Part shown: piece after piece, positions 1 to 35,725 of the stretch
Position numbering within the stretch: position 1 is the stretch's first letter
Layout: every line of letters starts with the position of its first letter
Source: Verrucomicrobiota bacterium
GTDB taxonomy: Bacteria > Verrucomicrobiota > Kiritimatiellia > Kiritimatiellales > Tichowtungiaceae
Direction: 5' to 3'
DNA: 35,725 nucleotides
Assembly (NCBI GenBank): GCA_016342445.1
Contig: JAEIOF010000007.1
Coordinates: forward strand, 1 to 35,725
Translations under genes and position numbers: made by a program
The notes under the pieces: generated by a model
Told to the model about the DNA's origin: nothing
Database searches by the model: none
What the model saw: the letters and a program-made list of their open reading frames with translations, nothing else

Positions 1-1907
1 CGATTCAACCGTTTGACCCCGACAAAAAATATACCGCCGCCGACCAGCTCATGACCCAGGTCATCCCCCTGCGCTACGTGGTCTATTCCGATGTGCAGGA
101 ACTCGTCCAGCACCTCATCCACGGCTACGGAAAAGTCATCAAAATGGATCGCGTCAACAGCATCCTCGTCACCGACACCTCCGCCAACATCGCCCGGATT
201 GTTGAAGTGATCGCCATGATCGACCAGCCGCTCGAAAAAATCGAACCGCGCATCTATCAGCTCAAACACGCCGAGGCCGGGAGCGTCGCCGGAAAACTCA
301 AGGAACTGGTGGAAGCCGCCAAAACCGAAAAAAGCAGCCAAGCCGTCATCGCCTCACCGCGGTCCGTTCCCGGCGTCATCCGCGCGCCCGTCACCACCAC
401 CACCACCTCGGGCGGCGACTCCTACGCCGATGAAACCCAGATCGTTCAGGGCGAAGTCAAATTCGTCTCCGACGAACGGACCAACATTCTCATCATCTTC
501 TCCAAAGCCGCCAATTTTGACTTCTTCGACAACATCATCAAAGTGCTCGACGTCCCCGTCGATCCCGCCGTCATCACCGAAGTCGTAAACCTTGAATACG
601 CCAAAGCCAAAGAAATCTCCGGCATCCTCAACGAATTTGTCGGCGCGGCCAAGGCGACGGAAAAAACCAAAGCCAGCGGCACGGGCAATGCGGAAGGGAG
701 CAAAACCGTCGACGAAATCATCCAGAGAACGATTGAACCCACAGGGCGCGACATTGCCCCGGAAACCAAAAGCGCCATCGGCCGCCTCTCCGCCGACACC
801 AAAATCATTTCCGACGAACGGTCCAACTCCCTGCTTCTGATGGGCCGCAAATCCGACATCGAAGCGCTCAAAACTGTCATCGCCAGCCTCGACGTCATGC
901 TCGAACAGGTCATGATCGAAGCCGTCATCCTCAGCGTCGGCCTCAACGACTCCCTCCAGACCGGCATCCAGTGGGTTTATCAAAACGTTGAGGAAGAGTC
1001 GGAATGGATAGACACTTATAAATACGACACGAACAACGTAGCTGTTTCTTCTAAAACAAATGTCGTTGCTAAAAATCTCAGCCGAGCCGGCTTTGATGCC
1101 GCAGGTCTTGCATCCAATATGATTGGCGGAGCGCTCAGCTACTACGGGGTCTTCCCTGCACTGAATGTAAAGGCATTGATCCGCGCGGCGAAAACGGATG
1201 GCGACGCCCGGATTCTCTCCACGCCGGTTGTGATGACCACCGATAACACCGAAGCCACCATCACCGTGGGTGAAGAGCGCCCGGTGGTCTCCTCCTCCAT
1301 CAACAGCAGCAGCGACAGCTACAGCGCCCGCGCCACCTATGAATACCGCACCATCGGCCTCACGCTGACCGTCACGCCCAACATCAACCCGCAGGGGTTT
1401 GTTGTGATGGAAATCAAGCAGACGGCGGATGACATTCTCGATACGACCCAGATCGACGGGAACGATGTTCCGATTATTTCGAAACGCGAGATCAGCGCCA
1501 CCGTCGCCGTGCAGGACCGCTCCACCATCGTACTGGGCGGACTGGTTCGCAAGTCCACCTCCCAAAGCGCCACCAAAATTCCGATTCTCGGCGACATCCC
1601 GCTGATCGGCTGGTTCTTCAGTTCGCACAACAACACGGACAACCGCAGTGAACTCGTTGTTCTGCTCACCCCCTATGTACTGACCAATCCGGAACAGGCA
1701 CAGCGCGAAGCGGAACGCCGCCTGAACGCATCTGATGCGAAAAACACCGAGTGGCCGCGCGGCTGGTCAGAAAGCCCGCTCGCCAACGACGAGCCGGAAA
1801 AAGATGCCAAGCCGGAATCCAAAGGTTTCCTCCGAAGCATCTTCGTCCCCAAAGACGAAGGGACGGACGTTGCCCCCGAAGGAATCCCGGTTGTAATCGA
1901 AGAATAA
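1..1907 (+). CDS. gspD: Type II secretion secretin GspD-like, 5'-truncated by window edge
   Basis: Outer-membrane secretin forming the exit channel of a type II secretion system. The reading frame is open from base 3, so the true start and signal peptide lie outside the window; about 634 residues are visible. Two or three ring-type N domains come first, with NSILVTDTSANIARI and ERTNILIIFS strands, separated by a Thr/Ser-rich linker near 360-420. The secretin core follows: MLEQVMIEAVIL, VGEERPVV, TIGLTLTVTPNI, and the conserved end VLGGLVRK...KIPILGDIPLIGWFF, then LVVLLTPYVL. A charged tail of about 70 residues closes the protein. No other gsp gene is adjacent in the window; exeA/exeB-like genes lie 26 kb away. 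Family assignment is firm; GspD rather than another secretin is inferred from the N-domain order. Confidence 0.9.
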   Translation, partial: IQPFDPDKKYTAADQLMTQVIPLRYVVYSDVQELVQHLIHGYGKVIKMDRVNSILVTDTSANIARIVEVIAMIDQPLEKIEPRIYQLKHAEAGSVAGKLKELVEAAKTEKSSQAVIASPRSVPGVIRAPVTTTTTSGGDSYADETQIVQGEVKFVSDERTNILIIFSKAANFDFFDNIIKVLDVPVDPAVITEVVNLEYAKAKEISGILNEFVGAAKATEKTKASGTGNAEGSKTVDEIIQRTIEPTGRDIAPETKSAIGRLSADTKIISDERSNSLLLMGRKSDIEALKTVIASLDVMLEQVMIEAVILSVGLNDSLQTGIQWVYQNVEEESEWIDTYKYDTNNVAVSSKTNVVAKNLSRAGFDAAGLASNMIGGALSYYGVFPALNVKALIRAAKTDGDARILSTPVVMTTDNTEATITVGEERPVVSSSINSSSDSYSARATYEYRTIGLTLTVTPNINPQGFVVMEIKQTADDILDTTQIDGNDVPIISKREISATVAVQDRSTIVLGGLVRKSTSQSATKIPILGDIPLIGWFFSSHNNTDNRSELVVLLTPYVLTNPEQAQREAERRLNASDAKNTEWPRGWSESPLANDEPEKDAKPESKGFLRSIFVPKDEGTDVAPEGIPVVIEE

Positions 1908-1910
1908 TTT

Positions 1911-2039
1911 TTCCAATGTCTGGAAACTTTCGGGACATTTTTTCCAAGCATTGGAACCAACGGCGCTGGCTGTTCTGATTTTTTCCAAACATTGGAAAAT
2001 AAAAGGCTAGCCGGATCCTCCGGCTTCCAATGATTGGAA
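1911..2039. repeat. Cluster of four TTCCAA-N3-TTGGAA palindromes
   Basis: Copies lie at 1911-1925 (right arm CTGGAA), 1942-1956, 1983-1997 and 2025-2039, the last three perfect. Start-to-start distances are 31, 41 and 42 bp, close to three, four and four helical turns. The cluster fills the gap between the secretin stop codon and the convergent tRNA-Thr gene. A separate GC-rich hairpin with 7-base arms (AGCCGGA 2009-2015, TCCGGCT 2019-2025) sits between copies three and four. It has no following T-run, so it is not a standard terminator. Confidence 0.9.
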
Positions 2040-2042
2040 AGT

Positions 2043-2118
2043 TGGAGCCAATGAGCGGATTCGAACCGCTGACCTGCTCATTACGAATGAGCTGCTCTAC
2101 CAGCTGAGCTACATTGGC
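2043..2118 (-). tRNA. tRNA-Thr (anticodon CGT)
   Basis: A 76-base cloverleaf read on the minus strand. The acceptor stem GCCAATG pairs with CATTGGC, the D arm is GCTCAGCTGGTAGAGC, the anticodon stem is GCTCA/TGAGC around loop TTCGTAA, and the T arm contains GGTTCGAATCC. The 3' CCA is encoded. Anticodon CGT reads Thr codon ACG. It lies downstream of proC on the same strand and faces the secretin gene. Confidence 0.96.
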
Positions 2119-2134
2119 GTCAAAAAAGAGCGCG

Positions 2135-2164
2135 TATTAAGTCAAAGCTTTTTGCGCGAGTCAA
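2135..2164 (-). promoter_or_regulatory. Candidate sigma-70 promoter of tRNA-Thr
   Basis: On the minus strand TTGACT (2164-2159) and TTAATA (2140-2135) are separated by 18 bases. This would place the transcription start about 10 bases before the tRNA 5' end. It overlaps the region just after the proC stop codon. Confidence 0.5.
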
Positions 2165-2166
2165 GT

Positions 2167-2979
2167 TCAGCCGTTCGAAAGCTCTTCGGAACGCGTTTTC
2201 GCCGCGTGCAAAGCCTTGACGATGGCGGCTTTCACTCCCGATGCGTCGAGCGAACGGATGGCGGCTTCGGTGGTTCCGCCCTTCGAGGTGACCCGTTCAC
2301 GAAGCACGGTTGCGCTTTCGCCGGAGTCTCTCATGAGGCGCGCGACGCCTTCGACCGTCTGGACGGCCAGCGTCCGGGAAACGTTCGGGCTCAGACCCAT
2401 CTGCTCGGCGGCGGCGAGCATGGCTTCGATCAGATAAAATACATAGGCGGGGCCGGAACCGCTTAGGGCGGTGACCGCATCCAGCTCGTTTTCTTCAACG
2501 CGCACCGTGAGTCCAACGCACTGCAGAATGGCTTCAGCCACTTCCAGATCGGCTTCATCGGCGTGTGCACCGGCGGCCAGCGCGGCGGCCCCCTGCCCGA
2601 CCAGCGCGGGCGTGTTGGGCATCACCCGAACCACGCGCCGTTCGCCCTTGAGCGATGCTTCAATTTTTGCGCAGGAAATGCCGGCGGCAATACTGACGAC
2701 CAGTGTTTCTTCGCGCAGGAACGGGGCGATTTCCCGAAGAACCGCATCCATCACCTGAGGCTTTACGGAGAGCACGACGATTTCGGCGTTTTGGATAACG
2801 CCGTTATCCGTCGAAACAGAAACCCCGTACTCCGCCTCCAGATCCTTCAGCCGCTCGGGGCGAACATCCGTCATGATGATTTTTTCCGGCTCGCAGAATT
2901 CGGCCGCGACCATTCCGCTGACAATGGCTTCCGCCATATTACCTGCACCAACGAATACTACCTTTGATTCCATGATCAT
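2167..2979 (-). CDS. proC: Pyrroline-5-carboxylate reductase
   Basis: Cytosolic enzyme of the last step of proline synthesis: NAD(P)H-dependent reduction of 1-pyrroline-5-carboxylate. The Rossmann start VVFVGAGNMAEAIVSGM, the VLSVKPQV segment, MPNTPALVGQG and the C-terminal helical signature ALSGSGPAYVFYLIEAM...TVEGVARLM...VTSKGGTTEAAI are all present. At 270 residues it has the usual length. Three in-frame ATGs (2982, 2979, 2973) follow an AGGAGG box at 2987-2992; 2979 gives the best spacing, 7 bases. It is the third gene of a minus-strand run holA-yggS-proC; yggS-proC pairing is common in bacteria. A 27-bp repeat lies immediately upstream of its ribosome-binding site. Confidence 0.96.
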   Translation of the reverse strand: MIMESKVVFVGAGNMAEAIVSGMVAAEFCEPEKIIMTDVRPERLKDLEAEYGVSVSTDNGVIQNAEIVVLSVKPQVMDAVLREIAPFLREETLVVSIAAGISCAKIEASLKGERRVVRVMPNTPALVGQGAAALAAGAHADEADLEVAEAILQCVGLTVRVEENELDAVTALSGSGPAYVFYLIEAMLAAAEQMGLSPNVSRTLAVQTVEGVARLMRDSGESATVLRERVTSKGGTTEAAIRSLDASGVKAAIVKALHAAKTRSEELSNG

Positions 2980-2992
2980 CATTTTTCCTCCT

Positions 2993-3019
2993 GTACGGGC
3001 GACATGCATGTCGCCCCTA
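2993..3019. repeat. 27-bp intergenic inverted repeat, copy 1
   Basis: Contains the perfect 20-base palindrome GGGCGACATG/CATGTCGCCC flanked by GTAC and CTA. It differs by one base from the copy at 3701-3727. Its terminal CTA, read on the minus strand, is the TAG stop codon of the yggS-like gene. It ends next to the proC Shine-Dalgarno box. Confidence 0.85.
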
Positions 3020-3688
3020 ACGTCCCCCGAAAATATCCGACCCCACTCTAACGAAGGTCGCACCTTCTTCAATGGCAATTTCAAAGTCGTGCGACATTCC
3101 CATCGAGAGCTCGGGGAGCGGCGTGCCGGTGGCCGCCTGCAGTTCGTCGCGGAGTTTCCGAAGGTTGGAAAAATGAATACGGGCCTTTTCGGGGTCGGGC
3201 GTGAACGGCGGAATGGTCATCAATCCATGGATCTCCACCTGCGAACAGGCGTTGGCGGCTTCGACCAGTGCGGCGGCCTCCTCCGGGGCGCAGCCGGATT
3301 TGGAGCCTTCGCCTGAGACGTTGACCTGAATCAGAATAGGCAGCGGCACGGCGGCATATTCGTCGAGCGCGAGAAGCAGTTTTTCAGAATCGACCGAGTG
3401 GATCATCCGGAAGAGCCCTGAGGCGGCAAGCTTGGCTTTATTCGTCTGCAAATGGCCGATCAGATGCCAGTGCAAACTGGGCGGGCATTGAGAGATTTTG
3501 TTCTGCGCCTCCTGCACCCGGTTTTCACCAAACAGGATCTGCCCGGCCTCCGCCGCTTCAAGAACCGCATCCACCGGCCGGGTTTTTGAAACCGCAACCA
3601 GCCTGACGTTGTCACGCGAACGTCCCGCCTTTTCACAAGCCGCAACAATGCGCTGTTCGATTTTTTCTAAATTTTCTTTTACGCTCAC
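3017..3688 (-). CDS. yggS: YggS/PLPBP-family pyridoxal-phosphate homeostasis protein
   Basis: Small PLP-binding protein of the alanine-racemase-like barrel fold, a single-domain family (bacterial YggS, yeast YBL036C) that holds PLP and affects amino-acid and keto-acid homeostasis without known catalysis. [21 protein letters not shown] carries the PLP lysine, followed by [47 protein letters not shown] and [28 protein letters not shown], all family hallmarks. It has 223 residues, normal length. The start is GTG at 3688, six bases after GGGAGA. The stop codon is donated by repeat copy 1. A degenerate copy of the window's palindrome lies near its 3' end (3156-3170). Confidence 0.95.
3156..3170. 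repeat. Degenerate TTCCAA-N3-TTGGAA palindrome inside yggS
   Basis: TTCCGA-AGG-TTGGAA on the plus strand, one mismatch from the core. It is read in yggS as Phe-Ser-Asn-Leu-Arg-Lys, about 140 bases before the stop codon. Confidence 0.5.
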
Positions 3689-3700
3689 CCTGTTTCTCCC

Positions 3701-3727
3701 GTACGGGCGACATTCATGTCGCCCCTA
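3701..3727. repeat. 27-bp intergenic inverted repeat, copy 2
   Basis: Same GTAC-GGGCGACAT...ATGTCGCCC-CTA structure as copy 1, with a single T/G difference at the centre. The final CTA (3725-3727) is the TAG stop codon of holA, and the other end abuts the yggS ribosome-binding site. So it sits in exactly the same relation to its two genes as copy 1. Confidence 0.85.
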
Positions 3728-4813
3728 CACCTTGGCAATCAGCTTGATGACCAGCATTTCAAGAATCAGCTGTTGCGGAACTCCACTGGAAACGAGCTGC
3801 TCGTGGGTTTCCAAAAGCCGCTTTCGGCAAACACCGAGCTCTTCGGCACTGTATTTTTTTGCCTGTTGCCCGATTTTTGAGACGCGAAACCAGTGCATTT
3901 TACGCGGATCTGTCGGGAAGTTATCAAAGAGATCCTTCATGTCCGGATCGTTGCTCCACTGAACGGCCTGCGCGCCGTAGCCGCTACCGACACGAAGCCA
4001 GTCCTGATCGATATAGGCCCGGAATTGCGTAAGGCTCTGAAACAGGTTTTCGATGGCGAACATGACCCCGACCGGGCTTTCGCCCTGAAACAGAAGCTGG
4101 CGCAGAATTTTCAGCGCTTCATCAAGCCGCCGCTCGCCGAGCGCATCGGTGAAGTCCCAGGTGATGGCCTCGGCCGACGAGGAGGTGATCGCTTTCACAT
4201 CATCGACGATGATCTCGCCGCGATCCCCGATATAGAGAATCAGTTTTTCGGCTTCCATCACCAACTGGCGGGTATCCATTCCCACTTTTTCGAGAAAAAG
4301 ATCCAGTGCGCCGCCCTGTACCCGCAGCCCGGCCTTGGCGAAGAGTTTTTGCGCGCGGTCTTTAATGATGGGACGCTTGTTGTAGTCCTGTTCGGGCAGG
4401 TCGTAGGCTTCGACCTCGGCGACGGCCACGCAGGTTTTATAAAAGCCGGATCGCTTATCCACGCCCGCTGTGGAAATGACCAGATGATGCCCGTCCGGCA
4501 ATCCTTTTGTGATTTCATCGGCCAGATTGCCGAGGAGACCCTTGACGGCCTCATTTTTCGGAAGATTCTTATCCTTGAAAATTGAAACGTCGCGAAGCCA
4601 GACCGTCTTCTGCCCGCCGAAAAGACCCACCGTGCGCAGGGCTCCGAGACAGGTTTTGAGTGCGGTCACCGCTTCGTCGATGGTTTTGACATCCCCGTTC
4701 ACGACTTCGAGCCCCAGCGCCTGCTCCGTTTCCGGACAGAGCGCGTTAACCGCGTTGCGGGCATGGTGACTCACCATGTATTCATCGGTTCCATGTATCA
4801 GTTTTATTGCCAC
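3725..4813 (-). CDS. holA: DNA polymerase III delta subunit
   Basis: Clamp-loader delta subunit, which opens the beta sliding clamp. The 362-residue length and architecture fit: an N-terminal AAA+-like module beginning IKLIHGTDEYMVSHHARNAV, then GLFGGQKTVWLRDVSIF, LPDGHHLVISTAGVDKRSGFYK, the middle domain with DTRQLVMEAEKLILYIGD, and the C-terminal collar with ALKILRQLLFQGESPVGVMFAIENLFQSL. The start ATG at 4813 is divergent from the HIT gene. It is first in the minus-strand run with yggS and proC. Confidence 0.93.
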   Translation of the reverse strand: MAIKLIHGTDEYMVSHHARNAVNALCPETEQALGLEVVNGDVKTIDEAVTALKTCLGALRTVGLFGGQKTVWLRDVSIFKDKNLPKNEAVKGLLGNLADEITKGLPDGHHLVISTAGVDKRSGFYKTCVAVAEVEAYDLPEQDYNKRPIIKDRAQKLFAKAGLRVQGGALDLFLEKVGMDTRQLVMEAEKLILYIGDRGEIIVDDVKAITSSSAEAITWDFTDALGERRLDEALKILRQLLFQGESPVGVMFAIENLFQSLTQFRAYIDQDWLRVGSGYGAQAVQWSNDPDMKDLFDNFPTDPRKMHWFRVSKIGQQAKKYSAEELGVCRKRLLETHEQLVSSGVPQQLILEMLVIKLIAKV

Positions 4814-4866
4814 TGGCAGAATTCCTTATTTGCGTTGCAGAGTCATCTTAATCATAATCTCCACCC

Positions 4867-5376
4867 ATGAGCAACACACAGGAAACCGGAATCAGCCGAC
4901 CCCTCTGGGCACCCTGGCGAATTGAATACATTCGCGGCGAAAAAGAAACGGGTTGCTTCCTGTGCCGGATGTTCGCTGAGAGCATGGATCGGGACAATCT
5001 GATCCTCTTTCGAGGAGTCACCTGCGTCGTACTGATGAACCGCTTTCCTTACAACAGCGGCCACCTGATGGTCGCGCCGGTTCGTCATATTTCAGGGCTT
5101 GAAGACCGCACACCCGAAGAGATCCTCGACATGGAGACACTGACCGCGCGGGCGATTGCCGTGTTGCGCGAGGTGATGGCTCCACAGGGATTCAATGTTG
5201 GCATCAATCTTGGCGCGGCGGCCGGCGCGGGGCTTGAAGATCATCTTCACCGGCACATTGTTCCGCGCTGGGTCGGCGACACCAATTTCATGCCGGTCCT
5301 CAGCGGACCTCGGGTCATTCCCGAAAGCCTGCTCGACACCTACGACCTGCTCGTCGAAAAATTTCAGAACCGTTAA
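4867..5376 (+). CDS. HIT-family nucleotide hydrolase/phosphorylase
   Basis: Histidine-triad protein of 169 residues, resembling bacterial Ap4A-phosphorylase-like HIT proteins. The opening LWAPWRIEYIRG followed by a CFLC zinc-type pair, LMNRFPYNSGHLMVAPVRHI, INLGAAAGAGLEDHLHRHIVPRW (the H-x-H-x-H nucleotide-transfer site) and NFMPVLS are typical. It would act on dinucleoside polyphosphates or nucleoside phosphoramidates in the cytosol; the substrate cannot be read from sequence. No strong Shine-Dalgarno box precedes the ATG. The divergent partner is holA, 53 bases away. Confidence 0.92.
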   Translation: MSNTQETGISRPLWAPWRIEYIRGEKETGCFLCRMFAESMDRDNLILFRGVTCVVLMNRFPYNSGHLMVAPVRHISGLEDRTPEEILDMETLTARAIAVLREVMAPQGFNVGINLGAAAGAGLEDHLHRHIVPRWVGDTNFMPVLSGPRVIPESLLDTYDLLVEKFQNR

Positions 5377-5397
5377 CATTCAAACCGGAGAACCACC

Positions 5398-5496
5398 ATG
5401 GGAAAATCACAGGACGCAAAAAAAGAAGTTAAAAAGAAACCTGCACTGACGCCGAAAGAGAAAAAAGCCGCCAAAGCGGAAAAAAAGAAAAAATAG
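5398..5496 (+). CDS. 32-residue lysine-rich small protein
   Basis: The short frame MGKSQDAKKEVKKKPALT... ends in a run of lysines and a TAG stop. A GGAG box lies 7 bases before the ATG, and it starts 21 bases after the HIT stop, so it is probably co-transcribed. Similar Lys-rich 'MGKSQDxKKEvKKKPA' miniproteins occur in many bacteria (from memory). The function is not known to me; the charge suggests nucleic-acid association. Confidence 0.75.
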   Translation: MGKSQDAKKEVKKKPALTPKEKKAAKAEKKKK

Positions 5497-5559
5497 TCAG
5501 TACACAAAACCGAAGCGGGTTTTGATTATGCAGAACGAGAAATAACCAAGGCGTTTATT

Positions 5560-5964
5560 ATGAAGAAAATCGAATGGGTGGACGGCCTGTCCGTTGGAAT
5601 CGATCTTATCGACGATCAGCACAAACAATGGATCGAACACTACAACCATGCCGTAGAGGCCATTCAGGCGAAGCATGAAGTGGCGCAGATCGCCCGCTCA
5701 CTGGATTTCCTCTCCGACTACACGGAAACCCACTTCGCAACCGAAGAACAGGTGATGACTGAAAGCCATTATCCTGAACTCGAAGAACACAAAGCCAAGC
5801 ACGATGCCCTGCGCAAAACGCTGGCCGCCATGACGGGGGAATTCATCGAAGACGGCGCGACCGATCTGCTGGCGGAGTCCGTCGAAACCTTTCTCGGAAA
5901 CTGGCTGATCAAGCACATTAAAGAAGTCGACATGCGCTTTGCCGCCTTCACCCGCGCAGGCTGA
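5560..5964 (+). CDS. Bacteriohemerythrin
   Basis: Non-haem di-iron O2-binding protein of 134 residues, a single four-helix-bundle domain. Metal ligands are recognisable in order: IDDQHKQWIEHYN, YTETHFATEEQVM (HxxxE), HKAKHDALRKTL (HxxxH) and LIKHIKEVDMRF (HxxxxD). An oxygen-sensing or oxygen-scavenging role would suit the anaerobic physiology suggested elsewhere in the window. The start ATG at 5560 follows an AAGG box. The gene is convergent with purF and followed at once by two palindrome copies. Confidence 0.95.
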   Translation: MKKIEWVDGLSVGIDLIDDQHKQWIEHYNHAVEAIQAKHEVAQIARSLDFLSDYTETHFATEEQVMTESHYPELEEHKAKHDALRKTLAAMTGEFIEDGATDLLAESVETFLGNWLIKHIKEVDMRFAAFTRAG

Positions 5965-5966
5965 TC

Positions 5967-6012
5967 TTCCAACCCCTGGAACTTTTCAGGCGGTTTTTTT
6001 CAACCCTTGGAA
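5967..6012. repeat. Pair of palindromes after bacteriohemerythrin
   Basis: TTCCAA-CCC-CTGGAA at 5967-5981, three bases after the stop codon. A second copy at 5999-6012 has lost one C from the left arm but keeps TTGGAAAA. Spacing is 31-32 bp depending on where the deletion is placed. The pair sits in the convergent gap with purF. Confidence 0.8.
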
Positions 6013-6020
6013 AACAGACC

Positions 6021-6090
6021 CACCCCGCCCGCCGGGCACCCCTCCGCGGAGGGGTGGATGGAACGAGGTGACGACAGCCGGGGCGGGTTG
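6021..6090. repeat. Nested GC-rich inverted repeat
   Basis: A perfect 18-base palindrome, ACCCCTCCG/CGGAGGGGT (6038-6055), is enclosed by outer arms CCCGCCC (6024-6030) and GGGCGGG (6081-6087). It lies in the convergent gap between bacteriohemerythrin and purF. Similar CCCCTCC/GGAGGGG intergenic repeats are, from memory, found in many unrelated genomes. No coding content is seen. Confidence 0.65.
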
Positions 6091-6138
6091 CTCATCAAAA
6101 AACAACCAACTGCGAATGACGAACAACTGCCCGCGGGC

Positions 6139-7539
6139 CTACCCCTGCCCGTCCCAGCAGTAGGTACAGAGTTTTTCTTTGGGCAAGCCGATCGCATCGA
6201 TCAAATCTTCCAAGGTCTGGAACTGCAAGGAGGTCAGATTGAGCCGCTCTCGGATTTTGTCGACCATGGCCCGATAACGTTCGGTGCTGGCGTCGGCGTA
6301 TTCGTCGAGGTGGACATAGTCTCCCTCCAGCTCTTTGATGGCGATGCGTGTCGCGAGTTCATCGACCGAGCGCGAGCGGGAGAAGTTGAGGAATTTGCAT
6401 CCGTAAACCAACGGCGGACAGGCGGGTCGCATGTGGATTTCTTTGGCGCCGTACTCGCTGTACAGCCGCTCAATGGTGTCCTGCAGCTGTGTGCCGCGCA
6501 CGATGGAATCTTCGCAGAACATCAGACGCTTTCCTTCAATCAGTTCGCGTACCGGGATGAGCTTCATTTTTGCCACGCGGTTACGCTCCTGCTGGTTTTG
6601 CGGCATGAAGCTGCGCGGCCAGGTCGGAGTATATTTTACGAACGAGCGGCGGTACGGCATGCCGGACTCCTGCGCATAGCCGATGGCATGCGCGGTGCCG
6701 GAGTCGGGGATTCCGCAAACGCAGTCCGCATCAACCGTATCGGCCTGCGCCAGTTTCTTGCCGCACTCGTTGCGGACATCTTCGGTATTGCGTCCCTCAT
6801 AGGAAGATGCGGGGTATCCGTAATAGACCCACATAAACGAACAGATTTTCATGCAGTCGCCGGGACATCTCATCCGCTCCGCGCCGTCCGCAGTAATCCG
6901 CACAATCTCGCCCGGCCCGAGCTCCCGCTCGATGGTGTATTGCAGGTTCGGCAAGGCACAGCTCTCAAGCGTCACGGAATAGCCATCCTCCCCTTTTCCG
7001 ACAATCACGGGAGTGCGCCCCACTTTATCGCGCGCGGCATAAATTCCATCCTTGGTGAGCAGTAAAATCGAAGCGGAACCTTCGACCGCCGCCTGCGCTC
7101 TCACAAGTCCGTCCACGAAATCTTTACCCTGATTGATCAGGTGGGCGATCAGCTCCGTCGGGTTGACCTCGTTGCCGCTCATTTCCGAAAAATGAACCCC
7201 GGACGCGCAGGCCTCCGCCTCGAGAGCCGCCGCATTTTGAACCACCCCGACCGTCACGATGGCGTACCGCCCGTGTCGGGAGTTAATAATCAGGGGCTGG
7301 TCTTCATAGTCGCTGATAACGCCAATCGCGGTTTTGCCGCTCATTTTATAAAGATCATCCTCAAACTTGGAGCGAAACTGCGCGTTACGGATGTCGTGAA
7401 TGTAGTGCGTAAAGCTTCCGTCGTCGCTCAACGTCGCCAAGCCGCCGCGCTGGGTTCCGAGGTGCGAGTGATAATCCGTTCCGTAAAAAACATCTGAAAC
7501 ACAATCCTTCTTTGATGCCACACCAAAAAAACCGCCCAT
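6139..7539 (-). CDS. purF: Amidophosphoribosyltransferase-like protein lacking the N-terminal Cys nucleophile
   Basis: PurF homologue of 466 residues. The N-terminal Ntn glutaminase-like domain contains HLGTQRGGLA and LIINSRHGRYAIVTVG. The C-terminal phosphoribosyltransferase domain contains CGIPDSGTAHAIGYAQESG and the PRPP loop FCEDSIVRGTQL, and the protein ends in CTYCWDG. PurF makes 5-phosphoribosylamine from PRPP and glutamine, using Cys directly after Met or a propeptide. Here the protein begins MGGFFGV, with Gly where MCGIxG is expected. The start is firm: AAGGAT lies six bases before the ATG, and the homology begins exactly there. It may use free ammonia or have another role. A similar MGGFFG-type paralogue exists in Bacteroidetes as far as I recall. 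No other purine gene is adjacent. Confidence 0.85.
   Translation of the reverse strand: MGGFFGVASKKDCVSDVFYGTDYHSHLGTQRGGLATLSDDGSFTHYIHDIRNAQFRSKFEDDLYKMSGKTAIGVISDYEDQPLIINSRHGRYAIVTVGVVQNAAALEAEACASGVHFSEMSGNEVNPTELIAHLINQGKDFVDGLVRAQAAVEGSASILLLTKDGIYAARDKVGRTPVIVGKGEDGYSVTLESCALPNLQYTIERELGPGEIVRITADGAERMRCPGDCMKICSFMWVYYGYPASSYEGRNTEDVRNECGKKLAQADTVDADCVCGIPDSGTAHAIGYAQESGMPYRRSFVKYTPTWPRSFMPQNQQERNRVAKMKLIPVRELIEGKRLMFCEDSIVRGTQLQDTIERLYSEYGAKEIHMRPACPPLVYGCKFLNFSRSRSVDELATRIAIKELEGDYVHLDEYADASTERYRAMVDKIRERLNLTSLQFQTLEDLIDAIGLPKEKLCTYCWDGQG
6208..6222. repeat. Palindrome inside purF
   Basis: TTCCAA-GGT-CTGGAA, one core mismatch. It lies about 70 bases before the purF stop and is read as Phe-Gln-Thr-Leu-Glu. 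Confidence 0.75.
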
Positions 7540-7880
7540 GACTTGATCCTTATTTGGTTAAATTCTGTTGTCGTGAAAGCCAGCACCTTATCGGGGGTCG
7601 TCTTCGGGGGAAAGCTTAAACAGAAAAGTCAACGGCCAAACCCGTCATGGACGGTGCCCATAACCGCTTCCGGCAAAATAATGATCGGAATTTCACAAGA
7701 AAACTGGCGTTGAGATGCAAAATGCAGCACGATGGCCCAACAAATGTAACCCCTTACTACGCCGATAGAATATTGAAGATCAGGGAGTGCGACCGCACAC
7801 TTCGCAAGGCTTGTCCGACAAAAAGCTTGCCTTCTTTTATGCGCACCGGCGGTTCGTAAAAATGAACTGGAGACTGAAGT
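7540..7880. other. 341-bp divergent intergenic region, no gene seen
   Basis: The region separates purF (minus) from the glycosidase operon (plus), so it should hold both promoters. I could not pick a convincing -35/-10 pair for either. Two small inverted repeats are visible. One is GTGCG/CGCAC at 7787-7798. The other is a bulged hairpin at 7804-7830 (GCAAG-G-CTT paired with AAGCTTGC). They lie in what would be the operon leader, and no known riboswitch consensus is recognised. Confidence 0.5.
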
Positions 7881-10727
7881 ATGATAAAAAAAGTAAGAGT
7901 TAAAAAACTGACCGCTTTTACATTCCTGTTGATGACCACGATATCCGCCAACGCACAGGTAAATTTATTGAAGAATCCCGGTTTTGAAAATGGCTGGGGG
8001 TCCCCTTCTGAATGGACTTGCACAATAGATCCATGGGTTTACACCTGGGCCAAACATACCGGCGATTTCGGGCTCTCCATTGATATTGGCTATAGCAGTG
8101 GAACCGGTACTGTTTATCAGGACGTCGCCATTATAGGAAATTCTCCGTACACCTATAATCTATGGGTATCAAAGAATTCTGGCACATCAACAGGCCAGTA
8201 TATCATGAAAATTGAGTGGTATAATGGCGTTACTCTTCTATCAACAGACTCTCTTCCTATCAGTGAGATCTCAGAGGTCTGGAGCCAAAAGACGATCAGC
8301 GCCACCTCTCCTGCAAACGCCAATCTTGCGAGAGTTACGGTCAGCTTTTCAGGCATAAACATTATCGTTAAGTTTGACGACCTTGAATTTATTGGCGCCA
8401 TTCCTCCATTAAACGTCCCTGAAGGTGTGGTAGCCACTGGCCATGACAGTCGAATCGATTTGAAATGGGATCTTGATGCGGACGCAAGTGGCTACAATAT
8501 CTACCGCTCTACTTCTTCAGGTGGCCTCTTTAGCAAGCTGAATACCAGCCTGCACACGGTTGGTGTCTATAGTGATTTTTTTGGCACCAATGATCAGACT
8601 TGTTATTATTATACCACCGCTGTGATTGATGCGCGGGAATCCGAACCGTCGACAACGGTTTCTGCCACGTCCTATGCGATGACCGACGAGCAATTTCTCA
8701 CCTCTTTTCAGGAAGCAACATTTAGATACTTCTGGGATTTCGCTCATCCGGTTAGTGGCGCCATACGAGAGGGGTATATATCCCACGGGACTGAAACATG
8801 CACTACTGGCGGCACGGGTATGGGCTTGATGGCCATTTGTGTTGGTGCAGAACGTGGATTTGTCACCCGAACTGAAGCGGCTGACCGTATTAAAACGATT
8901 TTGACATTTCTGAATACGGATGTGCCCCGTTTTCACGGTGCATGGCCGCATTGGTTTAATGGCACCACCGGTGAATTGATTCAATTTGGCTCACAGGATG
9001 GAGGTGACTTGGTCGAAAGTTCTTTCGTGGCACAGGGGTTATTAACTGTGCGGAAATATTTTGACGGTGCGAGTCAAGTTGAGACCGATATTCGCAACTT
9101 GGCCACCAGCTTGTCGGAAAGTATCGAATGGGACTGGTATCTAAACGGAGGCAATACTCTTCACTGGCTCTGGTCGCCGACGACCGGCTTTGAGCTTCTG
9201 GTTCAGGGCTATAACGAATGCCTGATTACTTATCTATTGGCGATTGCCTCACCGACACATCCAATACCAGCCAGTTGCTACAATAATAGCTGGGCAACTC
9301 TTGCCGATTACAGAAGTAGTGGCACCTATTATGGTTATCGATTATGGGTTGGAGCAGATGCCAGCTATGGTGGCCCGATGTTCTTCACTCATTATTCATA
9401 TTTAGGTTTTGACCCCCGCGACAAGAGAGATGGGTATGCTAATTACTTTGATAACAGCAGAAATATTGCCTTAATTAATCGCGCATATTGCGCCGCCAAC
9501 CCAGGTTCCTTTGTGGGGTACAGTGATTTGGTATGGGGCTTGACCGCCAGCTTTAATCCATGGGGTTATAATGCACACGCACCGGGAGATTCGGATAATG
9601 GCACGATTACCCCAACCGCTGCTATCAGTTCGATGCCCTATACGCCTACGGAGTCTTTAGCCACGTTGAAGCATTTCTATAATACGTATGGTGCTGACCT
9701 ATGGGGTCCATTTGGTTTCTACGATGCTTTTCATCTTGGAGAAAACTGGTTTGCGGACAATTGTTTAGCGATCGATCAAGGTCCGATGTTGATCATGATT
9801 GAAAACTACCGTTCGCAGTTGTGTTGGAATAATTTTATGGCCAACACAGAAATAGACGCAGCTTTACAGGCTATTGGCTGGACGGTTCAGAGCCCTTATG
9901 GTGGAACCCCTCGGGCGATTTCAGGCGCCATTGAGGCTGAAGACTACGACACGGGCGGTGAAGGCATCGCTTACCATGATACTGATACAGGTAATACTGG
10001 CAGCGAATATCGCACCGACGATGTGGATATCGGAGTCTGCCTTGACACGGGTGGTGGGTACAACATTGGTTGGGTTAGTGCGGGCGAATGGCTTGAATAT
10101 ACGGTTGATGTCCAAACTGCAGGTGCGTATAGCATTGAGGTTCGCAGTGCTTCTGGCGGTAGCGGTGCTACCATCCACGTTGAGTTTGATGATGTAGATG
10201 TGACAGGCACGATCAACATTCCTGATACAGGCGGTTGGCAAAACTGGACGACCATAACTAAAAGTGGTGTGAGTCTCAGCGCTGGCCAGCACGTGATGCG
10301 CGTTTCCATCGATTCGGGTGCTTTTAACTTCAATTGGATTAAGTTTATTGCGTTCGATTCCGACAGCGATGGCATGCCCGATGTTTGGGAAACCGCAAAC
10401 GAGTTTAACCCGAATGATGCGGCCGATGCGGATGGGGATGCGGATGGGGACGGCATGAGCAATAAAGCCGAGTATATCTGCCTAACGGATCCAAGAAACA
10501 TTGACTCAACGTTTGAGTTTATGATGGTTGCCCATCCGACAGAGCAAACACTGCAGATTGAGTGGAGTGGAAAAATGGGCCGCGGCTACAACTTGCTTCA
10601 ATCTACCAATCTGACTGAATGGACGACGAATGAGACCTCAATCCGTGGCGAGGGAACTCTCTTGCGCGAGCTCTCCATCTCAAACAAACCAACCGAATTT
10701 TATAGGCTCGAAGCACTGATTGAGTAA
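7881..10727 (+). CDS. Secreted GH144-like endo-beta-1,2-glucanase with CBM6 and C-terminal sorting-type domain
   Basis: A 948-residue multidomain secreted protein. Approximate order: signal peptide 1-25 (basic start, cleavage near ANA-Q); 'NPGFE' carbohydrate-binding-like sandwich 28-172; fibronectin-III module 176-264; glycoamylase-like/GH144 alpha-barrel 266-670; CBM6 678-815 (AIEAEDYD...VSAGEWLEYTVDV...NFNWIKF); Asp-rich thrombospondin-3-type calcium repeats from 826; terminal domain GRGYNLLQS...FYRLEALIE. Barrel hallmarks include TGGTGMGLMAICVGAERG, SQDGGDLVESSFVAQGLL and QGYNECLITYLLA, whose acidic residues (D373, D376, E446) are catalytic candidates. Characterised GH144 enzymes cleave beta-1,2-glucan; a substrate other than that is possible. 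It is first gene of an operon with the next two and has lower GC than the flanks. Confidence 0.85.
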   Translation: MIKKVRVKKLTAFTFLLMTTISANAQVNLLKNPGFENGWGSPSEWTCTIDPWVYTWAKHTGDFGLSIDIGYSSGTGTVYQDVAIIGNSPYTYNLWVSKNSGTSTGQYIMKIEWYNGVTLLSTDSLPISEISEVWSQKTISATSPANANLARVTVSFSGINIIVKFDDLEFIGAIPPLNVPEGVVATGHDSRIDLKWDLDADASGYNIYRSTSSGGLFSKLNTSLHTVGVYSDFFGTNDQTCYYYTTAVIDARESEPSTTVSATSYAMTDEQFLTSFQEATFRYFWDFAHPVSGAIREGYISHGTETCTTGGTGMGLMAICVGAERGFVTRTEAADRIKTILTFLNTDVPRFHGAWPHWFNGTTGELIQFGSQDGGDLVESSFVAQGLLTVRKYFDGASQVETDIRNLATSLSESIEWDWYLNGGNTLHWLWSPTTGFELLVQGYNECLITYLLAIASPTHPIPASCYNNSWATLADYRSSGTYYGYRLWVGADASYGGPMFFTHYSYLGFDPRDKRDGYANYFDNSRNIALINRAYCAANPGSFVGYSDLVWGLTASFNPWGYNAHAPGDSDNGTITPTAAISSMPYTPTESLATLKHFYNTYGADLWGPFGFYDAFHLGENWFADNCLAIDQGPMLIMIENYRSQLCWNNFMANTEIDAALQAIGWTVQSPYGGTPRAISGAIEAEDYDTGGEGIAYHDTDTGNTGSEYRTDDVDIGVCLDTGGGYNIGWVSAGEWLEYTVDVQTAGAYSIEVRSASGGSGATIHVEFDDVDVTGTINIPDTGGWQNWTTITKSGVSLSAGQHVMRVSIDSGAFNFNWIKFIAFDSDSDGMPDVWETANEFNPNDAADADGDADGDGMSNKAEYICLTDPRNIDSTFEFMMVAHPTEQTLQIEWSGKMGRGYNLLQSTNLTEWTTNETSIRGEGTLLRELSISNKPTEFYRLEALIE
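10356..10727 (+). repeat. 372-bp duplicated C-terminal module, copy A
   Basis: Encodes the Asp-rich calcium repeats plus terminal beta domain of the first glycosidase. It aligns without gaps to 14772-15143; about 84% of the encoded residues are identical by eye. Similarity continues past both stop codons into TAAGTG and the following ribosome-binding site and signal-peptide start. Confidence 0.85.
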
Positions 10728-10766
10728 GTGGCGGCTATGTCTGTCTATATATTCCAAGGGGTTAAA

Positions 10767-13700
10767 GTGAACCAAGTGATCTATCTTTTTTTTAAACAAA
10801 TCTTTAACAGGGTAGTTAAAAGGTCGGCCGCGTTTTCATTCCTGATGCTGATGGCGATGGCTGTGGGTGTTCAGGCAAACTTACTGCAGAACCCCGGCTT
10901 TGAGATCAACGCAGGAGGTATTGCTGATAACTGGACATCCACGGGAGAGGCGAGTGCAGAAACTTGGAGCCAACATACCGGCACCTCGGCCATGTGCATT
11001 GCTTCCTGGAGTGGCTCCGGAATCGGTTCTTTTTATCAGGATGTTTCTGTCGAAGGGAATTTGTCGTACACCTACAACCTTTGGATTGAAGCGCTATCGG
11101 GTCAGTACACCATGGAGGTTGAGTGGTATAACGGGGCGACTTATCTTTCAACCGACTCGCTTGCCTTAACAGATACGTCACCAAGCTGGGATAAAAGAAC
11201 GATGAGCGTCACCTCCCCGGCGACGGCGAATTCGGCGAGAGTGAAGGTCAGCTTTTTGATCGGCAGCACCGTTGGCAATCTTGACGATTTCGAATTTGTT
11301 GACGACGCTTACGCTCTCGGCAACCCAAACTTATTACAGAATTCCAACTTTGAGAGCAATGCCAATGGTGGAAGTGCCGCTGAGAATTGGACATCCACGG
11401 AAGAGCTAGCCACGGAAAACTGGGCTGCACATACGGGTGACTGGGGGATGAGCGTGGCTCCGTGGCGTGGTGACGGAACTGGCTATTTCTCCCAGAATGT
11501 TTCCGTAGCAGGAAATTCATCGTACACCTACAATCTGTGGGCGTCGAAGGATACAGGAACCCTGACCGGTCAGTACTTCATGGAGATTGATTGGTATGAT
11601 GGGGCGACCTATCTTTCGACAGATTCATTAATTCTTTCTGACATCTCAGAGGATTGGGCCCAAAAGACAATAAATGTCACCTCTCCAGCAAATGCTACCG
11701 CAGCACGCGTTCTGGTTAGATTTTCCAACGTGGATGTTACTGGCAAATTCGATGACGCAGAGTTTCTTGGTCCCGATGGTGGCGAAACTATTCCAGAGGA
11801 TCCGGATTGGATCAGTGCATCTTCAGAAGAAAACGATACCCCTGCAAAAAATGCCGTGGACGGGAATTCTCTAACGAGGTGGAGCAGCGGGTTTTCTGAG
11901 CCGGAATGGATTACGAAATATATGGGCGTGGGGGGACCCAAAACCATTAACAAGGTTGTGTTAAATTGGGAAACAGCTTGTGCCCAGCGCTATCAGGTCC
12001 AGGTTTCAGAAGACGGTGACACATGGTATACCGTCTATGAAACCCTGAGTGGTACGCCCGGGGTGAAAACAATAAGATTTTCTCCCCTTTCTGTTAGTTA
12101 TGTCAGGATGTATGGGATATCGAGGGCAACACAGTGGGGGATGTCTCTATGGGAATTTGAAGTGTTTGAAACGGCTAATTCACCTGTTCCACTGTCAACC
12201 TACCCCGTTTTTGATGAGTACTCAGTTTTGCCTCTTGTCAAAGGCACTCCGAGTTCGTGGTATGATCTAAAGGCGCAATTAGACCCACGGGGAGAATTCC
12301 CAAGATGGTTCTATGATGAGTTTTCATATTGGACTGTCGTTGGGGATCCGGATACCGAGTTTGAGAGTCTAATATCGGATGAAGGCGTAATTGGTAATTA
12401 CCAAAATGATTTTGCCCTAATCCCCTACCTGTATATTGATGACAACCTAATTAAACCAACCGATGTGAATGTTGTAATTCTTCCGCTGGAAGATGGCTAT
12501 TTGCCCATACCGACTGTTCGATGGGCTTGGCCGGGCGGCATTACGTTTGATCAGAAGCTCTTCTCGTCCAGTGATAACGATAAGGCATATAATAACATCT
12601 GGTACACCTTAGAGAACACAAGCGGCTCTAGTATTACAGGCAAGTTGTTTTTGACCGTCAGACCTTTTCAAGTAACTCCCGACTGGATGTATGGCGGATA
12701 TGTGGACGCGATCAATTCCATTGAAGGCTCCGGCAATATTGTTAAGGTTAATGGGACTCATGGTTTCGCCGCGCTGACTGCGCCGGATAGCTTTGGCGCC
12801 TTGTCCTATGAAAATGGCGATGTAATGGATTCTATCCGGGTCGGCAACGTTCCCGCAGAAACAAACATTACCAGTGCAGTGGGATTTGCAAGTGCAGCAT
12901 TATCCTACGATCTAAACATCGGTGCGGGTGCTACGGCGGAATACAAATTTATAATTCCATCCTTCGAGGATGATATCAACAGCTTCAGCTTACCGTTAGA
13001 CGATGCGAGTTTTAATACCACTTATACCTCATCTAAGGCGTCATGGGTAACCCTTCTAAACCAGGTTGATATTGACATCCCCAACACGGACCTTATCAAT
13101 GCGCTTAAGAGTAATATTGCCTATATTCTAATCAGTAAAGATGGGCCGACTCTCCAGCCTGGTTCAAGAAACTATGATCGATCCTGGATAAGAGATGCTG
13201 CCGTGATGGGCATCTCTCTACTAAAAGCAGGACAAGACCCGCAAATAATTAAAGATTTTATCAATTGGTATACACCGTTCCAGTACGCCGATGGCCGTAT
13301 TCCGCCTGTACTGCATTCAGAAGGGTTTGAAGCCGACAGGGATAAGGTGATCAATGAGTATGATGCACAGGGGGAATACATCTATTTAATTGCAGAATAT
13401 TACAGATATACTGGCGATCAGGCATTTTTGGAAGAGGTGTATCCTGCCATTATCAAGGCGTTGCAGTATGCCGAAGAACGCAGAAGCACACGGTTGGCAG
13501 GGTATGAAGGAACCCGGTTTTATGGCATCTTGCCGGAATCCATCAGTCATGAAGGTTATCCCGAACCTGGAATGCACAGTTACTGGGATGATTACTGGGT
13601 CATTAGAGGCTGGGAAGAAGCGATCAAGATCGCGCAACTTCTGAATCATCCAACGGACGTTGCCTGGATGGAAAACGAACTGGATAACAGTGTAACTGGT

Positions 13701-15143
13701 TTCAGGAAGTGTCTTACAGATTCAACCGCACTGGCGATGCAGATGGGTGGAATCTCATACATCCCGGGATGTGCTGATACGTATGATTTTGATGCCACTT
13801 CTACGGCGATATGCGTATGGCCAACGGAACAGGATCATTTACTCGACGCCGATGACATGATGTTCACGCTTGATAAATACTATAATGAAATATTCATTCC
13901 TCGTGATGTAAATGGTGCGATATATGGCTATACCCCATACGAATTGAGGACAGCCTCAGTTTATACCATGTTAGGTCATAAAGAGAAGTCGTTGAGGATG
14001 CTGAACTACTTCCTTCAGGATCGTCGTCCTCTAGAGTGGAATCATTGGGCTGAATCCGTGGAGCCAATTTACCGGGATCCTCGGTATTTAGCCGAAATGC
14101 CTCATGCATGGATAGGTGGAATCTATAACAACGCAGTACTGAATCTATTTATCTATCCAAAGAATGATGCGCTTATTCTCGGTGCTGGGATCGACGAGCT
14201 TTGGCTTGATACACAACCTGTAACGGTTGCGAATTCACCGAGTTATTACGGCAACGTTAGTTATACGATCACGAAAATTAATGATGTTATAGCGGTCGAT
14301 GTCACAGGAACAGCCACCCCGCCTAATGGGTTTGTGTTTAAATACCCAATCGTAGGGCAGTCAATCGGATATGTTAGAGTTAACGGAGAGGAATGGGTCG
14401 ATTTTACAACGACGGAAGTTTCTTTCACAAACCTTCCGGCTGCCATTAGAATATATCTGGCCCCTCCCCCCAGTGAAACAACACCTCCAACGCCAGATCA
14501 GATGACGTTTGCAATTGCTCCTTATGCGACAGGCACTAGTTCGATAGCGATGGTTGCTTCAACAGCATCTGATGCCAATGGAGTTGAATACTATTTCACC
14601 TGTACTGCAGGCGGTGGTCATGACAGCGGATGGCAGGCTAGCGCATCATATACAGATACTGGCTTGACCCCACTTACACAGTACACATACACGGTTACAG
14701 CTCGAGACCTGAGTGCAAACCAGAATGCAACAGCTCCGTCAACAGGCGCTTCTGCCACCACCGAGATGACGGATTCTGACGGCGATGGCATGTCTGACGA
14801 ATGGGAAACCGCAAACGCGTTTAACACGAATGATGCGGCCGATGCGGATGGGGATGCGGATGGGGACGGCATGAGCAATAAAGCCGAATTTATTTGCCTA
14901 ACGAATCCGAGAGACATTGACTCAAAGTTTGAGTTTATGATGGTTACCCATCCGACAGCGGACATGCTACGGATTGAGTGGAGCGGCAAAGCAGGCCGAG
15001 GCTACAATTTGCTTCAATCAACGAATCTGATTGAATGGACGACGAATGAGACCTCAATCCGTGGCGAAGGAATTCTCTTGCGCGAGCTCTCTATCTCAAA
15101 TGAACTAACTGGATTTTACAGGCTCGAAGCACTGATTGAGTAA
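10767..15143 (+). CDS. Large secreted six-hairpin glycosidase-like protein, family unassigned
   Basis: About 1458 residues. Start chosen at GTG 10767 after AAGGGG, because the next gene begins with the same MNQ(V/I)IYLF context. Order: signal peptide to about 36 (VGVQA-N); two tandem 'NPGFE' modules 37-185 and 187-335; discoidin (F5/8C) domain 345-475 (ASSEENDTPAKNAVDGN...RWSSG); beta-sandwich to about 760; alpha-barrel 773-1140 with GSRNYDRSWIRDAAVM, DGRIPPVLH and NEYDAQGEYIYLIAEYYRYTGD; beta domain; fibronectin-III 1235-1330; the same calcium-repeat/FYRLE end as its neighbour. Sandwich plus (alpha/alpha)6 barrel is seen in GH15, GH63, GH65 and GH94-type enzymes, but I cannot place it in a family. 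Context suggests action on beta-1,2-glucan or an oligosaccharide from it. Codon use is AT-rich. Confidence 0.8.
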   Translation: MNQVIYLFFKQIFNRVVKRSAAFSFLMLMAMAVGVQANLLQNPGFEINAGGIADNWTSTGEASAETWSQHTGTSAMCIASWSGSGIGSFYQDVSVEGNLSYTYNLWIEALSGQYTMEVEWYNGATYLSTDSLALTDTSPSWDKRTMSVTSPATANSARVKVSFLIGSTVGNLDDFEFVDDAYALGNPNLLQNSNFESNANGGSAAENWTSTEELATENWAAHTGDWGMSVAPWRGDGTGYFSQNVSVAGNSSYTYNLWASKDTGTLTGQYFMEIDWYDGATYLSTDSLILSDISEDWAQKTINVTSPANATAARVLVRFSNVDVTGKFDDAEFLGPDGGETIPEDPDWISASSEENDTPAKNAVDGNSLTRWSSGFSEPEWITKYMGVGGPKTINKVVLNWETACAQRYQVQVSEDGDTWYTVYETLSGTPGVKTIRFSPLSVSYVRMYGISRATQWGMSLWEFEVFETANSPVPLSTYPVFDEYSVLPLVKGTPSSWYDLKAQLDPRGEFPRWFYDEFSYWTVVGDPDTEFESLISDEGVIGNYQNDFALIPYLYIDDNLIKPTDVNVVILPLEDGYLPIPTVRWAWPGGITFDQKLFSSSDNDKAYNNIWYTLENTSGSSITGKLFLTVRPFQVTPDWMYGGYVDAINSIEGSGNIVKVNGTHGFAALTAPDSFGALSYENGDVMDSIRVGNVPAETNITSAVGFASAALSYDLNIGAGATAEYKFIIPSFEDDINSFSLPLDDASFNTTYTSSKASWVTLLNQVDIDIPNTDLINALKSNIAYILISKDGPTLQPGSRNYDRSWIRDAAVMGISLLKAGQDPQIIKDFINWYTPFQYADGRIPPVLHSEGFEADRDKVINEYDAQGEYIYLIAEYYRYTGDQAFLEEVYPAIIKALQYAEERRSTRLAGYEGTRFYGILPESISHEGYPEPGMHSYWDDYWVIRGWEEAIKIAQLLNHPTDVAWMENELDNSVTGFRKCLTDSTALAMQMGGISYIPGCADTYDFDATSTAICVWPTEQDHLLDADDMMFTLDKYYNEIFIPRDVNGAIYGYTPYELRTASVYTMLGHKEKSLRMLNYFLQDRRPLEWNHWAESVEPIYRDPRYLAEMPHAWIGGIYNNAVLNLFIYPKNDALILGAGIDELWLDTQPVTVANSPSYYGNVSYTITKINDVIAVDVTGTATPPNGFVFKYPIVGQSIGYVRVNGEEWVDFTTTEVSFTNLPAAIRIYLAPPPSETTPPTPDQMTFAIAPYATGTSSIAMVASTASDANGVEYYFTCTAGGGHDSGWQASASYTDTGLTPLTQYTYTVTARDLSANQNATAPSTGASATTEMTDSDGDGMSDEWETANAFNTNDAADADGDADGDGMSNKAEFICLTNPRDIDSKFEFMMVTHPTADMLRIEWSGKAGRGYNLLQSTNLIEWTTNETSIRGEGILLRELSISNELTGFYRLEALIE
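14772..15143 (+). repeat. 372-bp duplicated C-terminal module, copy B
   Basis: Partner of 10356-10727, equal in length with no gap. The most conserved stretch is the block encoding DAADADGDADGDGMSNKAE, identical between the copies. The duplication also spans the junction to the next gene. Confidence 0.85.
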
Positions 15144-15176
15144 GTGACGACTTCTGCCTATACCCAAGGAATTAAA

Positions 15177-17369
15177 ATGAACCAAATCATCTATCTTTTT
15201 TTACTCGCTGTATCGTTCTGTTTTTCTGTGCAAGCCGATACGGTTGAGCGCTTGCTCGAGAAAATGACGCTGGATGAAAAAATAGGTCAGCTGAATCTTT
15301 ACTCGAGCCCTTGGGAAAATACGGGACCGATTGAGGGCAGAAGCTATGTTTCTGAGGTGCGTTCCGGTCTGTGCGGCAACATTTTAAATCTGATCAATGT
15401 GGGTCATGTCCGTCAGATGCAACGACTGGCTGTAGAAGAAAGCCGACTGGGAATTCCCCTGCTGTTCGGCTATGACGTGATTCATGGCTATAAAACGATC
15501 TTCCCGATTCCGCTGGGTTTGGCGTCGTCCTGGGATATGGGCGCGATCGAAAAAGCGGCCCGCATCGCGGCAGTTGAGGCGGCGGCCAGCGGTATCAACT
15601 GGACGTATGCCCCAATGGTGGATATTGCCCGCGACCCGCGCTGGGGGCGTATTGCGGAGGGAGCCGGGGAAGACACGTTTCTGGCGTGTGAAGTGGCGAA
15701 AGCCAACGTCCGTGGATTCCAAGGTGACGACCTCGCTGAGATTTCCACCATTGCCGCCTGTGTGAAGCACTTTGCCGCTTATGGTGCGGCACAGGCCGGA
15801 CGGGATTATCACACCGTTGACATGTCAGAGCGCATGCTGCGCGAAACCTATCTGCCGCCCTTCAAAGCGGCACTCGATGCCGGGTGTGTTAGCGTGATGA
15901 CGGCCTTTAATGAACTCGACGGAATTCCAGCCACGGCAAATCCGTTCCTGCTTAAAACCGTTCTGCGCGATGAATGGAACTTTGACGGCGTGGTGGTGAC
16001 GGATTACTCCTCGATTAATGAAATGCTCAATCATGGCTCGGCCGCAGATCAGGCGGATGCCGCGGCGCAGGCGCTGGTTGCCGGCGTGGATATGGATATG
16101 ATGAGCTCAGCCTATGTCTATCATCTAAAACAGTTGCTGACAGAGGGGCGCGTCACGATGGATCAGATTGATGAGTCCGTTCGAAATGTGCTGCGGCTGA
16201 AGGAAAAGCTTGGCCTTTTTGATGACCCGTATCGCTATTGCGATGAACAGCGCGAGCAAGAAAAGCAATATGCCAAGGAGCACCTGGACGCGTCGTATGA
16301 GATTGCGGGAAAATCCATGGTGCTGCTCAAGAACAGCAACCAACTTCTCCCGCTGGATGAAGGAACGCGCATTGCACTCATCGGCCCGTTAGCCACTGCG
16401 CGAGGCGATCTGCTCGGCACCTGGGGCGCTCGCGGCAATTGGGAAATGGCAACCTCTGTCCTCGACGCGATGAGTCAGCTTAACGGGCACGACCGAGTGG
16501 ATTATGCGCAAGGATGCGGAGTCGAAGGAACCGACATCTCCGGCTTTGCCGAAGCCGTTGCACTGGCCGCAAAAAATGACGTGGTCGTTATGGTACTGGG
16601 GGAGACCGCAGGAATGAGCGGCGAAGCATCCAGCCGAAGCCGCATTGGTCTGCCGGGCGTACAGAGTGAGCTGCTCGAGGCCGTTGCCCAGACCGGAAAG
16701 CCAATCGTGGTGCTCCTTCTGAATGGCCGCCCGCTCGCACTGGAAAAAGAACAGGCCTTTGCCGATGCAATTTTAGAAGCCTGGCATCCGGGCACGGAGG
16801 GCGGCAAAGCCGCTGCCGACATGCTATTTGGCAAGCTGGTGCCTTCCGCAAAATTACCCGTCACCTTTCCGCGCAGCTTGGGTCAGGTGCCGATCCACTA
16901 CAATATGAAGAATACCGGGAGACCCCAGAACCCCGTTGATCCGTTTCCGTATGTATCGCGCTACATGGACTGCCCCAATGACCCGCTCTACCCCTTCGGG
17001 TTTGGCCTCAGCTACACGGAATTCCGCTATTCAGAGATCAGGCTCGATAAAGCCGAACTCAAACCGGGCGAAACACTGACGGCATCGGTAACGGTTTCCA
17101 ATGTTGGGGACGTTGACGGGGAAGAAGTGGTGCAGCTGTATATCCAAGATCTCGTCGGCAGCGTCACGCGCCCGGTCAAGGAGTTGAAGGGCTTTAAAAA
17201 AATCCTGCTGAAGAAAGGCGGAAGCCAGACCGTTGAATTTCGCATCGGCGAAAAGGAGCTTACATTCTTACGGCGCGATATGACCTGGGGCACAGAACCC
17301 GGCGATTTCAAGGTCTTCATCGGAACTAACAGTCGGGATGTAAAAACCGCAGTGTTTACCCTGCGCTAA
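15177..17369 (+). CDS. Secreted GH3 beta-glucosidase (BglX-like)
   Basis: Glycoside hydrolase family 3 exo-beta-glucosidase, 730 residues. The signal peptide MNQIIYLFLLAVSFCFSVQA has no basic residue, which is unusual. The N-terminal TIM barrel includes MTLDEKIGQL, GIPLLFGYDVIHGYKTIFP, ARDPRWGRIAEGAGEDTFL, CVKHFAAYG and the nucleophile region VVVTDYSSINEM (D276). The second domain contains VVVMVLGETAGMSGEASSRS, PVTFPRSLGQVPIHYN and YPFGFGLSYTEF, followed by the fibronectin-III-like end. It lacks the calcium-repeat/FYRLE domain of its two neighbours, suggesting a periplasmic rather than surface location. Start ATG 15177 follows AAGG; only 33 bases separate it from the preceding stop. Its base composition matches the genome flanks better than the first two operon genes. 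Confidence 0.94.
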   Translation: MNQIIYLFLLAVSFCFSVQADTVERLLEKMTLDEKIGQLNLYSSPWENTGPIEGRSYVSEVRSGLCGNILNLINVGHVRQMQRLAVEESRLGIPLLFGYDVIHGYKTIFPIPLGLASSWDMGAIEKAARIAAVEAAASGINWTYAPMVDIARDPRWGRIAEGAGEDTFLACEVAKANVRGFQGDDLAEISTIAACVKHFAAYGAAQAGRDYHTVDMSERMLRETYLPPFKAALDAGCVSVMTAFNELDGIPATANPFLLKTVLRDEWNFDGVVVTDYSSINEMLNHGSAADQADAAAQALVAGVDMDMMSSAYVYHLKQLLTEGRVTMDQIDESVRNVLRLKEKLGLFDDPYRYCDEQREQEKQYAKEHLDASYEIAGKSMVLLKNSNQLLPLDEGTRIALIGPLATARGDLLGTWGARGNWEMATSVLDAMSQLNGHDRVDYAQGCGVEGTDISGFAEAVALAAKNDVVVMVLGETAGMSGEASSRSRIGLPGVQSELLEAVAQTGKPIVVLLLNGRPLALEKEQAFADAILEAWHPGTEGGKAAADMLFGKLVPSAKLPVTFPRSLGQVPIHYNMKNTGRPQNPVDPFPYVSRYMDCPNDPLYPFGFGLSYTEFRYSEIRLDKAELKPGETLTASVTVSNVGDVDGEEVVQLYIQDLVGSVTRPVKELKGFKKILLKKGGSQTVEFRIGEKELTFLRRDMTWGTEPGDFKVFIGTNSRDVKTAVFTLR

Positions 17370-17469
17370 GGCTTTAAAAAATAACGTTCGTGTTGGCGGT
17401 CTAATCGCACGATGTCTGTGGACATAACGTGGTTCACTTTTGATACATAAAGCATCGCGCTAACTGTAA

Positions 17470-17691
17470 AATGAGTTCGCACTCCCCACTGGATAAAACA
17501 TTATGAAGTGCATTGAAAAAGGTATAGCAAGCCACCCTCCGGTCAAATGACTTTTGATCAGTTGCCTGCGAACTGCAGATGGATAGCGCCCAGCTCTCCA
17601 GACCGGTCATGGAAACATAAGCGACGACGATTTACTAACCGTCGACAGCACCGGCTCACTAAGCGGAGGGGATTTCCCCCTCCGCTTTTTT
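17470..17691 (+). ncRNA. Candidate structured RNA or long structured 3' UTR
   Basis: No open frame of note. Inverted repeats: AGTTCGCA 17474-17481 with TGCGAACT 17567-17574 (perfect, 8 pairs); inside it GGTCAAA 17541-17547 with TTTGATC 17553-17559 (one G-T pair); then CGACG 17622-17626 with CGTCG 17640-17644; then a terminator hairpin. The layout resembles an independent small RNA of about 220 bases, but it matches no family I recognise (not tmRNA, RNase P, SRP). It could equally be the operon's 3' UTR. No clear promoter was found. Confidence 0.3.
17661..17691 (+). terminator. Strong Rho-independent terminator
   Basis: AAGCGGAGGGG pairs perfectly over 11 bases with CCCCTCCGCTT around a 5-base loop and is followed by a T-run on the plus strand. 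It ends transcription from the glycosidase operon or the candidate RNA before the opposing birA gene. Confidence 0.9.
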
Positions 17692-17706
17692 GTGTCTCGT
17701 TTCTGC

Positions 17707-18420
17707 CTATACAGAAAGATCACCGGCCCAGACGGGGATCACCTCGCCACCCTCAACGCGAAGAAGAAGTTCGCCATCGTCGCCGAAACCTGCGAGCTGG
17801 CCGGTTCGCTCCGCGTCGCCGTCGCGCACGGTGACGGTTTTTCCAAGGGTTGGAACGTTTGCCTCCCATTTTTTCCGAACTCTGGAAAAACCGCCCTCCG
17901 CCCATTCTTCAATCCGGATCGAAAGAATGGATAAAAGCCTTTCAAGCAGTTGATCCATATTCCGGCGCGCGCCGGTTTCGATCAAAAGCGAGGTCGCAGG
18001 CTGGTCGATCTCTCCGGCATCCGCCATGTTCACATTTAATCCGATTCCGATGATGATGCCGCCGGGAATCCCTTCCGAAAGAATGCCGCAGATTTTTTTA
18101 CCGTTCACCAGAACGTCGTTCGGCCACTTGAGGTCGGCCTTCACCCCCTCCGCTCCGAGCAGGTCAGCCACCGCAATAGCCGCCGCCATCGTGGCGGAAG
18201 GAAGCCATCGCGGCTCATAGCCGCCGCGCAAAAGAATCGAAAACGTGAGGTTTTCGTTGGCGGCGGAGAGCCAATCGCGCCCGCGCCGACCCCGCCCCTG
18301 CGTCTGCTCGCGCGTTGCAACCACCGTCCCCGACGGGAGTTCCGGCTCCAGCGCCAGCCGCTCCTTCAGGAACGTATTGGTGGAGGGAAGCCGGTCGTAC
18401 CACTGAATTTTAAATTTCAT
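17707..18420 (-). CDS. birA: Biotin-protein ligase, monofunctional
   Basis: Attaches biotin to a lysine of biotin-dependent enzymes via biotinyl-AMP. Of 237 residues: STNTFLKE, the biotinyl-AMP loop QGRGRRGRDW, NLTFSILL, DLKWPNDVLVNGKKICGILSE, IIGIGLNVNM, and a small C-terminal SH3-like domain. The N-terminal helix-turn-helix of the repressor-type BirA is absent, so it should not regulate transcription. I chose ATG 18420, where homology begins, over an upstream GTG (18444). It is divergent from oadG-oadA-oadB, whose alpha subunit carries a biotin domain and is the obvious client. Two palindrome copies lie inside its 3' end. Confidence 0.93.
   Translation of the reverse strand: MKFKIQWYDRLPSTNTFLKERLALEPELPSGTVVATREQTQGRGRRGRDWLSAANENLTFSILLRGGYEPRWLPSATMAAAIAVADLLGAEGVKADLKWPNDVLVNGKKICGILSEGIPGGIIIGIGLNVNMADAGEIDQPATSLLIETGARRNMDQLLERLLSILSIRIEEWAEGGFSRVRKKWEANVPTLGKTVTVRDGDAERTGQLAGFGDDGELLLRVEGGEVIPVWAGDLSV
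17841..17887. repeat. Pair of palindromes inside birA
   Basis: A perfect core TTCCAA-GGG-TTGGAA at 17841-17855 and a weaker TTCCGA-ACT-CTGGAA at 17873-17887, 32 bp apart. In birA they are read in two different frames, as Val-Pro-Thr-Leu-Gly-Lys and Phe-Ser-Arg-Val-Arg-Lys. Confidence 0.75.
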
Positions 18421-18449
18421 ACTGCGCCTGAATCTATTTTCCACCCGTT

Positions 18450-18479
18450 TTGACTGGTTCCGGGGGCCTTATTTACGTA
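18450..18479 (+). promoter_or_regulatory. Tentative promoter of oadGAB
   Basis: A good -35 hexamer TTGACT (18450-18455) lies in the 104-bp divergent region. The matching -10 at 17-18 bases (TTACGT or TACGTA) is poor, so this is weak. Confidence 0.25.
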
Positions 18480-18524
18480 CAAAAGCAGGCTACTTTTTTC
18501 ATGGACTAAGATAAAGGAAACGTT

Positions 18525-18737
18525 ATGGCACAAGGTCTTGTTTTATTAGTAATCGGAATGGTCACCGTTTTTAGCTTTCTGGTGCTACTGGTTGTCGCGA
18601 TGCAGCTTTCAGCTGTTTTCTTCAAAAAATTCGCTCACCTCTTTCCCGAAGCGGTAGCGACGACCGCCGCACCGGCGACGAGCCCCGTCGCCGCGATCGC
18701 CGTCGCACTGGCAGCAATCCGCGCTAAACGCGGCTAA
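18525..18737 (+). CDS. oadG: Oxaloacetate decarboxylase gamma subunit
   Basis: Small membrane subunit, 70 residues, of the Na+-translocating oxaloacetate decarboxylase. It has one N-terminal transmembrane helix (LVLLVIGMVTVFSFLVLLVVAM), then an Ala/Pro/Thr-rich tail AATSPVAAIAVALAAIRAKRG-type region, as in OadG/MmdD proteins, which bridge the alpha and beta subunits. AAGGA precedes the ATG by six bases. It is first of the gamma-alpha-beta operon and divergent from birA. Confidence 0.88.
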   Translation: MAQGLVLLVIGMVTVFSFLVLLVVAMQLSAVFFKKFAHLFPEAVATTAAPATSPVAAIAVALAAIRAKRG

Positions 18738-18771
18738 TTTATTTTATTAAAAGATATATAAGGAGAACCTC

Positions 18772-20577
18772 ATGGCTAAAAAAACGATTCACATTATGAA
18801 CACCGCATTCCGCGACGGCTTTCAATCGGTCTACGGTGCACGCGTACTCACCGAAGACTTTCTGCCGGCTGTCAAAGCCTGTGTGGAAGCGGGACAAACT
18901 CACTTTGAAGCGGGCGGCGGCGCACGTTTCCAGGCTCCCTTTTTCTACTGCAACGAAAGCGCATTCCATATGATGGATCGTTTTCGTGAGGTCGCAGGGC
19001 CTGATGCCGACCTGCAAACGCTCGGCCGCGGAATCAATGTGGTAGGTCTCGACTCCCAGTCGCGCGACATCATCGACCTGCATGCCAAGATGTTCAAAAA
19101 GCACGGCATCACCACCATTCGCAACTTCGACGCCCTCAACGATGTCAACAATCTGTTCGACTCCGGCAAATCGATCAACGCGCACGGCCTGAAACACGAA
19201 GTGGTTGTCACGATGATGGAACTGCCGCCCGGCTGCTCCGGCGCGCACGATGTCGCGTTCTACCAGAGAACCCTTGAGCAAATCATGAAAGCCGGCGTTC
19301 CGTTTGATAGCGTCTGCTTCAAGGATGCCTCCGGAACCTCCACCCCGAAAAAAGTCTACGAGACCATCGCGATGGCTCGCAAGATGCTCCCGTCTGAAAC
19401 CAAGCTGGTTTTCCACTCCCACGAAACCGCCGGTGTCGGAACCGTCGGCTATATCGCCGCGATCAAAGCCGGTGCGGATCAGGTCGACTGCTCCCTCGCC
19501 CCGGCCTCCGGCGGAACCTGCCAACCCGACGTCGCCACCCTCTGGCACGCCCTGCGCGGTGAAGACTACGAACTCGATATCGATATCGACAAAATGATGC
19601 ACGCCGCCAATGTCTTCAAAGGATGCATGGCCGATTACTTCGTTCCGCCGGAAGCACTCGCGGTGGAACCGATGATCCCGTGGTCGCCGATGCCCGGTGG
19701 CGCGCTGACCGCCAACACCCAGATGTTGCGCGACAACGGCATCATGGACAAATACGAAGACTGCATCCACGCCATGGGCGAAGTCGTCCGCCGCGGTGGA
19801 TTCGGAACCTCCGTAACACCGGTTTCCCAGTTCTACTTCCAGCAGGCCTTTAACAACGTCATGTTCGGCCCGTGGGAAAAAATTGCGGAAGGCTACGGCA
19901 AAATGGTTCTCGGCTACTTCGGTAAAACCCCGTGCGAACCCGATCCGGAAATTGTCAAGCTCTCCGCCGAGAAGCTCGGACTCGAGCCGACCACCGAAAA
20001 CCCGGTCGACATCAATGACCGCGACCCGAACAAGGGAGTGGACGCCGCCAAAAAACTTCTCACCGACGCGGGCATCACCGATCAGTGCGATGAAAACGTG
20101 TTCATTGCCGCAACCTGCAAGCAGAAGGGCATCGACTTCCTGCTCGGCAACGCCAAGGTCAACGGCGTTCGCAAAGGAGCCCTCACCCCTGCCGCCGAGG
20201 CCGCTCCGGGAGGCGACGGTGCCTATACGGTCACCGTTGACGGCAAGAAATTCGCGGTTGAAGTTAAAGGCGACAAAGCAACCGTCAACGGCAAAGCCTA
20301 CGACGTGAATGTGGCTGACGGCGTTGAAGCCGCCGCGCCCGGCGTTGCCCACGAGTCCGCCGACTCCACCATCGTCAAGGCGCAGATGCCCGGCAAAGTG
20401 ATGAAAGTCAACGTTGCCGCCGGCGATCACGTCAATACCGGCGACGTACTGCTCGTCATGGAAGCCATGAAAATGGAAGTTGAAATCAAGGCTCCGGTCA
20501 GCGGAACGGTTTCCTCCATCGCGGTCAAAGTCGGCGACCAAGCCGTTGGCGGCCAGGACCTCGCCTCGATCAATTAA
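18772..20577 (+). CDS. oadA: Oxaloacetate decarboxylase alpha subunit (carboxyltransferase + biotinyl domain)
   Basis: Transfers the carboxyl group of oxaloacetate to biotin; soluble part of the Na+ pump. At 601 residues it has the carboxyltransferase barrel ([10 protein letters not shown], catalytic CFKDASG, metal ligands in FHSHETAGV), the PYC_OADA region ([38 protein letters not shown]) and a C-terminal lipoyl-like domain with EAMKMEVE, biotin on K567. From memory the barrel, with EAGGGARFQ and [10 protein letters not shown], resembles campylobacterial pyruvate-carboxylase-B/OadA-type proteins more than enterobacterial OadA. No biotin carboxylase gene is adjacent, and OadG and OadB flank it, so decarboxylation is favoured. 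AAGGAG precedes the start. Confidence 0.92.
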
Positions 20578-20590
20578 GGAGATCTTTCCC

Positions 20591-22108
20591 ATGTTTAAAA
20601 TGAAGAAGACACTCGGGCTGATCGCCCTCGTCGCCGCGCTGATGGCCGGTTTTGCCGTTGCGGACACAAGTTGCGGAAGCGAAGCCTGCACGCTCCCGCA
20701 AACCGAAACAGCACCTAAAGATGGCATTTCGATTAGCAAGGGGTTTTATACCCTTTGGCAATCGACCGGAATCTATCGGTTCATGAATCCTGAAACACCG
20801 GCGGAAAAACATATCGCCTATCAGGATGCCTGCATCAAAACCGTTGAAGCGGAAATCTCGGTCGGTCACTTCGCCAATGCGCACACCGTGATTGAAAAAT
20901 CGGTGCAACATGGCGTGGAACAAGCCGTTATCGCAGATCTGAGCGCAAAACTAACTGTCGCCGAAGCAGAGGGCTACACACCACACGGCTTGCTGCCGGA
21001 AGGCGCGGGTCAGTTTGTAATGATCCTGATCGGGCTGCTTTTGATCTATCTGGCCATCGCCAAGGGCTTCGAGCCTCTGTTGCTTTTGCCGATTGGTTTC
21101 GGAGCCATCCTCACCAACATTCCGGCCGCCGGAATTGCTATGGGCCCGATGCCCGGACAGCCGGCTGGTTTCCTCTATTATTTCTACACCGTCGGTGTGC
21201 AATCCGGAGTCTTCCCGCTGCTCATCTTTATGGGTGTGGGAGCGATGACCGACTTCGGCCCCCTGCTCGCCAACCCGAAAACCGCCCTGCTCGGCGCCGC
21301 CGCACAGTTCGGCATTTTCATTGCCCTGCTCGGCGCATTGGCTCTGACCGGCTGGACCAATGGGGTAGTGAACTTCTCACTGCAGGATGCGGCCTCCATC
21401 GGGATCATTGGCGGGGCGGATGGTCCGACTGCGATTTTCCTCTCCTCGCGACTCTCGCCCAACCTGCTCGGCGCCATCGCCGTGGCGGCTTACTCCTATA
21501 TGGCACTCGTGCCGATCATTCAGCCGCCGATTATGCGACTGCTCACCACCAAGCAAGAGCGCGCGATTGAAATGAAACAGTTGCGTCACGTCAGCAAGAC
21601 CGAAAAAATTGTCTTCCCGCTGATGGTGCTGATTCTCTGTATTCTGTTGCTTCCGTCGGCCACCCCGCTGATCGGGATGCTGATGCTCGGTAACCTGATG
21701 AAGGAATCCTGTGTGGTTGATCGTCTGTCCGATACCGCCCAGAACGCACTCATCAACATTGTCACCATCATGCTCGGGCTGGCGGTCGGCTCCAAACTGG
21801 CGGCCGACAAATTCCTGAACGCGAACACCCTCGGCATTCTTGCCCTCGGCCTGATCGCCTTCATGATCGGCACCGCCTCCGGCGTGTTGCTCGCCAAGCT
21901 GATGAATAAGTTCTGCAAGGACAAAGTGAATCCGCTGATCGGCTCTGCCGGCGTATCGGCTGTGCCGATGGCCGCGCGCGTCGCCAACAAAGTTGGGCTC
22001 GAAGCCAACCCGCACAACTTCCTGCTCATGCACGCCATGGGCCCGAATGTTGCGGGTGTGATCGGCTCCGCCGTCGCCGCCGGGGTTTTGCTGGCTCTGT
22101 GCGGATAA
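20591..22108 (+). CDS. oadB: Na+-pumping oxaloacetate decarboxylase beta subunit with N-terminal extension
   Basis: Polytopic membrane subunit that decarboxylates carboxybiotin and exports Na+. The conserved core starts near residue 130 ([34 protein letters not shown]) and includes [14 protein letters not shown], the Na+/carboxyl site [15 protein letters not shown] (D277) and [14 protein letters not shown] near the end. At 505 residues it is longer than the usual approximately 430. The extra N-terminus has a signal-like hydrophobic segment ending [16 protein letters not shown] and a soluble region with STGIYRF. The start ATG 20591 has AAGGAG nine bases upstream and follows the oadA stop by 13 bases. 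Transcription ends in a palindrome-based terminator downstream. Confidence 0.93.
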
Positions 22109-22130
22109 ACCCTCCGCCCTGTGCAATGAA

Positions 22131-22172
22131 GGCCCCGATTTTCCAATGCTTGGAAAACGGGGCTTTCTTTTT
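22131..22172 (+). terminator. Rho-independent terminator built around a palindrome copy
   Basis: GCCCCG and CGGGGC flank the perfect TTTTCCAA-TGC-TTGGAAAA copy, giving a stem of about 14 pairs with one bulged A, followed by CTTTC and a long T-run. It lies 23 bases after the oadB stop codon. Confidence 0.8.
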
Positions 22173-22187
22173 TTCCAATGTTTGGAA
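22141..22187. repeat. Pair of perfect palindromes between oadB and ttcA
   Basis: Cores at 22141-22155 (centre TGC, inside the terminator stem) and 22173-22187 (centre TGT), exactly 32 bp apart. The second lies 11 bases before the ttcA start codon and so covers its leader. Confidence 0.92.
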
Positions 22188-22197
22188 AAGCTGAGTT

Positions 22198-22959
22198 ATG
22201 AAAAAACGAACCGACCCGCTTTTAGAACTCGGACGGCTGGCAGGCAAAGCCATTGTCGACTTCAACATGATTGAAGAAGGAGATCGTCTTCTCGTTGGAA
22301 TCAGCGGCGGCGTGGACAGCCTGATGCTGATGCATGTGCTGAGCCGGTTTCAAAAGCGGGCCCCGATTAAGTTTGATCTGTTCGCGGTCACCATCGACGA
22401 AGGCTTCGACGGAATCAAACACGCCCCCCTCGCCGCCTATGCGGAACAGCAGGGCTGGAATCTGAAAATTATCAAAACGCCGATCGCTGAACTGATTATT
22501 GAAAAAAAGACGGAAGACAACCCATGCGGCCTGTGCGCCCGCCTGCGGCGCGGGTTTATTCATGGGTACGCCGACGAGTTAAACTGCAACAAGCTGGTGC
22601 TCGGGCACCACCGCGACGATCTGTGCGTCAGTTTGCTGATGAGCCTGTTTCGCGGCAAAGGCATCAAAACCATGTCGCCGAATATCGCGGCAGATGGCGG
22701 AACCAAACGGCTGATCCGCCCCCTGTGCTACGCCCCGAAAAAGCTGATCGAAGAAAGCGCCACCGCGTTTGAGTTTCCAGCCATTGGAACCTGCGACTAT
22801 TCCGAACAGCTCGACCAAACCGGCGACCGGGCAACCCTTGAGCGGATTTTCCAGACCTTGGAAGAAAAGTTTCCAAACCTTGGAAAATCCATGCTCCATT
22901 CGATGGGTGATGTCCGAACCGAAACCCTGCTCGATAAACGGTTTCTCAATCAGCCGTAA
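22198..22959 (+). CDS. ttcA: tRNA 2-thiocytidine synthetase TtcA-like
   Basis: PP-loop ATPase that thiolates C32 of some tRNAs, using a 4Fe-4S cluster. 253 residues with the PP-loop SGGVDS (36-41), the cysteine pair CGLC (110, 113) followed by [39 protein letters not shown], and a third cysteine in GTCDY. TilS lacks the CxxC, so TtcA is preferred. It overlaps the convergent avtA by 10 bases. The C-terminal part contains two palindrome-encoded stretches (FQTLE and FPNLGK) where enterobacterial TtcA, as I recall it, differs. The Shine-Dalgarno signal is poor because a palindrome occupies the leader. Confidence 0.9.
22849..22885. repeat. Pair of palindromes inside ttcA 3' end
   Basis: TTCCAG-ACC-TTGGAA at 22849-22863 and the perfect TTCCAA-ACC-TTGGAA at 22871-22885, 22 bp apart (two helical turns). 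They are read in two different frames: Phe-Gln-Thr-Leu-Glu, and Phe-Pro-Asn-Leu-Gly-Lys. Confidence 0.85.
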
Positions 22960-24200
22960 ATCTTTTTGATTTCGTCGGCGATGATTTTGACGCCGGCATG
23001 GACGGTTTCGTCGTCCTGCGCGTAGGTGACGCGAATGCATTCGTGCTTGTGCGGCCAGTCGTCGGCCTCCAAGCCCGGGAAGAAGTGATGCCCCGGTATG
23101 ACGAGCGTATTACGCGCCTTGAGACGTTCGTAAAGCTCTGCACTGGTGCACGGCAGATCCTTGAGCCACAGCCAGAGGAACAGCGCCCCTTCGGGCTTGT
23201 GGATACGGTACGGAACCTCGCCAAGCTCTTCCCGGAACCATTCCAGAGTTTGGAACGCTTTGCGCTGATAATACGGCTGAATGATTTCCTGACTGATCCG
23301 CATGATTTCCCCGTCACGGATCAGATCAATCGCCATACGCGCACCGAGTCCGCCGGGCGCCAGACACATCACGCCGTTGATGTCGGCGATCGCCGAGGCA
23401 ATCTCCTTGCTCGCAATCACAATCCCGGTGCGAAAGTTCGGCAAGCCGAATTTTGAGAGGCTCATGCAGACGACCGTATTGGAATTCCAGATCGGCGAGG
23501 CCTCGGTATAAATAATATCCGGAAACGGAGTGCCGTAGGCGTTATCGATAATGAACGGAACACCCTTCTCGCGCGCCAGTTCATCGAGATGCCTCATCTC
23601 CTCATCGGTCAGCACATTGCCCGTCGGATTGGTGGGCCGCGACACACAAATCGCACCGATGTCATCGCCGATTTCCAACCCTTGGAAATCCACATGATAT
23701 TTGAACAGCCCGTCGTCCAACAACTCAATGGAGGGGCGCTTCGACACGAAAAAATCATCGGTCAATCCCGTATCGGCATAGCCGATATATTCCGGGGTCA
23801 GCGGAAAGAGGATTTTCCGTTTTGAACCATCCGGCATGTCACCGGCGAACAGATTGAAGAGGCAGAAAAAAGCGTTCTGACTGCCATTGGTCAGCGCGAT
23901 GTTTTCCGGGGAAATATTCCATCCGAAGGTTTCGCACAGCATTTCCGCCAGCGCCTCAATGAAGGCGGCGTTGCCGCGCGAACCGTCGTAGTTGCCGATC
24001 ATCGATTCGAACTCGCCGGGTTCCGAAAGAATCGATTCCATGCGTTTTCGGAAGCGCGCCTGCACCTCCGGAATATGCGCCGGATTTCCGCCGCCCAACA
24101 TCAGGATGTCATCATTCGCCAGCGCATCGCCGAGATCGTCCATCAACTGGGTGATTCCCGCCTTGCGCGTAAATTTTTCGCCGAATTTTGAAAATTTCAT
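22950..24200 (-). CDS. avtA: Valine-pyruvate aminotransferase
   Basis: PLP aminotransferase of fold type I, 416 residues, close in length and wording to E. coli AvtA as I remember it. Diagnostic stretches: [31 protein letters not shown]-type start, [60 protein letters not shown], the PLP-lysine region [14 protein letters not shown], and [13 protein letters not shown]. It would exchange amino groups between valine, alanine and their keto acids. The start is ATG 24200. A terminator separates it from the upstream same-strand LOG gene, so it probably has its own promoter. It contains two palindromes read as FQTLE and FQGLE. Confidence 0.93.
23241..23255. repeat. Palindrome inside avtA (1)
   Basis: TTCCAG-AGT-TTGGAA, one core mismatch; read in avtA as Phe-Gln-Thr-Leu-Glu. 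Confidence 0.75.
23673..23687. repeat. Palindrome inside avtA (2)
   Basis: Perfect core TTCCAA-CCC-TTGGAA; read in avtA as Phe-Gln-Gly-Leu-Glu in the middle of the gene. Confidence 0.88.
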
Positions 24201-24235
24201 CGCGTGAATATGATCATGAACTGGATGTAAGCAAC

Positions 24236-24275
24236 GAAAAACGGGCAGTTGCATCAGGCAGGCCCGATCTGCCCG
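24236..24275 (-). terminator. Rho-independent terminator of the LOG gene
   Basis: On the minus strand CGGGCAG pairs with CTGCCCG across a 20-base loop and is followed by TTTTT. It lies one base beyond the LOG-family stop codon and before avtA. Confidence 0.65.
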
Positions 24276-24276
24276 A

Positions 24277-25020
24277 CTAGGGGGTTTTTCTTGCGGCGGC
24301 GTAAAAATCGCCGATGGCGCTCCAGCCATCCTCGGCGGTGTCACAGAAGGTGACGAGATCCATGTCATTCGGCCCGATCAACTCGCACTCCACCAGATAG
24401 TCCCAGTCGATGAGTCGTTTCCAATGTTCGGAACCGAATAGAATCACCGGCATGGGGTTGATCTTTCCGGTCTGAATCAACGTGAGCGCCTCGAAAAGCT
24501 CATCGAAGGTGCCGAAGCCGCCGGGGAAAATGCAGACCGCGCGGGCGCGCTGCAGGAAGTGCATTTTTCGCATGCTGAAATAGTGAAAATTGAAGCAGAG
24601 CTCTTCCGTGACATAGGCGTTGGGGTTCTGTTCGTGCGGCAGGGTGATATTCAGCGCCACCGACTTACACCCGACATCATGCGCCCCGCGGTTGCCCGCC
24701 TCCATGATGCCCCCGCCCCCGCCGGTGATGATGACATACTCGCACTCGTGATTGGTCTGGCAGGTGCTGCTGACGATCTTCGCCAGCTTGCGCGCCTCTT
24801 CATAGAACGGAGTGAATTTGGCAATGTTGGAGTCGGGGTGTTTCGCCGCCTTCTCGGGCGATGGAATCCGCGCGCTGCCGAACAGAACCACTGTGGAGTT
24901 GATTTTATTTTCCTGCATCATCACCTCGGGATGAAGGTGTTCGAGTTGCAGGCGGATTTCGCGGCAGTGAGGACTCTTTAAAAACTCGAGGTTCTCGTAG
25001 GCTTTCGGCGGATTTTTCAT
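24277..25020 (-). CDS. LOG-family protein (cytokinin riboside phosphoribohydrolase-like)
   Basis: 247-residue Rossmann-type protein of the TIGR00730/'lysine decarboxylase' family. Hallmarks are [31 protein letters not shown] and the nucleotide-binding [21 protein letters not shown]. Members cleave nucleoside 5'-monophosphates to base and ribose 5-phosphate. The older lysine decarboxylase label is wrong. The start ATG 25020 has GGAG eight bases upstream; an alternative ATG 25041 is less likely. It is divergent from the glycosyltransferase-like gene, only 45 bases away. A degenerate palindrome lies inside the 3' end. Confidence 0.9.
24419..24433. repeat. Degenerate palindrome inside LOG gene
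   Basis: TTCCAA-TGT-TCGGAA, one core mismatch; read in the gene as Ser-Glu-His-Trp-Lys, not in the usual frame. Confidence 0.5.
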
Positions 25021-25065
25021 TTTCGATTCTCCAATGGTCACCTGTTCGGTGTAAAACTAGCAAAG

Positions 25066-26160
25066 ATGAAACCGATTGCCTATTACATTACCGCCCACGG
25101 TTACGGTCACGGAACGCGCTCGGGCGATGTCCTGCGCGCGTTGCATCGCCTGGCGCCGAAACAGCCCGTGATTGTCACCACCGACCTGCCCAACAGCTTT
25201 CTCGACAGCCGTCTCGAGGGTTGCGACAACCTGACATTCCGGCGGGGCGCGTTTGATGTGGGCCTCGTGCAGAAAGACTCCATCCAGAGCGATCTTTTCC
25301 AAACTCTGGAAAAACTCGAAGCACTCTACGCCCGCGAAGAGGAGCTGATTGTGCAGGAGCAGAATTTTTTGCGGGAAAACAACGTCGCCCTCGTGGTCGC
25401 CGATATTCCGGCGATCCCGCTGGCCGCCGCCCAGCGCTCGAACATCGCCAACATCGCCATCGGAAACTTTTCGTGGGACTGGATATATGCCGACTATGCG
25501 AAAACGGATCTTCACTGGGAGTTCTTTGTCGAAAAATTCCGCGCGGTCTATGAAGAAACCGATCTGCTGCTGCGTCTGCCCTTTGCTCCGCCGATGGAGC
25601 AGTTCCCAAATCAAAAAGAGATTCCCCTGCTCGCCTCGCCCGGGATCCCGCAGCGCAAAAAAATAATCGATATATCACAGAGTGATATATGTCTCGAAAA
25701 ACCATGGGTGCTACTCTCCTTCACCTCGCTGGATCTGAGTTTCCAAGCATTGGAAAATATTCGCGCGCACGATGACTACGAGTTTTTCTGCGTCCAGCCG
25801 ATGGAGTTCCCCTGCTCCTGCATCCACTCGATTGACCGCCATCAGGTCTGCTTTGCCGATATTCTGGCGTCGTGCGACATCATCATCAGCAAACCGGGTT
25901 TCGGGCTGGTCTCCGAGTGCATTGTGAACAACAAACCCCTGATCTATTCCGACCGCGGCAACTTTGCCGAATATCCCTATCTGGTCGAGGGCATCGAAAA
26001 ACACCTGAAAAATGTCCATCTTCCGTCGGAACAATTGTATGCCGGAGACTTTTTCCAGGCACTGGAAAAAATTAAAACCGCGGCGGAACCCACAGGGTTT
26101 ATCCGTCGCAGCGGCGCGGAAATGATCGCAGAAGAGCTTATTCGCTTCGGCGGATCGTGA
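25066..26160 (+). CDS. GT-B-fold glycosyltransferase-like protein
   Basis: 364 residues with a two-domain GT-B look. The N-terminal AYYITAHGYGHGTRSGDVLRAL is a glycine-rich opening like that of MurG/MGT-type enzymes and of the N-terminal half of plant-type L-arabinokinase (from memory). The C-terminal domain has WVLLSFTSLDLS, FADILASCDIIISKPGFGLVSECIVNNKPLIY (sugar-nucleotide donor region) and NFAEYPYLVEG. No membrane segment is seen, so it is cytosolic or peripheral; donor and acceptor cannot be inferred. It overlaps the convergent phosphodiesterase gene by 23 bases. It contains three palindromes, each read as Phe-Gln-x-Leu-Glu. Confidence 0.75.
   Translation: MKPIAYYITAHGYGHGTRSGDVLRALHRLAPKQPVIVTTDLPNSFLDSRLEGCDNLTFRRGAFDVGLVQKDSIQSDLFQTLEKLEALYAREEELIVQEQNFLRENNVALVVADIPAIPLAAAQRSNIANIAIGNFSWDWIYADYAKTDLHWEFFVEKFRAVYEETDLLLRLPFAPPMEQFPNQKEIPLLASPGIPQRKKIIDISQSDICLEKPWVLLSFTSLDLSFQALENIRAHDDYEFFCVQPMEFPCSCIHSIDRHQVCFADILASCDIIISKPGFGLVSECIVNNKPLIYSDRGNFAEYPYLVEGIEKHLKNVHLPSEQLYAGDFFQALEKIKTAAEPTGFIRRSGAEMIAEELIRFGGS
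25297..25311. repeat. Palindrome inside GT-like gene (1)
   Basis: TTTTCCAA-ACT-CTGGAAAA, one core mismatch; read as Phe-Gln-Thr-Leu-Glu-Lys. Confidence 0.8.
25741..25755. repeat. Palindrome inside GT-like gene (2)
   Basis: Perfect core TTCCAA-GCA-TTGGAA; read as Phe-Gln-Ala-Leu-Glu-Asn. Confidence 0.88.
26053..26067. repeat. Palindrome inside GT-like gene (3)
   Basis: TTTTCCAG-GCA-CTGGAAAA: two changes from the core, but they compensate so the site stays a perfect inverted repeat. Read as Phe-Gln-Ala-Leu-Glu-Lys, 93 bases before the stop. Confidence 0.75.
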
Positions 26161-26647
26161 AAAAATCAAGCTGGTCTTCAACCAGATCGAGCACCGCGCA
26201 GGAGGGATGCATTCCGCGCCCGGCCGCACCGGGGTTGATGAGGCGGGTGCGACAAATCTGTTTATCGTGCCGGACATGTGAATGTCCGGAAAAGAGGTAG
26301 TCGTAGCAATCGGCGACCGCCGCATCGGCAAAAGCCCTCTCATCATCACTGTGCACGATGGCGATCTTCTTGCCGGCCAGTTCGAGTTCGCCAAAACGAC
26401 CCAAAACCTCCACGCCGATGTCTTCCGGATAAAAATCCCACCGCTCGGCGATATCGCAGTTTCCTAGCACAGCGTAGAGACGAATTCCAAGGGTATGAAA
26501 CATCGCGGCCATCTCCGTCAGCACCATATCACAGCCGATATCGCCGCAATGCAGAACCGCCTCTACGCCTCGGAAGATAAATTCGCGGGCGGCACTGAGA
26601 GCCAAATCCACCTGCCCGTGCGTGTCTGATATGATGCCGATTTTCAT
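26138..26647 (-). CDS. YfcE/MJ0936-type metallophosphodiesterase
   Basis: 169-residue single-domain calcineurin-like phosphoesterase. Metal-binding motifs are in order: GIISDTHGQ (D, H), LHCGDIG (GD), VLGNCD (GNxD), IVHSDDE and FSGHSHVRHD (GHxH), then the usual LINPGA. Such enzymes hydrolyse phosphodiesters in vitro; the physiological substrate is open. The start ATG 26647 is divergent from argC; its 3' end overlaps the glycosyltransferase-like gene. Confidence 0.92.
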   Translation of the reverse strand: MKIGIISDTHGQVDLALSAAREFIFRGVEAVLHCGDIGCDMVLTEMAAMFHTLGIRLYAVLGNCDIAERWDFYPEDIGVEVLGRFGELELAGKKIAIVHSDDERAFADAAVADCYDYLFSGHSHVRHDKQICRTRLINPGAAGRGMHPSCAVLDLVEDQLDFFTIRRSE

Positions 26648-26715
26648 GATGAGTTCTCTGAATAAACAGTCTATAGTACCTCGTTTTTAACGCATTACTA
26701 GCGGAGAATTTAATA

Positions 26716-27768
26716 ATGAAGAATGTGAAAGTTGTTGGCGCAGGCGGATACGGCGGAGTTGGAATCATCGAACTGTTACTCCGACACCCCGAATTCAAAA
26801 TTGAATGTCTGGTGGCTGCAACCGAAACCGGCATGAAAATCAGTGATTTGTATCCCCACCTGACCGGATTCTGCGATGAACTGATCCGGACAACAGACGA
26901 TCCCGCCACACAGAAACCGTTCGATGCGGTCTTTTTCGCCACGCCCGACGGCGTCGGTATGCAAACCGCGGCGGACGAACTGGCCAAGGGCGCCCGGGTG
27001 GTCGACTACAGCGGCGACTTCCGCTTCACCACTCCCGAAAAATACAGGGCGTATGCGAATTTTATCGGGAAAAACCCCGTCCACGCCGCGCCGGAGCTTC
27101 TACCAAAAACGGTTTATGGTCTTTCGGAACTGCATGCAATTAACGAATCGCAAACACTGGCTGGAAACCCCGGCTGTTTTGCGGTCAGCTGCATTCTCGG
27201 TTTAGCCCCCGCCGCCGCCGGGAAATTAATCAACCCCAAAAGCGTTATCTGCGACAGCAAAACGGGAGTGTCCGGAGCCGGAAAAAAACCGGCCGCCACC
27301 TTCCACTACCCCGCGCGATACGAGCAGGTCAACGCCTACAAACTGGGCGGGCATCAGCACATGGTGGAAGTTGAACAGGAGCTCAGCCAGCTCGCAGGCG
27401 AGACGGTACAAATCACCCTCACCACACAGGTGGTGCCGATCTGCCGGGGAATCATCTCCTGCCTCTACGCCGACTTGCACGAAACCACGAGCGCGGCCCA
27501 GTTGCTGGACGTCTACAAAGCCTTCTACGCCGACAAACCGTTTGTGCGGGTTTTTGACAACACCGCAACCGTCGGCACCGCGCAGGTCAGTGGAACCAAC
27601 TTCTGCAATCTGATTGTCGATGTCGACGAGCGGAACAACCGGCTGCGGGTGATCTCGCATATCGACAACCTCATGAAGGGCCAGGCGGGCAATGCGCTCC
27701 AGAACATGAACCTCATGTTCGGGCTCGACCCGATGCTGGGTTTGAATTTTCCGGGCCGATGCCCGTAA
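26716..27768 (+). CDS. argC: N-acetyl-gamma-glutamyl-phosphate reductase
   Basis: NADPH-dependent enzyme of arginine synthesis. 350 residues with the Rossmann start VKVVGAGGYGGVGIIELLLRHPEF, a TPDGVGMQTA segment, GLSELHAINESQTLAGNPGCFAVSCILGLAP containing the catalytic Cys, SKTGVSGAGKKPA, and the substrate-binding GGHQHMVEVEQEL. It ends with LMKGQAGNALQNMNLMFGLD, the family's C-terminal signature. GGAG lies nine bases before the ATG. No other arginine gene is in the window. A palindrome pair lies downstream. Confidence 0.96.
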   Translation: MKNVKVVGAGGYGGVGIIELLLRHPEFKIECLVAATETGMKISDLYPHLTGFCDELIRTTDDPATQKPFDAVFFATPDGVGMQTAADELAKGARVVDYSGDFRFTTPEKYRAYANFIGKNPVHAAPELLPKTVYGLSELHAINESQTLAGNPGCFAVSCILGLAPAAAGKLINPKSVICDSKTGVSGAGKKPAATFHYPARYEQVNAYKLGGHQHMVEVEQELSQLAGETVQITLTTQVVPICRGIISCLYADLHETTSAAQLLDVYKAFYADKPFVRVFDNTATVGTAQVSGTNFCNLIVDVDERNNRLRVISHIDNLMKGQAGNALQNMNLMFGLDPMLGLNFPGRCP

Positions 27769-27810
27769 AAAACCGACATGATAAAATACGGGATTGCCGG
27801 AGTGGTGGTT

Positions 27811-27856
27811 TTCCAAGGGTTGGAACATTTCCCTGCACTTTTTCCAATGGTTGGAA
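27811..27856. repeat. Pair of perfect palindromes downstream of argC
   Basis: Cores at 27811-27825 (centre GGG) and 27842-27856 (centre TGG), 31 bp apart, in the 148-bp gap between argC and the DUF454 gene. Confidence 0.92.
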
Positions 27857-27916
27857 AATTTTCCTGATTCAATTCAGGTAACTGCGTTATACTTTCTCCG
27901 AGATCTGGGGAGCGTG

Positions 27917-28195
27917 ATGATACTTAAAACCATCCATAAAACAGCCTGGCTGGCCGGCGGAGTGGTTTTTTTTCTGCTTTTCCTGATCGGCCTTTTATTG
28001 CCGGTGATTCCGCAGCTCCCGTTTTTTATTGTTTCCATCTTCTGTTTCATCCGCTGTTCGCCGCGCTTCAATGACTGGATGAGCCGGAAACGCTGGTTTA
28101 AACGCTTCCATGGCTGGGCGGAACAGAGACACTGGTTTAAGCATGTGAAAGAGCACCTGCCCAAACCCAAATGGAAAAACAAGAATCCATCCTGA
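27917..28195 (+). CDS. DUF454/YbaN-family small inner-membrane protein
   Basis: 92 residues. Two adjacent hydrophobic segments, WLAGGVVFFLLFLIGLLLPV and LPFFIVSIFCFIRCSP, form a hairpin, followed by a basic, Trp/His-rich cytoplasmic tail. The LPxxPxxPF-like turn and FxRCSPRFNDWM fit the DUF454 family, whose function is unknown to me. I chose ATG 27917 behind GGGGAG; a longer frame from 27794 would run through both palindromes and lacks family similarity. GTG 27914 is an alternative start. Confidence 0.75.
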   Translation: MILKTIHKTAWLAGGVVFFLLFLIGLLLPVIPQLPFFIVSIFCFIRCSPRFNDWMSRKRWFKRFHGWAEQRHWFKHVKEHLPKPKWKNKNPS

Positions 28196-28239
28196 GTTGC
28201 TTGCCCCAGCCCCTTCAGGTATAAACCTCCCCATTGTCT

Positions 28240-29064
28240 ATGTATCTCGATTTCTTCCAACTGAACGAGTTCCCGTTTAACGTGACGCCCGACCCGCGCT
28301 TTCTCTTCTTTTCAGAGCGCCACCGGGAAGCCTACGACTCCCTGCTCTACGGCATTGAACGGCGCAAAGGCTTTATTGTACTGACCGGCGAAGTTGGTTG
28401 CGGAAAAACCACCATCTGCCGCTCCGTCCTCAACAACCTGCCCAGCGCCACCCATTCCGCACTGATTTTAAATCCGTCGCTGACCACCTCGCAACTGGTG
28501 CGCGCCATCCTGCTCGACCTCGGTCTGGAACCGAAGGGCCGCGACAAACTCGTTCACATCGCCCAGCTCAACCGCTTCCTGCTCGCCTGCCTTGAGAAGA
28601 ACGAAAATGTGGCCGTCATCATCGACGAATCGCAAAACCTTGACCCCGAGCTGATGGAACAGGTGCGTATGCTCTCCAATCTGGAGACCGACCAGCACAA
28701 GCTGATGCAGATTGTCCTTTCCGGACAGCCCGAGCTCAAAGAACGCCTGCAGCAGTCCGACCTGCGCCAGCTCCGCCAGCGCGTGATGGTTCACTGCGAT
28801 CTGGAACAGCTCTCCGAAGTGGAAACCGCACTTTACATCCAGCACCGCCTCAACGTGGCCGGGGCAAGCGGACGAATCGCTTTCAACAATGCGGCGGTTC
28901 AGCAGATTCATCAGCGGGCGCAGGGAATTCCCCGCCAGATCAACACCCTGTGTGACCGCTCCCTGCTCTCCGCCTATGTCCGCCGCGACCATCAGGTGAT
29001 TGGCACCGATGCGCAAAACGCCATCACCGAGCTGGCCTCGGTGATTCAAGGGAGCTCTCTATGA
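28240..29064 (+). CDS. exeA: ExeA/GspA-like AAA+ ATPase
   Basis: 274-residue P-loop ATPase. FQLNEFPFNVTPDPRFLFFSERHREAYDSLLYGIERRKGFIVLTGE is the family opening, then Walker A GEVGCGKTT, Walker B VAVIIDESQNL, sensor region IVLSGQPELKERL and the arginine-finger-type RQRV. ExeA with ExeB helps assemble the type II secretin in the outer membrane of Aeromonas. The C-terminal peptidoglycan-binding part of full-length ExeA is absent, as in shorter pilus- and secretion-associated homologues. Start is ATG 28240 or TTG 28234; neither has a clear Shine-Dalgarno box. It overlaps the next gene by ATGA, so the two are translationally coupled. Confidence 0.88.
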   Translation: MYLDFFQLNEFPFNVTPDPRFLFFSERHREAYDSLLYGIERRKGFIVLTGEVGCGKTTICRSVLNNLPSATHSALILNPSLTTSQLVRAILLDLGLEPKGRDKLVHIAQLNRFLLACLEKNENVAVIIDESQNLDPELMEQVRMLSNLETDQHKLMQIVLSGQPELKERLQQSDLRQLRQRVMVHCDLEQLSEVETALYIQHRLNVAGASGRIAFNNAAVQQIHQRAQGIPRQINTLCDRSLLSAYVRRDHQVIGTDAQNAITELASVIQGSSL

Positions 29065-29606
29065 GTTTGATTCAAGACGCACTGAAACGAAAACTCGAAG
29101 AGGAGCAGTTTCTTCCGCCGAAGGAAAAACCGGCGACCCCGCCTGCAGCCGCCCCGGATCCGACGCCCGCTCCCGCACAAAAACCCGCGCCCGACTCCAC
29201 CAAACTCCTGCTGCTTCTGGTGGCAATTATCGTACTGCTCCTGATCGGCCTCGGCGTCTATCTGCTTCTCCGCCCGGCCGCCGGAACCCGATCCGCGGAA
29301 CCCGCCCGGTCGGAACCGGTTGCGGTTCAGCCGGTCATCGAGGAAGTCAAAGCGGTTGAAAAGCCGGTCGAGGCCGCTCCGCCTGCAGTCGAAAAAGAAC
29401 CCGCGCCGCCGCCCGGCGTGCAGTGGCCTGAACTGAACCTGACGGGTTTCGCCTCCGGCGGCACCGAACGTCTGGTTATCATCAACGGGAAAACTCTTTC
29501 AACCGGAAGCCGAATTGAAGGAGCCCGTATTCTTCAGATCGGTAAAAATGAAGTCGCGATTGAATATCAGGGCGAACAGCACATCCTCCGCGTCGACAAT
29601 CAGTAA
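29061..29606 (+). CDS. GspB/ExeB-like type II secretion accessory protein
   Basis: 181 residues. The cytoplasmic start MSLIQDALKRKLEEEQF is the typical MSxIxdALkk opening. A Pro/Ala-rich stretch follows, then one transmembrane helix (LLLLLVAIIVLLLIGLGVYLLL, near 50-70), a periplasmic Pro/Glu-rich linker, and a small folded end (RLVIINGKTLSTGSRIEGARILQIGKNEVAIEY) matching the GspB/PulB C-terminal domain. It would link ExeA to the envelope for secretin assembly. It begins within the exeA stop (ATGA). Two palindromes follow downstream in the convergent gap. Confidence 0.85.
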   Translation: MSLIQDALKRKLEEEQFLPPKEKPATPPAAAPDPTPAPAQKPAPDSTKLLLLLVAIIVLLLIGLGVYLLLRPAAGTRSAEPARSEPVAVQPVIEEVKAVEKPVEAAPPAVEKEPAPPPGVQWPELNLTGFASGGTERLVIINGKTLSTGSRIEGARILQIGKNEVAIEYQGEQHILRVDNQ

Positions 29607-29671
29607 CCGGAGCTGGAACTTTCAAAAGTTCCGGCGAAACGAATCCAAACCCTGAACCCCGGCGCAGCCGG

Positions 29672-29717
29672 TTCCAATGATTGGAAAATCAGCCCTCAAA
29701 AATTCCAATGTCTGGAA
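29672..29717. repeat. Pair of palindromes at a convergent junction
   Basis: Perfect core at 29672-29686 (centre TGA) and TTCCAA-TGT-CTGGAA at 29703-29717, 31 bp apart. The second ends two bases from the stop codon of the TM1266-like gene. A separate hairpin, GGAACTTT/AAAGTTCC (29615-29632), follows the exeB-like stop codon but has no T-run. Confidence 0.9.
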
Positions 29718-29719
29718 GT

Positions 29720-29980
29720 TTACGGATGATCGAACACCATCGACTGCACTTCCACGCCGTCAATAGCCGTCAACTTAGCCTTCAGAGAGGCAACCTGAGC
29801 ATCATCATCCACCATGTCGAGGATGATCAATCCGTTCGGAGAACAGACGCCTGTCTCGGCCTCGTGCAGGCCGAGCCGCGTGCGAATCTGACAGCCGAAC
29901 TCAGTGAACACCTTCTGAACTTCACCCGCGTGCTTCACCCGTTCCGTGACATGAACCCCAACCACAATATGCTTATCCAT
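29720..29980 (-). CDS. TM1266-type iron-only hydrogenase system regulator
   Basis: 86-residue ACT-like protein, MDKHIVVGVHVTERVKHAGEV... with GLHEAETGVCSPNGLIILDMVDDD. The family is repeatedly found beside [FeFe]-hydrogenase and maturation genes (hence the name) and is thought to act as a regulator by binding a small ligand; the mechanism is not established. The start ATG 29980 lies five bases after GGGGAGG. It is divergent from hydC-hydB-hydA, which supports the assignment. Confidence 0.85.
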   Translation of the reverse strand: MDKHIVVGVHVTERVKHAGEVQKVFTEFGCQIRTRLGLHEAETGVCSPNGLIILDMVDDDAQVASLKAKLTAIDGVEVQSMVFDHP

Positions 29981-30060
29981 AACGGCCTCCCCTTTTGACG
30001 CGCAAATCCTAATTTCCATCCGGACGATTGACCAGAAAAGAGTTATTGGTAAATTTCGGA

Positions 30061-30088
30061 TTTGTCCAGATGAGATCCAAGCTAAAAT
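30061..30088 (+). promoter_or_regulatory. Tentative hyd operon promoter
   Basis: TTTGTC (30061-30066) and TAAAAT (30083-30088), 16 bases apart, in the 256-bp divergent region. Neither hexamer is strong, and no Rex- or Fnr-type operator was recognised nearby. Confidence 0.25.
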
Positions 30089-30236
30089 TCCGTCTGTTTT
30101 TTGGCGCAGAAACAAATAATCTTCGTTACGATACCTTCGCTTCAGCAGGCGAAACACATTGGGTGACCAGTGAAATTCCAACGACTGCACGAGAGCCGTT
30201 GCATGAACTGCGCCATCCATCGAAAGGAGGCCGGAG

Positions 30237-30776
30237 ATGCTTGTATCAGAACGCGAACAACTGCGCGCGAACATCGAGCGACAGGTGAAGGAATTCGGCA
30301 ACGACCGCAGCGCCCTGATTCCGGTCCTGCAGGACGTGCAGCACAAATACGGGCATGTCTCGGAATATGTGATGCAGGTGGTGGCGGATATTCTCCACAT
30401 CCACCCGGTTGAAGTCTACGGGGTTGCCTCCTTCTACAGCTTTATCGGCCACAAACAAAAAGGCCGCTTCATCATCCGCCTCTGCCGCACCATCTCCTGC
30501 GACATGCAGGGCAAAGACCGGGTCGCCCGTCAGCTCGAAAACGATCTCGGCATTCAATTCGGAGAAACCACACCGGACGGCAACTTCACACTGGAATGGG
30601 CCAACTGCCTCGGCATGTGCGATCAGGGCCCCGCCCTGCTCGTCAATGAACGGATCTACACCAAAGTCACCCCGGAAACCGTGCACGACATTCTCGAAGA
30701 GTGCCGCACCCTGTTCGGAGTCTATGCACTTCAGGAAAAGGAGACGCTATGCGAACTACCGACACCAGTAAAATGA
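30237..30776 (+). CDS. hydC: Hydrogenase HydC subunit (NuoE-like, 2Fe-2S)
   Basis: Thioredoxin-fold 2Fe-2S subunit, 179 residues, of a multimeric NAD-linked [FeFe]-hydrogenase. ALIPVLQDVQHKYGHVSE, VYGVASFYSFI and the four-cysteine site CRTISC...CLGMC are the NuoE hallmarks. It passes electrons between the flavin subunit and HydA. AAAGGAGG lies six bases before the ATG. Its 3' end overlaps hydB by 28 bases. Confidence 0.93.
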   Translation: MLVSEREQLRANIERQVKEFGNDRSALIPVLQDVQHKYGHVSEYVMQVVADILHIHPVEVYGVASFYSFIGHKQKGRFIIRLCRTISCDMQGKDRVARQLENDLGIQFGETTPDGNFTLEWANCLGMCDQGPALLVNERIYTKVTPETVHDILEECRTLFGVYALQEKETLCELPTPVK

Positions 30777-31939
30777 CGTTCTCCAGAGTGAGTCCCGGCG
30801 AGGGCCTTAAAAAAGCGCTGAAGATGACCCCGGAGGAAATCATCGACCTCATAACCGCATCCGGCCTGAAGGGCCGCGGCGGGGCGGGCTTTCCCACCGA
30901 TTTAAAATGGAAGCTGGCAGCCGCGGTCAAAGACGACCTGAAATATGTGGTCTGCAATGCCGACGAAGGAGAGCCGGGAACCTTTAAGGACCGCGTCATC
31001 CTGACCGACTTTGCCGACCTGATGTTCGACGGCATGACCATCGGCGCCCGCGCCATCGGAGCCTGCAAAGGCATCATCTATCTGCGCGGCGAATACGCCT
31101 ATCTGCGGAGCTTCCTGAAAGGAAAACTCGCGGAGCGGCGCAACGACGGACTGCTGGGAAAAAACGTGCTGGGTATCGCCGGCTTCGATTTCGACGTCGA
31201 AATCCGCATGGGGGCCGGCGCCTATATCTGCGGCGAGGAAACCGCCCTGATTGAATCGCTCGAAGGACAGCGCGGTGAACCGCGCAACCGCCCGCCCTTC
31301 CCCGTCAACACCGGCTTCATGGGTCATCCCACCATCGTCAACAATGTCGAAACCTTCACCTGGGTTCCCTGTATCGTCACCAAGGGAGCAAAATGGTTTT
31401 TTGATATCGGCACGGAACGATCGACCGGGTTGAAAATGTTCAGCGTCTCCGGCGACTGCGGCAAACACGGCGTGTTTGAATTCCCGATGGGCATCACCAT
31501 TCAGGAACTGCTCGAAAAAGTGGACGGAACCGGCGCAAAAGCCGTACAGGCGGGCGGCGCGTCCGGACGCTGCATACCGGCCTGCAGCTTCGGCCGCACC
31601 ATCGCCTTCGAAGATGTGCCGACCGGCGGTTCCATCATTGTTATCGGACCGGATCGCGACATGCTCAAAGTGGCCGAAAACTTCATGGAATTTTTCCTCG
31701 ATGAGTCGTGCGGCCAATGCACGCCCTGCCGCGAAGGCAACGCCAAGCTGCTCGAAGGCATCAAACTTCTGCAGCAAGGCCGCTGTTCCATGAAATATCT
31801 GCGCGAACTCTGCAAGCTGGGCGAAACCATGCAGCTCGCCTCCAAATGCGGGCTCGGGCAATCCAGCCCGAACGCATTTCTCTCCATCGTCACGAAATTT
31901 AAAGATGAAATTATGGGCCGCACCGAAACCGCCCTATAG
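30749..31939 (+). CDS. hydB: Hydrogenase HydB subunit (NuoF-like, FMN/NADH)
   Basis: NADH- and FMN-binding subunit, 396 residues. Present: GRGGAGFPTDLKWKLAA (NADH loop), CNADEGEPGTFKDR (FMN), YICGEETALIESLEGQRGEPR, and the 4Fe-4S site ESCGQCTPCREGN. The N-terminal thioredoxin-like domain and the C-terminal two-cluster ferredoxin domain of bifurcating HydB from Thermotoga-type enzymes are missing, so this is the short NuoF-sized form. The start 30749 has AGGAG five bases upstream; a second ATG at 30773 overlaps the hydC stop as ATGA and is an alternative. Confidence 0.93.
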   Translation: MRTTDTSKMTFSRVSPGEGLKKALKMTPEEIIDLITASGLKGRGGAGFPTDLKWKLAAAVKDDLKYVVCNADEGEPGTFKDRVILTDFADLMFDGMTIGARAIGACKGIIYLRGEYAYLRSFLKGKLAERRNDGLLGKNVLGIAGFDFDVEIRMGAGAYICGEETALIESLEGQRGEPRNRPPFPVNTGFMGHPTIVNNVETFTWVPCIVTKGAKWFFDIGTERSTGLKMFSVSGDCGKHGVFEFPMGITIQELLEKVDGTGAKAVQAGGASGRCIPACSFGRTIAFEDVPTGGSIIVIGPDRDMLKVAENFMEFFLDESCGQCTPCREGNAKLLEGIKLLQQGRCSMKYLRELCKLGETMQLASKCGLGQSSPNAFLSIVTKFKDEIMGRTETAL

Positions 31940-31950
31940 GAAGGATCCCC

Positions 31951-33870
31951 ATGTCGATCGAACTGAACAAAAACACCTCGCGCTCCCCGCTGAGCCAGCG
32001 AATTCAGCCCATGGGCATCCCGGGACTGGAAATCACCGACAAACTGGTGACCGTCACCATCGACGACAAAGAGGTCACCGTTCCATCCGGAACCACCATC
32101 CTTGAAGTCGCCAAACAGATCGGCATCCGTATCCCGACCCTCTGCTACCACGAAGACCTCTGCGTCGCCGGGGTCTGCCGCATCTGCGTGGTGGAAGTCG
32201 AAGGACAACGCACCCTGCAAACCGCCTGTGCCTACCCCGTCACCGAGCCGATCACCGTCCGGACCCACACGCGAAAAGTGCGTCAGGCGCGCCGCCACAT
32301 TCTCGACCTCATGCTCTCCAAACACTACGGCGAATGCTACGCCTGCTTCCGCAACAACAACTGTGAACTGCAGGCGCTGGCTAAAGAATACGGCGTCGAC
32401 TTCTTCCGCTTCGGCCATCCTGAAAAACCGCGCTTCAAAGTCGACCGCTCCAGCCACAGCCTCGTGCGCGACATGGACAAATGCATCCTCTGCCGCCGGT
32501 GCATCCGCACCTGCATCGACCTGCAGGAAGTCGGTGTGCTGGAAGTGGACAAACGCTCCGACCAGTCAAAAGTCATCACCTTCGGCGACAAACCGCTCGG
32601 CGAAGTCGTCTGCATCAACTGTGGCCAATGCATCAACCGCTGTCCCACCGGCGCCCTGCGCGCCAACGACCCGACCGAAGAAGTCTGGGCGGCCATCGAC
32701 GACCCAACCAAACACGTCGTCATCCAGACCGCGCCCAGCCCGCGAGCAGGCATCGGCGAATGCTTCGGACTCGAACCGGGCCATCCGCTCACCTTCGAAC
32801 TCAACACCGCTCTGCGCGAATGCGGTTTCGATAAAATATTCGACACCAACTTCAGCGCCGACCTCACCATCATCGAAGAAGGCACCGAACTGCTTCTCCG
32901 CCTGCACAAGGCGCTGGTCGAAAAAAAAGCGGTCGCTCTGCCGCAGTTCACCAGCTGCTCACCCGGCTGGGTCAAATACCTCGAACACTTCTATCCGGAA
33001 TACATCCCCAACCTCTCCTCGGCCAAAAGCCCGCAGCAAATGTTTGGTGCCGTCATCAAAACCTACTACGCCCAACTCAACAAAATTGACCCCAAAGACA
33101 TCGTCACCGTCGCGCTCATGCCCTGCTCCGCCAAAAAATTCGAATGCAACCGTCCGGAAATGTGCGACAGCGGATGGAAAGATGTCGACTACGGCCTCAC
33201 CACCCGCGAAATGGCTCAGATGATCAGCGAAGCCGGGATCGACCTGCCGGCCATGCCCAAATCGGACTTCGACGACCCGTTCGGAACCGCCACCGGCTCC
33301 GGCGTCATCTTCGGAGCCACCGGCGGCGTTATGGAAGCCGCTCTGCGCACCGTCATCGAACTCGTCTGCGGGATCAAAGTGGAAGACCTCTTCGAGCACG
33401 CCGACATCATCCCCGTGCGCGGCTTCGAAGGCATCCGCTTCCTCGAACTGCCCATCAAAAAAGTCGGCCCCGTGCCGGATCTGCTCAAAAATCTGATTCC
33501 CGACTGGAAATGGCTCGAAGGCGCCACCCTCAAAGTCGCCGCCGCGCACGGCACCGCCAACGCCAAGCTGGTTATGGAAGATATCAAAGCGGGCGGACGC
33601 TGCAGCGAATGTCATTTCATTGAATTCATGGCCTGTCCCGGCGGATGCCTCGGCGGCGGCGGACAGCCCATCCCCACCAGTCCGTCCATCCGGGCGGCGC
33701 GCGCCAAAGCCATCTACAGCGAAGACGCTTCGTACGAAATCCGCAAATCGCACGAAAACCCGGCGGTAGTCAAACTCTACACCGAATTCCTGACCGACGG
33801 GCCGTGCGGCCACATCAGCCACAAGCTCCTGCACACCGGATACACCCCGCGCGGCAAATATATTGTTTGA
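31951..33870 (+). CDS. hydA: [FeFe]-hydrogenase catalytic subunit HydA
   Basis: Produces or oxidises H2. 639 residues: N-terminal 2Fe-2S domain (CYHEDLCVAGVCRIC...C), His-ligated cluster HYGECYACFRNNNC, two 4Fe-4S sites (CILCRRCIRTC, CINCGQCINRCP), then the H-cluster domain with motif L1 TSCSPGW (334-340), L2 MPCSAKKFEC (M390) and L3 EFMACPGGCLGGGGQP (E558), and the small-subunit-like end. In L1 the usual second Cys, a proton-relay residue in CpI-type enzymes, is Ser337. GGAAGG precedes the ATG, and 11 bases separate it from hydB. The maturases HydEFG are not in the window. Confidence 0.96.
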   Translation: MSIELNKNTSRSPLSQRIQPMGIPGLEITDKLVTVTIDDKEVTVPSGTTILEVAKQIGIRIPTLCYHEDLCVAGVCRICVVEVEGQRTLQTACAYPVTEPITVRTHTRKVRQARRHILDLMLSKHYGECYACFRNNNCELQALAKEYGVDFFRFGHPEKPRFKVDRSSHSLVRDMDKCILCRRCIRTCIDLQEVGVLEVDKRSDQSKVITFGDKPLGEVVCINCGQCINRCPTGALRANDPTEEVWAAIDDPTKHVVIQTAPSPRAGIGECFGLEPGHPLTFELNTALRECGFDKIFDTNFSADLTIIEEGTELLLRLHKALVEKKAVALPQFTSCSPGWVKYLEHFYPEYIPNLSSAKSPQQMFGAVIKTYYAQLNKIDPKDIVTVALMPCSAKKFECNRPEMCDSGWKDVDYGLTTREMAQMISEAGIDLPAMPKSDFDDPFGTATGSGVIFGATGGVMEAALRTVIELVCGIKVEDLFEHADIIPVRGFEGIRFLELPIKKVGPVPDLLKNLIPDWKWLEGATLKVAAAHGTANAKLVMEDIKAGGRCSECHFIEFMACPGGCLGGGGQPIPTSPSIRAARAKAIYSEDASYEIRKSHENPAVVKLYTEFLTDGPCGHISHKLLHTGYTPRGKYIV

Positions 33871-33946
33871 GAATGGAATGCCGGCGTGCCGGATCATTGA
33901 ATGCCGGAGGGAGAAACCCCGCCCATTGACGTGTCGGGCCTGACTT

Positions 33947-35248
33947 TTATTCCTTCTTATCGTCCGGCTGCTTCTTTTCGAGAAGACGGAGGAATGTTAA
34001 CATTCGCTCACCCATTCGAATAAAGTCGCGGGACAAATCCTGCAATTCATCTTGGCTTTGAATGGTTTCCAGATCGTTCAACCGCTGCCTGGCTTGTTTC
34101 CGGCTTTCCCATAAATTTTCAAACCGCCCCTGCTCGCCCTGCTGAATATAGTTCACGAAACTCTGTGAAGCATTCCTCAGTTTTTTAATCGGTCGGGCAA
34201 ACCAGCACGTTGCCAACCAATAGCTGATCGAAGCAACCAGAAGCGCCGCCACGACGCCCCAGAAGGTCAACTGGCGGAGCACATCCCGAACCGGCATCAT
34301 GGCTTCGTTCAAATCGCGGGAAACAACGGCATACAGCTCGCGGGGGTCCTTCGACCCCTCGCCGGAAACCGAGAGCCGAGTCATAATCTTTACCGGAACC
34401 GCAGCCGCCAACGACAAAGTACCGGGCCGAAGTTCAACCGTCGCCCACCCGTCCGGCTCCGCCAGCAATTTCCGGAGAACCCCTCCCAAAATCTGCTGAA
34501 TTCCGGAAGCACGCCCGGAATCAATATGAACGAACACCCGCCCGTCCGAGAAAATTAGATCCCTGGAAATTGCTTTATTCCAGGGAAAAGGCGCGGCCCG
34601 TTGTAAAAAACGGGTTGCATCCAGACTGACTTTCAGCACGCCGATAAAGCTAGCGGGCTTTTCAAAACGGTAGACCGGAAAGGCCATATCAATGGCCAGC
34701 ACCCCGGCGCTCTCATCATAAAGAAGTCCTTCAATCACCCCGGTTCCCGACGGAAGGGCAGAAGCCGTTTTCCACCAAGCCTCATCCGCCTGCCAATAAT
34801 CGGTTGTCGGATTGGTCGCCCCGATCACCCGCCCGTGCCGATCCGTCATCAGAATTTCAGCAAACTCCGGATTCACCCGCTGAAAAGCACCGATGGAGCC
34901 CGCGAGCGGGTTTGACAAAATCGTCTTCAGAACCCCATCAACTTCCGCCGAAACAAGCCACGTCGACTCCACCTGCTCAATGTTGGCCAGACTGAACGGT
35001 GAACCCGGAACCTCGGCAGCCAGAGAAGGAATCGAACTTAGGGCGACCCAATTTAAAACCTGCTCAAATTTCTGCTGAACTCCTTCATGCAACGTGCCCG
35101 CCAGCTCCTCGGCAATCATCCGATGAACCAGTCCCTGCTGTTCCAGATAATACAACCGGCCGAAATGACGGACGTAGAAAACACCGAGAAGCAACGGAAC
35201 AACTAAAGCCCCTGCGACAAAACCCACCAGCTTGGTCTTAATTCTCAT
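33947..35248 (-). CDS. Membrane Cache-HAMP protein without output domain
   Basis: 433 residues. Transmembrane helix near 8-28 (VGFVAGALVVPLLLGVFYV), a periplasmic sensor of about 290 residues resembling a double Cache domain (ILMTDRHGRVIGATNPTTDYWQADEAWWKTA, then GVLAIDMAFPVYR and GVLKVSLDATRFL), a second helix near 326-349, and an 84-residue cytoplasmic tail that looks like HAMP (FARPIKKL...DELQDLSRDFIRMGERM). It stops there, with no kinase, cyclase or chemoreceptor tip. It may signal through a partner encoded elsewhere. The start ATG 35248 has GGAG five bases upstream. Confidence 0.8.
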   Translation of the reverse strand: MRIKTKLVGFVAGALVVPLLLGVFYVRHFGRLYYLEQQGLVHRMIAEELAGTLHEGVQQKFEQVLNWVALSSIPSLAAEVPGSPFSLANIEQVESTWLVSAEVDGVLKTILSNPLAGSIGAFQRVNPEFAEILMTDRHGRVIGATNPTTDYWQADEAWWKTASALPSGTGVIEGLLYDESAGVLAIDMAFPVYRFEKPASFIGVLKVSLDATRFLQRAAPFPWNKAISRDLIFSDGRVFVHIDSGRASGIQQILGGVLRKLLAEPDGWATVELRPGTLSLAAAVPVKIMTRLSVSGEGSKDPRELYAVVSRDLNEAMMPVRDVLRQLTFWGVVAALLVASISYWLATCWFARPIKKLRNASQSFVNYIQQGEQGRFENLWESRKQARQRLNDLETIQSQDELQDLSRDFIRMGERMLTFLRLLEKKQPDDKKE

Positions 35249-35294
35249 ACTCACTCCGCCCGCCTTGGCCGCTCCTGTGGGCACTCACAACAAC

Positions 35295-35725
35295 TTATTC
35301 GACAATATGGTGCTTGCCGACAAGAGCAACACTGCTCGCCTGCGACCCCTTGTCGCCCATCTCTTCTGCAAAGCGCACCTCTTGGCCGACCTCCAGCGTT
35401 TCAAAGGCATCGTGGAGCACACTGTTGCGATGGAAATAGACCTCGGTGCCGTCAGACCTGTCGATAAAGCCGTAGCCCTCCTCCTTCATCACCTTGGCCA
35501 CACGGCCGTGCGGCGGTGCCTCGTGCATCTTCACCCTGTGCTTCCGTCGCCGCACATAATCCTCCAGACGGCGCCCCACCGCATCGAAGGCATCACGGGA
35601 CGCCACAAAGGCGTCTTCATGGGCGTGGTGCTCATCCGATACACGGCTGGCGACGATCTCACCGCCAGGCACAGTCAGGTCAACACTCACGCGGTAGAGC
35701 TTTCCCTGGAGCTGGTGGCGGTGCG
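35295..35725 (-). CDS. HPF/RaiA-like ribosome-associated protein fused to a cold-shock domain, 5'-truncated
   Basis: The frame is open to the right edge, so the start is outside the window. The visible first part, LYRVSVDLTVPGGEIVASRV...HHAHEDAFVASRDAFDAVGRRLEDYVRR, is the C-terminal half of an HPF/RaiA (sigma-54 modulation) domain. HGRVAKVMKEEGYGFIDRSDGTEVYFHRNSVL...VGQEVRFAEE is a cold-shock domain with intact RNA-binding motifs. The combined protein probably binds ribosomes and RNA under stress. The GTG at 35690 is internal to the HPF domain and not the start. Confidence 0.85.
   Translation of the reverse strand, partial: HRHQLQGKLYRVSVDLTVPGGEIVASRVSDEHHAHEDAFVASRDAFDAVGRRLEDYVRRRKHRVKMHEAPPHGRVAKVMKEEGYGFIDRSDGTEVYFHRNSVLHDAFETLEVGQEVRFAEEMGDKGSQASSVALVGKHHIVE

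What the first reader, a model, noticed from the sequence alone, without database searches (positions are those of the whole stretch)
13083..14200. Six-hairpin barrel in the second glycosidase may be an unassigned glycoside hydrolase family
The barrel has clear catalytic-looking motifs (SWIRDAAVM, DGRIPPVLH, NEYDAQGEYIYLIAEYY) behind a beta-sandwich, plus discoidin, fibronectin-III and two NPGFE modules, yet I cannot place it in a known family. Its position between GH144-like and GH3 genes suggests a new activity on beta-1,2-glucan or a decorated form.
Basis: inference. Interest (0 to 1): 0.55.

Follow-up and report, generated by a model that had tools for sequence, protein, structure and literature searches.

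The report
Unassigned GH15-like enzyme in glucan operons
This gene encodes an exported sugar-cutting enzyme from a widespread but unnamed family that resembles starch-type glucosidases yet keeps turning up beside enzymes that break down bacterial beta-1,2-glucan, so it is probably a missing step in eating that polymer.

Summary
In detail: window 10728-15143 (+) encodes a multidomain protein with a six-hairpin (alpha/alpha)6 barrel, between a GH144-type gene and a GH3 gene in what looks like one operon. Over its catalytic part no curated Pfam or NCBIfam cut-off is clearly passed (one Pfam model sits on its threshold). Profile comparison and a confident AlphaFold2 model of the barrel place it nearest GH15. 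The GH15/GH65 catalytic set is present: Tyr816, Asp823, acid candidate Glu942 (alpha5-alpha6 loop), base candidate Glu1109 (alpha11-alpha12 loop), each in 96-97 of 99 aligned relatives. It is therefore probably an inverting exo-glucosidase of an unnamed GH15-related family. The beta-1,2-glucan link is strong: relatives recur beside GH144, 1,2-beta-oligoglucan phosphorylase, other GH94, GH35 and GH3 genes across many phyla, with one natural fusion to GH144. In the phylum sample 8 of 17 strong members, against 0 of 59 GH78 control places, lie within 20 kb of a GH144-type or SOGP gene. What stays open is the bond cut. GH15 and GH65 hydrolases act on alpha-glucosides while the context is a beta-glucan: the substrate is either the beta-1,2 bond itself or an alpha-linked decoration or closure. 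No activity has been shown.

The parts
7881..10727 (+). Upstream GH144-type glycosidase (PF10091) with CBM6/CBM35-like module; ATG 7881
   Evidence: Pfam E 4.3e-72; start context
10767..15143 (+). The protein under study ('X'); likely start GTG 10767 (mechanical start 10728)
10767..10877 (+). Signal-peptide-like N-terminus (read by eye, no predictor run)
10881..11312 (+). First N-terminal module (NPGFE), similar to the N-terminal module of the GH144 gene
   Evidence: 47% identity over 166 aligned positions
11328..11798 (+). Second N-terminal module (NSNFE)
   Evidence: 53% identity over 157 aligned positions to the GH144 gene's module
11811..12155 (+). F5/8 type C (discoidin) domain
   Evidence: Pfam E 1.7e-20
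12330..12959 (+). N-terminal beta-sandwich domain of the catalytic unit
   Evidence: AlphaFold2 model, mean pLDDT 90.0, pTM 0.91
13002..13058 (+). Helical linker
   Evidence: model secondary structure
13086..14150 (+). (alpha/alpha)6 barrel, the catalytic domain
   Evidence: barrel alone: mean pLDDT 91.1, pTM 0.92
13173..13175 (+). Tyr816, counterpart of TtGA Tyr337 (seven residues before the Asp in both)
   Evidence: 96 of 99 aligned relatives; PMC8626586
13191..13196 (+). Arg822-Asp823 (SWIRDAAVM), subsite -1 contact on helix alpha2
   Evidence: 96 of 99 each; PMC8626586
13551..13553 (+). Glu942 (SHEGY), candidate general acid, alpha5-alpha6 loop
   Evidence: 97 of 99; loop; role inferred
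14052..14054 (+). Glu1109 (NHWAE), candidate general base, alpha11-alpha12 loop
   Evidence: 96 of 99; aligned with the GH15 AEQ motif; role inferred
14220..14297 (+). C-terminal strands of the catalytic unit
   Evidence: model
14340..14603 (+). FN-III-like stretch (by eye; no Pfam hit)
   Evidence: absence
14772..15140 (+). C-terminal module with TSP3 repeat, near-copy of the GH144 gene's C-terminus
   Evidence: 84% identity over 123 aa
10356..10792 (+). 437-nt repeat, first copy: end of GH144 gene, stop, spacer, start of X
   Evidence: 86.7% identity to 14772-15202
14772..15202 (+). 437-nt repeat, second copy: end of X, stop, spacer, start of GH3 gene
15177..17369 (+). Downstream GH3 gene (likely start ATG 15177)
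   Evidence: Pfam E 1.4e-77, NCBIfam BglX 847 bits
17661..17687 (+). Terminator-like stem (11 pairs, 8 G-C, T-run) behind the GH3 gene
   Evidence: a consensus match

Best explanation
X is an exported, exo-acting, anomer-inverting glucosidase whose barrel is a remote relative of GH15, working as one step of beta-1,2-glucan utilisation. Inferred mechanism: the GH144-type enzyme from the same operon cuts the polymer; X binds a non-reducing-end glucose in its pocket through Tyr816, Arg822 and Asp823; Glu942 protonates the leaving oxygen; Glu1109 activates a water that attacks from the other face; the GH3 enzyme finishes the small products. Shown: fold by prediction, residue conservation, genomic linkage. 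Inferred: activity, inversion, exo action and substrate. On the bond I lean slightly to the beta-1,2 bond of gluco-oligosaccharides (about 55:45) over an alpha-linked glucose on or in the glucan.
For: Fold and residues: barrel model mean pLDDT 91.1. GH15 structures lead both barrel searches: Foldseek isomaltose glucohydrolase 5z3e E 2.5e-08; VIA dextran dextrinase 9ju0 Z 34.7, rmsd 2.8, 336 aligned. Profile-profile against 7 GH15 sequences E 6.2e-12, against 3.8e-07 (GH78), 2.4e-06 (GDE), 2.9e-05 (SOGP), 0.054 (GH65), 0.15 (GH144). Acid and base candidates sit in the loops stated for GH15 and GH65 (PMC8626586, PMC12446779), kept in 97 and 96 of 99 relatives. Linkage: SOGP in 8 of 9 strong-member genomes against 4 of 185 others. 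GH144 or SOGP genes in 36 of 80 public loci, 17 of the 25 with at least 20 kb, plus one X-GH144 fusion (fusion confirmed by PF10091). PF10091 in 6 of 6 further member genomes. GH94 with two supersandwich domains beside or near X in 4 of 4 proteobacterial loci scanned. X and its GH144 neighbour share end modules.
Against: No activity data. GH15 and GH65 hydrolases act on alpha-glucosides (PMC8626586, PMC12446779), which sits badly with a beta-glucan. PMC12446779 warns that the two catalytic Glu of GH15 relatives do not by themselves tell inverting from retaining enzymes. The full catalytic unit has GH94 at the top of Foldseek (E 1.6e-18), and VIA ties GH65, GH15-like, GH95, GH78 and GH94 (Z about 24-27). 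Of 80 public loci 36 showed none of the five neighbour families, one of these being the fusion. 9 of 17 strong phylum members have no GH144-type or SOGP gene within 20 kb. The five nearest rows to the window protein in the tree have no such neighbour.
Confidence: 0.65

Rival explanations
1. X is an inverting alpha-glucosidase that removes or opens alpha-linked glucose attached to or closing beta-1,2-glucans, for example the alpha-1,6 bond of alpha-1,6-cyclised beta-1,2-glucans after GH144 has cut the ring.
For: GH15 and GH65 hydrolases act on alpha bonds, and the residues described for them are present. The top barrel matches include alpha-1,6-acting GH15 enzymes: isomaltose glucohydrolase 5z3a-e and glucodextranase 1ug9 (specificities per PMC12446779). 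A GH3 beta-glucosidase is already next door. Alpha-1,6-cyclised beta-1,2-glucans are known (PMC11842490).
Against: Known producers named in the review are few, whereas X is spread over many phyla. Fold rank does not show specificity.
Confidence: 0.3
2. X releases sophorose rather than glucose from beta-1,2-gluco-oligosaccharides and hands it to the GH3, GH94 or GH35 partner.
For: GH35 genes lie near X in 7 of 80 loci, 6 of them directly adjacent; the Ignavibacterium GH35 enzyme uses sophorose as donor (PMC8861115). A sophorose-releasing exo enzyme exists in GH144 (PMC11842490).
Against: GH15 enzymes release single glucose units (PMC12446779); no subsite data for X.
Confidence: 0.15
3. X is a divergent GH15 alpha-glucosidase for ordinary alpha-glucans and its place in the operon says little.
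For: Nearest relatives by profile are GH15; 43 of 46 barrels match the NCBIfam oligosaccharide amylase model weakly, best 6.3e-15.
Against: Recurrent beta-1,2-glucan neighbours on separate branches (at least 16 label changes forced by starred branches), a fusion to GH144, and 0 of 59 GH78 places with such neighbours.
Confidence: 0.1
4. X is a phosphorylase related to GH94.
For: GH94 leads the Foldseek list for the whole catalytic unit.
Against: A Glu at the base position in 96 of 99 relatives, where FjGH65A has its base and GH65 phosphorylases bind phosphate (PMC8626586); weak profile similarity to SOGP.
Confidence: 0.05
5. Some members are non-catalytic glucan-binding proteins.
For: 2 of 99 relatives have Pro at the Glu942 position.
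Against: The window protein keeps all the candidate residues.
Confidence: 0.04

Closest known systems
GH15 (isomaltose glucohydrolase 5z3a, glucodextranase 1ug9, bacterial glucoamylase 1lf6; dextran dextrinase 9ju0 as a homolog)
   Same: Barrel fold, beta-sandwich in front, acid and base loops, Tyr and Asp of subsite -1
   Different: About 14-15% identity in structure alignments; PF00723 not listed for the window protein at E 1; lies in beta-1,2-glucan loci
GH65 hydrolases (FjGH65A alpha-1,2-glucosidase)
   Same: Domain plan and catalytic loops
   Different: Profile similarity near absent (E 0.054); 12-14% identity in structure alignments
GH94 phosphorylases, including SOGP and the C-terminal part of cyclic glucan synthase
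   Same: Supersandwich plus barrel; beta-1,2-glucan metabolism; frequent neighbours
   Different: X has a Glu at the base position; profile E 2.9e-05 to SOGP, covering the barrel and its end only
GH144, GH162, GH189, GH192-194 (beta-1,2-glucanases and transferase of the SGL clan)
   Same: Six-hairpin barrel, beta-1,2-glucan role, GH144 as operon partner
   Different: Catalytic part is a barrel alone, as published (PMC12102758); no profile similarity of X to GH144 (E 0.15); the other families were not compared
Ignavibacterium album beta-1,2-glucan cluster with IaSGT (PMC8861115)
   Same: Same partner families (GH144, GH94, GH35, sugar-binding protein) as in X loci
   Different: The passages I read name no X-like gene; whether one is present was not determined

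Membership tests
GH15 | Passes the family sequence model | tested here: not met
   PF00723 not listed for the window protein at E 1; 10 of 46 barrels at E 0.001, best 3.3e-05, bit scores not shown; TIGR01577 30.5 bits against a cut-off of 820.7
GH15 | (alpha/alpha)6 barrel behind a beta-sandwich and helical linker | tested here: met
   predicted model; GH15 leads barrel matches
GH15 | Acid Glu in alpha5-alpha6 loop and base Glu in alpha11-alpha12 loop | tested here: met
   Glu942 and Glu1109 by position in a predicted model and conservation; criterion from PMC12446779; role not assayed
GH15 | Tyr between alpha1 and alpha2 and Asp on alpha2 | tested here: met
   Tyr816 and Asp823, 96 of 99 each; criterion from PMC8626586
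GH15 | Hydrolysis of terminal alpha-glucosidic bonds with inversion | not testable with these tools
   needs enzyme assay
Clan GH-L | Shared fold and sterically conserved acid and base | tested here: inconclusive
   order and loops agree, but side-chain distances were not available from the model
GH65 | Sequence similarity to the family | tested here: not met
   profile E 0.054 against 7 sequences; PF03632 in 1 of 26 members at E 0.17
GH94 | Passes PF17167 or PF06165 | tested here: not met
   not listed for the window protein at E 1 nor among the 18 families matched by the 26 members
GH94 | Phosphate site in place of a general base | tested here: inconclusive
   a Glu occupies the base position in 96 of 99; phosphate use not assayed
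GH144 (PF10091) | Passes the family model | tested here: not met
   no PF10091 match for the window protein; profile E 0.15 over 19 columns
GH162, GH189, GH192-194 (rest of the SGL clan) | Sequence similarity to characterised members | not tested
   no models or sequences of these families were compared; PDB profile searches named none of them, which excludes nothing

The most novel reading that the evidence does not exclude
X founds a new glycoside hydrolase family in a group whose named GH15 and GH65 relatives cut alpha-glucosides, but it cuts the beta-1,2 bond of gluco-oligosaccharides with a GH15-type acid-base pair, so the glucose must sit turned over in the pocket: a switch of anomer specificity on an unchanged catalytic frame.
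Probability: 0.35. Interest if true: 0.75.

Novelty: new variant of a known kind. Interest (0 to 1): 0.57.

Why it matters
Beta-1,2-glucans serve in symbiosis, pathogenesis and osmotic adaptation, and several of the known enzymes for their breakdown were found by following gene clusters (PMC11842490, PMC8861115, PMC12369401). X is a recurrent, uncharacterised gene of such clusters in many phyla, including isolates of Luteibacter and Methylocaldum. Either answer to the bond question would be new in the papers I could search: a beta-acting member of an alpha-type group, or an enzyme dedicated to alpha-linked parts of beta-1,2-glucans. The second would also offer a tool for alpha-1,6-cyclised glucans. 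The open question is directly testable with published substrates.

Tried and rejected
Rejected: an artefact or pseudogene (one long open frame, conserved across phyla). Rejected: a plain GH94 or GH144 member. Dropped count: single-linkage clustering gave 39 of 80 loci with GH144; part of that cluster was small non-GH144 proteins (the one scanned was PEP-CTERM only), so I use the profile count of 33 of 80. Whole-unit fold ranking is not decisive, so the barrel was folded alone.

An OpgG/OpgD partner was looked for in the Luteibacter locus: none among the 5 proteins scanned there. VIA absence of a family is not used as evidence.

The strong-member cut at E 1e-90 was chosen after seeing a gap between 2.8e-95 and 3.6e-48. 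Genomes are related, so the Fisher p-values (1e-10, 1.8e-07, 1.3e-06) overstate independence. PF10091 counts include long cyclic-glucan-synthase-like frames of about 2,900 aa, the only match in G101. The GH15 profile rests on 7 sequences and its E-value is for one comparison. The labels for the tree were typed; L066, L091 and the GH94-only loci were scored as 'none'.
Full report
What was checked. The open frame 10728-15143 (+) of 1471 aa contains the quoted motifs. Pfam finds a discoidin domain at 362-476 and a TSP3 repeat; over the catalytic part it gives only amylo-alpha-1,6-glucosidase (PF06202) at 18.8 bits, below its cut-off of 21. Trimmed to the catalytic unit the same model scores 21.1 and on the barrel alone 20.6, so it lies on the threshold. 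NCBIfam gives oligosaccharide amylase at 27.9 to 30.5 bits against a cut-off of 820.7. A search of PDB sequences with the single protein found nothing at E 10; profiles of relatives gave weak matches to several six-hairpin enzymes, best 7e-05.

The operon. GH144-type gene (7881-10727), X and GH3 gene (to 17369) lie on one strand. The likely starts of X (GTG 10767) and of GH3 (ATG 15177) leave spacers of 39 and 33 nt, and a terminator-like stem follows at 17661-17687 (12 such sites found against 9.1 expected in shuffles, so this is weak on its own). A 437-nt stretch that covers the end of the GH144 gene, the stop, the spacer and the start of X (10356-10792) recurs at 86.7% identity as the end of X, the stop, the spacer and the start of GH3 (14772-15202). 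The GH144 and X proteins share a C-terminal module at 84% over 123 aa and N-terminal modules at 47-53%, so they are probably exported and placed alike. That is an inference from shared modules.

The family. In 194 genomes of the phylum, 18 have a match at E 1e-10 and 9 of these hold 17 strong places (E below 1e-90), the window included. One paralog lies in the window's own genome.

Fold and active site. The model of the catalytic unit has mean pLDDT 90.0 and pTM 0.91. Against solved structures the whole unit matches GH94 first in Foldseek, and GH65, GH15-like, GH95, GH78 and GH94 about equally in VIA, Z about 24-27 at 8-15% identity. The barrel alone (mean pLDDT 91.1) matches GH15-type enzymes first: Foldseek ranks 1-7 are isomaltose glucohydrolase entries (named so). 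VIA gives dextran dextrinase Z 34.7 (rmsd 2.8, 336 aligned), isomaltose glucohydrolase 32.0 (rmsd 3.0, 321), glucoamylase 31.2 (2.8, 316), glucodextranase 30.9 (3.2, 325), then GH116 30.5 (2.9, 332), GH125 30.2 (3.4, 339) and GH65 29.8 (3.1, 325). Rows within 1 of each other are tied, so only dextran dextrinase stands clear. Profile-profile comparison with sets from the same phylum gives GH15 E 6.2e-12 over 364 columns, ahead of GH78 3.8e-07, GDE 2.4e-06, SOGP 2.9e-05, GH65 0.054 and GH144 0.15.

In GH15 and GH65 the acid lies in the alpha5-alpha6 loop and the base in the alpha11-alpha12 loop, with an Asp on alpha2 and, in TtGA, a Tyr seven residues before it (passages of PMC8626586, and PMC12446779). 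In X the corresponding loops of the model hold Glu942 and Glu1109; Asp823 lies at the start of alpha2 and Tyr816 stands seven residues before it. Over 99 aligned sequences Glu942, Glu1109, Asp823 and Tyr816 are kept in 97, 96, 96 and 96. hhalign pairs the X stretch around Glu1109 with the GH15 AEQ stretch directly; around Glu942 its gap placement is ambiguous, so the acid rests on loop position and conservation. Two of 99 relatives have Pro there. PMC12446779 shows that the same two Glu can also serve a retaining transferase, so inversion is inferred.

The beta-1,2-glucan link. (1) SOGP_N (PF21958), the N-terminal domain of 1,2-beta-oligoglucan phosphorylase, is in 12 of 194 phylum genomes: 8 of the 9 strong-member genomes and 4 of the other 185; PF10091 is in 9 of 9 and 29 of 185. 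(2) 8 of 17 strong X places lie within 20 kb of a SOGP or PF10091 gene; of 59 GH78 places listed from 18 genomes searched (the 9 strong-member genomes among them), none does. (3) In the 80 public loci profile searches find GH144 in 33, SOGP in 5, other GH94 in 17, GH35 in 7 and GH3 in 7; GH144 or SOGP in 36; any of the five in 44. GH144 is directly adjacent on the same strand in 15. (4) L073 (8774-13978) encodes X and GH144 in one 1734-aa frame. (5) In Competibacteraceae, Methylocaldum and a Rhodospirillales MAG the next or nearby gene is a GH94 with two supersandwich domains in 4 of 4 scanned, the arrangement I recall for the C-terminal part of cyclic glucan synthase. (6) Six of six further member genomes hold PF10091. 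(7) On a tree of 99 members the label needs at least 16 changes forced by starred branches, so it is not one lineage's habit. It is also clustered (19 changes against a shuffled mean of about 33).

Against this, 36 of 80 loci show none of the five families (one of them is the fusion), many on short contigs but some on 22 kb. The tree places the window protein next to members from Omnitrophota and Auribacterota without such neighbours, although one of those genomes, that of L055, has four PF10091 matches. Subfamilies may differ in substrate.

How it likely works. An exo-acting pocket enzyme with a GH15-type acid-base pair is the best reading. The bond is open. Context favours beta-1,2-gluco-oligosaccharides; the catalytic frame favours an alpha-glucoside, which could be an alpha-linked part of a beta-1,2-glucan. 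A Glu at the base position argues for a hydrolase over a phosphorylase.

Literature. Searches of the open-access library returned no paper whose listing describes a GH15-like family in beta-1,2-glucan clusters. I read the abstract and two sections of PMC12102758, the abstract and two sections of PMC11842490, and passages of PMC8861115, PMC12369401, PMC8626586, PMC12446779 and PMC11228985; other papers were seen only as listings. Subscription papers and CAZy itself were not searchable, so an existing family assignment cannot be excluded.

Noticed in passing
window 10356-10792 and 14772-15202: A 437-nt repeat (86.7% identity) joins gene end, stop, spacer and next gene start at both junctions of the operon, which suggests that the operon grew by duplication of an end-module plus junction.
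   Followed up: partly
L073 8774-13978: Natural fusion of the X catalytic unit with a C-terminal GH144 domain in an Omnitrophota MAG.
   Followed up: yes
L045 3275-8881: 1868-aa frame with a full X unit and, at its N-terminus, a weak six-hairpin match (PF17389, residues 34-241); its phmmer score (693 bits) is far above its single tblastn match (398 bits), so it may hold a second, cut-off X barrel.
   Followed up: no
L057, L090, L096, L117: Two or more X-like frames in one locus.
   Followed up: no
L047 and L048 (genomes G095, G068): Divergent clade of X; two of 99 aligned members carry Pro in place of the candidate acid, seen directly for the G095 member, so some may be inactive.
   Followed up: partly
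L014-L019, L025, L026: A more distant set (21-26% identity), frames of about 760-830 aa; possibly a separate uncharacterised six-hairpin family.
   Followed up: no
L055 8328-8966 and similar small frames in L050, L054: Small frames of about 215 aa upstream of X in Omnitrophota and Auribacterota; the one scanned carries a PEP-CTERM motif.
   Followed up: partly
L127 3170-4789: Tryptophan halogenase gene next to the GH144 gene in the Luteibacter X locus.
   Followed up: no
window 18772-22108 and 30701-33870: Carboxylase/biotin-carrier and Na+-transporting oxaloacetate decarboxylase beta genes, and an iron-only hydrogenase with a NuoF-like partner: suggests a fermentative host.
   Followed up: no
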